A DNA stretch of 46,801 bases from the NCBI GenBank assembly GCA_017859745.1, contig JAFMML010000001.1, positions 45,557 through 92,357 of the forward strand. The letters run 5' to 3'. The translations under genes were made by a program, and so were the position numbers. This stretch comes from Planctomycetota bacterium (GTDB taxonomy: Bacteria > Planctomycetota > Phycisphaerae > Phycisphaerales > SM1A02). Positions 1-46,801 of this stretch are shown here, in pieces (within the stretch, counting starts at the first letter, position 1; the number at the start of each line of letters is the position of its first letter). The notes beneath the pieces were generated by a model. The model searched no databases, was not told the origin of the DNA, and saw only the letters and a program-made list of their open reading frames with translations.

Positions 1-89
1 GGCCCTTCGGTGGAAGTCGATCCAGCAGGAAGCTCGTCGCAGGACAGGTCAGGTCGACAGGACCGTCCGAAGGCTTGCGCGGGTCTGGT

Positions 90-323
90 TCAGCCGCCGT
101 CGGCCGCGGGTCGGATCGAGCCCACGACCGGCGGTGCGTCCGCATGGGGACTCGAGGCGATCTGCTCGGCCACCTCGCGCCGGTGGACTTCCACCTCGCG
201 GGGGAACTCGAAGGCGACGCGAACTCGGTCCCCCTTGATCTGGGCGATTCGCACCACGCCAAGCGGGGAGCCGGGGTTGCCGATGACGACTTCTTCGCCC
301 TCGCGTCGTGTGATCACGAGCAT
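90..323 (-). CDS. csrA: CsrA/RsmA carbon storage regulator
   Basis: CsrA is a small dimeric RNA-binding protein that binds GGA motifs in mRNA leaders and changes translation or stability. The 77-residue product starts MLVITRREGEEVVIG, the family's hallmark N terminus, and has the later motif PREVEVHRREV, which holds the RNA-binding Arg. The tail after residue 55 is longer than in E. coli CsrA (61 aa), is Pro/Ala-rich and looks disordered. I chose the ATG at 321-323 because the family begins at MLV and a GGAG lies 9 nt upstream. The open frame extends 8 codons further but those residues are not family-like. No fliW or flagellar gene is visible next to it. Family assignment is firm; its targets are unknown. 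Confidence 0.93.
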   Translation of the reverse strand: MLVITRREGEEVVIGNPGSPLGVVRIAQIKGDRVRVAFEFPREVEVHRREVAEQIASSPHADAPPVVGSIRPAADGG

Positions 324-521
324 CGTTCGAATCTCCAACGCTCCCAAGGACCGAGAACCACCGAACGTCCGGGAGTCCTCGCCATGAGTGTAGCCGCCTC
401 GGAGAACGTACCCCCGTTTCCGGGCCGCGAGAACCGAGAACTCCAGAATCGGCTGCGGATCGGGGCCTTGGGCATGATTCTCAAGTCCATGCCTGGCAGA
501 GGCTTGGAGAATCGATGCGAG

Positions 522-779
522 TCAGGCTCCAGCGGCCACCACGGACGTCACCTCGGGAACGGCCTCGAAGGACCGTTCGATGAACTGCCGGAGGGTGATT
601 TCGGCAGAGGGGCAACCGACGCAGGCCCCGAGGAATCGAACCGTCAGCACTCCTCCCTCGAAGCAGACGGCCTCGAGATCTCCTCCGTCGGCCTGGATCG
701 CCGGGCGGATCGCCTCCAGAACCTCACGCACCGCCTCGGGCAGGTCGGGCGTTCGGGCATCGGTCGCGTCTGCGTTCAC
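522..779 (-). CDS. NifU C-terminal-domain (Nfu-type) Fe-S scaffold protein
   Basis: Nfu-type proteins carry or deliver [4Fe-4S] clusters to apo-enzymes in the cytoplasm. The 85-residue product is essentially one NifU C-terminal domain, with IRPAIQADGGDLEAV followed by the cluster motif GACVGCPSAEITL (CxxC). I chose the GTG at 777-779 because CCAGGAG lies 8 nt upstream; the same frame stays open to a TTG at 854 without added family similarity. It sits 198 bp upstream of csrA on the same strand, and the symporter stop lies about 100 bp upstream of it. Fe-S client enzymes in this window include QueG, IspH and RlmN, but a link to them is only inference. It could equally be called NfuA-like, though it lacks an A-type N-terminal domain. 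Confidence 0.88.
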   Translation of the reverse strand: MNADATDARTPDLPEAVREVLEAIRPAIQADGGDLEAVCFEGGVLTVRFLGACVGCPSAEITLRQFIERSFEAVPEVTSVVAAGA

Positions 780-881
780 CAGAACGACTCCTGGGGGGCG
801 ATGGAACTCTCGAGCGCGCCGCCAGCTGGCGCTTCGGATCCCCCCGCGGGGCAACGGTAGTCCCCATGGGGCGACGGCGAC

Positions 882-2234
882 TCAGGTGGCTGCGGCGACG
901 GCGTCGTCGGTCTCCTCGTCGGGGGCATCGTCCGGCGCGATCTGGGTGATGATCCTGGCGCCGACGGCGTCGCCCCAGACGTTCACGGTGGTGCGACACA
1001 TGTCGAGGATGCGATCGACGCCCAGCAGGATGCCGATCGCGGACAGGGGCAACTGAGCGTCGCCTCGACCGGCAAGGCTGGTGTTCACGGCGGTGATCAC
1101 GATGACCATGGTGACGAGGCCGGCGCTCGGAATGCCGGCGGCGCCGACCGCCGCGAGCGTCGCGGTGATGACCACCACCACCAGTTCGGTGAACGACAGG
1201 TCGATGCCGAACAACTGGAACAGGAACACGACCGCCACGGCCTCGTAGAGCGCCGTCCCGTCCATGTTGATCGTGGATCCCAGCGGCAGCACGAATCCCG
1301 ACGCCCGCTTGGAGCAGCCCGCCTCGTCCTGGGCGGTCTCGAGCGTCACCGGCAGGGTCGCCGAACTCGAATCGGTGCCGAAGGCCGTCAAGAGGGCCCG
1401 CTTCATCCGCCACATGAACCGGAACGGAGATATCCGAGTGAAGACCCAGAGCACGATCGGCAGCACCACGAACGCGTGGATCGCGAGTCCCACGAAGACC
1501 GTGAACATGTACTTGGACATCGGGCCGTAGATCTCGTCGATGCCGATGCGTCCGACGGTCCCGGCCACGAGCAGCAGCACGCCGATGGGGGTGATCCAGA
1601 TCACCCAGCGGATGAGCCGCATCATCGCGTCGAACAGCGAGGCGATGCCGCGGATCGCGGGCGTCGCTGCGCTGCCGCCCGCCGCGAGGGCCAGGCCGAG
1701 AGCCAACGAGAAGACGATGACGCCAAGCGGCCGCACCGCGACCATGTCCGCGAAGACGTTGGCTGGAATCAACTGGTCGAGGATGCTCGACCAGGCGCCG
1801 CCCATGCCCATCTCGGACGCCTGATCGATCCGGCCCTTCAGCACATCGGCGCCGGCGAACGCGGACTCGCCGCTGACCCGAAGCTGCTCGGCGGTCGTTG
1901 CATCGAGCCCGACGCCGGGCCCGATGGAGGTGACCAGCACGGCGCCGAGAATCACGGCCGCAAGCATCGTCGCCAGGTAGTAGACCAGGGTGGCTCCGCC
2001 GATCACTCCGAGGCGGGAGGGATCTCCGATCGAGGTGACGCCGACGAGCACGCTGAGCATGACGATCGGGATCACCAGCAGCTTCAGCGGCCGGATCAGC
2101 ACCAGATCGCCCCAGTTCATCATCGCCGCGGCGACGTCGAGGGCGTCGTTTCGGTGGAGCACCTCGCCGAGGATCGCGCCCGCGACGAGGCCGAGAAGGA
2201 TGAGGACCGTCAACAGGCCGCCGGCTCGATGCAT
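882..2234 (-). CDS. Dicarboxylate/amino acid:cation symporter (DAACS, GltP/DctA type)
   Basis: This inner-membrane carrier couples uptake of glutamate, aspartate or C4-dicarboxylates to Na+ or H+. The 450-residue protein is almost entirely hydrophobic helices and carries the family signatures in order: a serine-rich DSSSATLPVT hairpin, STINMDGTALYEAV (the NMDGT cation site), a second re-entrant AAGIPSAGLV, and DRILDMCRTTVNVWGD near the C terminus. Length is normal for the family. The ATG at 2232-2234 has no Shine-Dalgarno sequence but lies exactly 6 nt after a TAGGCT box, suggesting a leaderless mRNA. The aspS stop lies 48 bp upstream on the same strand. The substrate cannot be read from the sequence with confidence. 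Confidence 0.92.
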   Translation of the reverse strand: MHRAGGLLTVLILLGLVAGAILGEVLHRNDALDVAAAMMNWGDLVLIRPLKLLVIPIVMLSVLVGVTSIGDPSRLGVIGGATLVYYLATMLAAVILGAVLVTSIGPGVGLDATTAEQLRVSGESAFAGADVLKGRIDQASEMGMGGAWSSILDQLIPANVFADMVAVRPLGVIVFSLALGLALAAGGSAATPAIRGIASLFDAMMRLIRWVIWITPIGVLLLVAGTVGRIGIDEIYGPMSKYMFTVFVGLAIHAFVVLPIVLWVFTRISPFRFMWRMKRALLTAFGTDSSSATLPVTLETAQDEAGCSKRASGFVLPLGSTINMDGTALYEAVAVVFLFQLFGIDLSFTELVVVVITATLAAVGAAGIPSAGLVTMVIVITAVNTSLAGRGDAQLPLSAIGILLGVDRILDMCRTTVNVWGDAVGARIITQIAPDDAPDEETDDAVAAAT

Positions 2235-2240
2235 GTGGAG

Positions 2241-2246
2241 AGCCTA
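2241..2246 (-). promoter_or_regulatory. TAGGCT -10 box placed for a leaderless symporter mRNA
   Basis: On the minus strand TAGGCT is followed by 6 nt and then the ATG of the symporter. There is no GGAG-like site in between. Five other genes in the window have the same TANNNT-N6-start arrangement. Confidence 0.5.
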
Positions 2247-2282
2247 GCGGCAGGGGAAGATCGCCTCAAAGTCGGCGACCGC

Positions 2283-4091
2283 TCACGACTCGCCGGCGAG
2301 GTCGATGCCGAGCTCCTTCAACTGGGCCGCGTCGATCGCGGAGGGCGCGTCGCAGAGGAGATCTCCGCCGCTCTGGGTCTTCGGGAACGCGATCACGTCG
2401 CGAATGTTCTCGGTTCCGGCCAGATGCATGACCAGACGATCGAGACCGAAGGCGATCCCCCCGTGCGGGGGCGCACCGTGACGCAACGCCCGCAGCAGGA
2501 AGCCGAACTTGCTCTCGGCCTCCTCCGCCGAGAGCCCGATCAGCTCGAAGACCTTCTCCTGGATCGCCTGCTGGTGGATGCGGATCGACCCGCCCGCGAT
2601 CTCGGAGCCGTTGACGACGAGGTCGTATCCGGCCGAGAGGCAGTTGCCGGGATCGCTCTCCAGCAGCGGGGCCTGACCCGGAAGCGGAGCGGTGAAGGGG
2701 TGATGCAGCGCGACCCAGCGTTCCTCGTCCTCGTCGAACTCGAACATCGGGAAGTCCACCACCCACAGGAACTCCCATCGCGATTCGTCGATCTGGCCCA
2801 GCTCCCGGCCGAGCTTCAGGCGGACCTCGCCGAGCGCCTTGCAGACCGTCTCCCAGCGCCCCGGACCGAAGACCACGAGGTCGCCGGTCTCGAGCCCGAG
2901 GCGTTCACGCAATGGTGCCTCGATCGGCGCGAGGAACTTCGCGATGCCGGTCTCGAAGCCCTGTTCGGCGACCTTGGTGGTGGGAAGTCCGCCCAGGCCG
3001 AAGCCCTTCGCGAACTCGGTGAGCGCGTCGATCTGCTTTCGGGTGAGCGACGCGGCGCCGCCGGGAACCCGCATCGCCTTCACCACGCCCTTCCGGCCGC
3101 GGTGCTCGGCGGCGAGGGCGTCGCGAAACACCCCGAACTCGGTCTGCGCCGCGAGGTCGTCGAGATCGACCAGCTCCAGACCGAACCGCAGATCGGGGCG
3201 ATCGATGCCGTAGCGGTTCATGGCGTCCGCCCAGCTCATGCGGACGAGCTCGGGAACCTCGACGTCGAGGATCTCCTTCCACAGGCGCCGCACGAAGCCA
3301 CCGACGATCTCGAGCACCTCGTCTCGATCGGTGAAGCTGAGTTCGAGATCGATCTGGCTGAACTCCGCCTGTCGATCGGCGCGGGGATCCTCGTCCCGCA
3401 GGCAGCGGCAGATCTGCATGTAGCGATCGCAGCCGGCGACCATCAGGATCTGCTTGAAGAGCTGAGGACTCTGCGGCAGGGCGTAGAACTCGCCGCGGTG
3501 CAGCCTCGCCGGCACCACGAAGTCCCGCGCGCCCTCCGGCGTCGATCGGATCAGGAGCGGCGTCTCGACCTCGAGGAACCCGCGATCCTGGAAGTGCTCT
3601 CGAGCGAGTCGCGTGACCCGCGACCGCAGCCCCAGGATCGACTGCATGCGTGGCCGACGAAGATCGATGTGGCGATTGCGAAGGCGGACCTCCTCGTCCA
3701 TCCTCGCGGCCTCCTCGTCGTCGGGGAGGATCGGCGGATGGTCGGCACGGTTGAGAATCGCGACCTCCGAGGCGGCGATCTCGATGCCGCCGGTCGCGAG
3801 ACGGGGGTTCGCGCCGCCGGCGCGAGGCCGCACCACCCCCCGCAGGATCACCACGTCCTCGCGGCGGAGGCTTCGGGCGATCCGCATCGACTCGCTCTCC
3901 CCGTCTCCGTCGGGCGTCGCCTCGACCACCGCCTGAGTGATGCCGCTGCGGTCGCGGAGGTCGATGAAGACCAGGCCACGTCCCTGATCCCGGGTGACAT
4001 CGACCCACCCCGCGAGCACGACTTCGGTGCCGGCATCGGTCTCGCGAAGTTCGCCGCAGCGATGGGTACGTCGTTGGTGCTCGAGGGTCAT
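2283..4091 (-). CDS. aspS: Aspartate--tRNA ligase (bacterial type)
   Basis: AspS charges tRNA-Asp with aspartate in the cytoplasm. The 602-residue length fits the bacterial form. The N-terminal OB-fold anticodon domain includes GWVDVTRDQG and FIDLRDRSG. The class II core has ALPQSPQLFKQ, then CLRDEDPRADRQAEFSQID (motif 2) and GIAFGLDRLVMH (motif 3), with the bacteria-specific GAD-type insertion around residues 300-420. I chose the ATG at 4089-4091 because similarity begins just after it and GGAG lies 5 nt upstream; the frame stays open much further but that is spurious. In E. coli AspRS the RDLG loop of the anticodon domain has Leu, while non-discriminating enzymes often have His; here it is Gln (residue 36). 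It is divergent from lpxB across 138 bp. Confidence 0.97.
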   Translation of the reverse strand: MTLEHQRRTHRCGELRETDAGTEVVLAGWVDVTRDQGRGLVFIDLRDRSGITQAVVEATPDGDGESESMRIARSLRREDVVILRGVVRPRAGGANPRLATGGIEIAASEVAILNRADHPPILPDDEEAARMDEEVRLRNRHIDLRRPRMQSILGLRSRVTRLAREHFQDRGFLEVETPLLIRSTPEGARDFVVPARLHRGEFYALPQSPQLFKQILMVAGCDRYMQICRCLRDEDPRADRQAEFSQIDLELSFTDRDEVLEIVGGFVRRLWKEILDVEVPELVRMSWADAMNRYGIDRPDLRFGLELVDLDDLAAQTEFGVFRDALAAEHRGRKGVVKAMRVPGGAASLTRKQIDALTEFAKGFGLGGLPTTKVAEQGFETGIAKFLAPIEAPLRERLGLETGDLVVFGPGRWETVCKALGEVRLKLGRELGQIDESRWEFLWVVDFPMFEFDEDEERWVALHHPFTAPLPGQAPLLESDPGNCLSAGYDLVVNGSEIAGGSIRIHQQAIQEKVFELIGLSAEEAESKFGFLLRALRHGAPPHGGIAFGLDRLVMHLAGTENIRDVIAFPKTQSGGDLLCDAPSAIDAAQLKELGIDLAGES

Positions 4092-4229
4092 GGGGGCTCC
4101 GGGCGCGGACGGGAAGTCGATCGGAGGATATCGGCAGCGGCGGCGGGGTCGCTCGTTGCACGCCGCGATCGGTATTCTCGCATTCCCATCCCGGGGTGCC
4201 GTCCGCCCCACGCCTCGTGGATCCATCCG

Positions 4230-5438
4230 GTGACCGATCTCCCCTCCAACGCCGACGACTCCGGAGCCGCTTCGGCCGCAGCGCCGGGAGCCATCCTGTT
4301 CACGGCGTTCGAACCCAGTGGAGACGCCCACGCGGCGCCGGTCGTCGCCAGGCTGCGCGAGCTCGCGCCGGACCGTCCGATCTACGCCTGGGGAGGCGCG
4401 AGGATGGCCGAGGCTGGGGCCGAGGTCGTCGAGCAGACCGCCGGCGACGGGGTGATCGCCCTGCCGAGCGCGGGACGGATCCGGCGCTTCATGGGCGAGA
4501 TGCGACGCATCGAGACCTTCGCCGCTCGAAACCGGGTGGTGCTGCACATTCCCGTCGACTCGCCCGCGGCGAACACGCCGCTGGCGAAGCGACTCCGTGC
4601 GTCGGGAAGTCGCGTGGTGAACCTCGTGGCGCCGCAGTACTGGGCGTGGGGGCCCTGGCGTCGGCGCAAGCTTCAAGCGATCACCGACCTCGTCCTCTGC
4701 CTGCTTCCCTTCGAGGAGGCGTGGTTTCGAGAGCGGGGGATTCCCGCGAAGTTCGTCGGCCATCCGGTGATCAACCGGAGTCTGGATCGCCCCGATCTGG
4801 AGCGTCGGGCCGCGGAGCTGCCGCGGGGCCGTCCTCGCCTGCTGATCCTGCCGGGCAGTCGCAGCAAGGAGATCCGTTCGAACCTGTCGTTCCTGCTTGG
4901 GGCCTTCTCCGAACTGCAGGCCCGCCACCGGGGCATGTCGGGCATCGTCGCCGCCGCGAGCCGGGAGATCGCCGAGGAGATCAGGCGGCGTCATCCCTCG
5001 ATGCCCACCGGACTGCACGTGATCAACGTGGGCGCCGGAGACGGGAACGCCATGCTCGATGCGTCGATCCTCTGGAGCGATGTCGCTCTGACGGTCTCGG
5101 GCACGGTCAGCCTCGATGTGGCCCGGCAGGCCAGGCCCATGGTCGGGATCTACCGGACCGGGCCGCTGGGCGTGCTCGTCGGCAACGTCATGCTGACCAT
5201 TCCGGATCGACTGCTTCCGAACATCCTCGCGGGCGAGCGAATCGTCCCGGAGTTCGTGCCCTACTGCGGCGGCGTCGGAAAGGTCGTCGACGCGGTCGAG
5301 AGCTACCTCAAGGACTCGCGGGTGGCTGCGGAGACGCAGGCGTCGTTGAAGCGGGTGCTGTCGACCTTCTCCGGCCACGACTTCGCGCAGGAGTCGGCCG
5401 AGGCGATCCTCGAGCTGCTCGAACGCGGCGGACGCTGA
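4230..5438 (+). CDS. lpxB: Lipid-A-disaccharide synthase (LpxB-like, GT19)
   Basis: LpxB joins UDP-2,3-diacylglucosamine and lipid X to give the lipid A disaccharide at the inner face of the inner membrane. The 402-residue product has the N-terminal motif FTAFEPSGDAH (residues 24-34; family G-E-x-S-G-D), VAPQYWAWGPWRRRK, the hinge signature KFVGHPVIN, LLILPGSRSKEI and SGTVSLDVA (family SGTATLE). Similarity is clear but divergent, as expected outside Proteobacteria. The GTG at 4230 is the best start in frame, giving an Ala/Asp-rich leader of about 20 residues; the ribosome site is weak. A TATTCT box at about 4171 could be its promoter. Together with kdsB it shows that this organism makes an LPS-type outer membrane. 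No other lpx genes are in the window. Confidence 0.87.
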   Translation: MTDLPSNADDSGAASAAAPGAILFTAFEPSGDAHAAPVVARLRELAPDRPIYAWGGARMAEAGAEVVEQTAGDGVIALPSAGRIRRFMGEMRRIETFAARNRVVLHIPVDSPAANTPLAKRLRASGSRVVNLVAPQYWAWGPWRRRKLQAITDLVLCLLPFEEAWFRERGIPAKFVGHPVINRSLDRPDLERRAAELPRGRPRLLILPGSRSKEIRSNLSFLLGAFSELQARHRGMSGIVAAASREIAEEIRRRHPSMPTGLHVINVGAGDGNAMLDASILWSDVALTVSGTVSLDVARQARPMVGIYRTGPLGVLVGNVMLTIPDRLLPNILAGERIVPEFVPYCGGVGKVVDAVESYLKDSRVAAETQASLKRVLSTFSGHDFAQESAEAILELLERGGR

Positions 5439-5464
5439 ACCGCGATTCCATCCACCGCAAGACG

Positions 5465-5495
5465 CACATCGCCCCGCACGAGACGGGGCGATGTG
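5465..5495. terminator. Hairpin between convergent lpxB and alanine symporter genes
   Basis: CACATCGCCCC and its exact reverse complement GGGGCGATGTG form an 11-bp stem with a 9-nt loop. It begins 27 nt after the lpxB stop and lies 74 nt past the 3' end of the minus-strand symporter gene. No T-run follows on either side, so it is a plausible but not canonical terminator for both genes. Confidence 0.55.
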
Positions 5496-5568
5496 GAGAG
5501 ACGAGGTGGATCGCCTTCGCGGTGCCGCAAGAGGACTCCGGCGGCGAATCCGGCGGAAGGAGCGACGT

Positions 5569-7353
5569 CTACTTGACGTCCTTGCCCTCGACCACGTCGC
5601 TCACCGGCGGATACGAGTGCCCGGACATCTCGCCCGCCTTCAATCGCCGCACGTAGTCGTGGTAGGCCCGCATCGCCATCGGCCCGAAGACGAGCATGAT
5701 CGGGATGTTGGCCCACAGCATCACGCCGGTTCCCAGCGCCGTGAGCGCGTCGAGTTCGGCATCGGTCGCGATGAGTCCGGGGATGGTCGCCACCAGCACC
5801 GCCAGGCAGTAGATCAGCTTGTAGGGGACCACCGCCCAGCCGCCGAACAGGAAGTTGGTCGCCTGTTCGCCGTAGTAGCTCCACGAGATGATCGTCGAGA
5901 TCGCGAAGAGCCACGAGGCGAGGGTGACCACCCACATGCCCATGCCCGGAATCGCCCGGTCGAACGCGTAGCCGGTCAGACTGGATCCCGGAAGGCTCAT
6001 GTGGATGCCCGGGCCGTCGAGCGTGGGCTTCTCCGCCGAGTCGTAGGGATCCCAATCGATCTCGAGTGCATCGCCCGCGCCGGCCACGACCGTGCCGAGC
6101 AGGCGATGCAGGTCGCGTCCGGTGTTGTCGTCGAGCGATCCCCTGACCACCACGAAGATCGGGTCGTTGACCCTCCAGACGTTGCTGATCTCCTGCTCGT
6201 CCTTGGACTTCGCCGGAAGCGCCGTCGTGGCGGGCACCCACTCGTCCGCGATCGCATTGCCCTCCTCGTCGAGGGCCTGGACGATGCCCGGAGTCTCCGG
6301 GAACTCGGCGGCGGGAGGACGGTTCCAGGCACCGGAACTGATCACCACGAGCGCGGTGATCGTGCAGACCACGAGGGTGTCGATGAACGGCTCGAGACCA
6401 GCGACCACGCCTTCCCGGACCGGCTCGTCGGTCTTGGCGGCGCTGTGGGCGATCGGCGCCGACCCCTGGCCGGCTTCGTTGGAGAACAGTGCCCGCTTCA
6501 TCCCCCAGAGAAAGGCGTACCCGAAGGTTCCGCCGAGGAAGGCGCCCTCGGGATTCACGCTCTCTCCACCGAGGAACGAGGGCAGCCCGCTCATCACGAT
6601 CATCCGCAGCATCGCCGGGATGTTCTGGACCTCCATGACCAGCACGGCGAGGGCGCCGAGCAGGTAGAGGCCGCACATGAACGGCACGAGGCGTCCGGTG
6701 ACGGCGCCGATCCGCTTGATGCCGCCGATGATGACCGCGCCCACGATCAGCGTCAGCACGATGCCCACGGCGATCGGGGGGACGTTCGGGGCGTAGGTTG
6801 CGGTGATCTTCGCGACGTTCCAAGCCTGGAACATGTTGCCGCCGGTGATCGTCGAGATCATCACGGTGACGCAGAAGATCGCGCCGAGGAGCCAGCCCAG
6901 CGGCGCGAGCCCAGGCGAGATCTTCTCGAAGCCGCGGCGGCACACCCACATCGGACCACCGCGAGGGTTGTCCGGATCGCTGGTGTCGCGGAACAGCATG
7001 GACTGCGTCACTTCGGTGAGCTTCAGTGCCATGCCCACGACGCCGACCACCCACATCCAGAAGACGGCGCCGGGGCCGCCGAGCGAGACCGCGACCGCGA
7101 CGCCGGCGATGTTGCCCAGGCCGACCGTGCCCGAGAGCGCCGTGGACAGGGCCTGAAAGTGGTTGATGGCTCCGGGATCGTCCTTGGAGTCGTACTTGCC
7201 GCGGACCACCGCGAAGCCGTGGGTGAGCGCCCGATACTGGCTGAAGCCCGACCAGACCGTGAAGAGGATGCCCGTGGCGAGCACCGCGTACAGCACCGTG
7301 TCGTGCCAGAGGACGGTGTTGATCGCTTCGAGCGCGTGGTTGAATGCATCCAT
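5569..7353 (-). CDS. Alanine/glycine:cation symporter (AGCS, AlsT type) with extra soluble insertion
   Basis: AGCS proteins import alanine or glycine with Na+ or H+ across the inner membrane. Diagnostic motifs are SGTVGLGNIAGVAVAVSLGG near residue 75, NEAGQGSAPIAHSAA (Na+ site) around residue 295, and ISTIISWSYYGEQ after residue 480. The protein is 594 residues, while typical members are about 450-500. The surplus is an insertion of about 120 residues (roughly 338-460) between two helices, where canonical members have a short loop; it is hydrophilic and acidic and probably forms a domain outside the membrane. The start ATG at 7351-7353 has AGGA about 12 nt upstream. The gene is convergent with lpxB. 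Confidence 0.92.
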   Translation of the reverse strand: MDAFNHALEAINTVLWHDTVLYAVLATGILFTVWSGFSQYRALTHGFAVVRGKYDSKDDPGAINHFQALSTALSGTVGLGNIAGVAVAVSLGGPGAVFWMWVVGVVGMALKLTEVTQSMLFRDTSDPDNPRGGPMWVCRRGFEKISPGLAPLGWLLGAIFCVTVMISTITGGNMFQAWNVAKITATYAPNVPPIAVGIVLTLIVGAVIIGGIKRIGAVTGRLVPFMCGLYLLGALAVLVMEVQNIPAMLRMIVMSGLPSFLGGESVNPEGAFLGGTFGYAFLWGMKRALFSNEAGQGSAPIAHSAAKTDEPVREGVVAGLEPFIDTLVVCTITALVVISSGAWNRPPAAEFPETPGIVQALDEEGNAIADEWVPATTALPAKSKDEQEISNVWRVNDPIFVVVRGSLDDNTGRDLHRLLGTVVAGAGDALEIDWDPYDSAEKPTLDGPGIHMSLPGSSLTGYAFDRAIPGMGMWVVTLASWLFAISTIISWSYYGEQATNFLFGGWAVVPYKLIYCLAVLVATIPGLIATDAELDALTALGTGVMLWANIPIMLVFGPMAMRAYHDYVRRLKAGEMSGHSYPPVSDVVEGKDVK

Positions 7354-7688
7354 GGGGTCGTGGTTCCTCGGAGTGGGTGGTCGAGCTCGTTTCGGTGGGG
7401 TCGAGGGGCGACTCGCGCTGCGGGCGGCAGCCGCGGCGGGGCGGTCGACGGATCAGGCGGGAAGGATCGCGGCGCGCGAGGCGACGTGGGGCGAGGTCGG
7501 AGGACTCGGAGCTGTCGCCGGCCGGAAATCCGACCGGCTTCGGGTGGGACCCGTGACTCGCATGCGCTCGGCTCCAGGGCGGTCGTGTCGGTCCGGCGGA
7601 CTATACCCAAACACATGGGGACCTCCCGCGAGGCCGGGATGCCGACTCGGCGGAGGGTTTCGGGCCCGCCGGTCGCTACCATCGCCCC
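7354..7688. other. Intergenic region between divergent genes
   Basis: The 335-bp gap between the alanine symporter (minus) and the hypothetical gene (plus) holds no convincing gene; frames crossing it are GC-rich shadows. It contains the TACCAT box of the plus-strand gene at 7677-7682 and a possible minus-strand -10 hexamer, TATAGT (complement of 7600-7605), without a recognisable -35. No clear hairpin was found. Confidence 0.5.
7677..7682 (+). promoter_or_regulatory. TACCAT -10 box placed for a leaderless mRNA
   Basis: TACCAT is followed by the 6-nt spacer CGCCCC and the GTG at 7689. No Shine-Dalgarno sequence is present, so this fits the leaderless pattern seen at other genes here. Confidence 0.5.
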
Positions 7689-8693
7689 GTGCGTCACTTC
7701 CGCGTCGATCCAGGACTCCAGCGCCAGACGGTCGGCGGCTTCGAGTTGCCGCTCGGCATCGAGGCCGAGGGCCTCCCGACTCCGCGCGAGGGATACCTCG
7801 TCGGCTTCCGCGAGGGCGAGGAGGAGGATCCCGACACCTACGTCTTCGAGGCGACGGTCTCGCATCCCCGCCTGCGGGCTCTGGTCCGCGACGCGCTGGA
7901 CCTGCTCCCGGGCGAGGTCCGCGGCATCCTCGAGGTCGAGTCGCTCGATGCCTATCGCACCATCGACGTCCACCTCGGCATCGAACCGATCGATCGCGAC
8001 GACCTCCTCGCCGACTACGCGGAGTTCGAGGAGATCGTGCTCGAGGATCCATCGATCGGCCTCGGCGCCAACGCCGACGAGCCGTTCGTGGAGGTCTTTC
8101 TCGACGCCTGGAAGACGCTCGTCGTCGAGGTTCCGGTCGAGCTGAAGTCGACCGTCGAGGCGATGCTGGAACGCCATGGCCTGGCCGAGGTCGACGAGAC
8201 CTGGCCCGAGGATCCCGACGGCTCGCTGTACGGATCGGTCCGCGTGCGACCCGTGCTGAGGGTCGACGATGAACAGGATCCCAACATCGACGAGCTGGTG
8301 CTGCAGTTGCGGGAGCGCTGGTTGCTCGAACTCGACATCGATCCGTCCCGGAACGTCGACGAGCAGGGCGTCGATCTGGGAGCCACGCTCTGGCATGCCA
8401 TCGTGATGGTCGCGCCGGTCGATCCGGAGGCCGGAGGTGGGGCGTACGTCGATCTCTGGGCGACCGCGGCAAGTCTGATGGAGATGGAGCAGTTGATCGA
8501 CGAGACCCTCGACCAGCATGGCGAGTGGCTGTTCGACGGCATCTATTCGATGGAACGGGTCGCGTTCGACGAGCGTCCCGACGCGCTCGCCGAACTTCCC
8601 ATGCGGGGCCGCGACAGCATGGTGCATCTGGTCTCGATCGACCGCTGGGAAGGCGAGCCGGAGTCGGGTCTCGAGCCGCCGCGGCGGTCCTGA
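7689..8693 (+). CDS. Acidic hypothetical protein, 334 aa
   Basis: I do not recognise this family. The product is soluble and strongly acidic (many Asp/Glu, runs such as REGEEEDPD), has no signal peptide, membrane segment or cysteine cluster, and seems to alternate beta-strand-like hydrophobic stretches with acidic loops. The second half holds LWHAIVMVAPVDPEAGGGAY and FDGIYSMERVAFDERP. Codon use with strong GC third positions over the whole length supports real coding. The GTG start has a TACCAT box 6 nt upstream and no Shine-Dalgarno. The stop is 35 nt before the first YkgJ-like gene, so the three genes may be one transcript. Confidence 0.72.
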   Translation: MRHFRVDPGLQRQTVGGFELPLGIEAEGLPTPREGYLVGFREGEEEDPDTYVFEATVSHPRLRALVRDALDLLPGEVRGILEVESLDAYRTIDVHLGIEPIDRDDLLADYAEFEEIVLEDPSIGLGANADEPFVEVFLDAWKTLVVEVPVELKSTVEAMLERHGLAEVDETWPEDPDGSLYGSVRVRPVLRVDDEQDPNIDELVLQLRERWLLELDIDPSRNVDEQGVDLGATLWHAIVMVAPVDPEAGGGAYVDLWATAASLMEMEQLIDETLDQHGEWLFDGIYSMERVAFDERPDALAELPMRGRDSMVHLVSIDRWEGEPESGLEPPRRS

Positions 8694-8728
8694 GCGGCCC
8701 GGTCGAGAGACGACGAACGAGAGCACCC

Positions 8729-9208
8729 ATGGCCGCCCGCCGAGACGATTCGAAGAGGGAGTGGTTCGAGGAGGGCCTGGCGTTCTCCTGCACCCAGTGC
8801 GGCAACTGCTGCACCGGTCCGCCGGGTGCGGTGTGGTTCACCGACGAGGAGGAGCTCGCGATGGCCGCGGCGCTCTCGCTGGACCTCGAGACGTTTCGCG
8901 ATCGCTACGTGCGGCGTCTCGGTCGCAGCCGCTCGCTCGTCGAGCGCGAGACCGACTTCGGCCACGACTGCGTCTTCCTCGATCGCGAGTCCCAGCCGGG
9001 CAAGGCGGTCTGCTCGATCTACAAGGCCCGCCCGAGGCAGTGCCGGACATGGCCGTGGTGGCCGGAGAACCTCGCGAGTCGGCGTGCGTGGGAGGCGACG
9101 CGACGACGCACGCCGTGTCCGGGCATGGGTCAGGGCACCGTGCACTCGCCGCAGCAGATCCGGATCGTCCGCGACGAGCAGGCCGCACAGGGCGATCCGG
9201 CATGGTGA
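8729..9208 (+). CDS. YkgJ-family cysteine-cluster protein (first of pair)
   Basis: This 159-residue protein has the CxxCGxCC signature of the YkgJ / UPF0153 zinc- or iron-chelating domain (C21, C24, C27, C28 in SCTQCGNCCTGP). Downstream cysteines come in CVFLD, VCSIYKARPRQCRTW and PCPGMG, the usual second half of the site, and the ARPRQCRTWPWWP block is typical of the family. The molecular function of the family is not established; a metal-binding role is inferred from the cysteines. The ATG at 8729 is preceded by a weak GAGAG. Its end overlaps the start of the next gene by 7 nt, so the two are probably co-translated. Confidence 0.87.
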   Translation: MAARRDDSKREWFEEGLAFSCTQCGNCCTGPPGAVWFTDEEELAMAAALSLDLETFRDRYVRRLGRSRSLVERETDFGHDCVFLDRESQPGKAVCSIYKARPRQCRTWPWWPENLASRRAWEATRRRTPCPGMGQGTVHSPQQIRIVRDEQAAQGDPAW

Positions 9209-9738
9209 GCGGCGAGGAGGATCCCCGAGTCGTGGCGGAACTCGCAGCGGCATGGCGGATCGCCGCGGCTCGGCCCGAGGTCGACGCCGCGATCCGCTCG
9301 ATCCACCAGTCGATCGATCGCGAGGTCTCGAGGCGACGGCCGCTGTGTCTGGCCAGCGGCAACTGCTGCCGCTTCGAGGCGTTCGATCATCGCCTGATGG
9401 TCACCGGGCTCGAGACCGCCTGGACGCTTCATGAGCTCGAGAATTCGGTGGTCGATGCGGCGGCGATCGATGCGGCGGCGATCGTCGACGCACGGGAGCG
9501 GGGCGACTGCCCATTTCTCGTCGGCGACGGGCGGCGTCTGTGCGGCATCCGCACCGCCCGCCCGATGCCCTGTCGGACCTTCTTCTGCGATCGCGCCGCG
9601 ACCGGCTGGCAGCAGGATCTCCACGAGCGGAGCCTCTCCGAATTGCGGTCCCTGCACGACCGGTTCGAGATTCCCTACCGCTACCTCGAGTGGCGCGACG
9701 CCCTCGCCTGGCTCGTCCGGCCCCGCGGGGTCAGCTGA
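9202..9738 (+). CDS. YkgJ-like cysteine-cluster protein (second of pair)
   Basis: The 178-residue protein has the same plan as its neighbour but is divergent: CLASGNCCRFEAF (C49, C55, C56), GDCPFL, LCGIRTARPMPCRTFFC. The first cysteine spacing is C-x5-CC rather than CxxCGxCC, so one ligand differs from the family norm. It also contains a 5-residue tandem repeat (DAAAI twice) encoded by a 15-bp direct repeat. The ATG at 9202 lies inside the end of the preceding gene, and the start of similarity agrees. The two proteins together suggest a hetero-pair or an old duplication. The stop overlaps the convergent mrp gene by 8 bp. Function unknown. Confidence 0.8.
   Translation: MVSGEEDPRVVAELAAAWRIAAARPEVDAAIRSIHQSIDREVSRRRPLCLASGNCCRFEAFDHRLMVTGLETAWTLHELENSVVDAAAIDAAAIVDARERGDCPFLVGDGRRLCGIRTARPMPCRTFFCDRAATGWQQDLHERSLSELRSLHDRFEIPYRYLEWRDALAWLVRPRGVS
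9454..9483 (+). repeat. 15-bp tandem duplication inside the second YkgJ-like gene
   Basis: GATGCGGCGGCGATC occurs twice head to tail with no mismatch and adds five in-frame residues (DAAAI). It looks like a recent slippage or duplication event. Confidence 0.85.
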
Positions 9739-10831
9739 CGCTGAGGGTCGGTTGCACGTAGCGGCCCTGCATGCTCGCGATCGAGATGCGACTCGCAACG
9801 CTGCGGCAGAGATCGTCGATCTGTTCTCCCATCGAGTTCTCGCCCTCCCAGTTGGCCAGCGGGGTGCCGGCGTCGCAGTGCTCTCGAAGGCTCGAGGTGA
9901 TGGGGATGGAGCCGAGGAAGGGCACGCCCATCGTCTGGGCCATGACCTCCGCGCCGCCGCGGCCGAACAGGTCGTACTCCTTGCCATCGTCGCCCACGAA
10001 GAAGCTCATGTTCTCGACGACGCCGAGCAGTTCGATGCCGAGCTGGCTGAACATCCGCACCGCGCGACGGGCATCGTCCTGGGCCACCCGCTGCGGGGTG
10101 CACACGACGACGGCACCGGTCAGCGGCAGCAGCTGGGCCATGGTCAAGGCGACGTCGCCGGTGCCGGGCGGCAGGTCGATGACGAGATAGTCGAGTTCCC
10201 CCCAGTCGGTCTGGGTCGCCAGCTGCTTGAACGCGCCGTGGGCCATCGGGCCTCGCCAGATCAGCGGCTTGTCGGGGTCGACCAGCTTGCCGATGGTCAT
10301 GGTCTTCACGCCGTGGACCTCGAACGGCACGAGCATGTTGCCCTCGGCGGCGGTGGCCAGGTCGGTCAGGCCGAGCATGGTGGGCACGCTGGGGCCGTAG
10401 ATGTCCGCATCGAGCAGTCCGACCTTCGCGCCGAGCCGCGCGAGACCGACGGCGAGCAGCGTCGAGACGGTGCTCTTGCCGACGCCGCCCTTGCCGGCGC
10501 CGACCGCGATGATCTGGCGAACGTTGGGAAGAGGACTTCCCTGGTCGCGGATCTTCTCGTTGGGCCGTCGGACGTCGGCGGTGAATTCGACGACGACCTC
10601 CGGTTCGACCGCTCCGAGCTCCGCGGCCTTCGCCTTGACCGCCGCCTCGATGTCGCCGCGGATCCGGTCCTTCATGGGACACGCCGGCGTGGTCAGCTCG
10701 ACGACCAGATCGACTCGATCTCCATCGGGCTCGATCTTCTTGACCATGCCCAGAGTGACGAGATCCTTGTGCAGGTCGGGGTCCTCGACGGTGCGGAGGG
10801 CGGCTTCGATCGCATCGCGGGTCAGGGGCAT
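9731..10831 (-). CDS. Mrp/ApbC-family P-loop ATPase, Fe-S cluster carrier type
   Basis: Mrp/ApbC proteins are dimeric P-loop ATPases that carry Fe-S clusters to targets. The 366-residue product has an N-terminal MIP18/DUF59 domain (about residues 1-85, with TTPACP) and a deviant Walker A GKGGVGKS at 113-120, followed by LLDADIYGPSVP and the VIDLPPGTGD switch. The usual CxxC that bridges the cluster, expected just after VENMS, is missing: this protein reads VENMSFFVGDDGKEYDLFG. Some other bacterial lineages also lack it, so loss of function should not be assumed. I chose the start MPLTR because AAGGAG lies 9 nt upstream. It converges with the YkgJ pair, 8 bp overlapping. Confidence 0.93.
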   Translation of the reverse strand: MPLTRDAIEAALRTVEDPDLHKDLVTLGMVKKIEPDGDRVDLVVELTTPACPMKDRIRGDIEAAVKAKAAELGAVEPEVVVEFTADVRRPNEKIRDQGSPLPNVRQIIAVGAGKGGVGKSTVSTLLAVGLARLGAKVGLLDADIYGPSVPTMLGLTDLATAAEGNMLVPFEVHGVKTMTIGKLVDPDKPLIWRGPMAHGAFKQLATQTDWGELDYLVIDLPPGTGDVALTMAQLLPLTGAVVVCTPQRVAQDDARRAVRMFSQLGIELLGVVENMSFFVGDDGKEYDLFGRGGAEVMAQTMGVPFLGSIPITSSLREHCDAGTPLANWEGENSMGEQIDDLCRSVASRISIASMQGRYVQPTLSVS

Positions 10832-11081
10832 CCGGGAGGGCTCCTTCGGCATGGATCCTCGGCGGGCGAGGGGTGGAGTCGGACTCGAATCGGCCGATGA
10901 TACGGGACGGGTTCGCCGGACCCGACGCCGGATTCGGGATCCTCGGCAATCGGCCGGCAGATCCCCCGTTGAGCGGAAGCGGCAACGAACGCCGCCGAGA
11001 TCTCGACCGACACGCCTCGTCCCGACCACGTGCGTTCGGGACGATCCGACCAACCACATTCCAGTCATCAGGAGTCCCGTC

Positions 11082-11978
11082 ATGAACACCACGCTTCGAG
11101 TCGTTGCCGCCTTCGCGCTGGCGGCGCCGTTCGCCTCGGTCTCGCTCGCCGACGCCTCGGCGCCCCCGCCTCCGCCGCCGGCCGATCGCGGTTTGCTGTC
11201 CGGCCCCGACGTCGACAAGGACGCTTCGCAGGGGCGCCGCCAGTTCGGGCCTGGGGACGCTCGGATGAGAGACGGCGATCGCGAAGGGCAGCAGGGGCGC
11301 CGCGGGGCCGGCGCGATGCGTCGCTTCGCCATGCTTGCGACGGCCGTGCGCGACGCCGAACCGACGCCCGAGCAGGCGGCCGCGGTGCGGACCTATCTCG
11401 GCGAAGTGCGCCTGAAGGCCCAGACGTTCGCGAAGGAGCATGGCGAGGAGATGCGCAAGCTCGTTCGCGTGCGGCGGGAACTCGTCGCCGACGGCGGCGA
11501 CCTTCGCGAGGTCGATGCGGAGATCCTCGCTCTGCGCACGAGCTTCATGAAGCCGGGCGAGATCCTTCGAAACGTGCAGGACCGACTTGGACCCGAGCAA
11601 CGCGAGCGGTTCCGCGAGTCTCTCCAGCGCCAGATCCGAGCCGCGATGGAGCGGACGCGAATGCAACGTCGGGGCGAGATGGGCGCCGAGGGTGGCATGC
11701 CCGCGGAGCCTCGTCGTCGCGGCGGCCGTCCGGAGGGACCTGCCATGGACGGTGCCGACGGTCCACGCGGTCGTGGCGCGATGGGCGGGCCTGCGTTCGG
11801 CGGTTCGATCGAGGAGGTGTTCGAGGCCGAACTGCTGCTCGAGGTGATGCGAGGGAGCCTGCGTGGCGAAGGTGATCGCGGGCGAGGCGATCGTCCGGGT
11901 GCTCCTTCCACCGATCGGCCCCGTCGGGGCGAGAACCGGCCGCCCCTCGATCTCGACACCCCGCCGAACGAGGATTGA
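11082..11978 (+). CDS. Secreted Arg/Gly/Glu-rich hypothetical protein
   Basis: I do not recognise a family. The 298-residue product begins with a signal peptide (MNTTLRVVAAFALAAP..., likely cut near residue 23, SLA/DA) and a Pro-rich linker. The middle (about 80-195) is predicted helical with regular charged heptads (EEMRKLVRVRRELV, LGPEQRERFRESLQ), which recalls the general plan of periplasmic helical proteins of the CpxP/Spy kind, but I see no clear LTxxQ signature. The C-terminal third is low-complexity Gly/Arg/Pro. AGGAG lies 7 nt before the ATG. A good terminator follows. It is divergent from mrp. Confidence 0.75.
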   Translation: MNTTLRVVAAFALAAPFASVSLADASAPPPPPPADRGLLSGPDVDKDASQGRRQFGPGDARMRDGDREGQQGRRGAGAMRRFAMLATAVRDAEPTPEQAAAVRTYLGEVRLKAQTFAKEHGEEMRKLVRVRRELVADGGDLREVDAEILALRTSFMKPGEILRNVQDRLGPEQRERFRESLQRQIRAAMERTRMQRRGEMGAEGGMPAEPRRRGGRPEGPAMDGADGPRGRGAMGGPAFGGSIEEVFEAELLLEVMRGSLRGEGDRGRGDRPGAPSTDRPRRGENRPPLDLDTPPNED

Positions 11979-12032
11979 CCGACGCGGTCCGCTCCGCGAC
12001 GTCGGATCGAGACCGAGCTCCGACGAACGAAC

Positions 12033-12065
12033 GACGCCCCGCCGATCGGCGGGGCGTCTTCGTTT
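12033..12065. terminator. Rho-independent terminator shared by two convergent genes
   Basis: GACGCCCCGCC and GGCGGGGCGTC form a perfect 11-bp stem around GATC, followed by TTCGTTT on the plus strand. It lies 54 nt after the secreted hypothetical gene and 41 nt past the 3' end of the pseudopilin gene. It is the most convincing terminator in the window. Confidence 0.85.
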
Positions 12066-12106
12066 GACGGTGGGATGTCGCCGGTTCCGGCGCGGACGAG
12101 TCTGGA

Positions 12107-13111
12107 TCAGCCGCCGGTGAACACCACGACGTCGTCGTAGTCCCCGACGATGCCCGGCTTGACGTAGCTGCCGCTCCGGATGTTGGTCTGCGGCGCGACC
12201 TGAGTGCCGGGACCGTCGTACTGGCTGAAGTAGACCCCGTCGGCGCCCGAGGACATCAGGACGATCTTGCCCTTCGCGGTGCCGATGGCGCCACCGCTGT
12301 TGGGCTGGTTCTCGTTGCCGAATCCGGGATGGCGGATCAACTGGGCGAGAGTCTTCGCGCGGTTCGCGCCGGAGTTCAGTCGAATCACGCTGTCGGCCTG
12401 CGTCTGGCCGAGCTCGCCGAGAAAGTCGCTGAGCAGATACGGGTAGATCGACTCGATCACGAACTGGTTGCGGACGCCGCTGGAGTACTCGCCCACGAGG
12501 TCGCCGACGCCCCGCGCGGACCGCAGGTAGATGACCGGTTGCCCCCAGGCGTCGAGCAGATCCGGAATGGCCTTGTCGTCGGCGGTGCCGTCGGCGAGGA
12601 CCTGGCCGGTCGTCGGAGCGAGTTCCGTCGCCTTCGGACTGAAGAACGGCGCGTAGGACTGGCCGGCGATCCGCGGCCCCTTGCCGATCTCCGAAGGGTT
12701 GTAGCGGATCGCGAAGGTGTTCGGTCCGCTGCCGAAGGTGATCTGCGGCCAGGTCGAGTAGGGCGCCTGGTTGTACTCGGGATCGTTCTGATCGATGGCG
12801 CCGCCCATCAGGTGGAAGATCGCGTTCTCGGTGCCGCTGATCTGCGGATCCGAGGCGAGGATCTCCTCCGGCACGATGCCGGGGTAGAACCCGAACTCCT
12901 GACGGAACGCCTCACAGGCCTTGGCGAACTCCTCCATGGTCGCGTTGGTCTCGGCGACCTTCGCTCGCTCGTTGACCTTGCCGAGGGCCGGCAACAGGAT
13001 GCCGATGAGCAGGACGATGATCCCGATGACGATCAGCAGTTCGGTGATCGTGAATCCGGGAACGCCAAGGCGGGCCAAGCGTCGTGTCGGTCGAGGATTG
13101 GAACGGGACAT
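12107..13111 (-). CDS. Type II secretion/type IV pilin-like pseudopilin (GspG-like)
   Basis: The 334-residue protein carries an N-terminal class III signal: basic leader, then VPGFTITELLIVIGIIVLL. Cleavage is expected after G19, leaving F20 as residue 1 and E24 as the conserved Glu5. The hydrophobic helix is followed by an amphipathic segment (KVNERAKVAETNATMEEFAKAC) and a long globular domain with QEFGFYPGIVPEE and DLLDAWGQPVIYL, a pattern common in GspG-like major pseudopilins. It is longer than classical GspG (about 140 aa), so its role in a secretion system, pilus or surface fibre is open. AAGGAG precedes the ATG at 13109-13111. No peptidase, ATPase or secretin gene is nearby. Confidence 0.88.
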   Translation of the reverse strand: MSRSNPRPTRRLARLGVPGFTITELLIVIGIIVLLIGILLPALGKVNERAKVAETNATMEEFAKACEAFRQEFGFYPGIVPEEILASDPQISGTENAIFHLMGGAIDQNDPEYNQAPYSTWPQITFGSGPNTFAIRYNPSEIGKGPRIAGQSYAPFFSPKATELAPTTGQVLADGTADDKAIPDLLDAWGQPVIYLRSARGVGDLVGEYSSGVRNQFVIESIYPYLLSDFLGELGQTQADSVIRLNSGANRAKTLAQLIRHPGFGNENQPNSGGAIGTAKGKIVLMSSGADGVYFSQYDGPGTQVAPQTNIRSGSYVKPGIVGDYDDVVVFTGG

Positions 13112-13242
13112 GCGGACTCCTTGAGGGCCGGCGTTGCCGATCGGGGAACGGCACCGTCGGGTCGGACGTGGCCGGAACGACGCCGGCTCGGGGACGGGGC
13201 ACCCGTCGGCACAGGATCGGCCGCCTTCCCGCGAGCAGGATA

Positions 13243-13270
13243 CGGAAGGGACGCCCGGGGCGTTCTTCCG
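13243..13270. terminator. Hairpin downstream of trmL
   Basis: CGGAA, a one-base bulge, then GGACGCCC pairs with GGGCGTT/C and TTCCG in an almost perfect stem of about 13 bp with a tiny loop. It starts about 20 nt past the trmL stop. No U-run follows on the minus strand, so this is a tentative terminator. It directly adjoins a TATCCT box (minus strand, 13237-13242) that could serve the pseudopilin gene. Confidence 0.4.
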
Positions 13271-13290
13271 CGTTTGGGAACTCGTGGTCC

Positions 13291-13836
13291 TCAGGAGGGC
13301 ATTCGGGGGTCCCCGGAAAGCTCCGGAACCTCTCGAAACCGCCGGAGAACGTCGTAGGCGGCGACCGCGACGGCGGTGGCGAGGTTGAGGCTGCGGGCCT
13401 CCGGGCGACGAATCATCGGCAGGCGGAGGCGATGGTCTGGGCCGTAGGTCCTCTCGATCCAACGATGGACCTCCGGGCCCGCGCCGGCGCTCTCCCGTCC
13501 GAACATCAGGTGGTCTCCCGGCTGGATCGGGGCATCCCAGTGGGGTCGCGAGGCGGCGGTGGTGAACAGCCAGACCCGTCCAGGAGAGGTGGCGGCGTAG
13601 GCGTCGAAGTCCGCATGCTCGCACCAGTCCAGATGCGGCCAGTAGTCGAGTCCCGCACGACGGCATGCCTTCTCGGAGAGATCGAAGCCCAGCGGGTGGA
13701 TCAGGTGCAGGCGAGCCCCCAAGGCGAGGGCGGTCCGTCCGATGTTGCCGGTGTTGTTGGGAATCTCCGGCCGGTCGAGGACCAGATGCAGCAGGGGATC
13801 GTTCGGGGAGATCGCGTCCATGGTTCGAACGCTCAT
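13291..13836 (-). CDS. trmL: tRNA (cytidine/uridine-2'-O-)-methyltransferase TrmL (SPOUT)
   Basis: TrmL methylates the 2'-OH of the wobble nucleotide 34 in certain leucine tRNAs, using SAM. The 181-residue product contains all three SPOUT/SpoU motifs: PEIPNNTGNIGRTA (motif 1), HLMFGRESAG (motif 2) and RLPMIRRPEARSLNLATAVAVAAYD (motif 3, knot). Length is slightly above E. coli TrmL (157 aa). The ATG at 13834-13836 is used here; a second ATG 15 nt downstream (MDAIS) is also possible, and neither has a clear Shine-Dalgarno. Confidence 0.92.
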   Translation of the reverse strand: MSVRTMDAISPNDPLLHLVLDRPEIPNNTGNIGRTALALGARLHLIHPLGFDLSEKACRRAGLDYWPHLDWCEHADFDAYAATSPGRVWLFTTAASRPHWDAPIQPGDHLMFGRESAGAGPEVHRWIERTYGPDHRLRLPMIRRPEARSLNLATAVAVAAYDVLRRFREVPELSGDPRMPS

Positions 13837-13929
13837 CTTGCCGATGAGCGTGGTGAGGGGCTACCCTTGGGTCCTTCCGCCCGATCCCGGGCGAACGCGA
13901 GTCGTCCACCGCTCGGAGCACCGCCCGCC

Positions 13930-14052
13930 ATGATGCCAGTCCTGTTCGCCAACGCCGTCTGGCTCCTGATCTGCGGAGGCTTCGGGGTGCTGTTCATGCT
14001 GCAGGCGAAGATCGATCGAGCCAAGGGCCGCCAGCCGGGCGGCGACGACTGA
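13930..14052 (+). CDS. Possible 40-aa single-pass membrane peptide
   Basis: This short frame reads as a typical bitopic mini-protein: a hydrophobic segment (LFANAVWLLICGGFGVLFML, about residues 5-24), then a positively charged cytoplasmic-type tail (QAKIDRAKGRQPGGDD). A GGAG lies about 13 nt upstream of the first ATG, and a TACCCT box lies about 65 nt upstream. It stands alone between trmL (divergent) and the tRNA genes. No family is recognised. The opposite-strand frames are less protein-like. It may be real but could be chance. Confidence 0.4.
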   Translation: MMPVLFANAVWLLICGGFGVLFMLQAKIDRAKGRQPGGDD

Positions 14053-14096
14053 ACGCTCCGCGATCGACGCACGCCCAACGAGATGAAGCAATGAAG

Positions 14097-14170
14097 CACC
14101 CCCGGCAGGGCTCGAACCTGCGACCTCTGCTTTAGGAAAGCGGCGCTCTATCCAACTGAGCTACGGGGGC
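14097..14170 (-). tRNA. tRNA-Arg (anticodon CCT)
   Basis: The 74-nt minus-strand sequence folds into a full cloverleaf: acceptor GCCCCCG/CGGGGGT (last pair G-U), D-arm GCTC/GAGC, anticodon loop TTCCTAA giving CCT (reads AGG), variable AGGTC, and T-arm GCAGG-TTCGAGC-CCTGC. The discriminator base is G and no 3' CCA is encoded. The anticodon stem has one C-A mismatch. Confidence 0.93.
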
Positions 14171-14265
14171 TTCGGTCCAGCGGGCGATCCGTGAGGGCCG
14201 CGATGGAACCGGTCGCGATCCGTCGAGGAACCGCCGCAGCAGCTCGGATCGACGGGGCGGGGACG

Positions 14266-14339
14266 TGCCGATAGGTGGACTCGAACCACCGACCTGAGGT
14301 TTATGAATCCTCCGCTCTAACCAACTGAGCTATATCGGC
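14266..14339 (-). tRNA. tRNA with CAT anticodon (elongator tRNA-Met most likely)
   Basis: The 74-nt cloverleaf has acceptor GCCGATA/TATCGGC (fully paired, so not an initiator tRNA), D-arm GCTC/GAGC, anticodon loop TTCATAA, variable AGGTC, T-arm GGTGG-TTCGAGT-CCACC and discriminator A. No CCA is encoded. A CAT anticodon can also mean tRNA-Ile2, whose C34 becomes lysidine; the sequence alone does not settle this. It lies about 95 nt from tRNA-Arg, so the two may be co-transcribed. Confidence 0.9.
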
Positions 14340-14394
14340 AGCACGTGGACCGCGTACGGTACTCGTCGCGCCATGCTCCGACAAGGTCTCACGG

Positions 14395-14997
14395 TCACGA
14401 CGCCCGGGGGCGGCCTTCACGGAGCAGCATCCGAAATCCCAACTGATGGGCGAGCGGGCGGGAGACCTCCCGGATCCGTTCGAGCATCTGGGTGGCCCCG
14501 CGGAGGTTCAGCGGCGATTCCTGGATCACCCCGAGCAGGTAGACCTCGAAGCTCGCCGACAGCAACCAGTTGATGTCGAGTCGATATCCCGACACCGCGA
14601 GGGCCCGGGTCTGCTTCATGAAGCTCCGAAGCGCGTCGGGCGAGCTCTGCAGGGTCTTGCAACTCCCGAAGTGGATGACTCGATTGTGGCAGTGCCCCGC
14701 GAGGGCTTCGGAGATCTCCTCCAGCGCGACCTTCCCCTTGCGATGACGACGGTCGCCGACATAGAGGATGTTGGGGTTGCCATGGAAGGCGAAGTAGAGG
14801 ATCGGGAAGTCGGCGTACTTCTTCTGCGTCCAGCAGTCCAATGCGTGATCGAACTCCTCGCGGGTGCCGATCGATCGATGGACGTAGCGAAGATTGGGAT
14901 ACGCCTGAGCGAGCAGGTCGAAGATCGGTCGGACCGTGGACGGACGCTTGGGGTCGTTCCACCAGTCTCCTTCGAGGCAATAGATGTTCTTCAGCAC
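14395..14997 (-). CDS. Small caspase/CHAT-like protein (resembles DUF6642)
   Basis: The 200-residue protein matches, from memory, the pattern of DUF6642: an N-terminal IYCLEGDWW, then FPILYFAFHGN and RVIHFGSCKTLQ. These two blocks look like the catalytic His (H72, in a strand ending HG) and Cys (C113, in a strand ending SC) of caspase-fold peptidases, about 40 residues apart as in CHAT/caspase domains. A third strand, ALAVSGYRLDINWLLSASFE, follows. Peptidase activity is an inference. The start is the GTG at 14995-14997, with AAGGTGG 9 nt upstream; no earlier start in frame is better. There is no signal peptide. It is alone between the tRNAs and pyrG, with no partner such as a TPR sensor or gasdermin-like gene beside it. 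Confidence 0.72.
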   Translation of the reverse strand: MLKNIYCLEGDWWNDPKRPSTVRPIFDLLAQAYPNLRYVHRSIGTREEFDHALDCWTQKKYADFPILYFAFHGNPNILYVGDRRHRKGKVALEEISEALAGHCHNRVIHFGSCKTLQSSPDALRSFMKQTRALAVSGYRLDINWLLSASFEVYLLGVIQESPLNLRGATQMLERIREVSRPLAHQLGFRMLLREGRPRAS

Positions 14998-15150
14998 CGC
15001 GACGGTCCACCTTCGGCAAGCGGCCCCGAGCGATCCGGCTCGTGGGGCGGCGGAGCGTACGCCCTCCGTGACACGCCGCCAAGAGGTCGGGCGCGAACCG
15101 TCACGCGGAACTCGGTCGCCGACCTCCCGGTCGTCACGGCCGCGAGGGGA

Positions 15151-17004
15151 TCACTGTCCGTTGGTCGCCGGGGTGGGGGTTCGGAGCCACCGGGCCGCCT
15201 CCGGGCCGAGGTCCTCGCCCGGATGCCGTTCCGCGAGCGCTGCGGCAAGCAGCCCCATGAACAGCGGCTGCGGAGCCAGCGGACGGCTGGTGAGTTCGGG
15301 GTGGAACTGGGCACCGAGGAAGCAGGGGTGGATCGATGCGGGCAGTTCGAGCACCTGCATGATCGGCTGGTTCGGGTGTCGCCCGGAGAAGGTCAGACCG
15401 CTCGACTCGAGGGTCTCGATGAACGACGGATCCACCTCGTAGCGATGGCGGAATCGTTCGCGGATCCGGGTCGCGCCGCCGTAGAGGTGGCTCGCGAAGC
15501 TCCCTGCGGAGAGATCGACGTCGTGACCTCCGAGGCGCATCGTTCCGCCCATGATGCCTTCGAGCCGCTTCTGCTCGGGCAGTTCCGAGATCACCGGATG
15601 CGGCGTGTCCGGATCGAACTCGGTGCTGTGCGCATCGGCGAGGCCGAGCACGTTTCTGGCGTACTCGATGACCGCGACCTGGAATCCGAGGCAGATGCCC
15701 AGATAGGGGAGGCCCCGGATCCGGGCGTGTTCGACGCAACGGATCTTGCCTTCGACCCCTCGCGTGCCGAATCCACCGGGCACGAGCACCGCATCGACGC
15801 CCTCGAGCGCGGCTTCGGCGTCTCGTGAGGTCGCGATGTCGGTGGTGTCGAGCCAGCGAATGTCGATCTCGGCGCCGAGATGGATTCCGCAATGCTCGAC
15901 CGCCTTGTCGATCGAGGCGTAGGCGTCCCGAAGCGCCGCGTACTTGCCGGTGATGCCGAGGGTCGCCGAGCGGGGACGGTTCGACGCGAGACGTCCGCTG
16001 AACTCCTTCCACCGAACCCGGGCCCGATCCTCGTGGGACTGGTCCACGCGGTCGTGCAGTTCGAGAATCGAGAGGATCTCGCGATCGAGGGCGCCCTCGC
16101 GCATGGCGTCGGGGATCGTGTAGATCGACTCCCGGTCGTGCATCGAGAAGATCCGCTTCATCGGCACGTTGGAGAACATCGAGATCTTCTCGCCGACGGT
16201 GCGGGAGACCGGATTCTTCGCCCGGCACGCGACGATGTGGGGCTGCACGCCCGCCTCCATGAGCCGCTTGATGCCGAGTTGCGCCGCCTTGGACTTCTGC
16301 TCTCCGAGGATGCTCGGCTCGAGGATGTAGGTCAGCGCGACGAAGCAGGTGGAGCCCGGCCCCTCCTCGAAGGCGAGTTCGCGCAGCGCCTCGATGTAGA
16401 AGCCGTTCTCGTAGTCGCCCGCGGTGCCGCCGACCTCGACGAAGACCACGTCGGCGGGCCGTCCGTCGCCGGTTCCCGCGACCGCGAGCTCTCGCAACTT
16501 CATCTTCACCGCGCCGGTGACGTGCGGAATCATCTGCACGTCCCGTCCGAGATAGCCGCCGCGTCGTTCGCGTTCGAGCACCTCCGTGTAGACCTGCCCC
16601 GCGGTCATGTAGTTCCGGCGGGTCAGGTTCTGGTCGAGGATCCGCTCGTAGGTCCCGAGATCCATGTCCGTCTCGAGCCCGTCGTCGAGCACGAACACCT
16701 CGCCGTGGCGATAGGGATTCAGCGTGCCCGAGTCGATGTTGAGATAGCCCTCCATCTTGACCGGGGCGATCGAAAGGCCCTTGTCCTGGATGAGCTTCGC
16801 CAGCGACGAACTGAAGATCCCCTTGCCGAGACCGCTCATGACGGTCCCGACGACCACCACGTACTTCGTTCGTCCCTTCTCGTAGCCCTCGGGAATGGGG
16901 CTGTACCACTCGGTGAGCTCGGAGCTCTCCTCGCTGCGGGCGAATCGGGCGAGAAACGCCTCGTCGGCGGTTGGGTCGGGGTCGTCCCGAGATTGGAGGG
17001 GCAT
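15151..17004 (-). CDS. pyrG: CTP synthase (glutamine-hydrolysing), divergent with N-terminal extension
   Basis: PyrG aminates UTP to CTP using ATP and glutamine. The 617-residue protein has the amidoligase domain from about residue 47 (KYVVVVGTVMSGLGKG, P-loop), HGEVFVLDDG at 100-109, EVGGTAGDYE, and EQKSKAAQLGIKRL. The C-terminal class I glutaminase has LGICLGFQ (nucleophile C438) and QFHPEL. It differs from typical enzymes: about 43 extra N-terminal residues, KMEGYLNID where KxDPYxNxD is usual, and KSKAAQ where KTKPTQ (UTP site) is usual. I chose the ATG at 17002-17004; a TATCTT box ends 5 nt upstream and there is no Shine-Dalgarno. kdsB, which consumes CTP, lies just upstream. Confidence 0.93.
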   Translation of the reverse strand: MPLQSRDDPDPTADEAFLARFARSEESSELTEWYSPIPEGYEKGRTKYVVVVGTVMSGLGKGIFSSSLAKLIQDKGLSIAPVKMEGYLNIDSGTLNPYRHGEVFVLDDGLETDMDLGTYERILDQNLTRRNYMTAGQVYTEVLERERRGGYLGRDVQMIPHVTGAVKMKLRELAVAGTGDGRPADVVFVEVGGTAGDYENGFYIEALRELAFEEGPGSTCFVALTYILEPSILGEQKSKAAQLGIKRLMEAGVQPHIVACRAKNPVSRTVGEKISMFSNVPMKRIFSMHDRESIYTIPDAMREGALDREILSILELHDRVDQSHEDRARVRWKEFSGRLASNRPRSATLGITGKYAALRDAYASIDKAVEHCGIHLGAEIDIRWLDTTDIATSRDAEAALEGVDAVLVPGGFGTRGVEGKIRCVEHARIRGLPYLGICLGFQVAVIEYARNVLGLADAHSTEFDPDTPHPVISELPEQKRLEGIMGGTMRLGGHDVDLSAGSFASHLYGGATRIRERFRHRYEVDPSFIETLESSGLTFSGRHPNQPIMQVLELPASIHPCFLGAQFHPELTSRPLAPQPLFMGLLAAALAERHPGEDLGPEAARWLRTPTPATNGQ

Positions 17005-17009
17005 GTCTG

Positions 17010-17015
17010 AAGATA
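17010..17015 (-). promoter_or_regulatory. TATCTT -10 box just upstream of pyrG
   Basis: TATCTT is followed by 5 nt and the chosen pyrG ATG, close to the 6-nt leaderless arrangement of other genes. It gives pyrG its own possible promoter despite the kdsB gene only 41 bp away. Confidence 0.35.
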
Positions 17016-17045
17016 CCGCGCCCGCGGCGAGGCGTCGCGGCGATC

Positions 17046-17825
17046 TCAGCCGGTCCCGATCGAACGCCACCGCGCGACGAACGCGGCGTACTGCTCGGGC
17101 GTGTCGATGCCGCCTTCGGCGCGATCGACCTCGCCGACGACGATCGGGATCCCGTGCTCGAGGGCTCGGAGCTGCTCGAGGCGCTCGATTCGTTCGAGGG
17201 GGCTCTCCGGCAGCGACGCGAGGCGATCGAGGGTCGCGCGGCGGTACGCGTAGAGGCCGAGGTGCCGAAGGCGGGGCGGGGCGGGTTCGCCGGATCGCAT
17301 TCCGGGAACCGCGGCTCGGCTGAAGTAGAGGGCCCGTCCCGAGGCGGCGACGACCGCCTTGACCACGTTGGGATCGGCGGCGTCCTCCTCCGGCGAGAAC
17401 GGGCAGACGAGGGTCGACATGCCCGCGTTGGGGTCTCCTTCGAGGCGTTCCACCGCGAGGTCGATGTGGGCCGGATCGATCAGCGGCTCGTCGCCCTGGA
17501 CGTTGACCACGATCGAGTCGGGATCGCCCTCGGGATCGAGCGTCGCCATCGCCTCGGCGATGCGACTGGTGCCGTTGGGATGGTCGCTTCGGGTGGCGAC
17601 GATCTCGCCGCCGTGCCGCCGGACCGCCTCGAGCAGGTCGAGGTCCTCCTCCGGAGCGGCAACCAGCACCCGGTCGAGACGGCGACAGCGGCTCGCCTGT
17701 CGCAGGACGTGCACGACCATCGGAAGTCCCGTCTCGTCGGCGAGCGCCTTGCGAGGGAACCGCGCCGAACCCAGCCGGGTGGGAATCACCCCGAAGACCG
17801 TCGGTTTCGCGCGGGGCTCGCCCAT
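17046..17825 (-). CDS. kdsB: 3-deoxy-manno-octulosonate cytidylyltransferase
   Basis: KdsB activates KDO with CTP to CMP-KDO for the inner core of LPS, in the cytoplasm. The 259-residue product shows the family's nucleotide site GVIPTRLGSARFPRKAL, then VATRSDHPNGTSRIAEA, VVNVQGDEPLIDP, RHLGLYAYRR and the C-terminal EGGIDTPEQY. Length is close to the usual 250. The ATG at 17823-17825 lies 14 nt after the stop of the upstream helical-repeat gene on the same strand, so they are likely co-transcribed. With lpxB this shows LPS biosynthesis. Gene order kdsB then pyrG links CTP use and supply. Confidence 0.94.
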   Translation of the reverse strand: MGEPRAKPTVFGVIPTRLGSARFPRKALADETGLPMVVHVLRQASRCRRLDRVLVAAPEEDLDLLEAVRRHGGEIVATRSDHPNGTSRIAEAMATLDPEGDPDSIVVNVQGDEPLIDPAHIDLAVERLEGDPNAGMSTLVCPFSPEEDAADPNVVKAVVAASGRALYFSRAAVPGMRSGEPAPPRLRHLGLYAYRRATLDRLASLPESPLERIERLEQLRALEHGIPIVVGEVDRAEGGIDTPEQYAAFVARWRSIGTG

Positions 17826-17839
17826 CGGCGCTCCGGGGC

Positions 17840-19333
17840 TCACGCCGGCGGCGCGAGGTCCTTGGTGATCGTGTCGATCTCCTTGCGTCGCTCGCGGATG
17901 TCGCGGAAGGAGATGTTCTTGCGAATGATCTGCGAGCAGATCTCCGCGGCTTCGCGGGCGTTCTCGAGACTTCGCTGCTCCTTCGCCAGGGCGATCAGGG
18001 AGAGCATCAGGTCGTAGCGGATCGAGAGTTCGCGGTCTCGCTCGGTGGCGTCGATGTTCTCGATCGCCTCCCGAAACTCGCTGACCGCCTCCGGATGCCA
18101 ACCGCTCCGCGCGAAGCACAGGCCGAGCATGTGGGCGCTCTCGACGCGAAACTTCGGCTCGTCCTTGCACTCCTGGAAGCAGGCCATCGCGTCCTCGAAG
18201 CGTTCGAGCTTGACCAGCACCCGTCCCAGATCGAGCTTCAGGCGCCGATCCGTCGGATACTTCTCGACACGCTCGGTGAACTCGGTCTGCTCCCGTTCCA
18301 GGAGACGCTGCTCGGCGTCGGCGAGCGCGGACTTCGCCTCGTCGCCGCCGCCTCCGGACACCCGCTCCTCGGCGGCCCGGACCTCGCGGCGCAGGCGGGC
18401 CAGGTCGATGTCCGCGGCCGCGGCCTTGAACCGATACTCGTTGAGTCGTCCGTAGGCCTCGAGATAGACGGTGCGAGCGGCCTCCTCGTCCTCGGACTGC
18501 CCGGTGCGACGAAGCAGCTGCCCCAGCTTGGAGACCGCCTCGGGGGATGCGGGATTGGCCGCGAGATCCTTGCGGGCCTTCTCGACGGCGATCTGCTGGC
18601 TGTCGGCGGTCCCGGAGATCGACTCGGCCGCCTCGAGCTCCCGCTGCTTGTCCATGTCCTTGACGAACGTCCGGAACCCGCCGCCCTCGCCGGCTTCGGC
18701 CGCTTCGGCGTAGCCGCCCTGGGTGATCGCCCGCTGCGCGGTCAACTGCTTGAGTTCGGCGATCAGTTCGGTGTCGGAGGGATCGAGGCGAACGGCCTCC
18801 TCCCCAGCGAGAAACGCCTCGTTCCAGGCACCGATGCTGGAGAAGCGGTCCTTGGCCTGCACGAACATGCTCTTGGTGGGCTTCTTCTGGGCCCGCAGCA
18901 TGTTCATCACCATCGGGGAGAGCCACGCGCCGAACGCGTCCTGCCCGGCCTTGGCGGTCGCTTCGAGCAGCTTCATCGCGGCGGAGAGGTTGTTCAGGTC
19001 CCGCATCCAGACGAACTCGGCGGCCGCGAAACGGTCGATGGGACCCGGCCCGTCGATCTGCTTCACGTCCTTGCTCGACGCGGCCTTGCCTCCGGAGGCG
19101 AGGAACTTCCGAGCGGCCTCGAGCATCGCCTCGTGGACGGTCATGTCGGACGGATCGAACTTGACGGCGCTGGCGAAGCAGGTGAGGGCGTACTCGAAGT
19201 TCGAACTCGAGGCCATCTTGCGACCGTGCTCGAACCACTTCCGGGCCTTGGCGGGATCCGCGGTGAACCCACCCTCGGGGGCCTTGTCGTCGCCTTCGGA
19301 GGGCTGGTTCTTCTTGAATCCGAACAATGCCAC
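17840..19333 (-). CDS. Helical/TPR-like repeat protein, 497 aa
   Basis: The product has repeated amphipathic helices and several tetratricopeptide-like units, for example FEYALTCFASAVKFDPSD near residue 50, AFLAGEEAVRLDPSDTELIA, PTDRRLKLDLGRVLVKLERF and MLGLCFARSGWHPEAVSEF. The middle (about 300-350) is charged and coiled-coil-like. There is no signal peptide; the N terminus is MALFGFKKNQ. TPR proteins act as assembly platforms, and no specific function can be assigned. The GTG start has AAGGAG 7 nt upstream. A TAGCAT box in a TGA-TAGCAT (extended -10) context at 19481-19486 on the minus strand may be its promoter. It is transcribed into kdsB. Confidence 0.83.
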   Translation of the reverse strand: MALFGFKKNQPSEGDDKAPEGGFTADPAKARKWFEHGRKMASSSNFEYALTCFASAVKFDPSDMTVHEAMLEAARKFLASGGKAASSKDVKQIDGPGPIDRFAAAEFVWMRDLNNLSAAMKLLEATAKAGQDAFGAWLSPMVMNMLRAQKKPTKSMFVQAKDRFSSIGAWNEAFLAGEEAVRLDPSDTELIAELKQLTAQRAITQGGYAEAAEAGEGGGFRTFVKDMDKQRELEAAESISGTADSQQIAVEKARKDLAANPASPEAVSKLGQLLRRTGQSEDEEAARTVYLEAYGRLNEYRFKAAAADIDLARLRREVRAAEERVSGGGGDEAKSALADAEQRLLEREQTEFTERVEKYPTDRRLKLDLGRVLVKLERFEDAMACFQECKDEPKFRVESAHMLGLCFARSGWHPEAVSEFREAIENIDATERDRELSIRYDLMLSLIALAKEQRSLENAREAAEICSQIIRKNISFRDIRERRKEIDTITKDLAPPA

Positions 19334-19480
19334 GGGGGGCTCCTTCGAGGTCGAAGCGGATCGCGGGGGCGACCGGTGGTCCCGGCACGCGAGGAGGAAC
19401 GACTCCCGGCCGTGCTCCGCCAACGGGCCGGTGTCGATGCAACTGGCGACACCGTCGGTTCGCAGGCCGCCGGGGTCGAG

Positions 19481-19486
19481 ATGCTA
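19481..19486 (-). promoter_or_regulatory. Possible extended -10 for the TPR-kdsB operon
   Basis: TGATAGCAT on the minus strand has the TGnTANNNT form of an extended -10, leaving a leader of about 140 nt before the GTG with AAGGAG. No clear -35 was found. Confidence 0.3.
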
Positions 19487-19539
19487 TCACGACCAACCGC
19501 GGCATCGAACCCCCTCGGGTCGCCACTCGGCCTCCGGCG

Positions 19540-19545
19540 TAGCAT
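19540..19545 (+). promoter_or_regulatory. TAGCAT -10 box placed for a leaderless def mRNA
   Basis: TAGCAT is followed by GCGGAG (6 nt) and the ATG of def. The GGAG touches the start codon, so it cannot act as a Shine-Dalgarno. It would be the first promoter of the def-fmt-queA-mur gene run. Confidence 0.5.
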
Positions 19546-19551
19546 GCGGAG

Positions 19552-20079
19552 ATGAGCGATCCGCCCGCCCCGCGTCGACGTCTCGTGATCCACCCCGAGG
19601 AGGTGCTCCGTCGCAGGGCCGATCCGATCGAGGCCTTCGACGACGCGCTGCGAGAACTCGTCGACGACCTCGCCCTGCTGATGAAGGCCCACCGGGGTGC
19701 CGGCATCGCCGCACCGCAGGCCGGTGAGAGTGTCCGGGTCTTCCTCGCCGCGGCCGAGGATCCCGAGGATCCGCCGACGGTCTTCGTGAATCCCCGGCTC
19801 CACGAGTTCTCCGCCGAGAGCGCCATGGCCACCGAGGGTTGCCTGAGCCTCCCCGAGATCGAGGGGCAGGTCATGCGCCCCAAGGGCGTCGCCATCACCG
19901 CCTTCGACGTGGAGGGCAAGGAGTTCACCCTTCGTTCGGATGCCTTCCCCGCGCGGGTGTGGCAACACGAGATGGACCATCTCGACGGCGTGCTGATCAT
20001 CGACCGGATGCGGATGCTCGACCGCCTCGCGAACCGTCGGGCCATTCGAGAACTCGAGCAGGCCGCTTCGGAGGCGTGA
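19552..20079 (+). CDS. def: Peptide deformylase
   Basis: Def removes the formyl group from the N-terminal Met of new proteins. The 175-residue protein has all three motifs: GAGIAAPQ (residues 49-56; usual GxGLAAPQ), EGCLSLP (95-101, with metal ligand C97) and QHEMDHLDG (138-146, metal ligands H139 and H143, catalytic E140). Length is normal. The ATG start is preceded by a TAGCAT box and no usable Shine-Dalgarno. It is followed 4 nt later by fmt, which adds the same formyl group, a very common pairing. Confidence 0.96.
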   Translation: MSDPPAPRRRLVIHPEEVLRRRADPIEAFDDALRELVDDLALLMKAHRGAGIAAPQAGESVRVFLAAAEDPEDPPTVFVNPRLHEFSAESAMATEGCLSLPEIEGQVMRPKGVAITAFDVEGKEFTLRSDAFPARVWQHEMDHLDGVLIIDRMRMLDRLANRRAIRELEQAASEA

Positions 20080-20083
20080 CCGC

Positions 20084-21046
20084 GTGACCGGCGAGGCGCG
20101 ACCGATGCGGATCGTCTTTCTCGGGTCGGGCGCCTTCGGGGGCCCGACGCTCGAGGCGCTCGTCGCCGATCCCTTCTTCGAAGTCGTGCTGGCGGTGACG
20201 CCGCCGGATCGTCCGGCCGGACGCCGACGCCGTCTGGCGCCCGCGCCGATCGCCGCCCTCGCCGAGCGACTCGGCGTTCCCGTGCTTCGCACCGAGAACT
20301 GCAACGAGGTGTCGGATCTCGCGACGATCGAGGCGGCGGCGCCCGAGGCGTTGGTGGTGATCGCGTTCGGACAGAAGCTCGGTCGACCTCTGTGCGACCT
20401 CGCCTTCGCGGTCAATCTGCACGCCTCGCTGCTCCCGGCGCACCGAGGGGCGGCACCGATCCAACGTGCGTTGATGTCCGGCGATTCGACCACGGGCCTG
20501 TGCGTGATCACTCTTGCCGAACGCATGGATGCGGGGGACGTCCTCGCCCGCCGCGAGGTCGCCATCGGCTCTGCCGAGACCGCCGGGGAACTGCATGATC
20601 GACTCGCGGCGCTGGGGCCCGAAGCCGTGTCCGAGACCCTTCGTCGGCATCGGAGCGGGACGTTGTCGCCGGAGGCGCAGGACGAAGGCCTCGCCACCCA
20701 CGCGGCCAAGATCCGGAGGGAGGATGCGGTCGTCGACTTCGACCGATCCGCGGAGTTCCTGCGAGGTTGGATCCACGGCCTGAGCCCCCACCCCGGGTGC
20801 ACGATCTCGATCGACGGCGACACGCTGCGGCTGCTCCGGGTCGAGGCGATCGGGGATGCCGACGCCGGATTCGACGGTGCTCCGCCGGTTCCGGGCACCT
20901 TGGTCGAGTCCGGCCTGCTGCGATGCGGCGAAGGCTGGCTTCGCCCGCTCGAGGTGCAGCCCGCCGGCGGGCGTCCCATGGCCTGGCAGGCGTGGCGGCG
21001 GGGCCGCCGCACTCTCCGCACACCGACCTTGGCGACGTCGCCGTGA
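20084..21046 (+). CDS. fmt: Methionyl-tRNA formyltransferase
   Basis: Fmt formylates Met-tRNA(fMet) using 10-formyl-THF to allow initiation. The 320-residue protein has the N-terminal MRIVFLGSGAFGGPTLEAL, the catalytic NLHASLLPAHRGAAPIQRAL (Asn and His of the formyltransferase site), and the C-terminal tRNA-binding OB domain from about residue 205. The GTG at 20084 is 4 nt after the def stop; an internal ATG at 20105 (MRIVF) is an equally plausible start that fits the family's N terminus better. Length is close to E. coli Fmt (315). Confidence 0.95.
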   Translation: MTGEARPMRIVFLGSGAFGGPTLEALVADPFFEVVLAVTPPDRPAGRRRRLAPAPIAALAERLGVPVLRTENCNEVSDLATIEAAAPEALVVIAFGQKLGRPLCDLAFAVNLHASLLPAHRGAAPIQRALMSGDSTTGLCVITLAERMDAGDVLARREVAIGSAETAGELHDRLAALGPEAVSETLRRHRSGTLSPEAQDEGLATHAAKIRREDAVVDFDRSAEFLRGWIHGLSPHPGCTISIDGDTLRLLRVEAIGDADAGFDGAPPVPGTLVESGLLRCGEGWLRPLEVQPAGGRPMAWQAWRRGRRTLRTPTLATSP

Positions 21047-21048
21047 AC

Positions 21049-21777
21049 ATGTCGACCGAGTCCGGCGGTCTGCTCTCGCCGATCGCCCGGTGGCTGCGCA
21101 ACATGCGGCTTCGCGGGTGGCCGCTCGACGGGCCGCCGCCGCCGGTGGCTTCGGCTCCGGAGTCGCCGAAGCGGGTTCGATCGAAGTCGAGGCGACCGAA
21201 GAGAGCCCGACCGGGATCGCAACCTCGGGCCGAACGTCTCGCCCCCGGGCATCCGGTGCCGCATCCGGGAGTCCTTGGGCTCGGAGGCGCGGCCCGCCCG
21301 CCGGTGCCCGAGTGGATTCGAGGCCTGCCGACCGCGGCGGCGAAGTACGACGCGCTCACCACCCACATGCTCGAGGTCCACGGCCTGCGGGTGAAGCGTT
21401 GGAGAAGCGGAACCACCGGCGTGGCCTACGAACTCCGCACCGCCGGTCGACGCGGGACCCCGGATCGGATCGAGCGATGGATCGAGGCGCCCCGGCCCAA
21501 GGGGCCGGTCTCCTGCGCGGTGTTCCTCCACGAGGTGGGCCACCACGCGATCGGGCTCGGCGCGGTCTCGCCACGCTGCCTCGAGGAGTACCACGCGTGG
21601 CGATGGGCGACGGAAGGTCTCGCCGCGGCGGGCATTCCGGTCGGACCCTCGGTCGAACGCCGCATGCGGGAGGGACTCGAGTACGCGGTGGCCAAGGCCT
21701 TGCGGCGAGGGCTGCGACGTCTTCCCTCCGAACTGACGCCCTACCTTCCGCCACGAAGGCGCGTTGGGGCGAGGTGA
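21049..21777 (+). CDS. Hypothetical protein with HExxH metalloprotease-like site
   Basis: I do not recognise the family. The 242-residue protein has a basic, Pro-rich N-terminal half (about 1-85, probably disordered) and a C-terminal domain with AVFLHEVGHHAIG (H161, E162, H165) and a nearby acidic pair in CLEEYHAWRWATEG (E179/E180), the arrangement expected of a zincin with a third ligand Glu. Such sites occur in ImmA/IrrE-type peptidases, but I cannot place it there. There is no signal peptide, so it should be cytoplasmic. The ATG at 21049 is 2 nt after the fmt stop, and its own stop overlaps queA, so it belongs to the def-fmt-queA operon. Confidence 0.75.
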   Translation: MSTESGGLLSPIARWLRNMRLRGWPLDGPPPPVASAPESPKRVRSKSRRPKRARPGSQPRAERLAPGHPVPHPGVLGLGGAARPPVPEWIRGLPTAAAKYDALTTHMLEVHGLRVKRWRSGTTGVAYELRTAGRRGTPDRIERWIEAPRPKGPVSCAVFLHEVGHHAIGLGAVSPRCLEEYHAWRWATEGLAAAGIPVGPSVERRMREGLEYAVAKALRRGLRRLPSELTPYLPPRRRVGAR

Positions 21778-22922
21778 ACACCTTGCATCGAGACGACCTC
21801 GACTATCCCCTCGACCCGGAACGCATCGCGACGGCCCCGGCGACGCCCCGCGACGGCGCCCGCCTGCTGGTCGTCGGTCGCGACGGCGTCGAGCACCGAT
21901 TCGTGCGCGATCTGCCGGAGTACCTCCGGCCGGGGGACCTGATGGTCGTCAACGCCACCGTGGTCCAACCGCGGCGCCTCGTGCTCCAACGGCGGTCGGG
22001 AGGACTCCTCGAAGCCCTGCTGCTCGAGCCGCTGGGAGATCGGCGGTGGAAGGCGCTCCTGCGAGGCGGGCGGCGTCTTGCCGAATCGGAGACGCTGACG
22101 CTCGTCGATGCGGACGGACGCCCCCAGGGAACGCTATGCGTCGGGGGACGCGAGGCCGAGCACTGGACCGTTCGCCTCGAAGGCGAGGAGGACGAGGCGA
22201 ACCTGCTCGATCGGGCCGGGCACACGCCGTTGCCGCCCTACATCCTCAAGGCCCGCCGCGATCGGGCGTCGCGAGCGGCGGACGACCCGCCGAGCGATCG
22301 GGCCGGCGAGGAGCGGCTCGACCGGGACCGCTACCAGACCGTCTACGCGGACCCGGCGGCAGCGGCCTCGGTCGCCGCACCGACGGCAGGTCTCCACTTC
22401 ACTCCGGAACTGCTGAGCCGGCTCGCCGCCGTGGGCGTCGAGCGCCTCGGCATCGAGCTTCAGGTCGGCCCGGGCACCTTCCGCAGCGTCGAGTGCGAAC
22501 GGCTGGAGGACCACCGGATGGACTTCGAGGGGATTCGGGTCCGGGCACGCGACGTCGAGCGCCTCCATGCCCAGGACCGACATCGCGCCGGCGGCGGGGG
22601 GCGGACCCTCGCGGTGGGCTCGACCAGCGTTCGCACGCTCGAGAGTCTGCCTCCGTCTCTCGAGGAGGCGATCGCCGCGGGATCCGACCTCGAGTTCGCC
22701 ACCGATCTCATGCTGGTCCCGGGGATGCCGGTGCGACGGTGCGATCTGCTGCTGACCAACTTCCATCTGCCTCGATCCACCCTGATCGCGCTGGTGGCGG
22801 CGTTCGTCGGGCTCGATCGCATCAAGAGCCTGTACGCGATGGCCGCGCGCGAGGGCTACCGCTTCTTCTCGTACGGCGACGCGATGCTGGTCCTTCCCGA
22901 GGCGATCATCGCGCCGCGCTGA
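21774..22922 (+). CDS. queA: S-adenosylmethionine:tRNA ribosyltransferase-isomerase
   Basis: QueA transfers the ribosyl part of SAM to 7-aminomethyl-7-deazaguanine in tRNA, giving epoxyqueuosine, which QueG (also in this window) reduces. The 382-residue protein shows GHTPLPPYI, RYQTVYADP, VAAPTAGLHFTPELL, LQVGPGTFRSV, HRMDFEG, TLAVGSTSVRTLES, TNFHLPRSTL and YRFFSYGDAML. It is longer than usual (about 345) because of an insertion of about 20 charged residues between PPYI and RYQTVY, plus loop additions. The GTG at 21774 overlaps the previous stop by 4 nt; a TTG at 21783 with GAGGTG about 7 nt upstream is an alternative. Confidence 0.95.
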   Translation: MNTLHRDDLDYPLDPERIATAPATPRDGARLLVVGRDGVEHRFVRDLPEYLRPGDLMVVNATVVQPRRLVLQRRSGGLLEALLLEPLGDRRWKALLRGGRRLAESETLTLVDADGRPQGTLCVGGREAEHWTVRLEGEEDEANLLDRAGHTPLPPYILKARRDRASRAADDPPSDRAGEERLDRDRYQTVYADPAAAASVAAPTAGLHFTPELLSRLAAVGVERLGIELQVGPGTFRSVECERLEDHRMDFEGIRVRARDVERLHAQDRHRAGGGGRTLAVGSTSVRTLESLPPSLEEAIAAGSDLEFATDLMLVPGMPVRRCDLLLTNFHLPRSTLIALVAAFVGLDRIKSLYAMAAREGYRFFSYGDAMLVLPEAIIAPR

Positions 22923-23003
22923 CGAACTTCGCGCGAAGGTGGAGGTTTCGTCGGCGACGGCGCCCACGACGAGCCGGAATCCGATATCAATCACGGCACC
23001 CCC

Positions 23004-24563
23004 GTGCCCGCGCCGAACACCTCGCAACTCTCCGATCTTGTCGCCGGTCTTGGCCGACTGGCGACGCCGCCGTGGATCGATCCGATGATCCGCGGCCTCG
23101 CCGACGACTCGCGGATCGCGGGGCCGGGCGATCTGTTCCTGGCTCGAAGTGGGGATGCGGAGGTCGACCGTCGGCATCTCGCCGCCGCGGTCGAGGCCGG
23201 GGTCGCGGCGATCGCGGCACCCGTGGCGTCGCTTGCCGGGTTCACCCCTGCCCGTTCGGTGGCGACCGTCGAGATCGAGACCGGACTGCCCCGGGCCTGG
23301 GTGGGTCTCGTTGCGGCCCGCTTCCACGGCCGGCCGGGAGGCGCCCTGGCCGCCATCGGCGTGACCGGGACCAACGGCAAGACCACGGTGGCGTGGTTGG
23401 CAAGGCAACTGCTTCAATCCCAAGGAGTTCGGTGTGGTCTGGTGGGCACCGTGGCCATCGGCGACGGCGTGTCCGACCGGCCCGCCTCGCTGACCACCCC
23501 GGGGGCCCTCGAACTGCAGGCGACGCTCGCTCGAATGGTGGAGCACGGCTGCCGTGCCGCCGCCATCGAGGTGTCGAGCCATGCGCTCGATCAGGATCGG
23601 GTGGCCGGCGTGCCGTTCCGGGTCGGAGTGTTCACCAACCTTTCCGGCGACCACCTCGACTACCACGGTTCGATGGAGCGGTACGCCGCGGCGAAGCGCC
23701 GCTTGTTCGAATCGCTCGACGCGGGTGCGACGGCGATCGTCAACGCGCGGGACGGCGCCTCCGAGATCATGACGCGCGATCTCGCTGCGGGGGTTCTGCG
23801 CTTCGCGGTGGACCCCGAGGGCGCGGGCGTCTCACCGGCATCCGTCGATGTTCGGGGCGTGATCGGCGATCTCGCTCCGGAGGGCTTCGAACTGCGGATC
23901 GAATCGCCCTGGGGCCGAGGCCTGGTCCGCCTCCCGCTGGTCGGACGCCACAACGCCGAGAACGCGCTGGCGGCGTTGGCCTCGACCATGGTCGTCCTCG
24001 AGGATGTCGAGAGGTTCGACGAGGTCGTCGCGGCGCTCGGCTCGGTGACGGCGCCGCCGGGGCGATTCGAGCAGGTGTCGGTGCCGGGTCGGCGGTTCAC
24101 GGTGCTCGTCGACTACGCCCACACCGACGATGCCTTGAGTCGCGCCCTCGTGGCCTTGCGACCGCTGGTTCCGACCGGGGCGAGGTTGACGGTGGTCTTC
24201 GGGTGCGGCGGCGATCGGGATCGCGCCAAGCGACCGCGCATGGCCGTCGCCGCGTGCGCCCATGCCGATCGGGTGATCGTCACCTCCGACAATCCACGCA
24301 CCGAGGATCCCGTCGCGATCGTCGAGGAGGTTCTCGCGGGCGTCCCCGCCGAGGCGCGATCACGGGTGGGGAGCGAGGTCGATCGGGCCGCCGCGATCGA
24401 GCGGGCCGTGTCCGAGGCGGAGGAAGGCGACATCGTGCTGATCGCCGGCAAGGGGCACGAGGACTACCAGATCGTCGGAGACCGCCGACGCGACTTCGAC
24501 GATCGACAAGTCGCCGCGGAGATGCTCCGGATGCGCTGGCGCGAGGCGGCTGCGAACCACTGA
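23004..24563 (+). CDS. murE: UDP-N-acetylmuramoyl-tripeptide synthetase MurE (DAP-type)
   Basis: MurE adds the third residue of the peptidoglycan stem peptide in the cytoplasm. The 519-residue protein has the ADSR-type N-terminal site (DDSR), ATP-binding GVTGTNGKTT (from residue 119), TTPGALE, EVSSHALDQDRVAG, FTNLSGDHLDYHG, the central GRHNAENALAAL and VDYAHTDDAL. The specificity motif is DNPR at 429-432, the signature for meso-diaminopimelate rather than lysine. KGHEDYQ follows. The GTG start has no clear Shine-Dalgarno. It lies 81 bp after queA and leads the mur run. Confidence 0.95.
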   Translation: MPAPNTSQLSDLVAGLGRLATPPWIDPMIRGLADDSRIAGPGDLFLARSGDAEVDRRHLAAAVEAGVAAIAAPVASLAGFTPARSVATVEIETGLPRAWVGLVAARFHGRPGGALAAIGVTGTNGKTTVAWLARQLLQSQGVRCGLVGTVAIGDGVSDRPASLTTPGALELQATLARMVEHGCRAAAIEVSSHALDQDRVAGVPFRVGVFTNLSGDHLDYHGSMERYAAAKRRLFESLDAGATAIVNARDGASEIMTRDLAAGVLRFAVDPEGAGVSPASVDVRGVIGDLAPEGFELRIESPWGRGLVRLPLVGRHNAENALAALASTMVVLEDVERFDEVVAALGSVTAPPGRFEQVSVPGRRFTVLVDYAHTDDALSRALVALRPLVPTGARLTVVFGCGGDRDRAKRPRMAVAACAHADRVIVTSDNPRTEDPVAIVEEVLAGVPAEARSRVGSEVDRAAAIERAVSEAEEGDIVLIAGKGHEDYQIVGDRRRDFDDRQVAAEMLRMRWREAAANH

Positions 24564-24639
24564 AGATTCGACCAACACGAGCGATCCGAACCGACCCACG
24601 GCCGATCCGAGACGACGGGTATTCAAGGGAGTGAACCGC

Positions 24640-26175
24640 ATGGAGGTGCGAATGGAGGCGCAGACGGCCGACGAGTCCACTCCCGTCGCAGGCGTGGATG
24701 CCGATTGGCCCACCGCCGCGTGGTACGCCGAGGCCACCGGTGGTCGCTGGGTCGGCCTTCCGCCCCGCGACGAGGTGAGGGTTCGTGGGGCGGGCATCGA
24801 CACCCGAGAGTCGCTGGACGGGCGAGTCTTCGTCGCCTTGCGCGGCCGGCACGCCGACGGTCACGATCATCTCGAGGCGGCCACGGCGGCGGGGGCGTCG
24901 ATGCTGCTGGTCGAGACCACCAAGGCCGAGCGATGCCGGCGGGTCGTGCCTTCGGAGATTCCGATGCTCGCGGTCGCGGACCCTCGCACCGCGCTGGCGA
25001 CGGCGGCCCGGGCCTGGCGAGCCACGCTCGCCGGCCGCATCGTCGCCGTCACGGGGAGTTGCGGGAAGACCACGACCAAGCGACTGCTCCATGCGGCCCT
25101 GCGTCGAACGTTGAGGGGCGTGGCGTCGCCACGCAGCTTCAACAACGATCTCGGTGTGCCGTTGACCCTGCTGTCGATTCCTCGTCATGCCGACTACGCG
25201 GTGCTCGAGGTCGGAACCAGCGGGCCGGGCGAGATCGCGCAGCTCGCGTCGCTGGTGAGACCGCATCTGGCGATCATCACCATGGTCGGCCGTGCCCACC
25301 TCGAGCGGCTCGGCTCGATCGAGGGGATCGCCGCCGAGAAGGCCTCGCTGCTCGATCGCCTGACGGCTCCGGCGGTCGCGGTGGTTCGAGCCGACGGCGG
25401 CGTGCTCGAGGCGGCGGTGGCCGCCCGCGGTGCGAGGATCGGCGAGGTGGTGACCTTCGGGCACGCCAAGCGGGCGACGGTGCGAGTGGTCGAGCGGCGG
25501 TGGGATTCGGATGCCCAGGTGGTGCGACTTGCCGATGGCCGCCGGTTCAGGCTGCGACTTCCCGGGGCCCATCAGGCCGAGAACGCCGCGGCGGCGATTG
25601 CGGCGGCCGTGCGTCTGGGGGTCTCCTTCGAGTCGGCGGCGGCGGGCATCGCATCGGTCGAGGCGGAGGCCCATCGCAGCGTCGAGCGGATCGCCGGCGG
25701 GCTTCGGTTCCTCGACGACGCCTACAACGCGAATCCGGACTCCATGCGTGCGGCGCTCGAAATGGTCGCGGAGTTCGAGAACGACGCACCCACGGCGCTG
25801 GTTCTGGGCGACATGCTCGAACTCGGCCCCGAGGCCGCCGCGATGCACGCGGCGATGGGCCGGGCCGTGGCGGATCTCGCCGCGAGGCGTCCGGTTCCGC
25901 TGGCGGTCTTCGTCGGGCCTCTGTCGGCCGAGGCCGCCGACGCGTTCGAGGCGAAGGCCACCGGCGTTCCGTGCCTTCGGGCGAACGAGGCGACGCCCGA
26001 ACTCGCGCGGGCGATCGCCGACCGGCTCGAGCCCGGCACGCGGGTGCTGCTGAAGGCGTCGAGAGGCATCGGTCTCGAGCGCATCGTCGAGTGGGCCGAT
26101 GCGGCGGCGCCGCCGCTCGTCGAGGTGCGGAGTCGACCGGCGTCGACGGCGGCCGTCTCGTCGCAACGCGACTGA
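24640..26175 (+). CDS. murF: UDP-MurNAc-tripeptide--D-alanyl-D-alanine ligase
   Basis: MurF adds D-Ala-D-Ala to the UDP-MurNAc-tripeptide, completing the cytoplasmic precursor. The 511-residue protein contains DTRESLDGRVFVALRG, the P-loop VTGSCGKTTTK, SFNNDLGVPLTLL, GTSGPGEIAQLASLVRPHLA, GAHQAENAAAAIAA, LDDAYNANPDSM and LGDMLELG. I chose the ATG at 24640, since AAGGGAG lies about 8 nt upstream; a GTG at 24631 and an ATG at 24652 (after GGAGG) are possible. It is 76 bp after murE and 53 bp before mraY. Confidence 0.95.
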   Translation: MEVRMEAQTADESTPVAGVDADWPTAAWYAEATGGRWVGLPPRDEVRVRGAGIDTRESLDGRVFVALRGRHADGHDHLEAATAAGASMLLVETTKAERCRRVVPSEIPMLAVADPRTALATAARAWRATLAGRIVAVTGSCGKTTTKRLLHAALRRTLRGVASPRSFNNDLGVPLTLLSIPRHADYAVLEVGTSGPGEIAQLASLVRPHLAIITMVGRAHLERLGSIEGIAAEKASLLDRLTAPAVAVVRADGGVLEAAVAARGARIGEVVTFGHAKRATVRVVERRWDSDAQVVRLADGRRFRLRLPGAHQAENAAAAIAAAVRLGVSFESAAAGIASVEAEAHRSVERIAGGLRFLDDAYNANPDSMRAALEMVAEFENDAPTALVLGDMLELGPEAAAMHAAMGRAVADLAARRPVPLAVFVGPLSAEAADAFEAKATGVPCLRANEATPELARAIADRLEPGTRVLLKASRGIGLERIVEWADAAAPPLVEVRSRPASTAAVSSQRD

Positions 26176-26228
26176 TCCCGCCGCGTTGCGGCGTCCGATG
26201 AAGACCGAAGCGGATCGCCCGTCGTCTC

Positions 26229-27419
26229 ATGCTCTACAACCTCGTCGATCGACTTCAAAACGCGCTCGCCGACTGGGGTCTGCTCTGGCTGGTTCAGGTG
26301 GTGTTCCAGCTGGAGTTCCGTGCCTTCGCGGCCACGCTGCTGGCCTTCGTCGCGGTGCTCGTCAGCGGGCCCCCGACGATTCGTCGTCTCATCGGCCTGC
26401 GGGTGGGGGATGTCGCGGAGTTCCACCACGAGGGCGTCAACGAGTTGATGAAGGGCAAGGCCGAGACGCCCACGATGGGCGGCCTGTTCCTGTGCGGCTC
26501 GATGCTGCTGTCGATCCTCCTGCTTGCCGACCTCTCGAATCGGTTCGTGCAGCTCGCGATCGTGCTCGTGATCTGGCTGTGCATCCTCGGTGGGTTCGAC
26601 GACTACCTGAAGATCACCGCCGCACGCCGCGGCCCGGGCAGCCGGGACGGTCTGTTCGCCTGGGAGAAGCTGCTCTTCCAACTCGGCATCGGGGTGCTCG
26701 TGGCCTTCGCGCTGCAGCGGGAGCTGGCGTTCCGTGCACCGGAGATGCTGTCGCTGAATCTGCCGTTCCAGAGGACCTTCGAGCCGGCCGCCGTGTCCGA
26801 GACCCTGCTGCAGGCTCCGCAGGTCTCCACCTGGCTGCTCGGAATCCCTCCCTGGGCGTTCATCGTCGGCGGAATGCTCTGGATCGCGTTCTGCTCCAAC
26901 GCCGTCAACATCACCGACGGGATGGACGGTCTCGCCGGCGGCACCAGTCTGATCGCGGCCATCGCGATGATGGTGTTCTGCTTCATCGCCGGCAGTTCCC
27001 GCGCCGCCTACTTCCTGCTGGTGCCGTACGTCCCCGGCAGCGGCGAACTGATGGTGGTCGCCGGCGCGATGGCGGGGGCGTGTCTGGGCTTCCTCTGGTT
27101 CAACTGCAAGCCCGCCAAGGTCTTCATGGGCGACACCGGGTCGCTGCCGCTCGGCGGACTGCTCGGCTTCATCGCCCTCGCCATTCGGCAGGAGTTCCTG
27201 TTCATTCTCGTCGGCGCGGTCTTCTTCATGGAGATCGGCAGCGTCATGCTGCAGGTCGCCTGGTTCCGATCGACCGGCGGGCGTCGGATCTTCCGATGCT
27301 CGCCGATCCACCACCACTTCCATCTGAGCGGATGGAGCGAGCAGCAGGTGGTGACCCGGTTCTGGGTGATCACCGTGGTCATGACGATGCTGGCGTTCGC
27401 CTCGATCAAGCTGCGCTAG
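26229..27419 (+). CDS. mraY: Phospho-N-acetylmuramoyl-pentapeptide transferase
   Basis: MraY transfers phospho-MurNAc-pentapeptide to undecaprenyl phosphate in the inner membrane, making lipid I. The 396-residue polytopic protein shows KAETPTMGGL, GGFDDYLKI (DD motif), NAVNITDGMDGLAGG, FMGDTGSLPLGG and the terminal PIHHHFHLSGWSE (HHH loop). It is somewhat longer than the usual 360, with an additional stretch around residues 155-205. The ATG has no Shine-Dalgarno, so translation may depend on the upstream gene. No murD, ftsW or murG follows; the run stops at a convergent gene 12 bp away. Confidence 0.96.
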   Translation: MLYNLVDRLQNALADWGLLWLVQVVFQLEFRAFAATLLAFVAVLVSGPPTIRRLIGLRVGDVAEFHHEGVNELMKGKAETPTMGGLFLCGSMLLSILLLADLSNRFVQLAIVLVIWLCILGGFDDYLKITAARRGPGSRDGLFAWEKLLFQLGIGVLVAFALQRELAFRAPEMLSLNLPFQRTFEPAAVSETLLQAPQVSTWLLGIPPWAFIVGGMLWIAFCSNAVNITDGMDGLAGGTSLIAAIAMMVFCFIAGSSRAAYFLLVPYVPGSGELMVVAGAMAGACLGFLWFNCKPAKVFMGDTGSLPLGGLLGFIALAIRQEFLFILVGAVFFMEIGSVMLQVAWFRSTGGRRIFRCSPIHHHFHLSGWSEQQVVTRFWVITVVMTMLAFASIKLR

Positions 27420-27431
27420 AGCGCGAGCCCC

Positions 27432-28616
27432 TCACTCCGCAGGCAGGCCGATCGAGTCTGGCGAGACGAGGCAGCCTTCCCAGCGGAAGCGGCCCCAGGA
27501 GCCGGGGAGGTCCTTCACCGACCGACCGAGGCGCTCGATGGTCTCGGTCATGTCGTCGCGAAGTGGCGCCTGGAAGACGCACGCCTCGCCGCTCATCGGG
27601 TGCTCGAACGCAAGGTAGGTCGCATGCAGCGCCTGGCGTGCGATGAGCGGTCTCGCGGGATCCTCGCCGGGGTCGGCGGCGGACGCGGGCAGGTCGCCCA
27701 GCGGAAGGTGCCGGCCGCCGTACATGTCGTCGCCGACGATCGACCACCCGCGGTGGGAGAGGTGCACCCGGATCTGATGGGTCCGACCGGTCCGAAGGTC
27801 CAGTTCCAGGAGGGCGAACCCGGGCCAGGTCGCCACGGTCCGGTAGATGGTGGTCGAGGCCTTGCCCGACGCGTCGTGGCGCACCGCGTACTTCTCCCGA
27901 TGCGTGGGATGCTTGCCGAGCGGCAGGTCGATCACGTCGGCAGCCGGTTCGGGACGACCGTGGACCAGGGCCAGATAGCGCTTTCGAACTCGGCGGCGTT
28001 CGAACTGCTTGGCGAGGCGCCAGTGCGCGAGATCGCTCTTGGCCACCACCATGACGCCGCTGGTGAAGCGGTCGAGCCGGTGGACGATCCCCGGGCGGGC
28101 GTCCTCCTCGCCCACGGTGCTCAGTCCGCCGGCACCTTGGGCCTGGAAGTGCCAGGCGAGTGCGTTGACGAGGGTGCCGCCGGAGTTCCCCCGCGCCGGA
28201 TGCACGATGATGTCGGGCTGCTTGTCCAGCACGAGGAGATGCTCGTCCTCGAACAGGATGTCGATCGGGATCTCTTCGGGTTCGAGCACCTTGGTGGGCG
28301 GCGGCGGAAGCGCCGCGGCGACTTCGTCGCCGGCCCGAAGGCGGGTGCTGGCCTTGGCGACGCGACCCCCCACGGTCACGGCCCCCTCGCCGATCAGGCG
28401 CTGCAGGCTGGTGCGGCTGAGAAAGGGGATCCGATCGGTGAGATATCGATCGAGGCGCTTGACGACGCTGGCGCCGACGACGAATCGAGCCGTCGCCGCG
28501 TCCTCGGGAAGATCCCCCTCGGCCATGCGATCGTGTCGGGCCAGCAGGGCGTCGCGATCGACCTTGCCGCCGAGGGCGACCAGCGGCGGCACATCGTCTT
28601 CAGGGTCGTCGGTCAC
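27432..28616 (-). CDS. RluA-family pseudouridine synthase (S4 domain, RluD-like)
   Basis: RluA/RluD enzymes isomerise uridines in rRNA or tRNA. The 394-residue protein has an N-terminal extension of about 45 acidic residues, an S4 RNA-binding domain (about 50-105, VVKRLDRYL...LQRLIGEGAVTV), then the catalytic domain with LLVLDKQPDIIVHP, IVHRLDRFTSGVMVVAK (catalytic D182) and DLRTGRTHQIRVHLSH. S4 plus RluA is the RluC/RluD/YlyB type; the target position cannot be read from sequence. The GTG start has GAGG 6 nt upstream. It is transcribed after the YfgM-like gene (79-bp gap) and converges with mraY. Confidence 0.92.
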   Translation of the reverse strand: MTDDPEDDVPPLVALGGKVDRDALLARHDRMAEGDLPEDAATARFVVGASVVKRLDRYLTDRIPFLSRTSLQRLIGEGAVTVGGRVAKASTRLRAGDEVAAALPPPPTKVLEPEEIPIDILFEDEHLLVLDKQPDIIVHPARGNSGGTLVNALAWHFQAQGAGGLSTVGEEDARPGIVHRLDRFTSGVMVVAKSDLAHWRLAKQFERRRVRKRYLALVHGRPEPAADVIDLPLGKHPTHREKYAVRHDASGKASTTIYRTVATWPGFALLELDLRTGRTHQIRVHLSHRGWSIVGDDMYGGRHLPLGDLPASAADPGEDPARPLIARQALHATYLAFEHPMSGEACVFQAPLRDDMTETIERLGRSVKDLPGSWGRFRWEGCLVSPDSIGLPAE

Positions 28617-28695
28617 GACTGCCTCACGGCCCCGGTCGTCGGGGATGCTCGCTCCCGGGGATTCCGAAGGGCGGCGCCCTGCGGGAATCCGCTGC

Positions 28696-29526
28696 TCAGC
28701 CGTCGTCCTCGGAAGAGGCCGGCGGGAAGAGGTCGGAAGCGCTCGGGGCGTCGCCGTCGGTCCCGGTCGTCGCCGGATCGGGCGTCGAGAGCAGGTCCTG
28801 CAGGAGATCGTCCGCGATCGGCGTACTCAACGGGGTCAACGACTCGGGCGCGGGCAGATCGTCCTGACTCGGGATCGGCAGCGTCTCGGCGAGCGCCGGC
28901 AGACCTTCGATGCGACGGTCCGCCCACGCGACCACCTTCGGGTAGCGATCGCCCGCGGCGTCGCGGCCCTGCTTGAGAAAGGCCTCGGCGTTGGCGAGAT
29001 CGCCGCGACTCTCGGCGATGGCGGCACGCCCGAACCAGGCCGACACTCGAAGCGGCGCGAACTTGCCGCCCGGATCGGGGCCTGCGGCGTCGAGCGACTC
29101 GAGCGCGTCGCGGTACGCCGCGTCGGCGGCGTCGAGAAACTCGCCGCGGGTGGTCGCGTCGAGGCGGGCGTCCTCCTGATCGGGCGTCCGGTCGAAACGG
29201 ACCCCGCTCTGGATCGAGGCGAGATAGCGGTCGCCGGCGGAGAGTTGCGCGAGGGCCGCCACGCTGTCGATGCCGGCGTGGCGACTGGCGACCTCCTCGT
29301 AGCTGACAGGGAGGCTGGCCGCGGTCAACTCGATCCATGCCGTGTCGCGGGCCTCGGCCTGACGCTGTTCCCAGATGTTCCATCCCATCCACCCCAGCAG
29401 GACCACGAGGACCAGCAGCAGCCAGTTGAGTCCCTTGGTCTTGAGCCAGGTGATGAACTCCTCGTTGAGCCGACTCTCGGTGAGGTCGGTCTCCTTGATC
29501 TGAGTGAGGCGGTTGTCGCGGTCCAT
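28696..29526 (-). CDS. Membrane-anchored TPR-like protein (YfgM-like)
   Basis: The 276-residue protein has a cytoplasmic N terminus, a single transmembrane segment at about 34-52 (LNWLLLVLVVLLGWMGWNIW) and an outer helical region with repeat-like hairpins (AAYRDALESLDAA, VSAWFGRAAIAESRGDLANAEAFLKQGRDAAG). This plan matches YfgM-type proteins, which in E. coli help SecYEG and periplasmic chaperones, but similarity is by layout only. The C-terminal 60 residues are Pro/Ser/Asp-rich. GGAG lies about 7 nt before the ATG at 29524-29526; a TACACT box sits about 45 nt upstream. Confidence 0.75.
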   Translation of the reverse strand: MDRDNRLTQIKETDLTESRLNEEFITWLKTKGLNWLLLVLVVLLGWMGWNIWEQRQAEARDTAWIELTAASLPVSYEEVASRHAGIDSVAALAQLSAGDRYLASIQSGVRFDRTPDQEDARLDATTRGEFLDAADAAYRDALESLDAAGPDPGGKFAPLRVSAWFGRAAIAESRGDLANAEAFLKQGRDAAGDRYPKVVAWADRRIEGLPALAETLPIPSQDDLPAPESLTPLSTPIADDLLQDLLSTPDPATTGTDGDAPSASDLFPPASSEDDG

Positions 29527-29620
29527 GAGGCACTCCGGTCGGGGTCTTCGCCGAATCGGCGAACCGAGGAGTGTAGTGCCCCGGACGCGGATCGCGATCG
29601 CCTTCGCCCCTCGAGAGCCC

Positions 29621-30655
29621 CTACTTGAGCGAGCGAAGCGACGACTCGATCCGGTCTCGGCAGGCCGCAAGGTGGGCCGGCGAGCCCTCCGTCCGGGCGT
29701 ACGCGGGGGCCGTGGCGGCCATCAACGTGCGGCGGATGGCCGCCAGACGGGCGTGGTCATCGCCATTGTCGAGACCGGCCTCCTTGCGGGCCTTCGCGAT
29801 GGCGCGGACCGGAGGATGCCCCGCGATCCGGTCGGGCCGACTCCAGTGGAGGCGTTCGAGATAGATCGCATCCTCGATCCAGTGCCCGGTGCGAACCTCG
29901 GCGAAGTCGATGAGGCAGACCTCCGGCGACGTCCGACCGGTCGCATCGATGGGCGTTCGGCACATCGCGTTCCCGGGATGGAGGTCGCCGTGGATCCACT
30001 CGATCGGAGCTCGGCCACGCCACGTCTCCAGCATGGTCTCGAGGCGGCGCTCGCATTCGCGGAGCAGGCGGTTCCACTCCTTGCCACCTTCGAGCCGGGC
30101 ATCCTTCACCTTGCGACGCGACTGCTCGAGGAGCTCCGACCAGCCGTCTTCCGGGCGGAGATCGCCGACGGGATGCGGCGCGGACGCGGTCGCGAATCCC
30201 GCGATCGCCGTGGCGATCGGTTCGACGAATCGGGCCTGCCAGTCGAGGGCCAACGGCCCGTGCGGCAGATGCTCGATGACCGCCCACGCGAGGTCGTAGC
30301 CGCCAAGGGTCTCGCCGCCGGCCACGAAGTCCGGAACGTGGGGCGAACGACCGCCGAGGGCGCGGAGCCATCGCAGTTCACGCGGATGCAACGGCATCTT
30401 CACGAGCACGGTTCGCCGGCCGTCCTCGCCTCGCCACTCCGCCTTGCCCGTGGCGGCGCCGCCACGCTGCCAGTCCGTTCGGAACCAGGTGATCGAGTCG
30501 AGGCGACCTTGGCAGACCTGCTCGAGCACCGGCTCGAGGCTGGCGGCGAGGTCGCGTCCTCCGGGGCCGGAGCCTCCGGGGGCCTCGCCGTCGCGCTCTT
30601 CGTCTCCGGACTGCACGGGTCGCACCGTCGGCGAGTCTAGGTCGAGACCACGCAT
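29621..30655 (-). CDS. Phosphotransferase of the APH/choline-kinase fold
   Basis: The 344-residue protein has the kinase-fold catalytic loop WIHGDLHPGNAM (HGDxHxxN) and the metal-binding CLIDFAEVRTGHWIEDAIYL, with an upstream lysine in TVLVKMPLHPRE as a likely ATP contact. Such proteins phosphorylate aminoglycosides, choline, sugars or other small molecules; nothing here fixes the substrate, and it need not be a resistance gene. The drawn start is the ATG at 30653-30655. A GTG at 30623-30625 is also attractive because a TAGACT box lies 8 nt upstream of it. The gene may be co-transcribed with the downstream YfgM-like gene. Confidence 0.83.
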   Translation of the reverse strand: MRGLDLDSPTVRPVQSGDEERDGEAPGGSGPGGRDLAASLEPVLEQVCQGRLDSITWFRTDWQRGGAATGKAEWRGEDGRRTVLVKMPLHPRELRWLRALGGRSPHVPDFVAGGETLGGYDLAWAVIEHLPHGPLALDWQARFVEPIATAIAGFATASAPHPVGDLRPEDGWSELLEQSRRKVKDARLEGGKEWNRLLRECERRLETMLETWRGRAPIEWIHGDLHPGNAMCRTPIDATGRTSPEVCLIDFAEVRTGHWIEDAIYLERLHWSRPDRIAGHPPVRAIAKARKEAGLDNGDDHARLAAIRRTLMAATAPAYARTEGSPAHLAACRDRIESSLRSLK

Positions 30656-30747
30656 GCGACGAGGCGCGGGACTCGCGACCCCGGCGCGGTTCCGGAGATC
30701 GCCATGGAACGCCTCCGGCGGCGACGGTGGGGCGGATCCGGTGCACG

Positions 30748-30753
30748 TAGCAT
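30748..30753 (+). promoter_or_regulatory. TAGCAT -10 box placed for a leaderless HAD gene
   Basis: TAGCAT, six nucleotides GGGTCG, then ATG. It is the same hexamer and spacing as at def. Confidence 0.5.
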
Positions 30754-30759
30754 GGGTCG

Positions 30760-31638
30760 ATGCCCGAGGGACGACGCAGACTCATCGCCATCGATCTCGA
30801 CGGCACGCTCTACGGCCGAGGCGGCGCGGTGTCGGCGGCGAACGTCCGGGCGATCGCGGCGGCCCGTGCCGCCGGCCATCGTGTGGTGATCGCGACGGGG
30901 CGATCGTGGCTGGAGAGTCGAGAAGCGCGAGCGGCGCTTCGCGATCATGTCGACGACGACGACGTGCTGATCGGCGCCGGCGGCGCCATCGTCTCGAGGC
31001 TCGCGGACGGGCGCACCCTCGACCGCGATCGAATGGACGCCGAGTCCACGACGGCGGTGGGGCGTTGCCTCGCGCGACACGGTCACCATGTCCAGCTGCT
31101 GCAGGATCCAGACACGGCGCAGTGCGACTACCTGCTCGTCGGGGATCGCCTCGATCCGACGCTGTCGTGGTGGCTCGATCGGTACGGCCACCGCACCCGA
31201 ACGCTCGCGGACCTTCCGACGCGGCCGGAACTCGACCACACGGTGCGGGTCGGAACCGTGACCACGGCGCGGGAACTCGCCACCGTCGTCGCCGAACTGA
31301 GACGGGACCTCGGGGATCGCCTGACCATCCATCACTGGCACGCGGTGGGGCCTCCCGACGGGCGCGACCGGCCCGAGCTGGTCGAGGTCTTCGCGCCCGG
31401 AACCAGCAAGTGGCGAGCGATCGAGCGACTTTGCGGGCGGTGGCGGATCGATCCCGCCGACACCGTCGCGATCGGCGACGGCCTCAACGATCTCGAGATG
31501 ATCGACGCCGCAGGGCTGGGCATCGCGGTCGAGAATGCCGACGACCGCGTGCTCGAGGTGGCGGATCGACGTGTGGCGGCCCACGATCGGGACGGCGTGG
31601 CCGAGGCGATCTCGGCGGTGCTCGACGGCCGCTGGTGA
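30760..31638 (+). CDS. HAD-superfamily Cof-type phosphatase
   Basis: Cof-type HAD enzymes are soluble phosphatases acting on small phosphorylated metabolites. The 292-residue protein has motif I IDLDGTLYG (D12, D14), motif II in VVIATGRSW, a lysine in PGTSKWRAI, and motif IV IGDGLNDLEMIDAAG, plus the alpha/beta cap of subclass IIB between them. Substrate unknown. The ATG lies 6 nt after a TAGCAT box. Its stop is 46 bp before the 1109-aa gene, which has its own box, so the two may be separately transcribed. Confidence 0.9.
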   Translation: MPEGRRRLIAIDLDGTLYGRGGAVSAANVRAIAAARAAGHRVVIATGRSWLESREARAALRDHVDDDDVLIGAGGAIVSRLADGRTLDRDRMDAESTTAVGRCLARHGHHVQLLQDPDTAQCDYLLVGDRLDPTLSWWLDRYGHRTRTLADLPTRPELDHTVRVGTVTTARELATVVAELRRDLGDRLTIHHWHAVGPPDGRDRPELVEVFAPGTSKWRAIERLCGRWRIDPADTVAIGDGLNDLEMIDAAGLGIAVENADDRVLEVADRRVAAHDRDGVAEAISAVLDGRW

Positions 31639-31672
31639 GCCTCGCCCGGACTCCCCCAGGAGTTCCCTCACT

Positions 31673-31678
31673 TAGGAT
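31673..31678 (+). promoter_or_regulatory. TAGGAT -10 box placed for the leaderless IorA/B-like gene
   Basis: TAGGAT, six nucleotides GCACGC, then GTG. No Shine-Dalgarno lies close to the start. Confidence 0.5.
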
Positions 31679-31684
31679 GCACGC

Positions 31685-34600
31685 GTGGCGGACGCTTCCC
31701 AGCGGCACCTTCGCGACCTGCCCCTCGCGGCGGCGGACGGTCGTCATCTGTACACCGCCAGCGACGCGATCCTGAAGGGCGTCCTCGAGAGCGAGATCCC
31801 GGTGGTCCGGCTGGTGGCGCCGCCCCGCCCACCCTTCGCCGGCCTGCTGCGAAGGACCGCCGGCGATGCGGCGGCGCTCTTCGACCGGCACGGTTGCGAA
31901 CGCCTTTCGGTGATGGACGCGTCTCGCGCGGTCACCCTCGCGGCCCGAACCGCCGCGGGAGGTCGTGCCGCGGTCGTCCACATCGCCAACGACCAGCTCT
32001 TCTACGCGATGCCGGCGGTGCAGGCGGTGCCGCGACGAACCGATGGGGGCGGGGGCCTCGTGATCATCTGCGAGGACAACCCCGAGTTGGCTCCGGCGGC
32101 GCCGCCCCGAGTGCTGCTGTCGGCGGCGGGTCTTCCCTGTCTCGAGCCGCACGATCTCGAGAGCCTCCGAGATGCGGTGGAGACGGCGATTCGCGCGAGC
32201 CGACTCGACGGACGTCCCGCCGCGATCGTCGCCGACGTCGGTCTGCTTCGCTCCCTCGACACCCTCGAGGCCCGTCCCAATCGGATCGTCGATCGTCTCG
32301 ATGCGGCGATCGCCGGCCGTCGGGTGCCGCGAATTCCTCGGGGGGGCGATCCCCCCGACCTCCTCAGACTGGCCCGTCGCCTCGAACTCAACATCGCACG
32401 GTCGATGCCGAGTCCCGGCGAACGCGAACCGCTCGGTCTGCTGGTGGCTGGCAACGCGCTTCGCGCCACCACCCACATGCTCGCGGATCTGGGTCTCTCC
32501 GGTTCGGTTCCGCTGGTGGGTCTGGGCATGACCCATCCCCTCGACGACGCCTTGATCGATCGACTGCTGCAGCGATGCGGGGAGGTGGTCGTGCTCGAAA
32601 CCCGGCCCGGCGGACTCGCCGCGGAACTGGCCGAGATCGTCGAGCGGTCGCGTCGCCAAGGCGAGCAGCCGGCGCAGGTCCTGATGCGGGAGATCCCCGA
32701 GGCGTCCGGCGCTCGGCGGATCGAGATCGGCGACGCGCTGCTTCCCTCCCGCCTCGCCCGCCACCTGATCTCACGCCTCCACGCGATCCGGCCCGGACTC
32801 GACATCGGATCGAAGCTCGCGCAACTTCCCGAATCCCTGCTGGCCCTGTCGCTGCCGTCCCGCGGAGCCGGCCTTGGGACGTCGGGGGCGGTGGTGCGGG
32901 TGGAGCGGGCGATCGATGATGCGGATCGCATCCTCCGCACCGCCGACGGCGAGCGCATCGCGCTGGTCACCGAGGCGGTTGCGGCGCTCCCGGAGATCGA
33001 TCGAGTCGTTCCGGTCGAGATCTGGGATCGGAAGCGGTTCGGGTTCGAGGGGCCGGCCGCGATCCGCCAGGCGACCCGGGTCGGCGGGGCCCGCCTGATG
33101 GTGGTGTGCGACGTGGGTGGCGATGGCGAGGTGGACGTCGCCCGCATCGCCCGGTCCGCGGTGCCCGAGGAGCCTTCCGAGCGTCTCGCGGTGGAGGGGG
33201 TCGATCTGCACGATCGCGGAGGACTTCGGCAGTCACTGGTCGAGGCCGCGCGCGCGGATCGGGTCGCGGTGATCATCGCGCGCGACGGTCCGCCGCCTCG
33301 CCTCGATCCTCTCGCCGCGGAGCGGGAGCTCGCCGACGTCGATCGTCTGGGTTTCCGTCCTCGGCAGCGCCTGGTGCTGCCCGCCGAGAGCGCATGCGAG
33401 CGGCGTGGGGTTCCGCTGCGTCCCATTCCCGATCCACCGCCGCTTCGAAGTCGGGGCTGGGCTCGCCGCCTTCGGCTCGAGGGCATCGTCGGCATCCGAC
33501 TGCGGATCAGACCGTTCCTCGAACAGGTCGATGCCATTCGCTCGAAGCCGCCGGTCGCCATCCGTCTCGGCGACGGCGCGGCGCCGGTGGCGCCTCGCCC
33601 GCGACACGCCGCGGCGCCGCGATGGCGCGTCCATCTCGCCGGAGTCCGCGGCGACGCCCCGGGGGTGGCGGCACAGGTGCTGTGCGAGGCGGGCGACGCG
33701 ATGGGCTATCGCGTGCAGGCGACCTGGGAACCGACGCCGGTGGTGCGAGGATGGCGAGCGTGGACGCAGATCCAGTTCTCGCGACCCACCGCAGATGCGG
33801 CGCACGCCCGGACGAGCTCGATTCCCTACGGCGAGGCGGACCTGCTGCTGGGCGTCGATCCGCTCGAGACGCTCCGAGCCCTCGGTCCCGATCCGTCGCT
33901 TCGGGTCGCGAACCCCGCGCGAACCACCGCGGTGGTCAACGCGGCGCCGTTGGAGGAGGACACGGCGTTCGAGGTGCCGGATGGAACGCTCGCCGACGCG
34001 GTCGCCATCGCGTGCGACGGCGACTCGATCGTCGAGAATCTGCTGGAGGCCTGCCGTCACTCGTTCCTGACCGAACGGGTGCTGGATCTGGTGCTGCTCG
34101 GTGTGGCGTACCAGCGGGGTCTGGTGCCGGTGACGCCCGAGGCGTTGCGGCACGGGGTGCAGAAGGTCGAGGCGCAGGGCCTCGGACGTGCCGCCGAGGC
34201 GATCGCCTTCGGCCGCGCCCTGGCGGTCCGCCGCCCGGCGGTGTGGCCGACCGATCCGGACGACGCGCTCCGCCTCGATCCGTTGCCGCGAATGGTGCGG
34301 CGGGCGGCTCAGGGTGCGTTCGGTCGCGGCACGGCGGCGTGGGAGCGGCTGCGCCGCCAGGTCGAGTCCTCGCTCGAGTCGATGCCGGGCCTGCGTGAGA
34401 GCGAGGCGGGCCGCCGCGCCGCCGCGGAGTTCGCCGACGCCATGAGCCGCGCGGCCATCTGGGGCGGCCACGCGCACGCCCAGCGCCTTGCCGATCGGGT
34501 CAGGCGCATCTACGCGGTCGACCGCGGCGACACCGCGCGACGCCTGACCACGGCGGCGATCCGCCCGATCGCGGAGGCGATGCTTCCCCGAGATCTCTTT

Positions 34601-35014
34601 CACGTCAGCTCGTCGATGCTGGCGCCGCGGTACGTGGCGGCCCTGCGGTCGAGGCTTCGGATCCGCCCCGCCCGCGGGGATCGACTCGAACGTCGGTTCC
34701 TGTTCCGGCTCGACGCCATCGCCCTCGATCGGCGGCTCCGTCTCGATCTGCGGACGAGCGACTGGCTGCCGATCGTGGTGTCTCGCCTTGGGCGATTCTG
34801 GCCGTGGCGGTGGCGGGGTACGCCGAGCGAGCGGGCGCTGCGCGACGCGGTCTTCGCCGAAGTCGAGAAGGTCGTGGTGGATCTCGGCGGCGACGAGGTG
34901 TCGCCTGAGGTCCACCGGGCATGGGTCGATCGCTTCAGGGCGATGACGCCGGGACCGGGACGCCTGAGGGGCGGCGACGTGGTCAGGCCTCGGTCGGACG
35001 GCCCTCGCGGGTGA
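31685..35014 (+). CDS. Indolepyruvate:ferredoxin oxidoreductase-like fusion lacking Fe-S and TPP motifs
   Basis: The 1109-residue protein keeps the order of single-chain IorA-IorB enzymes. Residues about 20-185 resemble the IorA pyrimidine domain (GGGGLVIICEDNPE, 121-134, and LPCLEPHDLESLRDA); 246-325 resemble its transketolase-C-like domain (LVGLGMTHPLDDALID); 646-850 resemble the IorB gamma domain (HLAGVRGDAPGVAAQVL, PYGEADLLLG, AYQRGLVPV); 900-1085 look like the DUF6537 tail. Between them (380-640) the thiamine-diphosphate domain is short and I find no proper binding motif. The ferredoxin-type CxxCxxC cluster is gone: at the matching place only one cysteine remains (C571, LVLPAESACERRG). 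It is therefore unlikely to catalyse ferredoxin-linked 2-oxoacid oxidation. GTG start after a TAGGAT box. The end overlaps rlmN by 32 bp. Confidence 0.72.
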   Translation: MADASQRHLRDLPLAAADGRHLYTASDAILKGVLESEIPVVRLVAPPRPPFAGLLRRTAGDAAALFDRHGCERLSVMDASRAVTLAARTAAGGRAAVVHIANDQLFYAMPAVQAVPRRTDGGGGLVIICEDNPELAPAAPPRVLLSAAGLPCLEPHDLESLRDAVETAIRASRLDGRPAAIVADVGLLRSLDTLEARPNRIVDRLDAAIAGRRVPRIPRGGDPPDLLRLARRLELNIARSMPSPGEREPLGLLVAGNALRATTHMLADLGLSGSVPLVGLGMTHPLDDALIDRLLQRCGEVVVLETRPGGLAAELAEIVERSRRQGEQPAQVLMREIPEASGARRIEIGDALLPSRLARHLISRLHAIRPGLDIGSKLAQLPESLLALSLPSRGAGLGTSGAVVRVERAIDDADRILRTADGERIALVTEAVAALPEIDRVVPVEIWDRKRFGFEGPAAIRQATRVGGARLMVVCDVGGDGEVDVARIARSAVPEEPSERLAVEGVDLHDRGGLRQSLVEAARADRVAVIIARDGPPPRLDPLAAERELADVDRLGFRPRQRLVLPAESACERRGVPLRPIPDPPPLRSRGWARRLRLEGIVGIRLRIRPFLEQVDAIRSKPPVAIRLGDGAAPVAPRPRHAAAPRWRVHLAGVRGDAPGVAAQVLCEAGDAMGYRVQATWEPTPVVRGWRAWTQIQFSRPTADAAHARTSSIPYGEADLLLGVDPLETLRALGPDPSLRVANPARTTAVVNAAPLEEDTAFEVPDGTLADAVAIACDGDSIVENLLEACRHSFLTERVLDLVLLGVAYQRGLVPVTPEALRHGVQKVEAQGLGRAAEAIAFGRALAVRRPAVWPTDPDDALRLDPLPRMVRRAAQGAFGRGTAAWERLRRQVESSLESMPGLRESEAGRRAAAEFADAMSRAAIWGGHAHAQRLADRVRRIYAVDRGDTARRLTTAAIRPIAEAMLPRDLFHVSSSMLAPRYVAALRSRLRIRPARGDRLERRFLFRLDAIALDRRLRLDLRTSDWLPIVVSRLGRFWPWRWRGTPSERALRDAVFAEVEKVVVDLGGDEVSPEVHRAWVDRFRAMTPGPGRLRGGDVVRPRSDGPRG

Positions 35015-36077
35015 GGCGTGTGGTCGCGGGTGCGGACTCGTGCCTCAACTGGCCGCACGCCGCGGCGATGTCGCGACCGCGACTGGCCCGGATGTGGGTG
35101 TTGACGCCTCGGTCCCTGAGGATCGTCTGGAACTCGTGGACCGCGGACGTGGCGGGTCGGTCGAACGGCATCCCCTTGACCTCGTTCCAGCGGATCAGGT
35201 TCACGTTGCTTCGGAGACGCTTCGCCACCGAGGCGAGTTCCCGAGCGTGTTCGGGACGGTCGTTGAACCCGCCGAGCAGCAGGTACTCGAGGGTGATTTC
35301 CCGTCCGCTCTTGGCGAACCACTCCCGGCACGCCTCGAGGATCTCGTCGATCGTGGCGAACTCCGCCCACGGAATGATGCGGCGACGGAGTTCGTCGTTC
35401 GGCGCGTGGAGCGAGAGCGCAAGGTTCACCGGGAGTTCGAACCGGGCGAAGCGGCGGATCGCCGATGGCACGCCCACCGTGGAGACCGTGATCCGGCGGG
35501 CCGAGATGCCCGCGCCCCACGGGGCGTTGAGGATGCGAATCGCCGCGGTCGTCGCAGGCAGGTTCGCCAGCGGCTCGCCCATGCCCATGAAGACGACGTG
35601 GCTGATTCGGCCGACGCCCTCGAGGCGACCGAGGCGGTGCACCTGCTCGACGATTCGGGCGACGGACAGATGGCCGTCGAAGCCGAGCCCGCTGGCGCAG
35701 AACCGGCATCCCACGGGGCATCCGACCTGACTCGAGATGCACGCGGTGCGGCGATTCTCGGCGGGGATCATCACGCACTCGGTCGCGAGCGGCTCGCCTC
35801 GGGAGTCCTGCTCCGGCCAGGCCAGCAGCAGCTTGCGGGTGCCGTCGGTGGCCAGGCGATCGGCGATCGTGTCGCCTTCCGCCTGGACGAACGTCTCGTC
35901 GAGCCACGCGCGTTGCGATCGGGACAGGTCGGTCATCGCCTCGGGTCGAAGTTCGCCGCGTTCCCAGACCCATTTCACGACCTGTTGGCCGAGTCGGCGG
36001 GGGAATCCGGCTTCGACGGCGGCCGCGGCGAGCGAATCGGGCGATTCGCCGAGCAGGCCGCGACGGACGGCGGGCAT
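34983..36077 (-). CDS. rlmN: Dual-specificity 23S rRNA/tRNA adenine-C2 methyltransferase RlmN
   Basis: RlmN is a radical-SAM enzyme that methylates C2 of A2503 in 23S rRNA and A37 of some tRNAs. The 364-residue product has the Fe-S motif CPVGCRFC (C120, C124, C127), the SAM-region FMGMGEPLAN, STVGVPSAI, SLHAPNDELR and the mechanistic C-terminal Cys in IAAACGQL. The start is uncertain: the ATG at 36075-36077 lacks a Shine-Dalgarno, and a GTG at 36095, 11 nt after the ispH stop, is possible. It lies downstream of ispH on the same strand. Confidence 0.94.
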   Translation of the reverse strand: MPAVRRGLLGESPDSLAAAAVEAGFPRRLGQQVVKWVWERGELRPEAMTDLSRSQRAWLDETFVQAEGDTIADRLATDGTRKLLLAWPEQDSRGEPLATECVMIPAENRRTACISSQVGCPVGCRFCASGLGFDGHLSVARIVEQVHRLGRLEGVGRISHVVFMGMGEPLANLPATTAAIRILNAPWGAGISARRITVSTVGVPSAIRRFARFELPVNLALSLHAPNDELRRRIIPWAEFATIDEILEACREWFAKSGREITLEYLLLGGFNDRPEHARELASVAKRLRSNVNLIRWNEVKGMPFDRPATSAVHEFQTILRDRGVNTHIRASRGRDIAAACGQLRHESAPATTRLTREGRPTEA

Positions 36078-36106
36078 CGGAGGTTGCGGGGTCACGTCGG
36101 CGAAGC

Positions 36107-37165
36107 TCAGTTGGAGGCGCCGACGGTCAGATCGACGGTGCGGACGGAGATCCCCTGCTCCTCGAGCCAACGCCGGGTGTCGCCGCCGGTGTCGATGCGG
36201 ATCGAGCGGGTCGAGGGATCGATGCCGTCTTCGCGCATGAGATTCTTGAGGGATCCGGGCAGGCCGAACTCGACGGCTTCGCGTTGGACGTCGTGCTGCT
36301 CGACCTCGGCGCCGAAACGCTCCACGAGATCACGGACCAGATCGCGGACCAGATCCTCCGGGGCGCTGGCGCCGGCGGTGACGAGCACTCGTTCGACCCC
36401 ATCGAGCCAACTCGCATCGAGTTCGGACCGATCGTCGATCAGCCGCGCCCGCGTCCCGACGTTCTCGGAGATCTCGGTGAGGCGAACGCTGTTGGAACTG
36501 TTGCGACTCCCCACGACCAGCACCAGATCGCAACCGGCCGCCAGGGTGCGCACCGCGTGCTGGCGATTGGTGGTGGCGTAGCAGATGTCCGCCGACGGCG
36601 GCGACTTGATCTGGGGGAACGCCCGCTTGAGCGCCGAGATGATGATCTCCGCATCGTCCACCGAAAGCGTCGTCTGGGTCAGGTAGGCGAGCTTCTCCGG
36701 ATCGTCGACATGAAGACTGGGGATGTCCGCAGGCGACTCCACCACCTGAATCGCGTCCGGCGCTTCGCCGAGGGTCCCGATCACCTCCTGGTGGTTGGCG
36801 TGTCCGACCAGCAGGATCTGATAGCCCTTGCGGGCGTACCGGATCGCCTCGGCATGGACCTTGGTCACGAGCGGGCAGGTCGCATCGACCGCTCGCAAGC
36901 CCCGGTTCCGGGCCTCCTCGCGGATCGCGGGACTGACTCCATGGGCGCTGAAGACCACGATGGATCCGTCCGGGACTTCGGAGATCTCCTCGACGAAGGT
37001 CACCCCACGTTCCCGGAACCGATCCACGACGTGCCGGTTGTGGACGATCTCGTGGTAGACGCAGAGGGCCTCGTCGGGGAACAGATCGAGAAGCTGATCC
37101 ACGACGTCCACGGCCATGTTGACGCCCGCGCAGAATCCTCTTGGGTTGACGAGCATCACCTTCAT
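36107..37165 (-). CDS. ispH: 4-hydroxy-3-methylbut-2-enyl diphosphate reductase
   Basis: IspH performs the last MEP-pathway step, giving IPP and DMAPP, with a [4Fe-4S] cluster. The 352-residue protein has the three cluster cysteines in NPRGFCAGV (C12), DATCPLV (C97) and DICYATTNRQ (C195), plus the substrate histidines in VYHEIVHN and SAHG, and TQTTLSVDD. It is about 35 residues longer than E. coli IspH at the C-terminal end. The ATG at 37163-37165 lies 8 nt after a TATCAT box. It is divergent from hpnC across 60 bp, so precursor supply and squalene synthesis share one intergenic region. Confidence 0.96.
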   Translation of the reverse strand: MKVMLVNPRGFCAGVNMAVDVVDQLLDLFPDEALCVYHEIVHNRHVVDRFRERGVTFVEEISEVPDGSIVVFSAHGVSPAIREEARNRGLRAVDATCPLVTKVHAEAIRYARKGYQILLVGHANHQEVIGTLGEAPDAIQVVESPADIPSLHVDDPEKLAYLTQTTLSVDDAEIIISALKRAFPQIKSPPSADICYATTNRQHAVRTLAAGCDLVLVVGSRNSSNSVRLTEISENVGTRARLIDDRSELDASWLDGVERVLVTAGASAPEDLVRDLVRDLVERFGAEVEQHDVQREAVEFGLPGSLKNLMREDGIDPSTRSIRIDTGGDTRRWLEEQGISVRTVDLTVGASN

Positions 37166-37173
37166 CGACCCCG

Positions 37174-37179
37174 ATGATA
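37174..37179 (-). promoter_or_regulatory. TATCAT -10 box upstream of ispH
   Basis: On the minus strand TATCAT is followed by 8 nt and the ispH ATG. The spacing is slightly longer than the 6 nt at other genes, giving a leaderless or nearly leaderless mRNA. Confidence 0.4.
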
Positions 37180-37213
37180 GCGGCGGGCTCAGGGGGGCGA
37201 TCGGTCCGTTGGG

Positions 37214-37219
37214 TAGACT
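37214..37219 (+). promoter_or_regulatory. TAGACT -10 box placed for a leaderless hpnC operon
   Basis: TAGACT, six nucleotides CGCGGC, then the hpnC GTG. No Shine-Dalgarno is present. It would drive hpnC-hpnD-hpnE-queG. Confidence 0.5.
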
Positions 37220-37225
37220 CGCGGC

Positions 37226-38239
37226 GTGCCGCCCGCGACCTCGATCGCCGTTGCCGATCTCTCCCGTTGGATCGATGCGCCCGCCTCCGACGAGGCGGCG
37301 ACGCCCTGCGAGCTGGATGAGGCACGGCGTTTCGTCCACGACTGGACCCGACGGCACCAGGAGAACTTCCCGGTGTTGACGGCGCTGGTGCCGCCGGCGC
37401 TGAGGGACGACTTCGCCGCGGTCTACGCGTTCTGCCGGGCCGCCGACGATCTTGGGGACGAGGCGGGCTCGCCGGAGAGGGCCACCGCGCTGCTGGCGTG
37501 GTGGAGGGCCGATCTGGAGCGAACCTTCGACGACGCCGCGGCGCCGCGTCATCCGGTGTTCGTCGCGCTGCGGTCGACCGCGCGGCGACGGGGCCTGTCG
37601 ATCGAGCCGTTCCGCAACCTGCTCGACGCCTTCGAGAGCGACCAGCGGGTGTCCCGCTACGAGACGTGGGAGCAGGTGATCGGCTACTGCAGGCTCAGCG
37701 CCGATCCGGTCGGCCGAATCGTCCTCCGCCTGTTCGGCGCTCCAGAGGACCGCGAGGCGCTCGAGGCGTCCGACGCGATCTGCACCGGCCTGCAGCTCGC
37801 CAACCACTGGCAGGACATCCGACGGGATCTCGTGGAGCGCAACCGGATCTACGTGCCGGCCGACCTGATCGCAGGCGACGGACGTCCCTTCGACTCGGTG
37901 GAGACGTTCGAGTCGAGACTCCGACGCAGCATCGAGCTCGGCCACGGCGCCGATCGCGAGTTCATGCCGAGCAGTCGGCGACTCGTGCAGGACCTCGTCG
38001 AGCGAACCTGGCCCTGCTTCGAGCGGGGACGAGAGCTCCTCGAACGGCTGCCCGCGGACGCCCGTCCGGTGATCGAGCTCTTCGTCGAGGGGGGCGAACT
38101 CGTGCTGCGACGCCTCGAAGCGTGGGACTTCGAGTCCGTGCTGCATCGCCCTGCGGTCGGGCGATTGGCGAAGGCCGGTCTCGTCGCCCGGGCCTGGGTG
38201 CGAAGTCGCCTTGCGGCTCGTTCGGATCGCCGGCCGTGA
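37226..38239 (+). CDS. hpnC: Hydroxysqualene synthase HpnC
   Basis: In the three-step bacterial route, HpnD makes presqualene diphosphate from two FPP, HpnC converts it to hydroxysqualene and HpnE reduces that to squalene. This 337-residue trans-isoprenyl synthase-fold protein has a first Asp-rich site AFCRAADDLGDE (D74, D75, D78) and a second QLANHWQDIRRD (D197, D201). NHWQD and RNRIYVP are HpnC-like. Its position first in a hpnC-hpnD-hpnE run supports the call. The end overlaps hpnD (GTGA). Squalene may feed hopanoids, sterols or C30 carotenoids; no cyclase is in the window. Confidence 0.92.
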   Translation: MPPATSIAVADLSRWIDAPASDEAATPCELDEARRFVHDWTRRHQENFPVLTALVPPALRDDFAAVYAFCRAADDLGDEAGSPERATALLAWWRADLERTFDDAAAPRHPVFVALRSTARRRGLSIEPFRNLLDAFESDQRVSRYETWEQVIGYCRLSADPVGRIVLRLFGAPEDREALEASDAICTGLQLANHWQDIRRDLVERNRIYVPADLIAGDGRPFDSVETFESRLRRSIELGHGADREFMPSSRRLVQDLVERTWPCFERGRELLERLPADARPVIELFVEGGELVLRRLEAWDFESVLHRPAVGRLAKAGLVARAWVRSRLAARSDRRP

Positions 38240-39129
38240 GCGGTGGGGGGCCTTCGATCGAGGCCAGCCGCGCCGCCTGCGAGTCGATCGTGCGCCGGCG
38301 GGCTCTCAACTTCTTCCACGGACTTCGCCTGACGCCCGAACCGGAGCGCGCGGCGCTCTTCGCGCTGTACGCGTGGATGCGGGAGGTCGACGACATCGTG
38401 GACGACGGCGGCGACGATCGCGAGACCGCTCTCGATCGCTTCGCGGCCCACACCGATCGGGCGCTCGCGGGCGAGTCGCCCGACGACGGGCGTGCGATGT
38501 GGCCGGCGTTCGTCGAGGCGGTGGTCCGCCATCGTCTTCCGGCGGGTCCCTTCCACGACATGATCGAAGGCCAGCGTGACGACATCGACTTCACGTCGTT
38601 GAAGGACTGGCCCGCGTTGCGGGAGTTCTGCCGTCGGGTCGCGAGCACGGTCGGGGAACTGTGCGTCAGGATCTGGGGGCTCGACGACCCGGAGTCGCTG
38701 GATCTCGCGGAGCGTCGGGGCATCGCCTTCCAGCTGACGAACATCCTCCGAGACGTGCGCGAGGACCACGCCCGCGGTCGGGTCTACCTCCCGCAGGAGG
38801 AGCTGCGCGCGGCCTCGCTCTCGACGGAGGACCTGCTCGCATGGCGTCGGCCCGCCGAGTGCGAGGTGTTCGTGGCGGCGCAGTGCCTCCGAGCCCGCGC
38901 CCACTACGACGAGAGCGCCCCGCTCGAGGAACGCCTTCGGCCGGAATGCCGTCCCACGCTGTGGGCCATGACGCGGATCTACTCCGACATCCTCGGCCGA
39001 ATCGAGGCTCGTCCCTCTCGCCTCGCAGGGGCACGGGTGCGCCTGGGAACCCTGCGGAAGATCTGCATCGCGTTCGAGGCGAAGAGGCTCGGTCGTCGCT
39101 GGGCGCGGTCCGCCGCGACGCCGGCATGA
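38236..39129 (+). CDS. hpnD: Presqualene diphosphate synthase HpnD
   Basis: The 297-residue protein condenses two farnesyl diphosphates. It has the first Asp-rich motif in WMREVDDIVDD (D52, D53, D56), MIEGQRDDIDF, and the second in FQLTNILRDVREDHARGRVYLP. This LTNILRDVxED pattern separates HpnD from HpnC. The GTG start at 38236 overlaps the hpnC stop by 4 nt (GTGA), and its own stop overlaps hpnE by 4 nt (ATGA), which points to translational coupling. Length is usual for the family. Confidence 0.93.
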   Translation: MSGGGPSIEASRAACESIVRRRALNFFHGLRLTPEPERAALFALYAWMREVDDIVDDGGDDRETALDRFAAHTDRALAGESPDDGRAMWPAFVEAVVRHRLPAGPFHDMIEGQRDDIDFTSLKDWPALREFCRRVASTVGELCVRIWGLDDPESLDLAERRGIAFQLTNILRDVREDHARGRVYLPQEELRAASLSTEDLLAWRRPAECEVFVAAQCLRARAHYDESAPLEERLRPECRPTLWAMTRIYSDILGRIEARPSRLAGARVRLGTLRKICIAFEAKRLGRRWARSAATPA

Positions 39130-40523
39130 GCGCCGCCACGGTCGTCGTCGGTGGTGGCATCGCCGGCCTCGCTGCGGCGATCCGTCTGGCCGATGCCGGG
39201 CGGCCCGTGGTGGTCCTCGAGACCCGGCCCCGCCTAGGCGGTCGCGCGACCTCGTTCGAGGATCCTCGCAGCGGGCGACTGCTGGACAACTGCCAGCACG
39301 TGGTGCTCGGCTGCTGCACGAACCTGCTGGACTTCTACGAGCGACTCGGCGTGCTCGACGAGATCGAGTGGCATCGCCGCTTCTTCTGGGCGAACCCGCC
39401 GCATCCGCCGGATCGACTGGCGATCGGAGGTCTGCCAGCGCCGCTGCATCTCGCGGCCGACTTCCTCCGGCAGCGGCGCCTGACGTGGAGCGAACGTCGG
39501 CGCATCGCGTCGGCGTTGCGTCGGATGCTCGCCATGGGACGCTCGGCAAGGCTTCGGGAGACGGATCGGCCCTTCGCCGACCTGCTCGCGGAACTCGGCC
39601 AGGGACCACGCGAGCTCGAGCAGTTCTGGAGCCCGATCATCGTGAGCGCCTGCAACCTCGATGTGGACGATGTGGCGTCGAGCGTGGCGCTTCAGGTCGT
39701 CCAGGAGGGCTTCCTGGCGCATCCGTTCGCGGCGGCGATGGGGCTGGCGAAGGGCAGTCTGCTGTCGCTGTACGACCCCGCGACGAGGATCCTGCGCGAG
39801 GCGGGTGGCGAGATCCGAACCGGAGTCAGCGTCAAGAGCCTGGTCCATGAAGGGGATCGCATTCGTCGGGTCGTGACCGACGAGGGGGTGATCGACTGCG
39901 CCGCAGTGGTCGCGGCGGTGCCGCCCGACCGTCTGGCGAAGCTCTGCGGGTCGAGCTTGCGCGACGTCGATGCTCGCCTTTCCCGACTGGATTCGATCGA
40001 GTTCAGCCCGATCCTCGGCGTCCACCTCTTCTTCGAGCGTCCGTTCACCGACCTGCCGCATCTGGTCCTGCCGGGCCGGCCGACGCAGTGGATCTTCGTG
40101 AAGGGCGTCGACGGCACCGGTCGCTTCCACGTGCACGCGGTCGTCTCCGCGGCGTTCGACTGGATGTCCCTCGACGAAGCGGCCATCGCCGAGCGGGTCC
40201 TCGAGGACCTGCGGTGGGCCATGCCGGACGCGACGATCGACGATCCCGTGGAGGTCCGATCGGTGAAGGAGAAGCGCGCGACCTTCGCGGCCCGCCCGGG
40301 CATCGATCGCCTGCGCCCCGCGGCACGTTCGCCCGTCGGCGGAGGCATTCGCAACCTTCACCTCGCGGGCGACTGGTGCCGCACCGGATGGCCGGCGACG
40401 ATGGAGGGTGCGGTGCGCAGCGGCTACGCCGCGGCGGCGGCCGTGCTCGGACAGGAGGACGACGGCCTCGTCGACGACCTGCCCACGGCCCGCCTGTCCG
40501 CACTGCTCGGGCTGACGCGATGA
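39126..40523 (+). CDS. hpnE: Hydroxysqualene dehydroxylase HpnE
   Basis: HpnE is an FAD-dependent amine-oxidase/phytoene-desaturase-like flavoprotein that turns hydroxysqualene into squalene. The 465-residue product opens with the dinucleotide site TVVVGGGIAGLAAAIRLADAG, then LETRPRLGGRATSF, LLDNCQHVVLGCCTNLLDFY (typical HpnE block), CNLDVDDVASSVALQVV and the C-terminal FAD-binding LAGDWCRTGWPATMEGAVRSG. It starts with ATG overlapping the hpnD stop and ends overlapping queG, both by 4 nt. Confidence 0.93.
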   Translation: MSAATVVVGGGIAGLAAAIRLADAGRPVVVLETRPRLGGRATSFEDPRSGRLLDNCQHVVLGCCTNLLDFYERLGVLDEIEWHRRFFWANPPHPPDRLAIGGLPAPLHLAADFLRQRRLTWSERRRIASALRRMLAMGRSARLRETDRPFADLLAELGQGPRELEQFWSPIIVSACNLDVDDVASSVALQVVQEGFLAHPFAAAMGLAKGSLLSLYDPATRILREAGGEIRTGVSVKSLVHEGDRIRRVVTDEGVIDCAAVVAAVPPDRLAKLCGSSLRDVDARLSRLDSIEFSPILGVHLFFERPFTDLPHLVLPGRPTQWIFVKGVDGTGRFHVHAVVSAAFDWMSLDEAAIAERVLEDLRWAMPDATIDDPVEVRSVKEKRATFAARPGIDRLRPAARSPVGGGIRNLHLAGDWCRTGWPATMEGAVRSGYAAAAAVLGQEDDGLVDDLPTARLSALLGLTR

Positions 40524-41632
40524 GCGGGGAGACTTCGGACACGCGGCCGGGCCGCGATCCCGAGACGCTTCGGACGGTGGTGCTCGATGCGGCTCGGAAG
40601 ATCGGATTCGCCGCCGCAGCGGTCACCGACGCGTCGCCACCTCCGCATCTCGACGCCCTGCGGCGTTGGATCGAGGAAGGCCGCCATGGCGAGATGGAGT
40701 GGATCTCCGACCGAGTCGAGCTGCTTGCCGATCCGACACGGCTGCTCGAAGGGGCGAAATCGGTCGTCGTCGTCGCGGACCGGTACCACGACGGACGCCC
40801 GGATCGGGTCGAGAAGGGAGTCGGCCGAATCGCGAGGTACGCCCGGGGCCGCGACTACCACCGGACGATTCGACGACGACTCGAGCGACTCGTCGGGGTT
40901 CTGGCCAGCCGACTCCCCGATCAGCGGTTCCGGATCTGCGTCGACACGGCGCCGCTGCTCGAACGCGCCTACGCCGCCCGCAGCGGTCTCGGCCGCATCG
41001 GCAAGCACACCCTTGCGATCACCCGGGGTCTGGGCAGTTGGACCGTGCTGGGCGAGGTGTTGACGACCGCCGACATCGCCGCGACGCCCGCCGATCCGGC
41101 GCCGGATCCCTGCGGGACCTGCACGCGATGCATCGACGCCTGTCCCACCGGCGCCATCACGCCGTACTCCGTCGATGCCACGCGGTGCGTGAGCTATCTG
41201 ACCATCGAGCACCGCGACGAGATCCGGCCGGAGCTGCACGCCGGTCTCGGCGCCTGGATCTTCGGCTGCGACGTCTGTCAGGAGGTCTGCCCGCACAACC
41301 AGCCGACCCGCGCCATGCGGCGGGCGAGACTCGAGTCGGAGCTTGCACCGCGTCGCCGCGGGTTCGATCTGCTCGAAGTCCTGGGGTGGACCGAGTCCGA
41401 TCGACGCGAGGCGTTCGTGACGAGCGCCCTGAAGCGGGCCAAGTTGCCGATGCTGCATCGCAACGCCGTCATCGCCGCGGCCAACCTCGTCCTCGAAGGA
41501 GATCTCGACCCGGACACCGAGCGGGCCTTGCGGCGCCGCCTCGCCGAAATGTTCGAGGCGCCGGGGCAGGAGCGACCCTTGCGGGAGGCGTTGCACCGCT
41601 CGCTCGATCGCATCGGCAACGGATCGGGCTGA
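40520..41632 (+). CDS. queG: Epoxyqueuosine reductase
   Basis: QueG reduces epoxyqueuosine to queuosine in tRNA, using cobalamin and two [4Fe-4S] clusters. The 370-residue protein has GRIGKHTLAI (family RGLGWxGKHT region), first cluster ligands in CGTCTRCIDACPTGA, and the second in CVSYLTIEH and GCDVCQEVCPHN, the normal bacterioferredoxin-like pattern, followed by a HEAT-like tail. The ATG at 40520 overlaps the hpnE stop by 4 nt, so a queuosine gene is translationally coupled to squalene genes. queA is 18 kb away. A late PTEST of regulation would be needed to know whether the coupling matters. Confidence 0.95.
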   Translation: MSGETSDTRPGRDPETLRTVVLDAARKIGFAAAAVTDASPPPHLDALRRWIEEGRHGEMEWISDRVELLADPTRLLEGAKSVVVVADRYHDGRPDRVEKGVGRIARYARGRDYHRTIRRRLERLVGVLASRLPDQRFRICVDTAPLLERAYAARSGLGRIGKHTLAITRGLGSWTVLGEVLTTADIAATPADPAPDPCGTCTRCIDACPTGAITPYSVDATRCVSYLTIEHRDEIRPELHAGLGAWIFGCDVCQEVCPHNQPTRAMRRARLESELAPRRRGFDLLEVLGWTESDRREAFVTSALKRAKLPMLHRNAVIAAANLVLEGDLDPDTERALRRRLAEMFEAPGQERPLREALHRSLDRIGNGSG

Positions 41633-41668
41633 GGGCGATCGGCCGTCTCGGCGTTCCTCGGAGCGGGC

Positions 41669-42067
41669 TCAGGAAAGCAGCCGATCCTGCAGGGTTGCAA
41701 GCGATCCGAAGATCACGAGACCCAGGAGAAGCACTCCGGCGACGAGGGTCAGGGTTCCCACGGTGGCCCAGATCCAGGCGCCGCGTCGGAACACGAGTCC
41801 CGCCGCGCCGCAGACGATGGAGGGGATCCCGGCAAGGACGCCCCACAGCGGATTGGCCGCGATCGCCATGGCCGGCGCACTCAGAATCACCTCGGCGTCC
41901 ATCGATTCACCCGACATCGCCGCGACCGCGTGACCGGCGATCACGCCCGCCACGCAGAGCAGCGCGCCGACGACGATCAGAGATGCGAGTTTGAGGGTCA
42001 GCAGGAGACGGACCACCTGCCGGGTGGTCTGACGATCCGAGGCCAGCGTCGATTCGAGGGTGGCCAT
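41669..42067 (-). CDS. Small three-helix membrane protein
   Basis: The 132-residue protein has three likely transmembrane segments: about 24-46 (LKLASLIVVGALLCVAGVIAG), 72-90 (LWGVLAGIPSIVCGAAGLVF) and 97-120 (WIWATVGTLTLVAGVLLLGL). The family is not recognised and no catalytic residues are seen. The ATG at 42065-42067 has no Shine-Dalgarno. It lies 65 bp downstream of the lipoprotein gene on the same strand and may be co-transcribed with it. Confidence 0.65.
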   Translation of the reverse strand: MATLESTLASDRQTTRQVVRLLLTLKLASLIVVGALLCVAGVIAGHAVAAMSGESMDAEVILSAPAMAIAANPLWGVLAGIPSIVCGAAGLVFRRGAWIWATVGTLTLVAGVLLLGLVIFGSLATLQDRLLS

Positions 42068-42082
42068 GGCGATCGGCGGAGG

Positions 42083-42099
42083 GCTCGCTCGAAGCGAGC
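42083..42099. terminator. Weak hairpin after the lipoprotein gene
   Basis: GCTCGCT-CGA-AGCGAGC makes a 7-bp stem with a 3-nt loop, 34 nt past the lipoprotein stop. There is no U-run. It could end part of the lipoprotein transcript, or be chance in GC-rich DNA. Confidence 0.3.
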
Positions 42100-42132
42100 G
42101 GGAGTCGTTGGAACGACGTCGCGACCGAATGC

Positions 42133-44055
42133 TCAGCGTCGCCCGCCGGCCTGGCCCGCGGCCTGCATCATCGCCTGGGCCATCGCCTGGGTCATGGCGG
42201 CGTTGGCCTCGTCGGCCGTGCCGAACTCGCCGTTGCGAATCCGCTGGGCGAACATCCGAAAGAACGGCCCCAACTGCTGGGACGCCATCGACATCACCTC
42301 GGCGGTCGATCCCAGTGCCGCGGGATCGGCGACGCCGGCCGCGGCAAGCATGTCCTCGTAGTCGATGACCCAAACGCCGTCCTCGTCGAACAGGCGGACC
42401 GACATGTCGCCGGTTCCGAACTCCGCCTCGCCATCGCCGCGAGAGACGACTTCACCACCTTCGAGGTCGCCGAATCCGCCGGGCGCGGATGTCGCGGCGG
42501 TTCCGAAGGTCTCGATCATCGCCACGCGGATGTCGTCGCCGGCGCGACCGAGATCGAGCGTCGCCTGAAGCATCCGCTTGCCGCCGCGCGAACGAGCCGA
42601 GAGCACCTGCTCGAGGACCGCCGGAGCCGCGTTCGAGATCTCGCCGGAGCCGATGAAGGCGGCAAGGGCGTCGGCGGACGAGAATGGAGGCCCGCCTGCC
42701 GAGTCTCCCGCAGGGGCCATGGCCTCGGAGGCCGCCGCGGCCGACGCTGCAGCCTCGACGCCGGCGAGTCGATCGACGGCGGCGGCGAGTTCGGCCCGGA
42801 GCATTCGGCCGGTGGCGCCGGAGACGCCGAGGCCCTCGATCGACTCCGCGATCGCGGCAAGGGACTCTCCGGCCCGGGTGCGGGTGGCTTCGGCCTGTTC
42901 ACGGAGTCGAGTGGCGTCGGACGCCGACTCTCCGAGTGCCGCCACGAGAGCCGCCTCGGAGGCGAGTCGTTCGACATCGAGAAGATCCGCGGCGAGCTCG
43001 CCGAAGCGGGCGTTCATCTGCAGCACGCGTGCGGAGGACTGGAGGCTGCGATCGCCGCTCGACGCCACACGACCCGCGGCGGTCGCGGCGGCGGCGTAGT
43101 CGCGGCGGGCGTCGTCGAGTTCGAGCTGAAGTCGTTCCCCGCCGAGGATGGCGTCGTCTTCGGAGGACCCGGCGGCCGCGAGCACCGGGGCCCGCAACGC
43201 GGCTGCGGTCTCGGCGAGCGTCTGCGCCTGCCGTCGAATGGAGGCGTCGATCGCGGCCAAGGCGTCGAGGCCCCGTGTCGATCCGTCCACGTCCGCGGCC
43301 GAGACGGCGAGGTCGCCCGCGGCTCGGGTATGGCGAGGGGTTCGGTTGGCGTCGGCGACGAGTCGACTTCGCTCGTCGGCGATGCTCACTCGGAAACGAC
43401 CCGCGTCCGCCCGGGCGGCGGCGGCGAGTTCGAGGAACTCCGGAGCTCCCACGACATCCTCGCGAGCGGCGAGTTCCCGGTATCCGGTCGCCTGCTCTTC
43501 GGCGGCGCGGACGCTGCGGCCGAGGCGCTCGATCTCCATCTCTCGAATGCGGGTCTGCCCGTCGATCTCTCGAAGCAGGGTCCGGCTGCTCGAGACGCCC
43601 CCCTCGGCCGCGGCGCGACGCCCTTCGAGGCGTCGTCGATCGGCTTCGAATCCCACGCCGCGCAGGTCGTCGGCGCTCGCCGCGAATCCCGCCGCGGCGG
43701 CCAACGTGTTCATGGCGGCGCTTCGACGTCCAGCGATCGCGGTCTCCTCGGCCATGACGGCTTCGAGACGGCTCCGTCCCAGATCGAGGCGAACGCGGGC
43801 CAGCAGCAGGTTCGCCGCCGGGTCTCCGCCACGGGCGATCGGATCGAGCCGACTGGCGATGGCCTCGAACTCCGAGTCGATCTCGCCGCCCGAGCCTCCA
43901 CGAAGTGCGCTGGTGTAGGCGGCAGCCTCGGCCTCGACGGCCTCGCGGTTGGATCGAGCCTCCTCGACGGCCGAGTCCGAGCAGCCCAGCAGCAGGGACG
44001 GACCGAGGAGAAGGGCGGCGAGAGAGCGAATCGAGCGTCGAGATCGTGGACTCAT
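42133..44055 (-). CDS. Coiled-coil lipoprotein, 640 aa
   Basis: The protein starts with a lipoprotein signal (MSPRSRRSIRSLAALLLG..., lipobox LLGC with Cys at residue 25). After Cys comes SD, so there is no Asp at +2 and sorting to the outer membrane is plausible. Residues 30-460 are Ala/Arg/Glu-rich with long heptad-like coiled-coil stretches. The last 150 residues are more globular: LDLGRAGDDIRVAMIETFG, VRLFDEDGVWVIDYEDMLA, then a Met/Gln/Ala tail. No family is recognised. The start ATG has GAG 9 nt upstream, and a TACACT box lies at 44133-44138 (minus). Such long periplasmic coiled coils are often envelope spacers or structural tethers; this is inference. Confidence 0.72.
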   Translation of the reverse strand: MSPRSRRSIRSLAALLLGPSLLLGCSDSAVEEARSNREAVEAEAAAYTSALRGGSGGEIDSEFEAIASRLDPIARGGDPAANLLLARVRLDLGRSRLEAVMAEETAIAGRRSAAMNTLAAAAGFAASADDLRGVGFEADRRRLEGRRAAAEGGVSSSRTLLREIDGQTRIREMEIERLGRSVRAAEEQATGYRELAAREDVVGAPEFLELAAAARADAGRFRVSIADERSRLVADANRTPRHTRAAGDLAVSAADVDGSTRGLDALAAIDASIRRQAQTLAETAAALRAPVLAAAGSSEDDAILGGERLQLELDDARRDYAAAATAAGRVASSGDRSLQSSARVLQMNARFGELAADLLDVERLASEAALVAALGESASDATRLREQAEATRTRAGESLAAIAESIEGLGVSGATGRMLRAELAAAVDRLAGVEAAASAAAASEAMAPAGDSAGGPPFSSADALAAFIGSGEISNAAPAVLEQVLSARSRGGKRMLQATLDLGRAGDDIRVAMIETFGTAATSAPGGFGDLEGGEVVSRGDGEAEFGTGDMSVRLFDEDGVWVIDYEDMLAAAGVADPAALGSTAEVMSMASQQLGPFFRMFAQRIRNGEFGTADEANAAMTQAMAQAMMQAAGQAGGRR

Positions 44056-44159
44056 GGCAACTCGCGGCGGGACGGAGGGTCCTGGGACGAAGGAGAATCG
44101 GACGGATTTTTCCGGCGATCCTGAAGCGGCGGAGTGTAGCAGTCGGACCGACTCCGCCT

Positions 44160-45740
44160 TCAACGGGTCGGACCGGCCGCCGGCTCGTCGGGAGGGGCGG
44201 ACTCGTCGAGAGCGGGCCTCAGATCGGGCGGCTCGTACTCCACGGGATACGCCGGACGGGGCCGATACATGGACTCGATCCAACGCAGGCTGTCGGCGAG
44301 CAGTCGCTCGTTGGCGTTGGTGAACACGGGCTTCCATCCGGGGACGTCGGGATGGGGGAACCTCGCTTCGGTCCTCGGCAGGGCATGCTGGATGACCAGA
44401 CTGTCCAGCGGCCGCTCGAAGTCCACCAGCGGCTGGGGGCCGAGTTCGGACCGCAGGAGGATCAGGAGATTGGTGAACCGGATCCGATCGTCGCGACTGT
44501 TGCGGTTGTGGAGGAAGAGGCCGCCGCCGTCGAGTCCGCCGTGGCAGCGGCTGGTGGCGCAGTTGCCGATCAGCCACGCGTCGTGCACCCGGCGTCGGAA
44601 GAGGTTCAGGGCGTACGGCTCGCTGTCGACCTCGATCTCGCTGTAGAGATCCCGAGCCTTCAACTCGAACATCAGCCGGACCAGATCGATCGGATCGGCG
44701 CGGAACATGCGGGTTCGACCCTCGCTGGTGGCGGGAATCGCCGGGTGGGCCGCGTACTGCTCGATGAGAGTGCGAATGGTCTGCTGCGGGACGGTGACCC
44801 GGGGCGGGCGGCGAAAGTCGATCTCGAACACCCGGATCATGTTGACGTCGTCGGCGGTCAGGATGCGATCGGGGAGGAGATCGCGAAGCGCGATCGGACC
44901 TCGATCGGAGTCGCTGCCGCCGTCGCGACGCGAGGTCCCGTCGTCGGACCGGGACGGCAACTCGCTCTCGAGCGACAACTGGGCCTCGACGAGACGCCGC
45001 AGCCGACGGGCCTCTCCGAGATCGAAGTCCTCCAGGAGGGAGTCGATCTCGTCGCGGCACGCCTCGTACATGCGTCGGTCGAAGAGCCACTGGCACAACG
45101 CAAGACGCCGGACGTGGTCGGCCTCGGGGATCGTCTTGCGAAGGGTTCGGTACTGCTCCTCGAAGGAAGGCTCGAGCGTCGTGCGAAGCACGGCCGTTCG
45201 AGGCTGGAAACTGCGGATGCCCGCGATCTCCATGGTCACCCCGTCGAACGCGTCGGCGAGGATGACGCCGCGAAAGGTCTCGCCGTTTCGCAGGCGCACC
45301 ACGCCGGTCTGCCCCGGTTCGGGGTCGACCAGCTCGACGATGGTGAGGATCCGATTCTTCGCGAAGGTCCGGACCTCGTCGCCGACGGCGATGGAGATCT
45401 CGTCGAGATCCTCCGAGACCACGGTGCCGCCGGCCTCGCTGTGTCGATCGATGATCAGATGCACCCGGCGGGGTCGGTCATCGTCGGTGTCGGCCGGCGG
45501 GTCGGCCGCCGCGTCGGCCTGCGGCGCGGGGGGGGCGGCGGGTGGGGCCGCCGGCGACTCCTGCGACGCGATGCCGCCCGCCGACACGAGCAGCGACATG
45601 GCGATTGCGGTTGCGACGCGACGACGCCTGCGACCAGGCGGTGGCGCGGCGGCGGCGGTGGGGCGCGATTCGGATCCGAACGAGGGCACGGGGGGGATTC
45701 TCGACTGCGAGATCGACGGTGGCAATGGCGGTCCGGTCAT
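44160..45740 (-). CDS. Exported hypothetical protein with CX4CH haem-like site
   Basis: The 526-residue protein has a late signal-like region: an Arg-rich stretch (38-41), hydrophobic 42-57 (VATAIAMSLLVSAGGIA), then a Pro/Ala/Asp-rich linker. A beta-rich domain (about 92-190, including VVRLRNGETFRGVILAD) is followed by a helical middle and a C-terminal domain with GNCATSRCHGG, where C394, C399 and H400 form CX4CH. The canonical cytochrome c site is CxxCH, and CX4CH is an accepted but rare variant. Planctomycete genomes hold many cytochrome-like exported proteins, so a haem is plausible but unproven. The ATG at 45738-45740 has AGGGA touching it; the signal begins about 35 residues in, so the true start may be later. 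Confidence 0.7.
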   Translation of the reverse strand: MTGPPLPPSISQSRIPPVPSFGSESRPTAAAAPPPGRRRRRVATAIAMSLLVSAGGIASQESPAAPPAAPPAPQADAAADPPADTDDDRPRRVHLIIDRHSEAGGTVVSEDLDEISIAVGDEVRTFAKNRILTIVELVDPEPGQTGVVRLRNGETFRGVILADAFDGVTMEIAGIRSFQPRTAVLRTTLEPSFEEQYRTLRKTIPEADHVRRLALCQWLFDRRMYEACRDEIDSLLEDFDLGEARRLRRLVEAQLSLESELPSRSDDGTSRRDGGSDSDRGPIALRDLLPDRILTADDVNMIRVFEIDFRRPPRVTVPQQTIRTLIEQYAAHPAIPATSEGRTRMFRADPIDLVRLMFELKARDLYSEIEVDSEPYALNLFRRRVHDAWLIGNCATSRCHGGLDGGGLFLHNRNSRDDRIRFTNLLILLRSELGPQPLVDFERPLDSLVIQHALPRTEARFPHPDVPGWKPVFTNANERLLADSLRWIESMYRPRPAYPVEYEPPDLRPALDESAPPDEPAAGPTR

Positions 45741-45770
45741 TCCCTGCGAGAAGTCGGCAGCCGCGACTGG

Positions 45771-45776
45771 TATGGT
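45771..45776 (+). promoter_or_regulatory. Extended -10 (TGG-TATGGT) before the isomerase/epimerase gene
   Basis: TGGTATGGT matches the TGnTAnnnT form. A start point about 7 nt downstream would give a leader of roughly 23 nt containing GGAG 8 nt before the ATG, so this gene seems to use a short leader rather than the leaderless mode. Confidence 0.35.
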
Positions 45777-45805
45777 CCGCGTCCCGACCCCTCGGAGATC
45801 CAATC

Positions 45806-46801
45806 ATGAAGCTTGGCGTGATGGCGGCCCTCTTCGCGGACCGCTCGCTGGAAGAGGCCCTTGGCACCTGTGTGGAGTGCGGGCTCGATGCGATCGAACT
45901 GCCCGTCGGGGCCTACCCCGGCGCCCCCTTCTTCGATCCGGCGAAGGTTCTCGCCTCCAAGAAGGAGCAGCAGCGAATCGCGTCGATGGTCGCCGACCAC
46001 GGTCTGACGGTCTCGGGACTCGCCGTCCACGGCAATCCGGTGCATCCGGTGGCGAAGCACGCCAAGGCCGATCACGCGGCGTTCGAGACCGCGGTCAAGC
46101 TGGCCCCGAAGCTCGGCACCGACATCGTCATCACCTTCTCCGGATGCCCGGGCGGAGCCAAGGGAGATCGCCAGCCCAACTGGGTCACCTGCGCCTGGCC
46201 GCCCGAATACGGCGCGATCCTCGAGTACCAGTGGGATCGAGTGCTGGTGCCGTATTGGGCCAAGCAGGCGAAGTTCGCCCACAACCACGGGGTGCGGGTG
46301 GCGTGGGAGGCCCATCCGGGGTTCTGCGTCTACAACCCCGACACCCTGATTCGTCTGTCCGAACGCGCCATGAAGGCGTCGGGCCTGAAGACTCGCACGC
46401 CGGTGCTGGGGTGCAACCTCGACCCCTCGCACTTCTTCTGGCAGGGCATCGATCCGATCCGCGCCGTGGGGCCGATCGCCGACGCGGGCCTGCTGTTCTA
46501 CGTGCACGCCAAGGACACCGAGCTGTCGCGCACCGAGGGATCGGTCAACGGATACCTCGACGCACGCCCCTACACCGATCTCCGCCATCGCTCGTGGAGC
46601 TTCCGCACCTGCGGCTGGGGGCACGGCCACGAGTTCTGGCGTCCGTTCGTCAGCGAACTGCGGCGCCACGGCTACGACCACGTGCTGTCGATCGAGCATG
46701 AGGACGCCATGATGTCGGTCGACGAAGGCCTCGACCGAGCGGTCGCGTTCCTGTCCGAGGCCATGATGTACGACCCTCCGGCGACCCCCTGGTGGGCCTG
46801 A
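45806..46801 (+). CDS. Sugar phosphate isomerase/epimerase-like TIM barrel protein
   Basis: The 331-residue protein is of the xylose-isomerase-like / AP endonuclease 2 fold, which includes IolE/IolH and many uncharacterised sugar isomerases and epimerases. Candidate metal ligands sit where expected: E168 in AWEAHPGF, D206 in NLDPSHFF, H234 in YVHAKDTE and E297 in SIEHED. TFSGCPGG and the C-terminal MMYDPPATPWW are notable. The ATG at 45806 has GGAG 8 nt upstream. The gene is complete: its TGA is the last codon of the window. It is divergent from the CX4CH protein gene across 65 bp. Substrate is unknown. Confidence 0.9.
   Translation: MKLGVMAALFADRSLEEALGTCVECGLDAIELPVGAYPGAPFFDPAKVLASKKEQQRIASMVADHGLTVSGLAVHGNPVHPVAKHAKADHAAFETAVKLAPKLGTDIVITFSGCPGGAKGDRQPNWVTCAWPPEYGAILEYQWDRVLVPYWAKQAKFAHNHGVRVAWEAHPGFCVYNPDTLIRLSERAMKASGLKTRTPVLGCNLDPSHFFWQGIDPIRAVGPIADAGLLFYVHAKDTELSRTEGSVNGYLDARPYTDLRHRSWSFRTCGWGHGHEFWRPFVSELRRHGYDHVLSIEHEDAMMSVDEGLDRAVAFLSEAMMYDPPATPWWA

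Follow-up and report, generated by a model that had tools for sequence, protein, structure and literature searches.

The gene at 31685-35014 (+) of the window, which is the whole analysed stretch of 46,801 nucleotides from a planctomycete contig, encodes an indolepyruvate-oxidoreductase-like protein without cofactor sites (1109 aa, GTG start), in which the fold of the enzyme is retained while the thiamine-diphosphate (ThDP) and electron-transfer motifs are erased throughout a family of Phycisphaerales, here called f1. Codon comparisons reveal strong purifying selection on the protein, which, since the cofactor sites are lost and selection nevertheless keeps the gene intact, probably has another job. 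A large ThDP/Fe-S enzyme that normally splits 2-oxo acids would thus have been given a new role in one planctomycete family. A preliminary description of this DNA had proposed a scaffold, a regulator or an enzyme with a new reaction; this interpretation is supported here, and the centre of constraint can now be placed in the gamma domain. Pseudoenzymes derived from kinases or proteases are familiar; in the open-licence literature, no 2-oxoacid:ferredoxin oxidoreductase was found described that keeps its fold while losing the ThDP and Fe-S sites together.

Five domains follow one another on the forward strand, namely (i) a pyrimidine-type ThDP domain (aa 14-205; 31724-32299), from which the catalytic glutamate and the YPGSP block are gone, (ii) a transketolase-C-like domain (aa 206-375; 32300-32809) with a PSPGE(R) block conserved in f1 at aa 242-247, (iii) a shrunken pyrophosphate-binding (PP) domain together with the former Fe-S segment (aa 376-604; 32810-33496), devoid of cofactor motifs, (iv) a gamma domain, or domain III (aa 605-855; 33497-34249), which is the most conserved part, and (v) a DUF6537-like helical tail (aa 856-1109; 34250-35011), which aligns with canonical enzymes and is helical in the structural model. 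This order from pyrimidine domain to DUF6537, a co-linear alignment and the gamma core are shared with the canonical single-chain indolepyruvate:ferredoxin oxidoreductase (PRK13030; Phycisphaerales locus L031). Profile searches and structure prediction both assign the protein to the oxidoreductase scaffold, and the IorA-IorB-type layout first read from the sequence is thereby borne out, although every profile match lies below its cut-off. Indeed, NCBIfam PRK13030 (indolepyruvate ferredoxin oxidoreductase family) matches with E 7e-16 and 57.1 bits against a cut-off of 816, which even canonical L031 misses with merely 454 bits, and the Pfam POR (aa 661-828) and transketolase-C (aa 276-334) matches are likewise under cut-off. 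Sequence searches of solved structures returned weak matches (best E 2.2e-4, 1.4e-3 and 0.41). The AlphaFold model of the 1109-aa protein (pLDDT 89.2, pTM 0.88) matches 6n2n_A with a Z-score of 28.3 across aa 18-366, i.e. the pyrimidine and transketolase-C-like domains, and shares the fold of pyruvate:ferredoxin oxidoreductases (2c3y, 7plm, 6ciq): 7plm_A aligns over 503 residues within aa 17-850 (Z 27.0, rmsd 4.7) and 2c3y_B is found by Foldseek with E 2.1e-12, at about 11% identity and with neither ThDP motifs nor Fe-S ligands on the side of the 1109-aa protein. The alpha subunit fold of the Sulfolobus 2-oxoacid:ferredoxin oxidoreductase (5b46-5b48) is also shared (5b48_C, Z 26.3). When residues 372-606 are folded in isolation, matches to PP domains of ThDP enzymes persist, among them the Sulfolobus beta subunit 5b48_B (probability 1.00, E 2.3e-3), which ranks fifth behind transketolases. 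Taken together, the AlphaFold model and the structure searches find the pyrimidine, transketolase-C-like, PP and gamma folds in one chain, which identifies the protein as an OFOR superfamily fold by descent. For the DUF6537-like tail the signals diverge: Pfam DUF6537 gives no match at E <= 1 in the 1109-aa protein, but the tail aligns with that of L031, which is itself matched at 5.5e-17. Nothing to the point on DUF6537 was found in the open-licence literature. The tail is basic, and a hint of nucleic-acid binding drawn from this charge was discarded, canonical enzymes being equally basic (median +21 vs +17).

The loss of cofactor sites was counted in 83 f1 proteins (at least 950 aa, none more than 90% identical to another one kept, contig-end pieces of that length included) and in 24 canonical ones. 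The canonical set excludes the incomplete loci L049, L195, L205 and L212, the degenerate f4 locus L213, and the f6 form L042, in which CxxCxxC and the glutamate are retained but GDG reads GDA and MTGHQ reads MSGRV; the f4 loci and L041 were displayed outside the 83 vs 24 counts. The canonical single-chain form has the NEAL glutamate, YPGSP, GDG...N, MTGHQ, CPGCPHR, CxxCxxC and a second set of cysteines, of which the 1109-aa protein retains one cysteine. In the pyrimidine domain, the ThDP-activating catalytic glutamate is present in 24/24 canonical and 0/83 f1 proteins, its place being taken here by Ala79 (31919-31921, +), and R81, two residues beyond, is a new near-invariant f1 residue. The substrate-side YP(I/G)(T/S)P or YPGSP motif has gone as well, with f1 fractions of 0.00 for Tyr and 0.02 for Ser at the matching columns; neither this loss nor that of the glutamate figures in the preliminary description. 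In the middle domain, the aspartate of the GDG metal/diphosphate motif (place of the lost motif, aa 448-451; 33026-33037, +) is kept in 1/83 f1 proteins (fraction 0.01) vs 24/24 canonical ones, and both the MTGHQ block that follows GDG and the CPGC of CPGCPHR are deleted in all 83. A lone cysteine, C571 (33395-33397, +), aligns with C648, the first cluster cysteine of L031, as had been suggested when the loss of CxxCxxC was first described; it is a cysteine in 66/83 f1 proteins, and the cluster cysteines after it have a fraction of 0.00. A CxxCxxC site located elsewhere in the chain was considered and rejected, since a scan of f1 proteins from 53 loci revealed none, nor was an intact ThDP pocket found. 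The absence of a ThDP motif from a shortened middle domain is thus confirmed (median 239 aa in f1 vs 299 aa in canonical proteins), and the orthologue alignment shows a loss that is fixed family-wide and not random. The small blocks said to survive did so unevenly: P285 and D287 of LGMTHPLD are kept, but the canonical-invariant glycine that matches GGGGLVII is kept in only 36%. For the Sulfolobus enzyme, the accessible part of its description (PMC5020499) names the catalytic Glu294, YPITP, Gly-Asp-Gly and Asn118, and these, as named there, are without counterpart in the 1109-aa protein.

Matches to the gene were found in 57/61 f1 genomes and in 45/45 of those at least 90% complete, among which G023 and G038 hold contig-end pieces only. 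To our knowledge, the family is represented by metagenome assemblies only. The dN/dS ratio is 0.04-0.11, middle domain included, in 14 close pairs (the first 14 of 174, some overlapping), and the loss of catalytic residues is therefore fixed across the clade under purifying selection, as is expected of a pseudoenzyme. As a core gene of a wide Phycisphaerales family, it probably has an important role in f1. That the gene is a decaying relic awaiting removal could be argued from the motif loss and from two damaged-looking single copies, i.e. that of G029, with an in-frame TAG inside the matched stretch, and L141, whose longest frame (8971-11220) falls short of its match in length (9001-12222), an assembly error being possible in both; this reading is refuted by the dN/dS values and by the 45 near-complete genomes and hardly deserves any credence. 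The earlier judgement that this is no decaying pseudogene holds, also in view of the model's pLDDT of 89.

Canonical relatives are found across the class: the PP-domain motif and CxxCxxC are kept in 19/19 class loci (chosen from the matches, mostly long and from different families), and the NEA motif in 16/16 canonical class loci with a complete N-terminus. Degenerate forms also occur in the Phycisphaerales families f4 (four loci: L035, L036, L040 and L213) and f6 (one, L041); like f1 they lack GDG and CxxCxxC, and unlike f1 they lie in other gene neighbourhoods and lack the GxRGxxPG loop described below, while the position of C571 is Ala or Trp in the four tested (L035, L036, L040 and L041). 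In a tree of 53 rows built from gamma and tail columns only, all 23 f1 rows fall on the same side of a branch with an SH-aLRT of 100, and the f4/f6 degenerate forms group with f1, opposite the canonical forms. This grouping may reflect a single loss, for which its support of 87 is not decisive. Because canonical relatives exist elsewhere in the class and degenerate lines in sister families, the conversion of the enzyme into something else could be traced stepwise and put to the test by ordinary biochemistry.

Column statistics show a shift of constraint towards the gamma domain and, in part, towards the transketolase-C and DUF6537 parts. In the pyrimidine domain, mean f1 identity is 0.22 at canonical-invariant columns against 0.19 at variable ones; the corresponding pairs are 0.38 vs 0.39 in the transketolase-C domain, 0.10 vs 0.16 in the middle domain, 0.62 vs 0.32 in the gamma domain and 0.47 vs 0.33 in the tail. 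In equal samples of 24, the invariant columns of the five domains in order number 57, 24, 85, 42 and 14 in canonical proteins and 0.6, 11.9, 2.8, 21.1 and 6.9 in f1. The gamma domain retains 26/42 canonical invariants and holds 33/63 f1 invariants; the transketolase-C domain, which holds 15/63, looks released too, since canonical invariants are no better kept there than variable columns. At the place of the canonical GVGGMGIG, the gamma domain carries a re-made glycine loop, GxRGxxPG (aa 653-660; 33641-33664, +), in which the length and three glycines are retained and one glycine has become arginine (R655, in 82/83 f1 proteins; Gly in 24/24 canonical ones). A GxGRRAW strand of this domain is conserved in f1. 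In pyruvate:ferredoxin oxidoreductase, the P-loop of domain III, the counterpart of gamma, binds CoA according to the accessible part of PMC8091585. Both the canonical glycine loop and the KKG.AIR.GG strand have residues substituted in f1, so CoA binding may be lost as well.

The preferred reading, held at about even chances, is a fixed pseudo-oxidoreductase whose gamma domain would bind a CoA-type ligand and whose dead ThDP domains would serve as a scaffold presenting it to a partner. The ancestor would have been a single-chain indolepyruvate:ferredoxin oxidoreductase that depended on ThDP and Fe-S, of a kind found to this day in relatives class-wide; both cofactor sites would have been lost on the line to f1, with the protein retained for another job. 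The gamma domain may still bind a phosphate-bearing, CoA-type ligand through the re-made loop and the GxGRRAW strand, and the dead ThDP domains could act as a dimeric, conformational scaffold whose task would be to report this ligand to a partner or to present it; the adjoining HAD hydrolase is a possible partner. A broader formulation, put forward tentatively, is that the whole scaffold acts as a family-wide core sensor or new enzyme, independent of ThDP, for a CoA-type metabolite on the domain III P-loop, and is needed even where no other such oxidoreductase was found.

Alternatively, the gamma/DUF6537 pocket might itself be catalytic without ThDP or Fe-S, for instance in the conversion of an acyl-CoA or a phosphate ester. 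Invariant or near-invariant polar f1 residues cluster in these two parts (H650, R655, E717, D719, R798, D801, Q810, R844, D970, D999 and R1008) and a hydrolase neighbour would suit a small pathway, but no known catalytic motif was recognised and C571, the sole distinctive cysteine, is replaced in 17/83 proteins, which leaves a new enzyme the chief alternative, possible but rather doubtful. The full-length fold kept despite dead active sites, in a core gene within a conserved locus, would also agree with a solely structural role, as the scaffold of a protein complex without any small-molecule ligand; since conservation peaks at the glycine-rich loops and charged residues of the domain that binds ligands in relatives, exceeding what a scaffold needs, this is considered unlikely.

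A role as a subunit that regulates another 2-oxoacid:ferredoxin oxidoreductase or sets its specificity finds some footing in the POR_N domain encoded by 16/37 sampled f1 genomes, but is largely refuted by the other 21/37, the window's own genome (97% complete) included, in which POR_N was not found; POR-domain matches in six of these 21 are to the gene of the 1109-aa protein itself. Because POR_N alone misses canonical single-chain forms, e.g. in G072, the 21 genomes were also searched with a canonical protein, and the pseudo-oxidoreductase gene alone was found in 20 and no match in G016, the only addition being one weak match in G027 (E 6e-5, a 357-aa frame with a stop). A subunit role is therefore very improbable. 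Equally far-fetched is that ThDP is still bound in a half-site, or in a hetero-dimer, another protein supplying the ligands: the pyrimidine and PP folds persist, but within one chain the motifs of both halves of the site are missing across 83 sequences, and the former invariants are hardly better kept there than variable columns.

The open frame has no internal stop, as the preliminary description had stated; its "good start" is weaker than claimed, GTG 31685 being the earliest in-frame start past a TAG, with AGGAG 22 nt and only AGG 8 nt upstream. Promoter and terminator scans over 30500-35300 detected none. A phage origin is unsupported, since tblastn against 50,697 phage records gave zero matches.

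The neighbours of one canonical form (GNAT-aminotransferase, P-type ATPase) have no common theme. In f1, flanks were compared through named neighbour proteins, because ORF clustering was swamped by antisense shadow frames. A HAD-type hydrolase gene (Pfam Hydrolase_3; 30760-31638, +) lies directly upstream as a possible functional neighbour, and adjoins in 67 of the 71 named loci whose sequence reaches far enough (co-directional in 59/67, inverted in 8/67). It could conceivably encode a partner of the pseudo-oxidoreductase, and its adjacency argues weakly for joint function because the pair sits in a long conserved block, which further includes rlmN (66/71), ispH (58/63), rluD (48/49), hpnCDE (39/54) and mraY (29/45).

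The stop-free frame at 31685-35014 (+) encodes a protein of 1109 aa in which sequence profiles find only faint echoes of oxidoreductase domains. Indeed, the Pfam profiles POR (gamma domain; aa 661-828, E 6e-4) and transketolase-C (aa 276-334) both match below their cut-offs, and NCBIfam PRK13030, which covers single-chain indolepyruvate ferredoxin oxidoreductases, matches with E 7e-16 but scores 57 bits where the cut-off is 816. An AlphaFold model (mean pLDDT 89.2, pTM 0.88), for which the window protein was combined with 68 named orthologues, retrieves pyruvate:ferredoxin oxidoreductases in Foldseek (E 2.1e-12); it aligns with one of these, 7plm_A, over 503 residues (Z 27.0, rmsd 4.7), and its aa 18-366 align with the 2-oxoglutarate:ferredoxin oxidoreductase 6n2n_A over 299 residues (Z 28.3, rmsd 3.1). 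The middle part (aa 372-606), modelled alone (pLDDT 84.5), finds transketolases on top (best E 8.7e-4) and, behind them, the oxidoreductase beta subunit 5b48_B (prob 1.00, E 2.3e-3), the best structure alignment covering 109 residues (Z 10.7, rmsd 2.6); as modelled, this part is still predicted to resemble the pyrophosphate-binding (PP) domain of thiamine-diphosphate (ThDP) enzymes. The layout proposed in the preliminary description (pyrimidine, transketolase-C-like, middle and gamma domains and a DUF6537-like tail) is thus borne out by profile echoes, AlphaFold model and structure matches.

The protein is a fixed oxidoreductase derivative without cofactor motifs, under purifying selection and with its constraint centred on the gamma domain. 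The loss of the cofactor motifs is practically certain. Among 83 proteins of f1, the Phycisphaerales family of the window's genome, compared with 24 canonical relatives (those keeping the ThDP motifs and CxxCxxC), none has the catalytic Glu and one has the Asp of GDG; the MTGHQ block and CPGC are deleted in all 83, and the PHR after CPGC in 82. The first cluster cysteine (C571 in the window protein) persists in 66 of the 83, the later ones in a fraction of 0.00. For the Sulfolobus enzyme, roles of Glu, Gly-Asp-Gly, Asn and YPITP are given in PMC5020499. At least half of the f1 proteins keep 11 of 57 canonical invariants in the pyrimidine domain, 7 of 24 in transketolase-C, 6 of 85 in the middle domain, 26 of 42 in gamma and 8 of 14 in the tail. 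As a control, mean f1 identity to the canonical consensus was compared between invariant and variable columns: 0.22 versus 0.19 in the pyrimidine domain, 0.38 versus 0.39 in transketolase-C, 0.10 versus 0.16 in the middle domain, 0.62 versus 0.32 in gamma and 0.47 versus 0.33 in the tail. By this measure the former active site has been released and the gamma core guarded. New f1 signatures are R81, two residues past the position of the lost Glu, PSPGE(R) at aa 242-247, R655 in the glycine loop (82/83), a GxGRRAW strand near aa 689-693, from which the window protein deviates (RGWRAW), and E717. When equal samples of 24 are taken, gamma has the most invariant f1 columns (mean 21.1), followed by transketolase-C (11.9), the tail (6.9), the middle domain (2.8) and the pyrimidine domain (0.6).

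Decay as a general account is ruled out by whole-gene dN/dS of 0.04-0.11 in 14 close f1 pairs, which are not independent because some have a member in common or represent one locus twice (L015/L084, L058/L112), and in one of which dS reaches 1.4. The middle domain is also constrained (dN/dS e.g. 0.010/0.32 and 0.071/1.36). Single copies look damaged, in genome G029 and at locus L141.

The gene is present as a single copy in the window's genome. The search of relatives matched 57 of 61 f1 genomes, the four others being 55-88% complete; counted from the search table, all 45 genomes at least 90% complete have a match, including G023 and G038, where the gene is present only as pieces at contig ends. 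By title, the 80 named loci are mostly from Planctomycetota, Phycisphaerae or Phycisphaerales MAGs, with a few under other names. f1 probably corresponds to GTDB SM1A02, according to PMC11266412 the larger of the order's families, with members chiefly from freshwater and sea. No f2 genome of the search table has a match. The canonical form occurs in f5, in some of f6 and in many families across the class: GD(G/S)TF(F/Y)HSG...N..T(A/G)MTGHQ and CxxCxxC are kept in 19/19 class-level loci fetched, and the NEA motif in 16/16 with a complete start. Degenerate forms, in which the motifs are lost, are found beyond f1 in f4 (L035, L036, L040, L213) and in a single genome of f6 (L041). In a tree of gamma and tail columns, one branch (SH-aLRT 100) has the 23 f1 rows all on the same side, and another (support 87) does so for all 28 degenerate rows; this is compatible with a single loss but does not prove it. 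L042 (G065, f6) is intermediate, keeping CxxCxxC and Glu with GDA in place of GDG and MSGRV in place of MTGHQ, and forms a long branch beside the canonical forms. L043 (G010) and L044 (G033) are frames of 1142-1175 aa in which an IorA-like ThDP protein is joined to a second part with further CxxC motifs, presumably a GltD-type flavin/NAD(P)H oxidoreductase.

Among 37 sampled f1 genomes, 21 lack the POR_N domain (PF01855), and the window's genome, at 97% completeness, is one of them; the POR (PF01558) matches present in 6 of the 21 are the gene under study itself. Since POR_N alone overlooks canonical single-chain forms, such as that of G072, the 21 genomes were searched again with the canonical Phycisphaerales protein L031. 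This search recovered the gene under study in 20 and nothing in G016 (72% complete), the sole extra match being weak (G027, E 6e-5, a 357-aa frame with a stop). As neither search found a convincing partner enzyme, a role as subunit of another 2-oxoacid:ferredoxin oxidoreductase is very unlikely in these organisms. In pyruvate:ferredoxin oxidoreductase, domain III (gamma) bears the P-loop for CoA, according to PMC8091585. The gamma domain of the present protein may still bind a phosphate-bearing, CoA-like ligand by means of a loop rebuilt around R655, with the dead ThDP domains as a possible dimer scaffold. We give this gamma-centred ligand role roughly even chances, the main rival being a new enzyme that works without ThDP. 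Pseudoenzymes in general are already known; one derived from a whole 2-oxoacid:ferredoxin oxidoreductase and now encoded by a core gene throughout a family seems to be a new form of this kind. No open-access paper was found joining pseudoenzyme with indolepyruvate ferredoxin oxidoreductase or with ferredoxin oxidoreductase, nor indolepyruvate and oxidoreductase with Phycisphaer-.

The recurrent f1 gene order is murF, mraY, rluD-type, unknown, (APH kinase), HAD, gene under study, rlmN, ispH, hpnCDE and queG, and it holds as far as ispH in L163 and L164, the members that diverge most. NCBIfam supports the names murF, mraY, ispH, queG, rlmN, hpnC and hpnE with scores above one or more cut-offs, assigns rluD to the RluA-family synthases and leaves hpnD below its cut-off. 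Among the 80 named loci, counting those with enough sequence, the HAD-type hydrolase gene is directly upstream in 67/71 (same strand in 59), and the neighbours include rlmN (66/71), ispH (58/63), hpnCDE (39/54), rluD (48/49) and mraY (29/45). In the window, 46 nt separate the end of the HAD gene (30760-31638, +) from the start codon of the gene under study. The f1 neighbours were not found around f4, f5 and f6 forms within 19.5 kb stretches (15 loci). The hpnC-hpnD-hpnE-like squalene cluster (37226-40523, +) lies beside ispH in the f1-recurrent block with mraY and murF, and a protein of ~323 aa without a Pfam match (28696-29670, -) has relatives at the equivalent place in many f1 loci. Directly after the degenerate relative L041, a 1153-aa fusion (L166:11264-14722; G081, f6) unites the alpha and beta parts of dehydrogenase E1 with a lipoyl domain and ketoacyl-ACP synthase III, an arrangement that looks as though a single chain both made and used an acyl starter unit. 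In f5, a fusion of GNAT acetyltransferase and class I/II aminotransferase (L156:12231-13943; G072) lies near a canonical oxidoreductase fusion, from which one small frame separates it.
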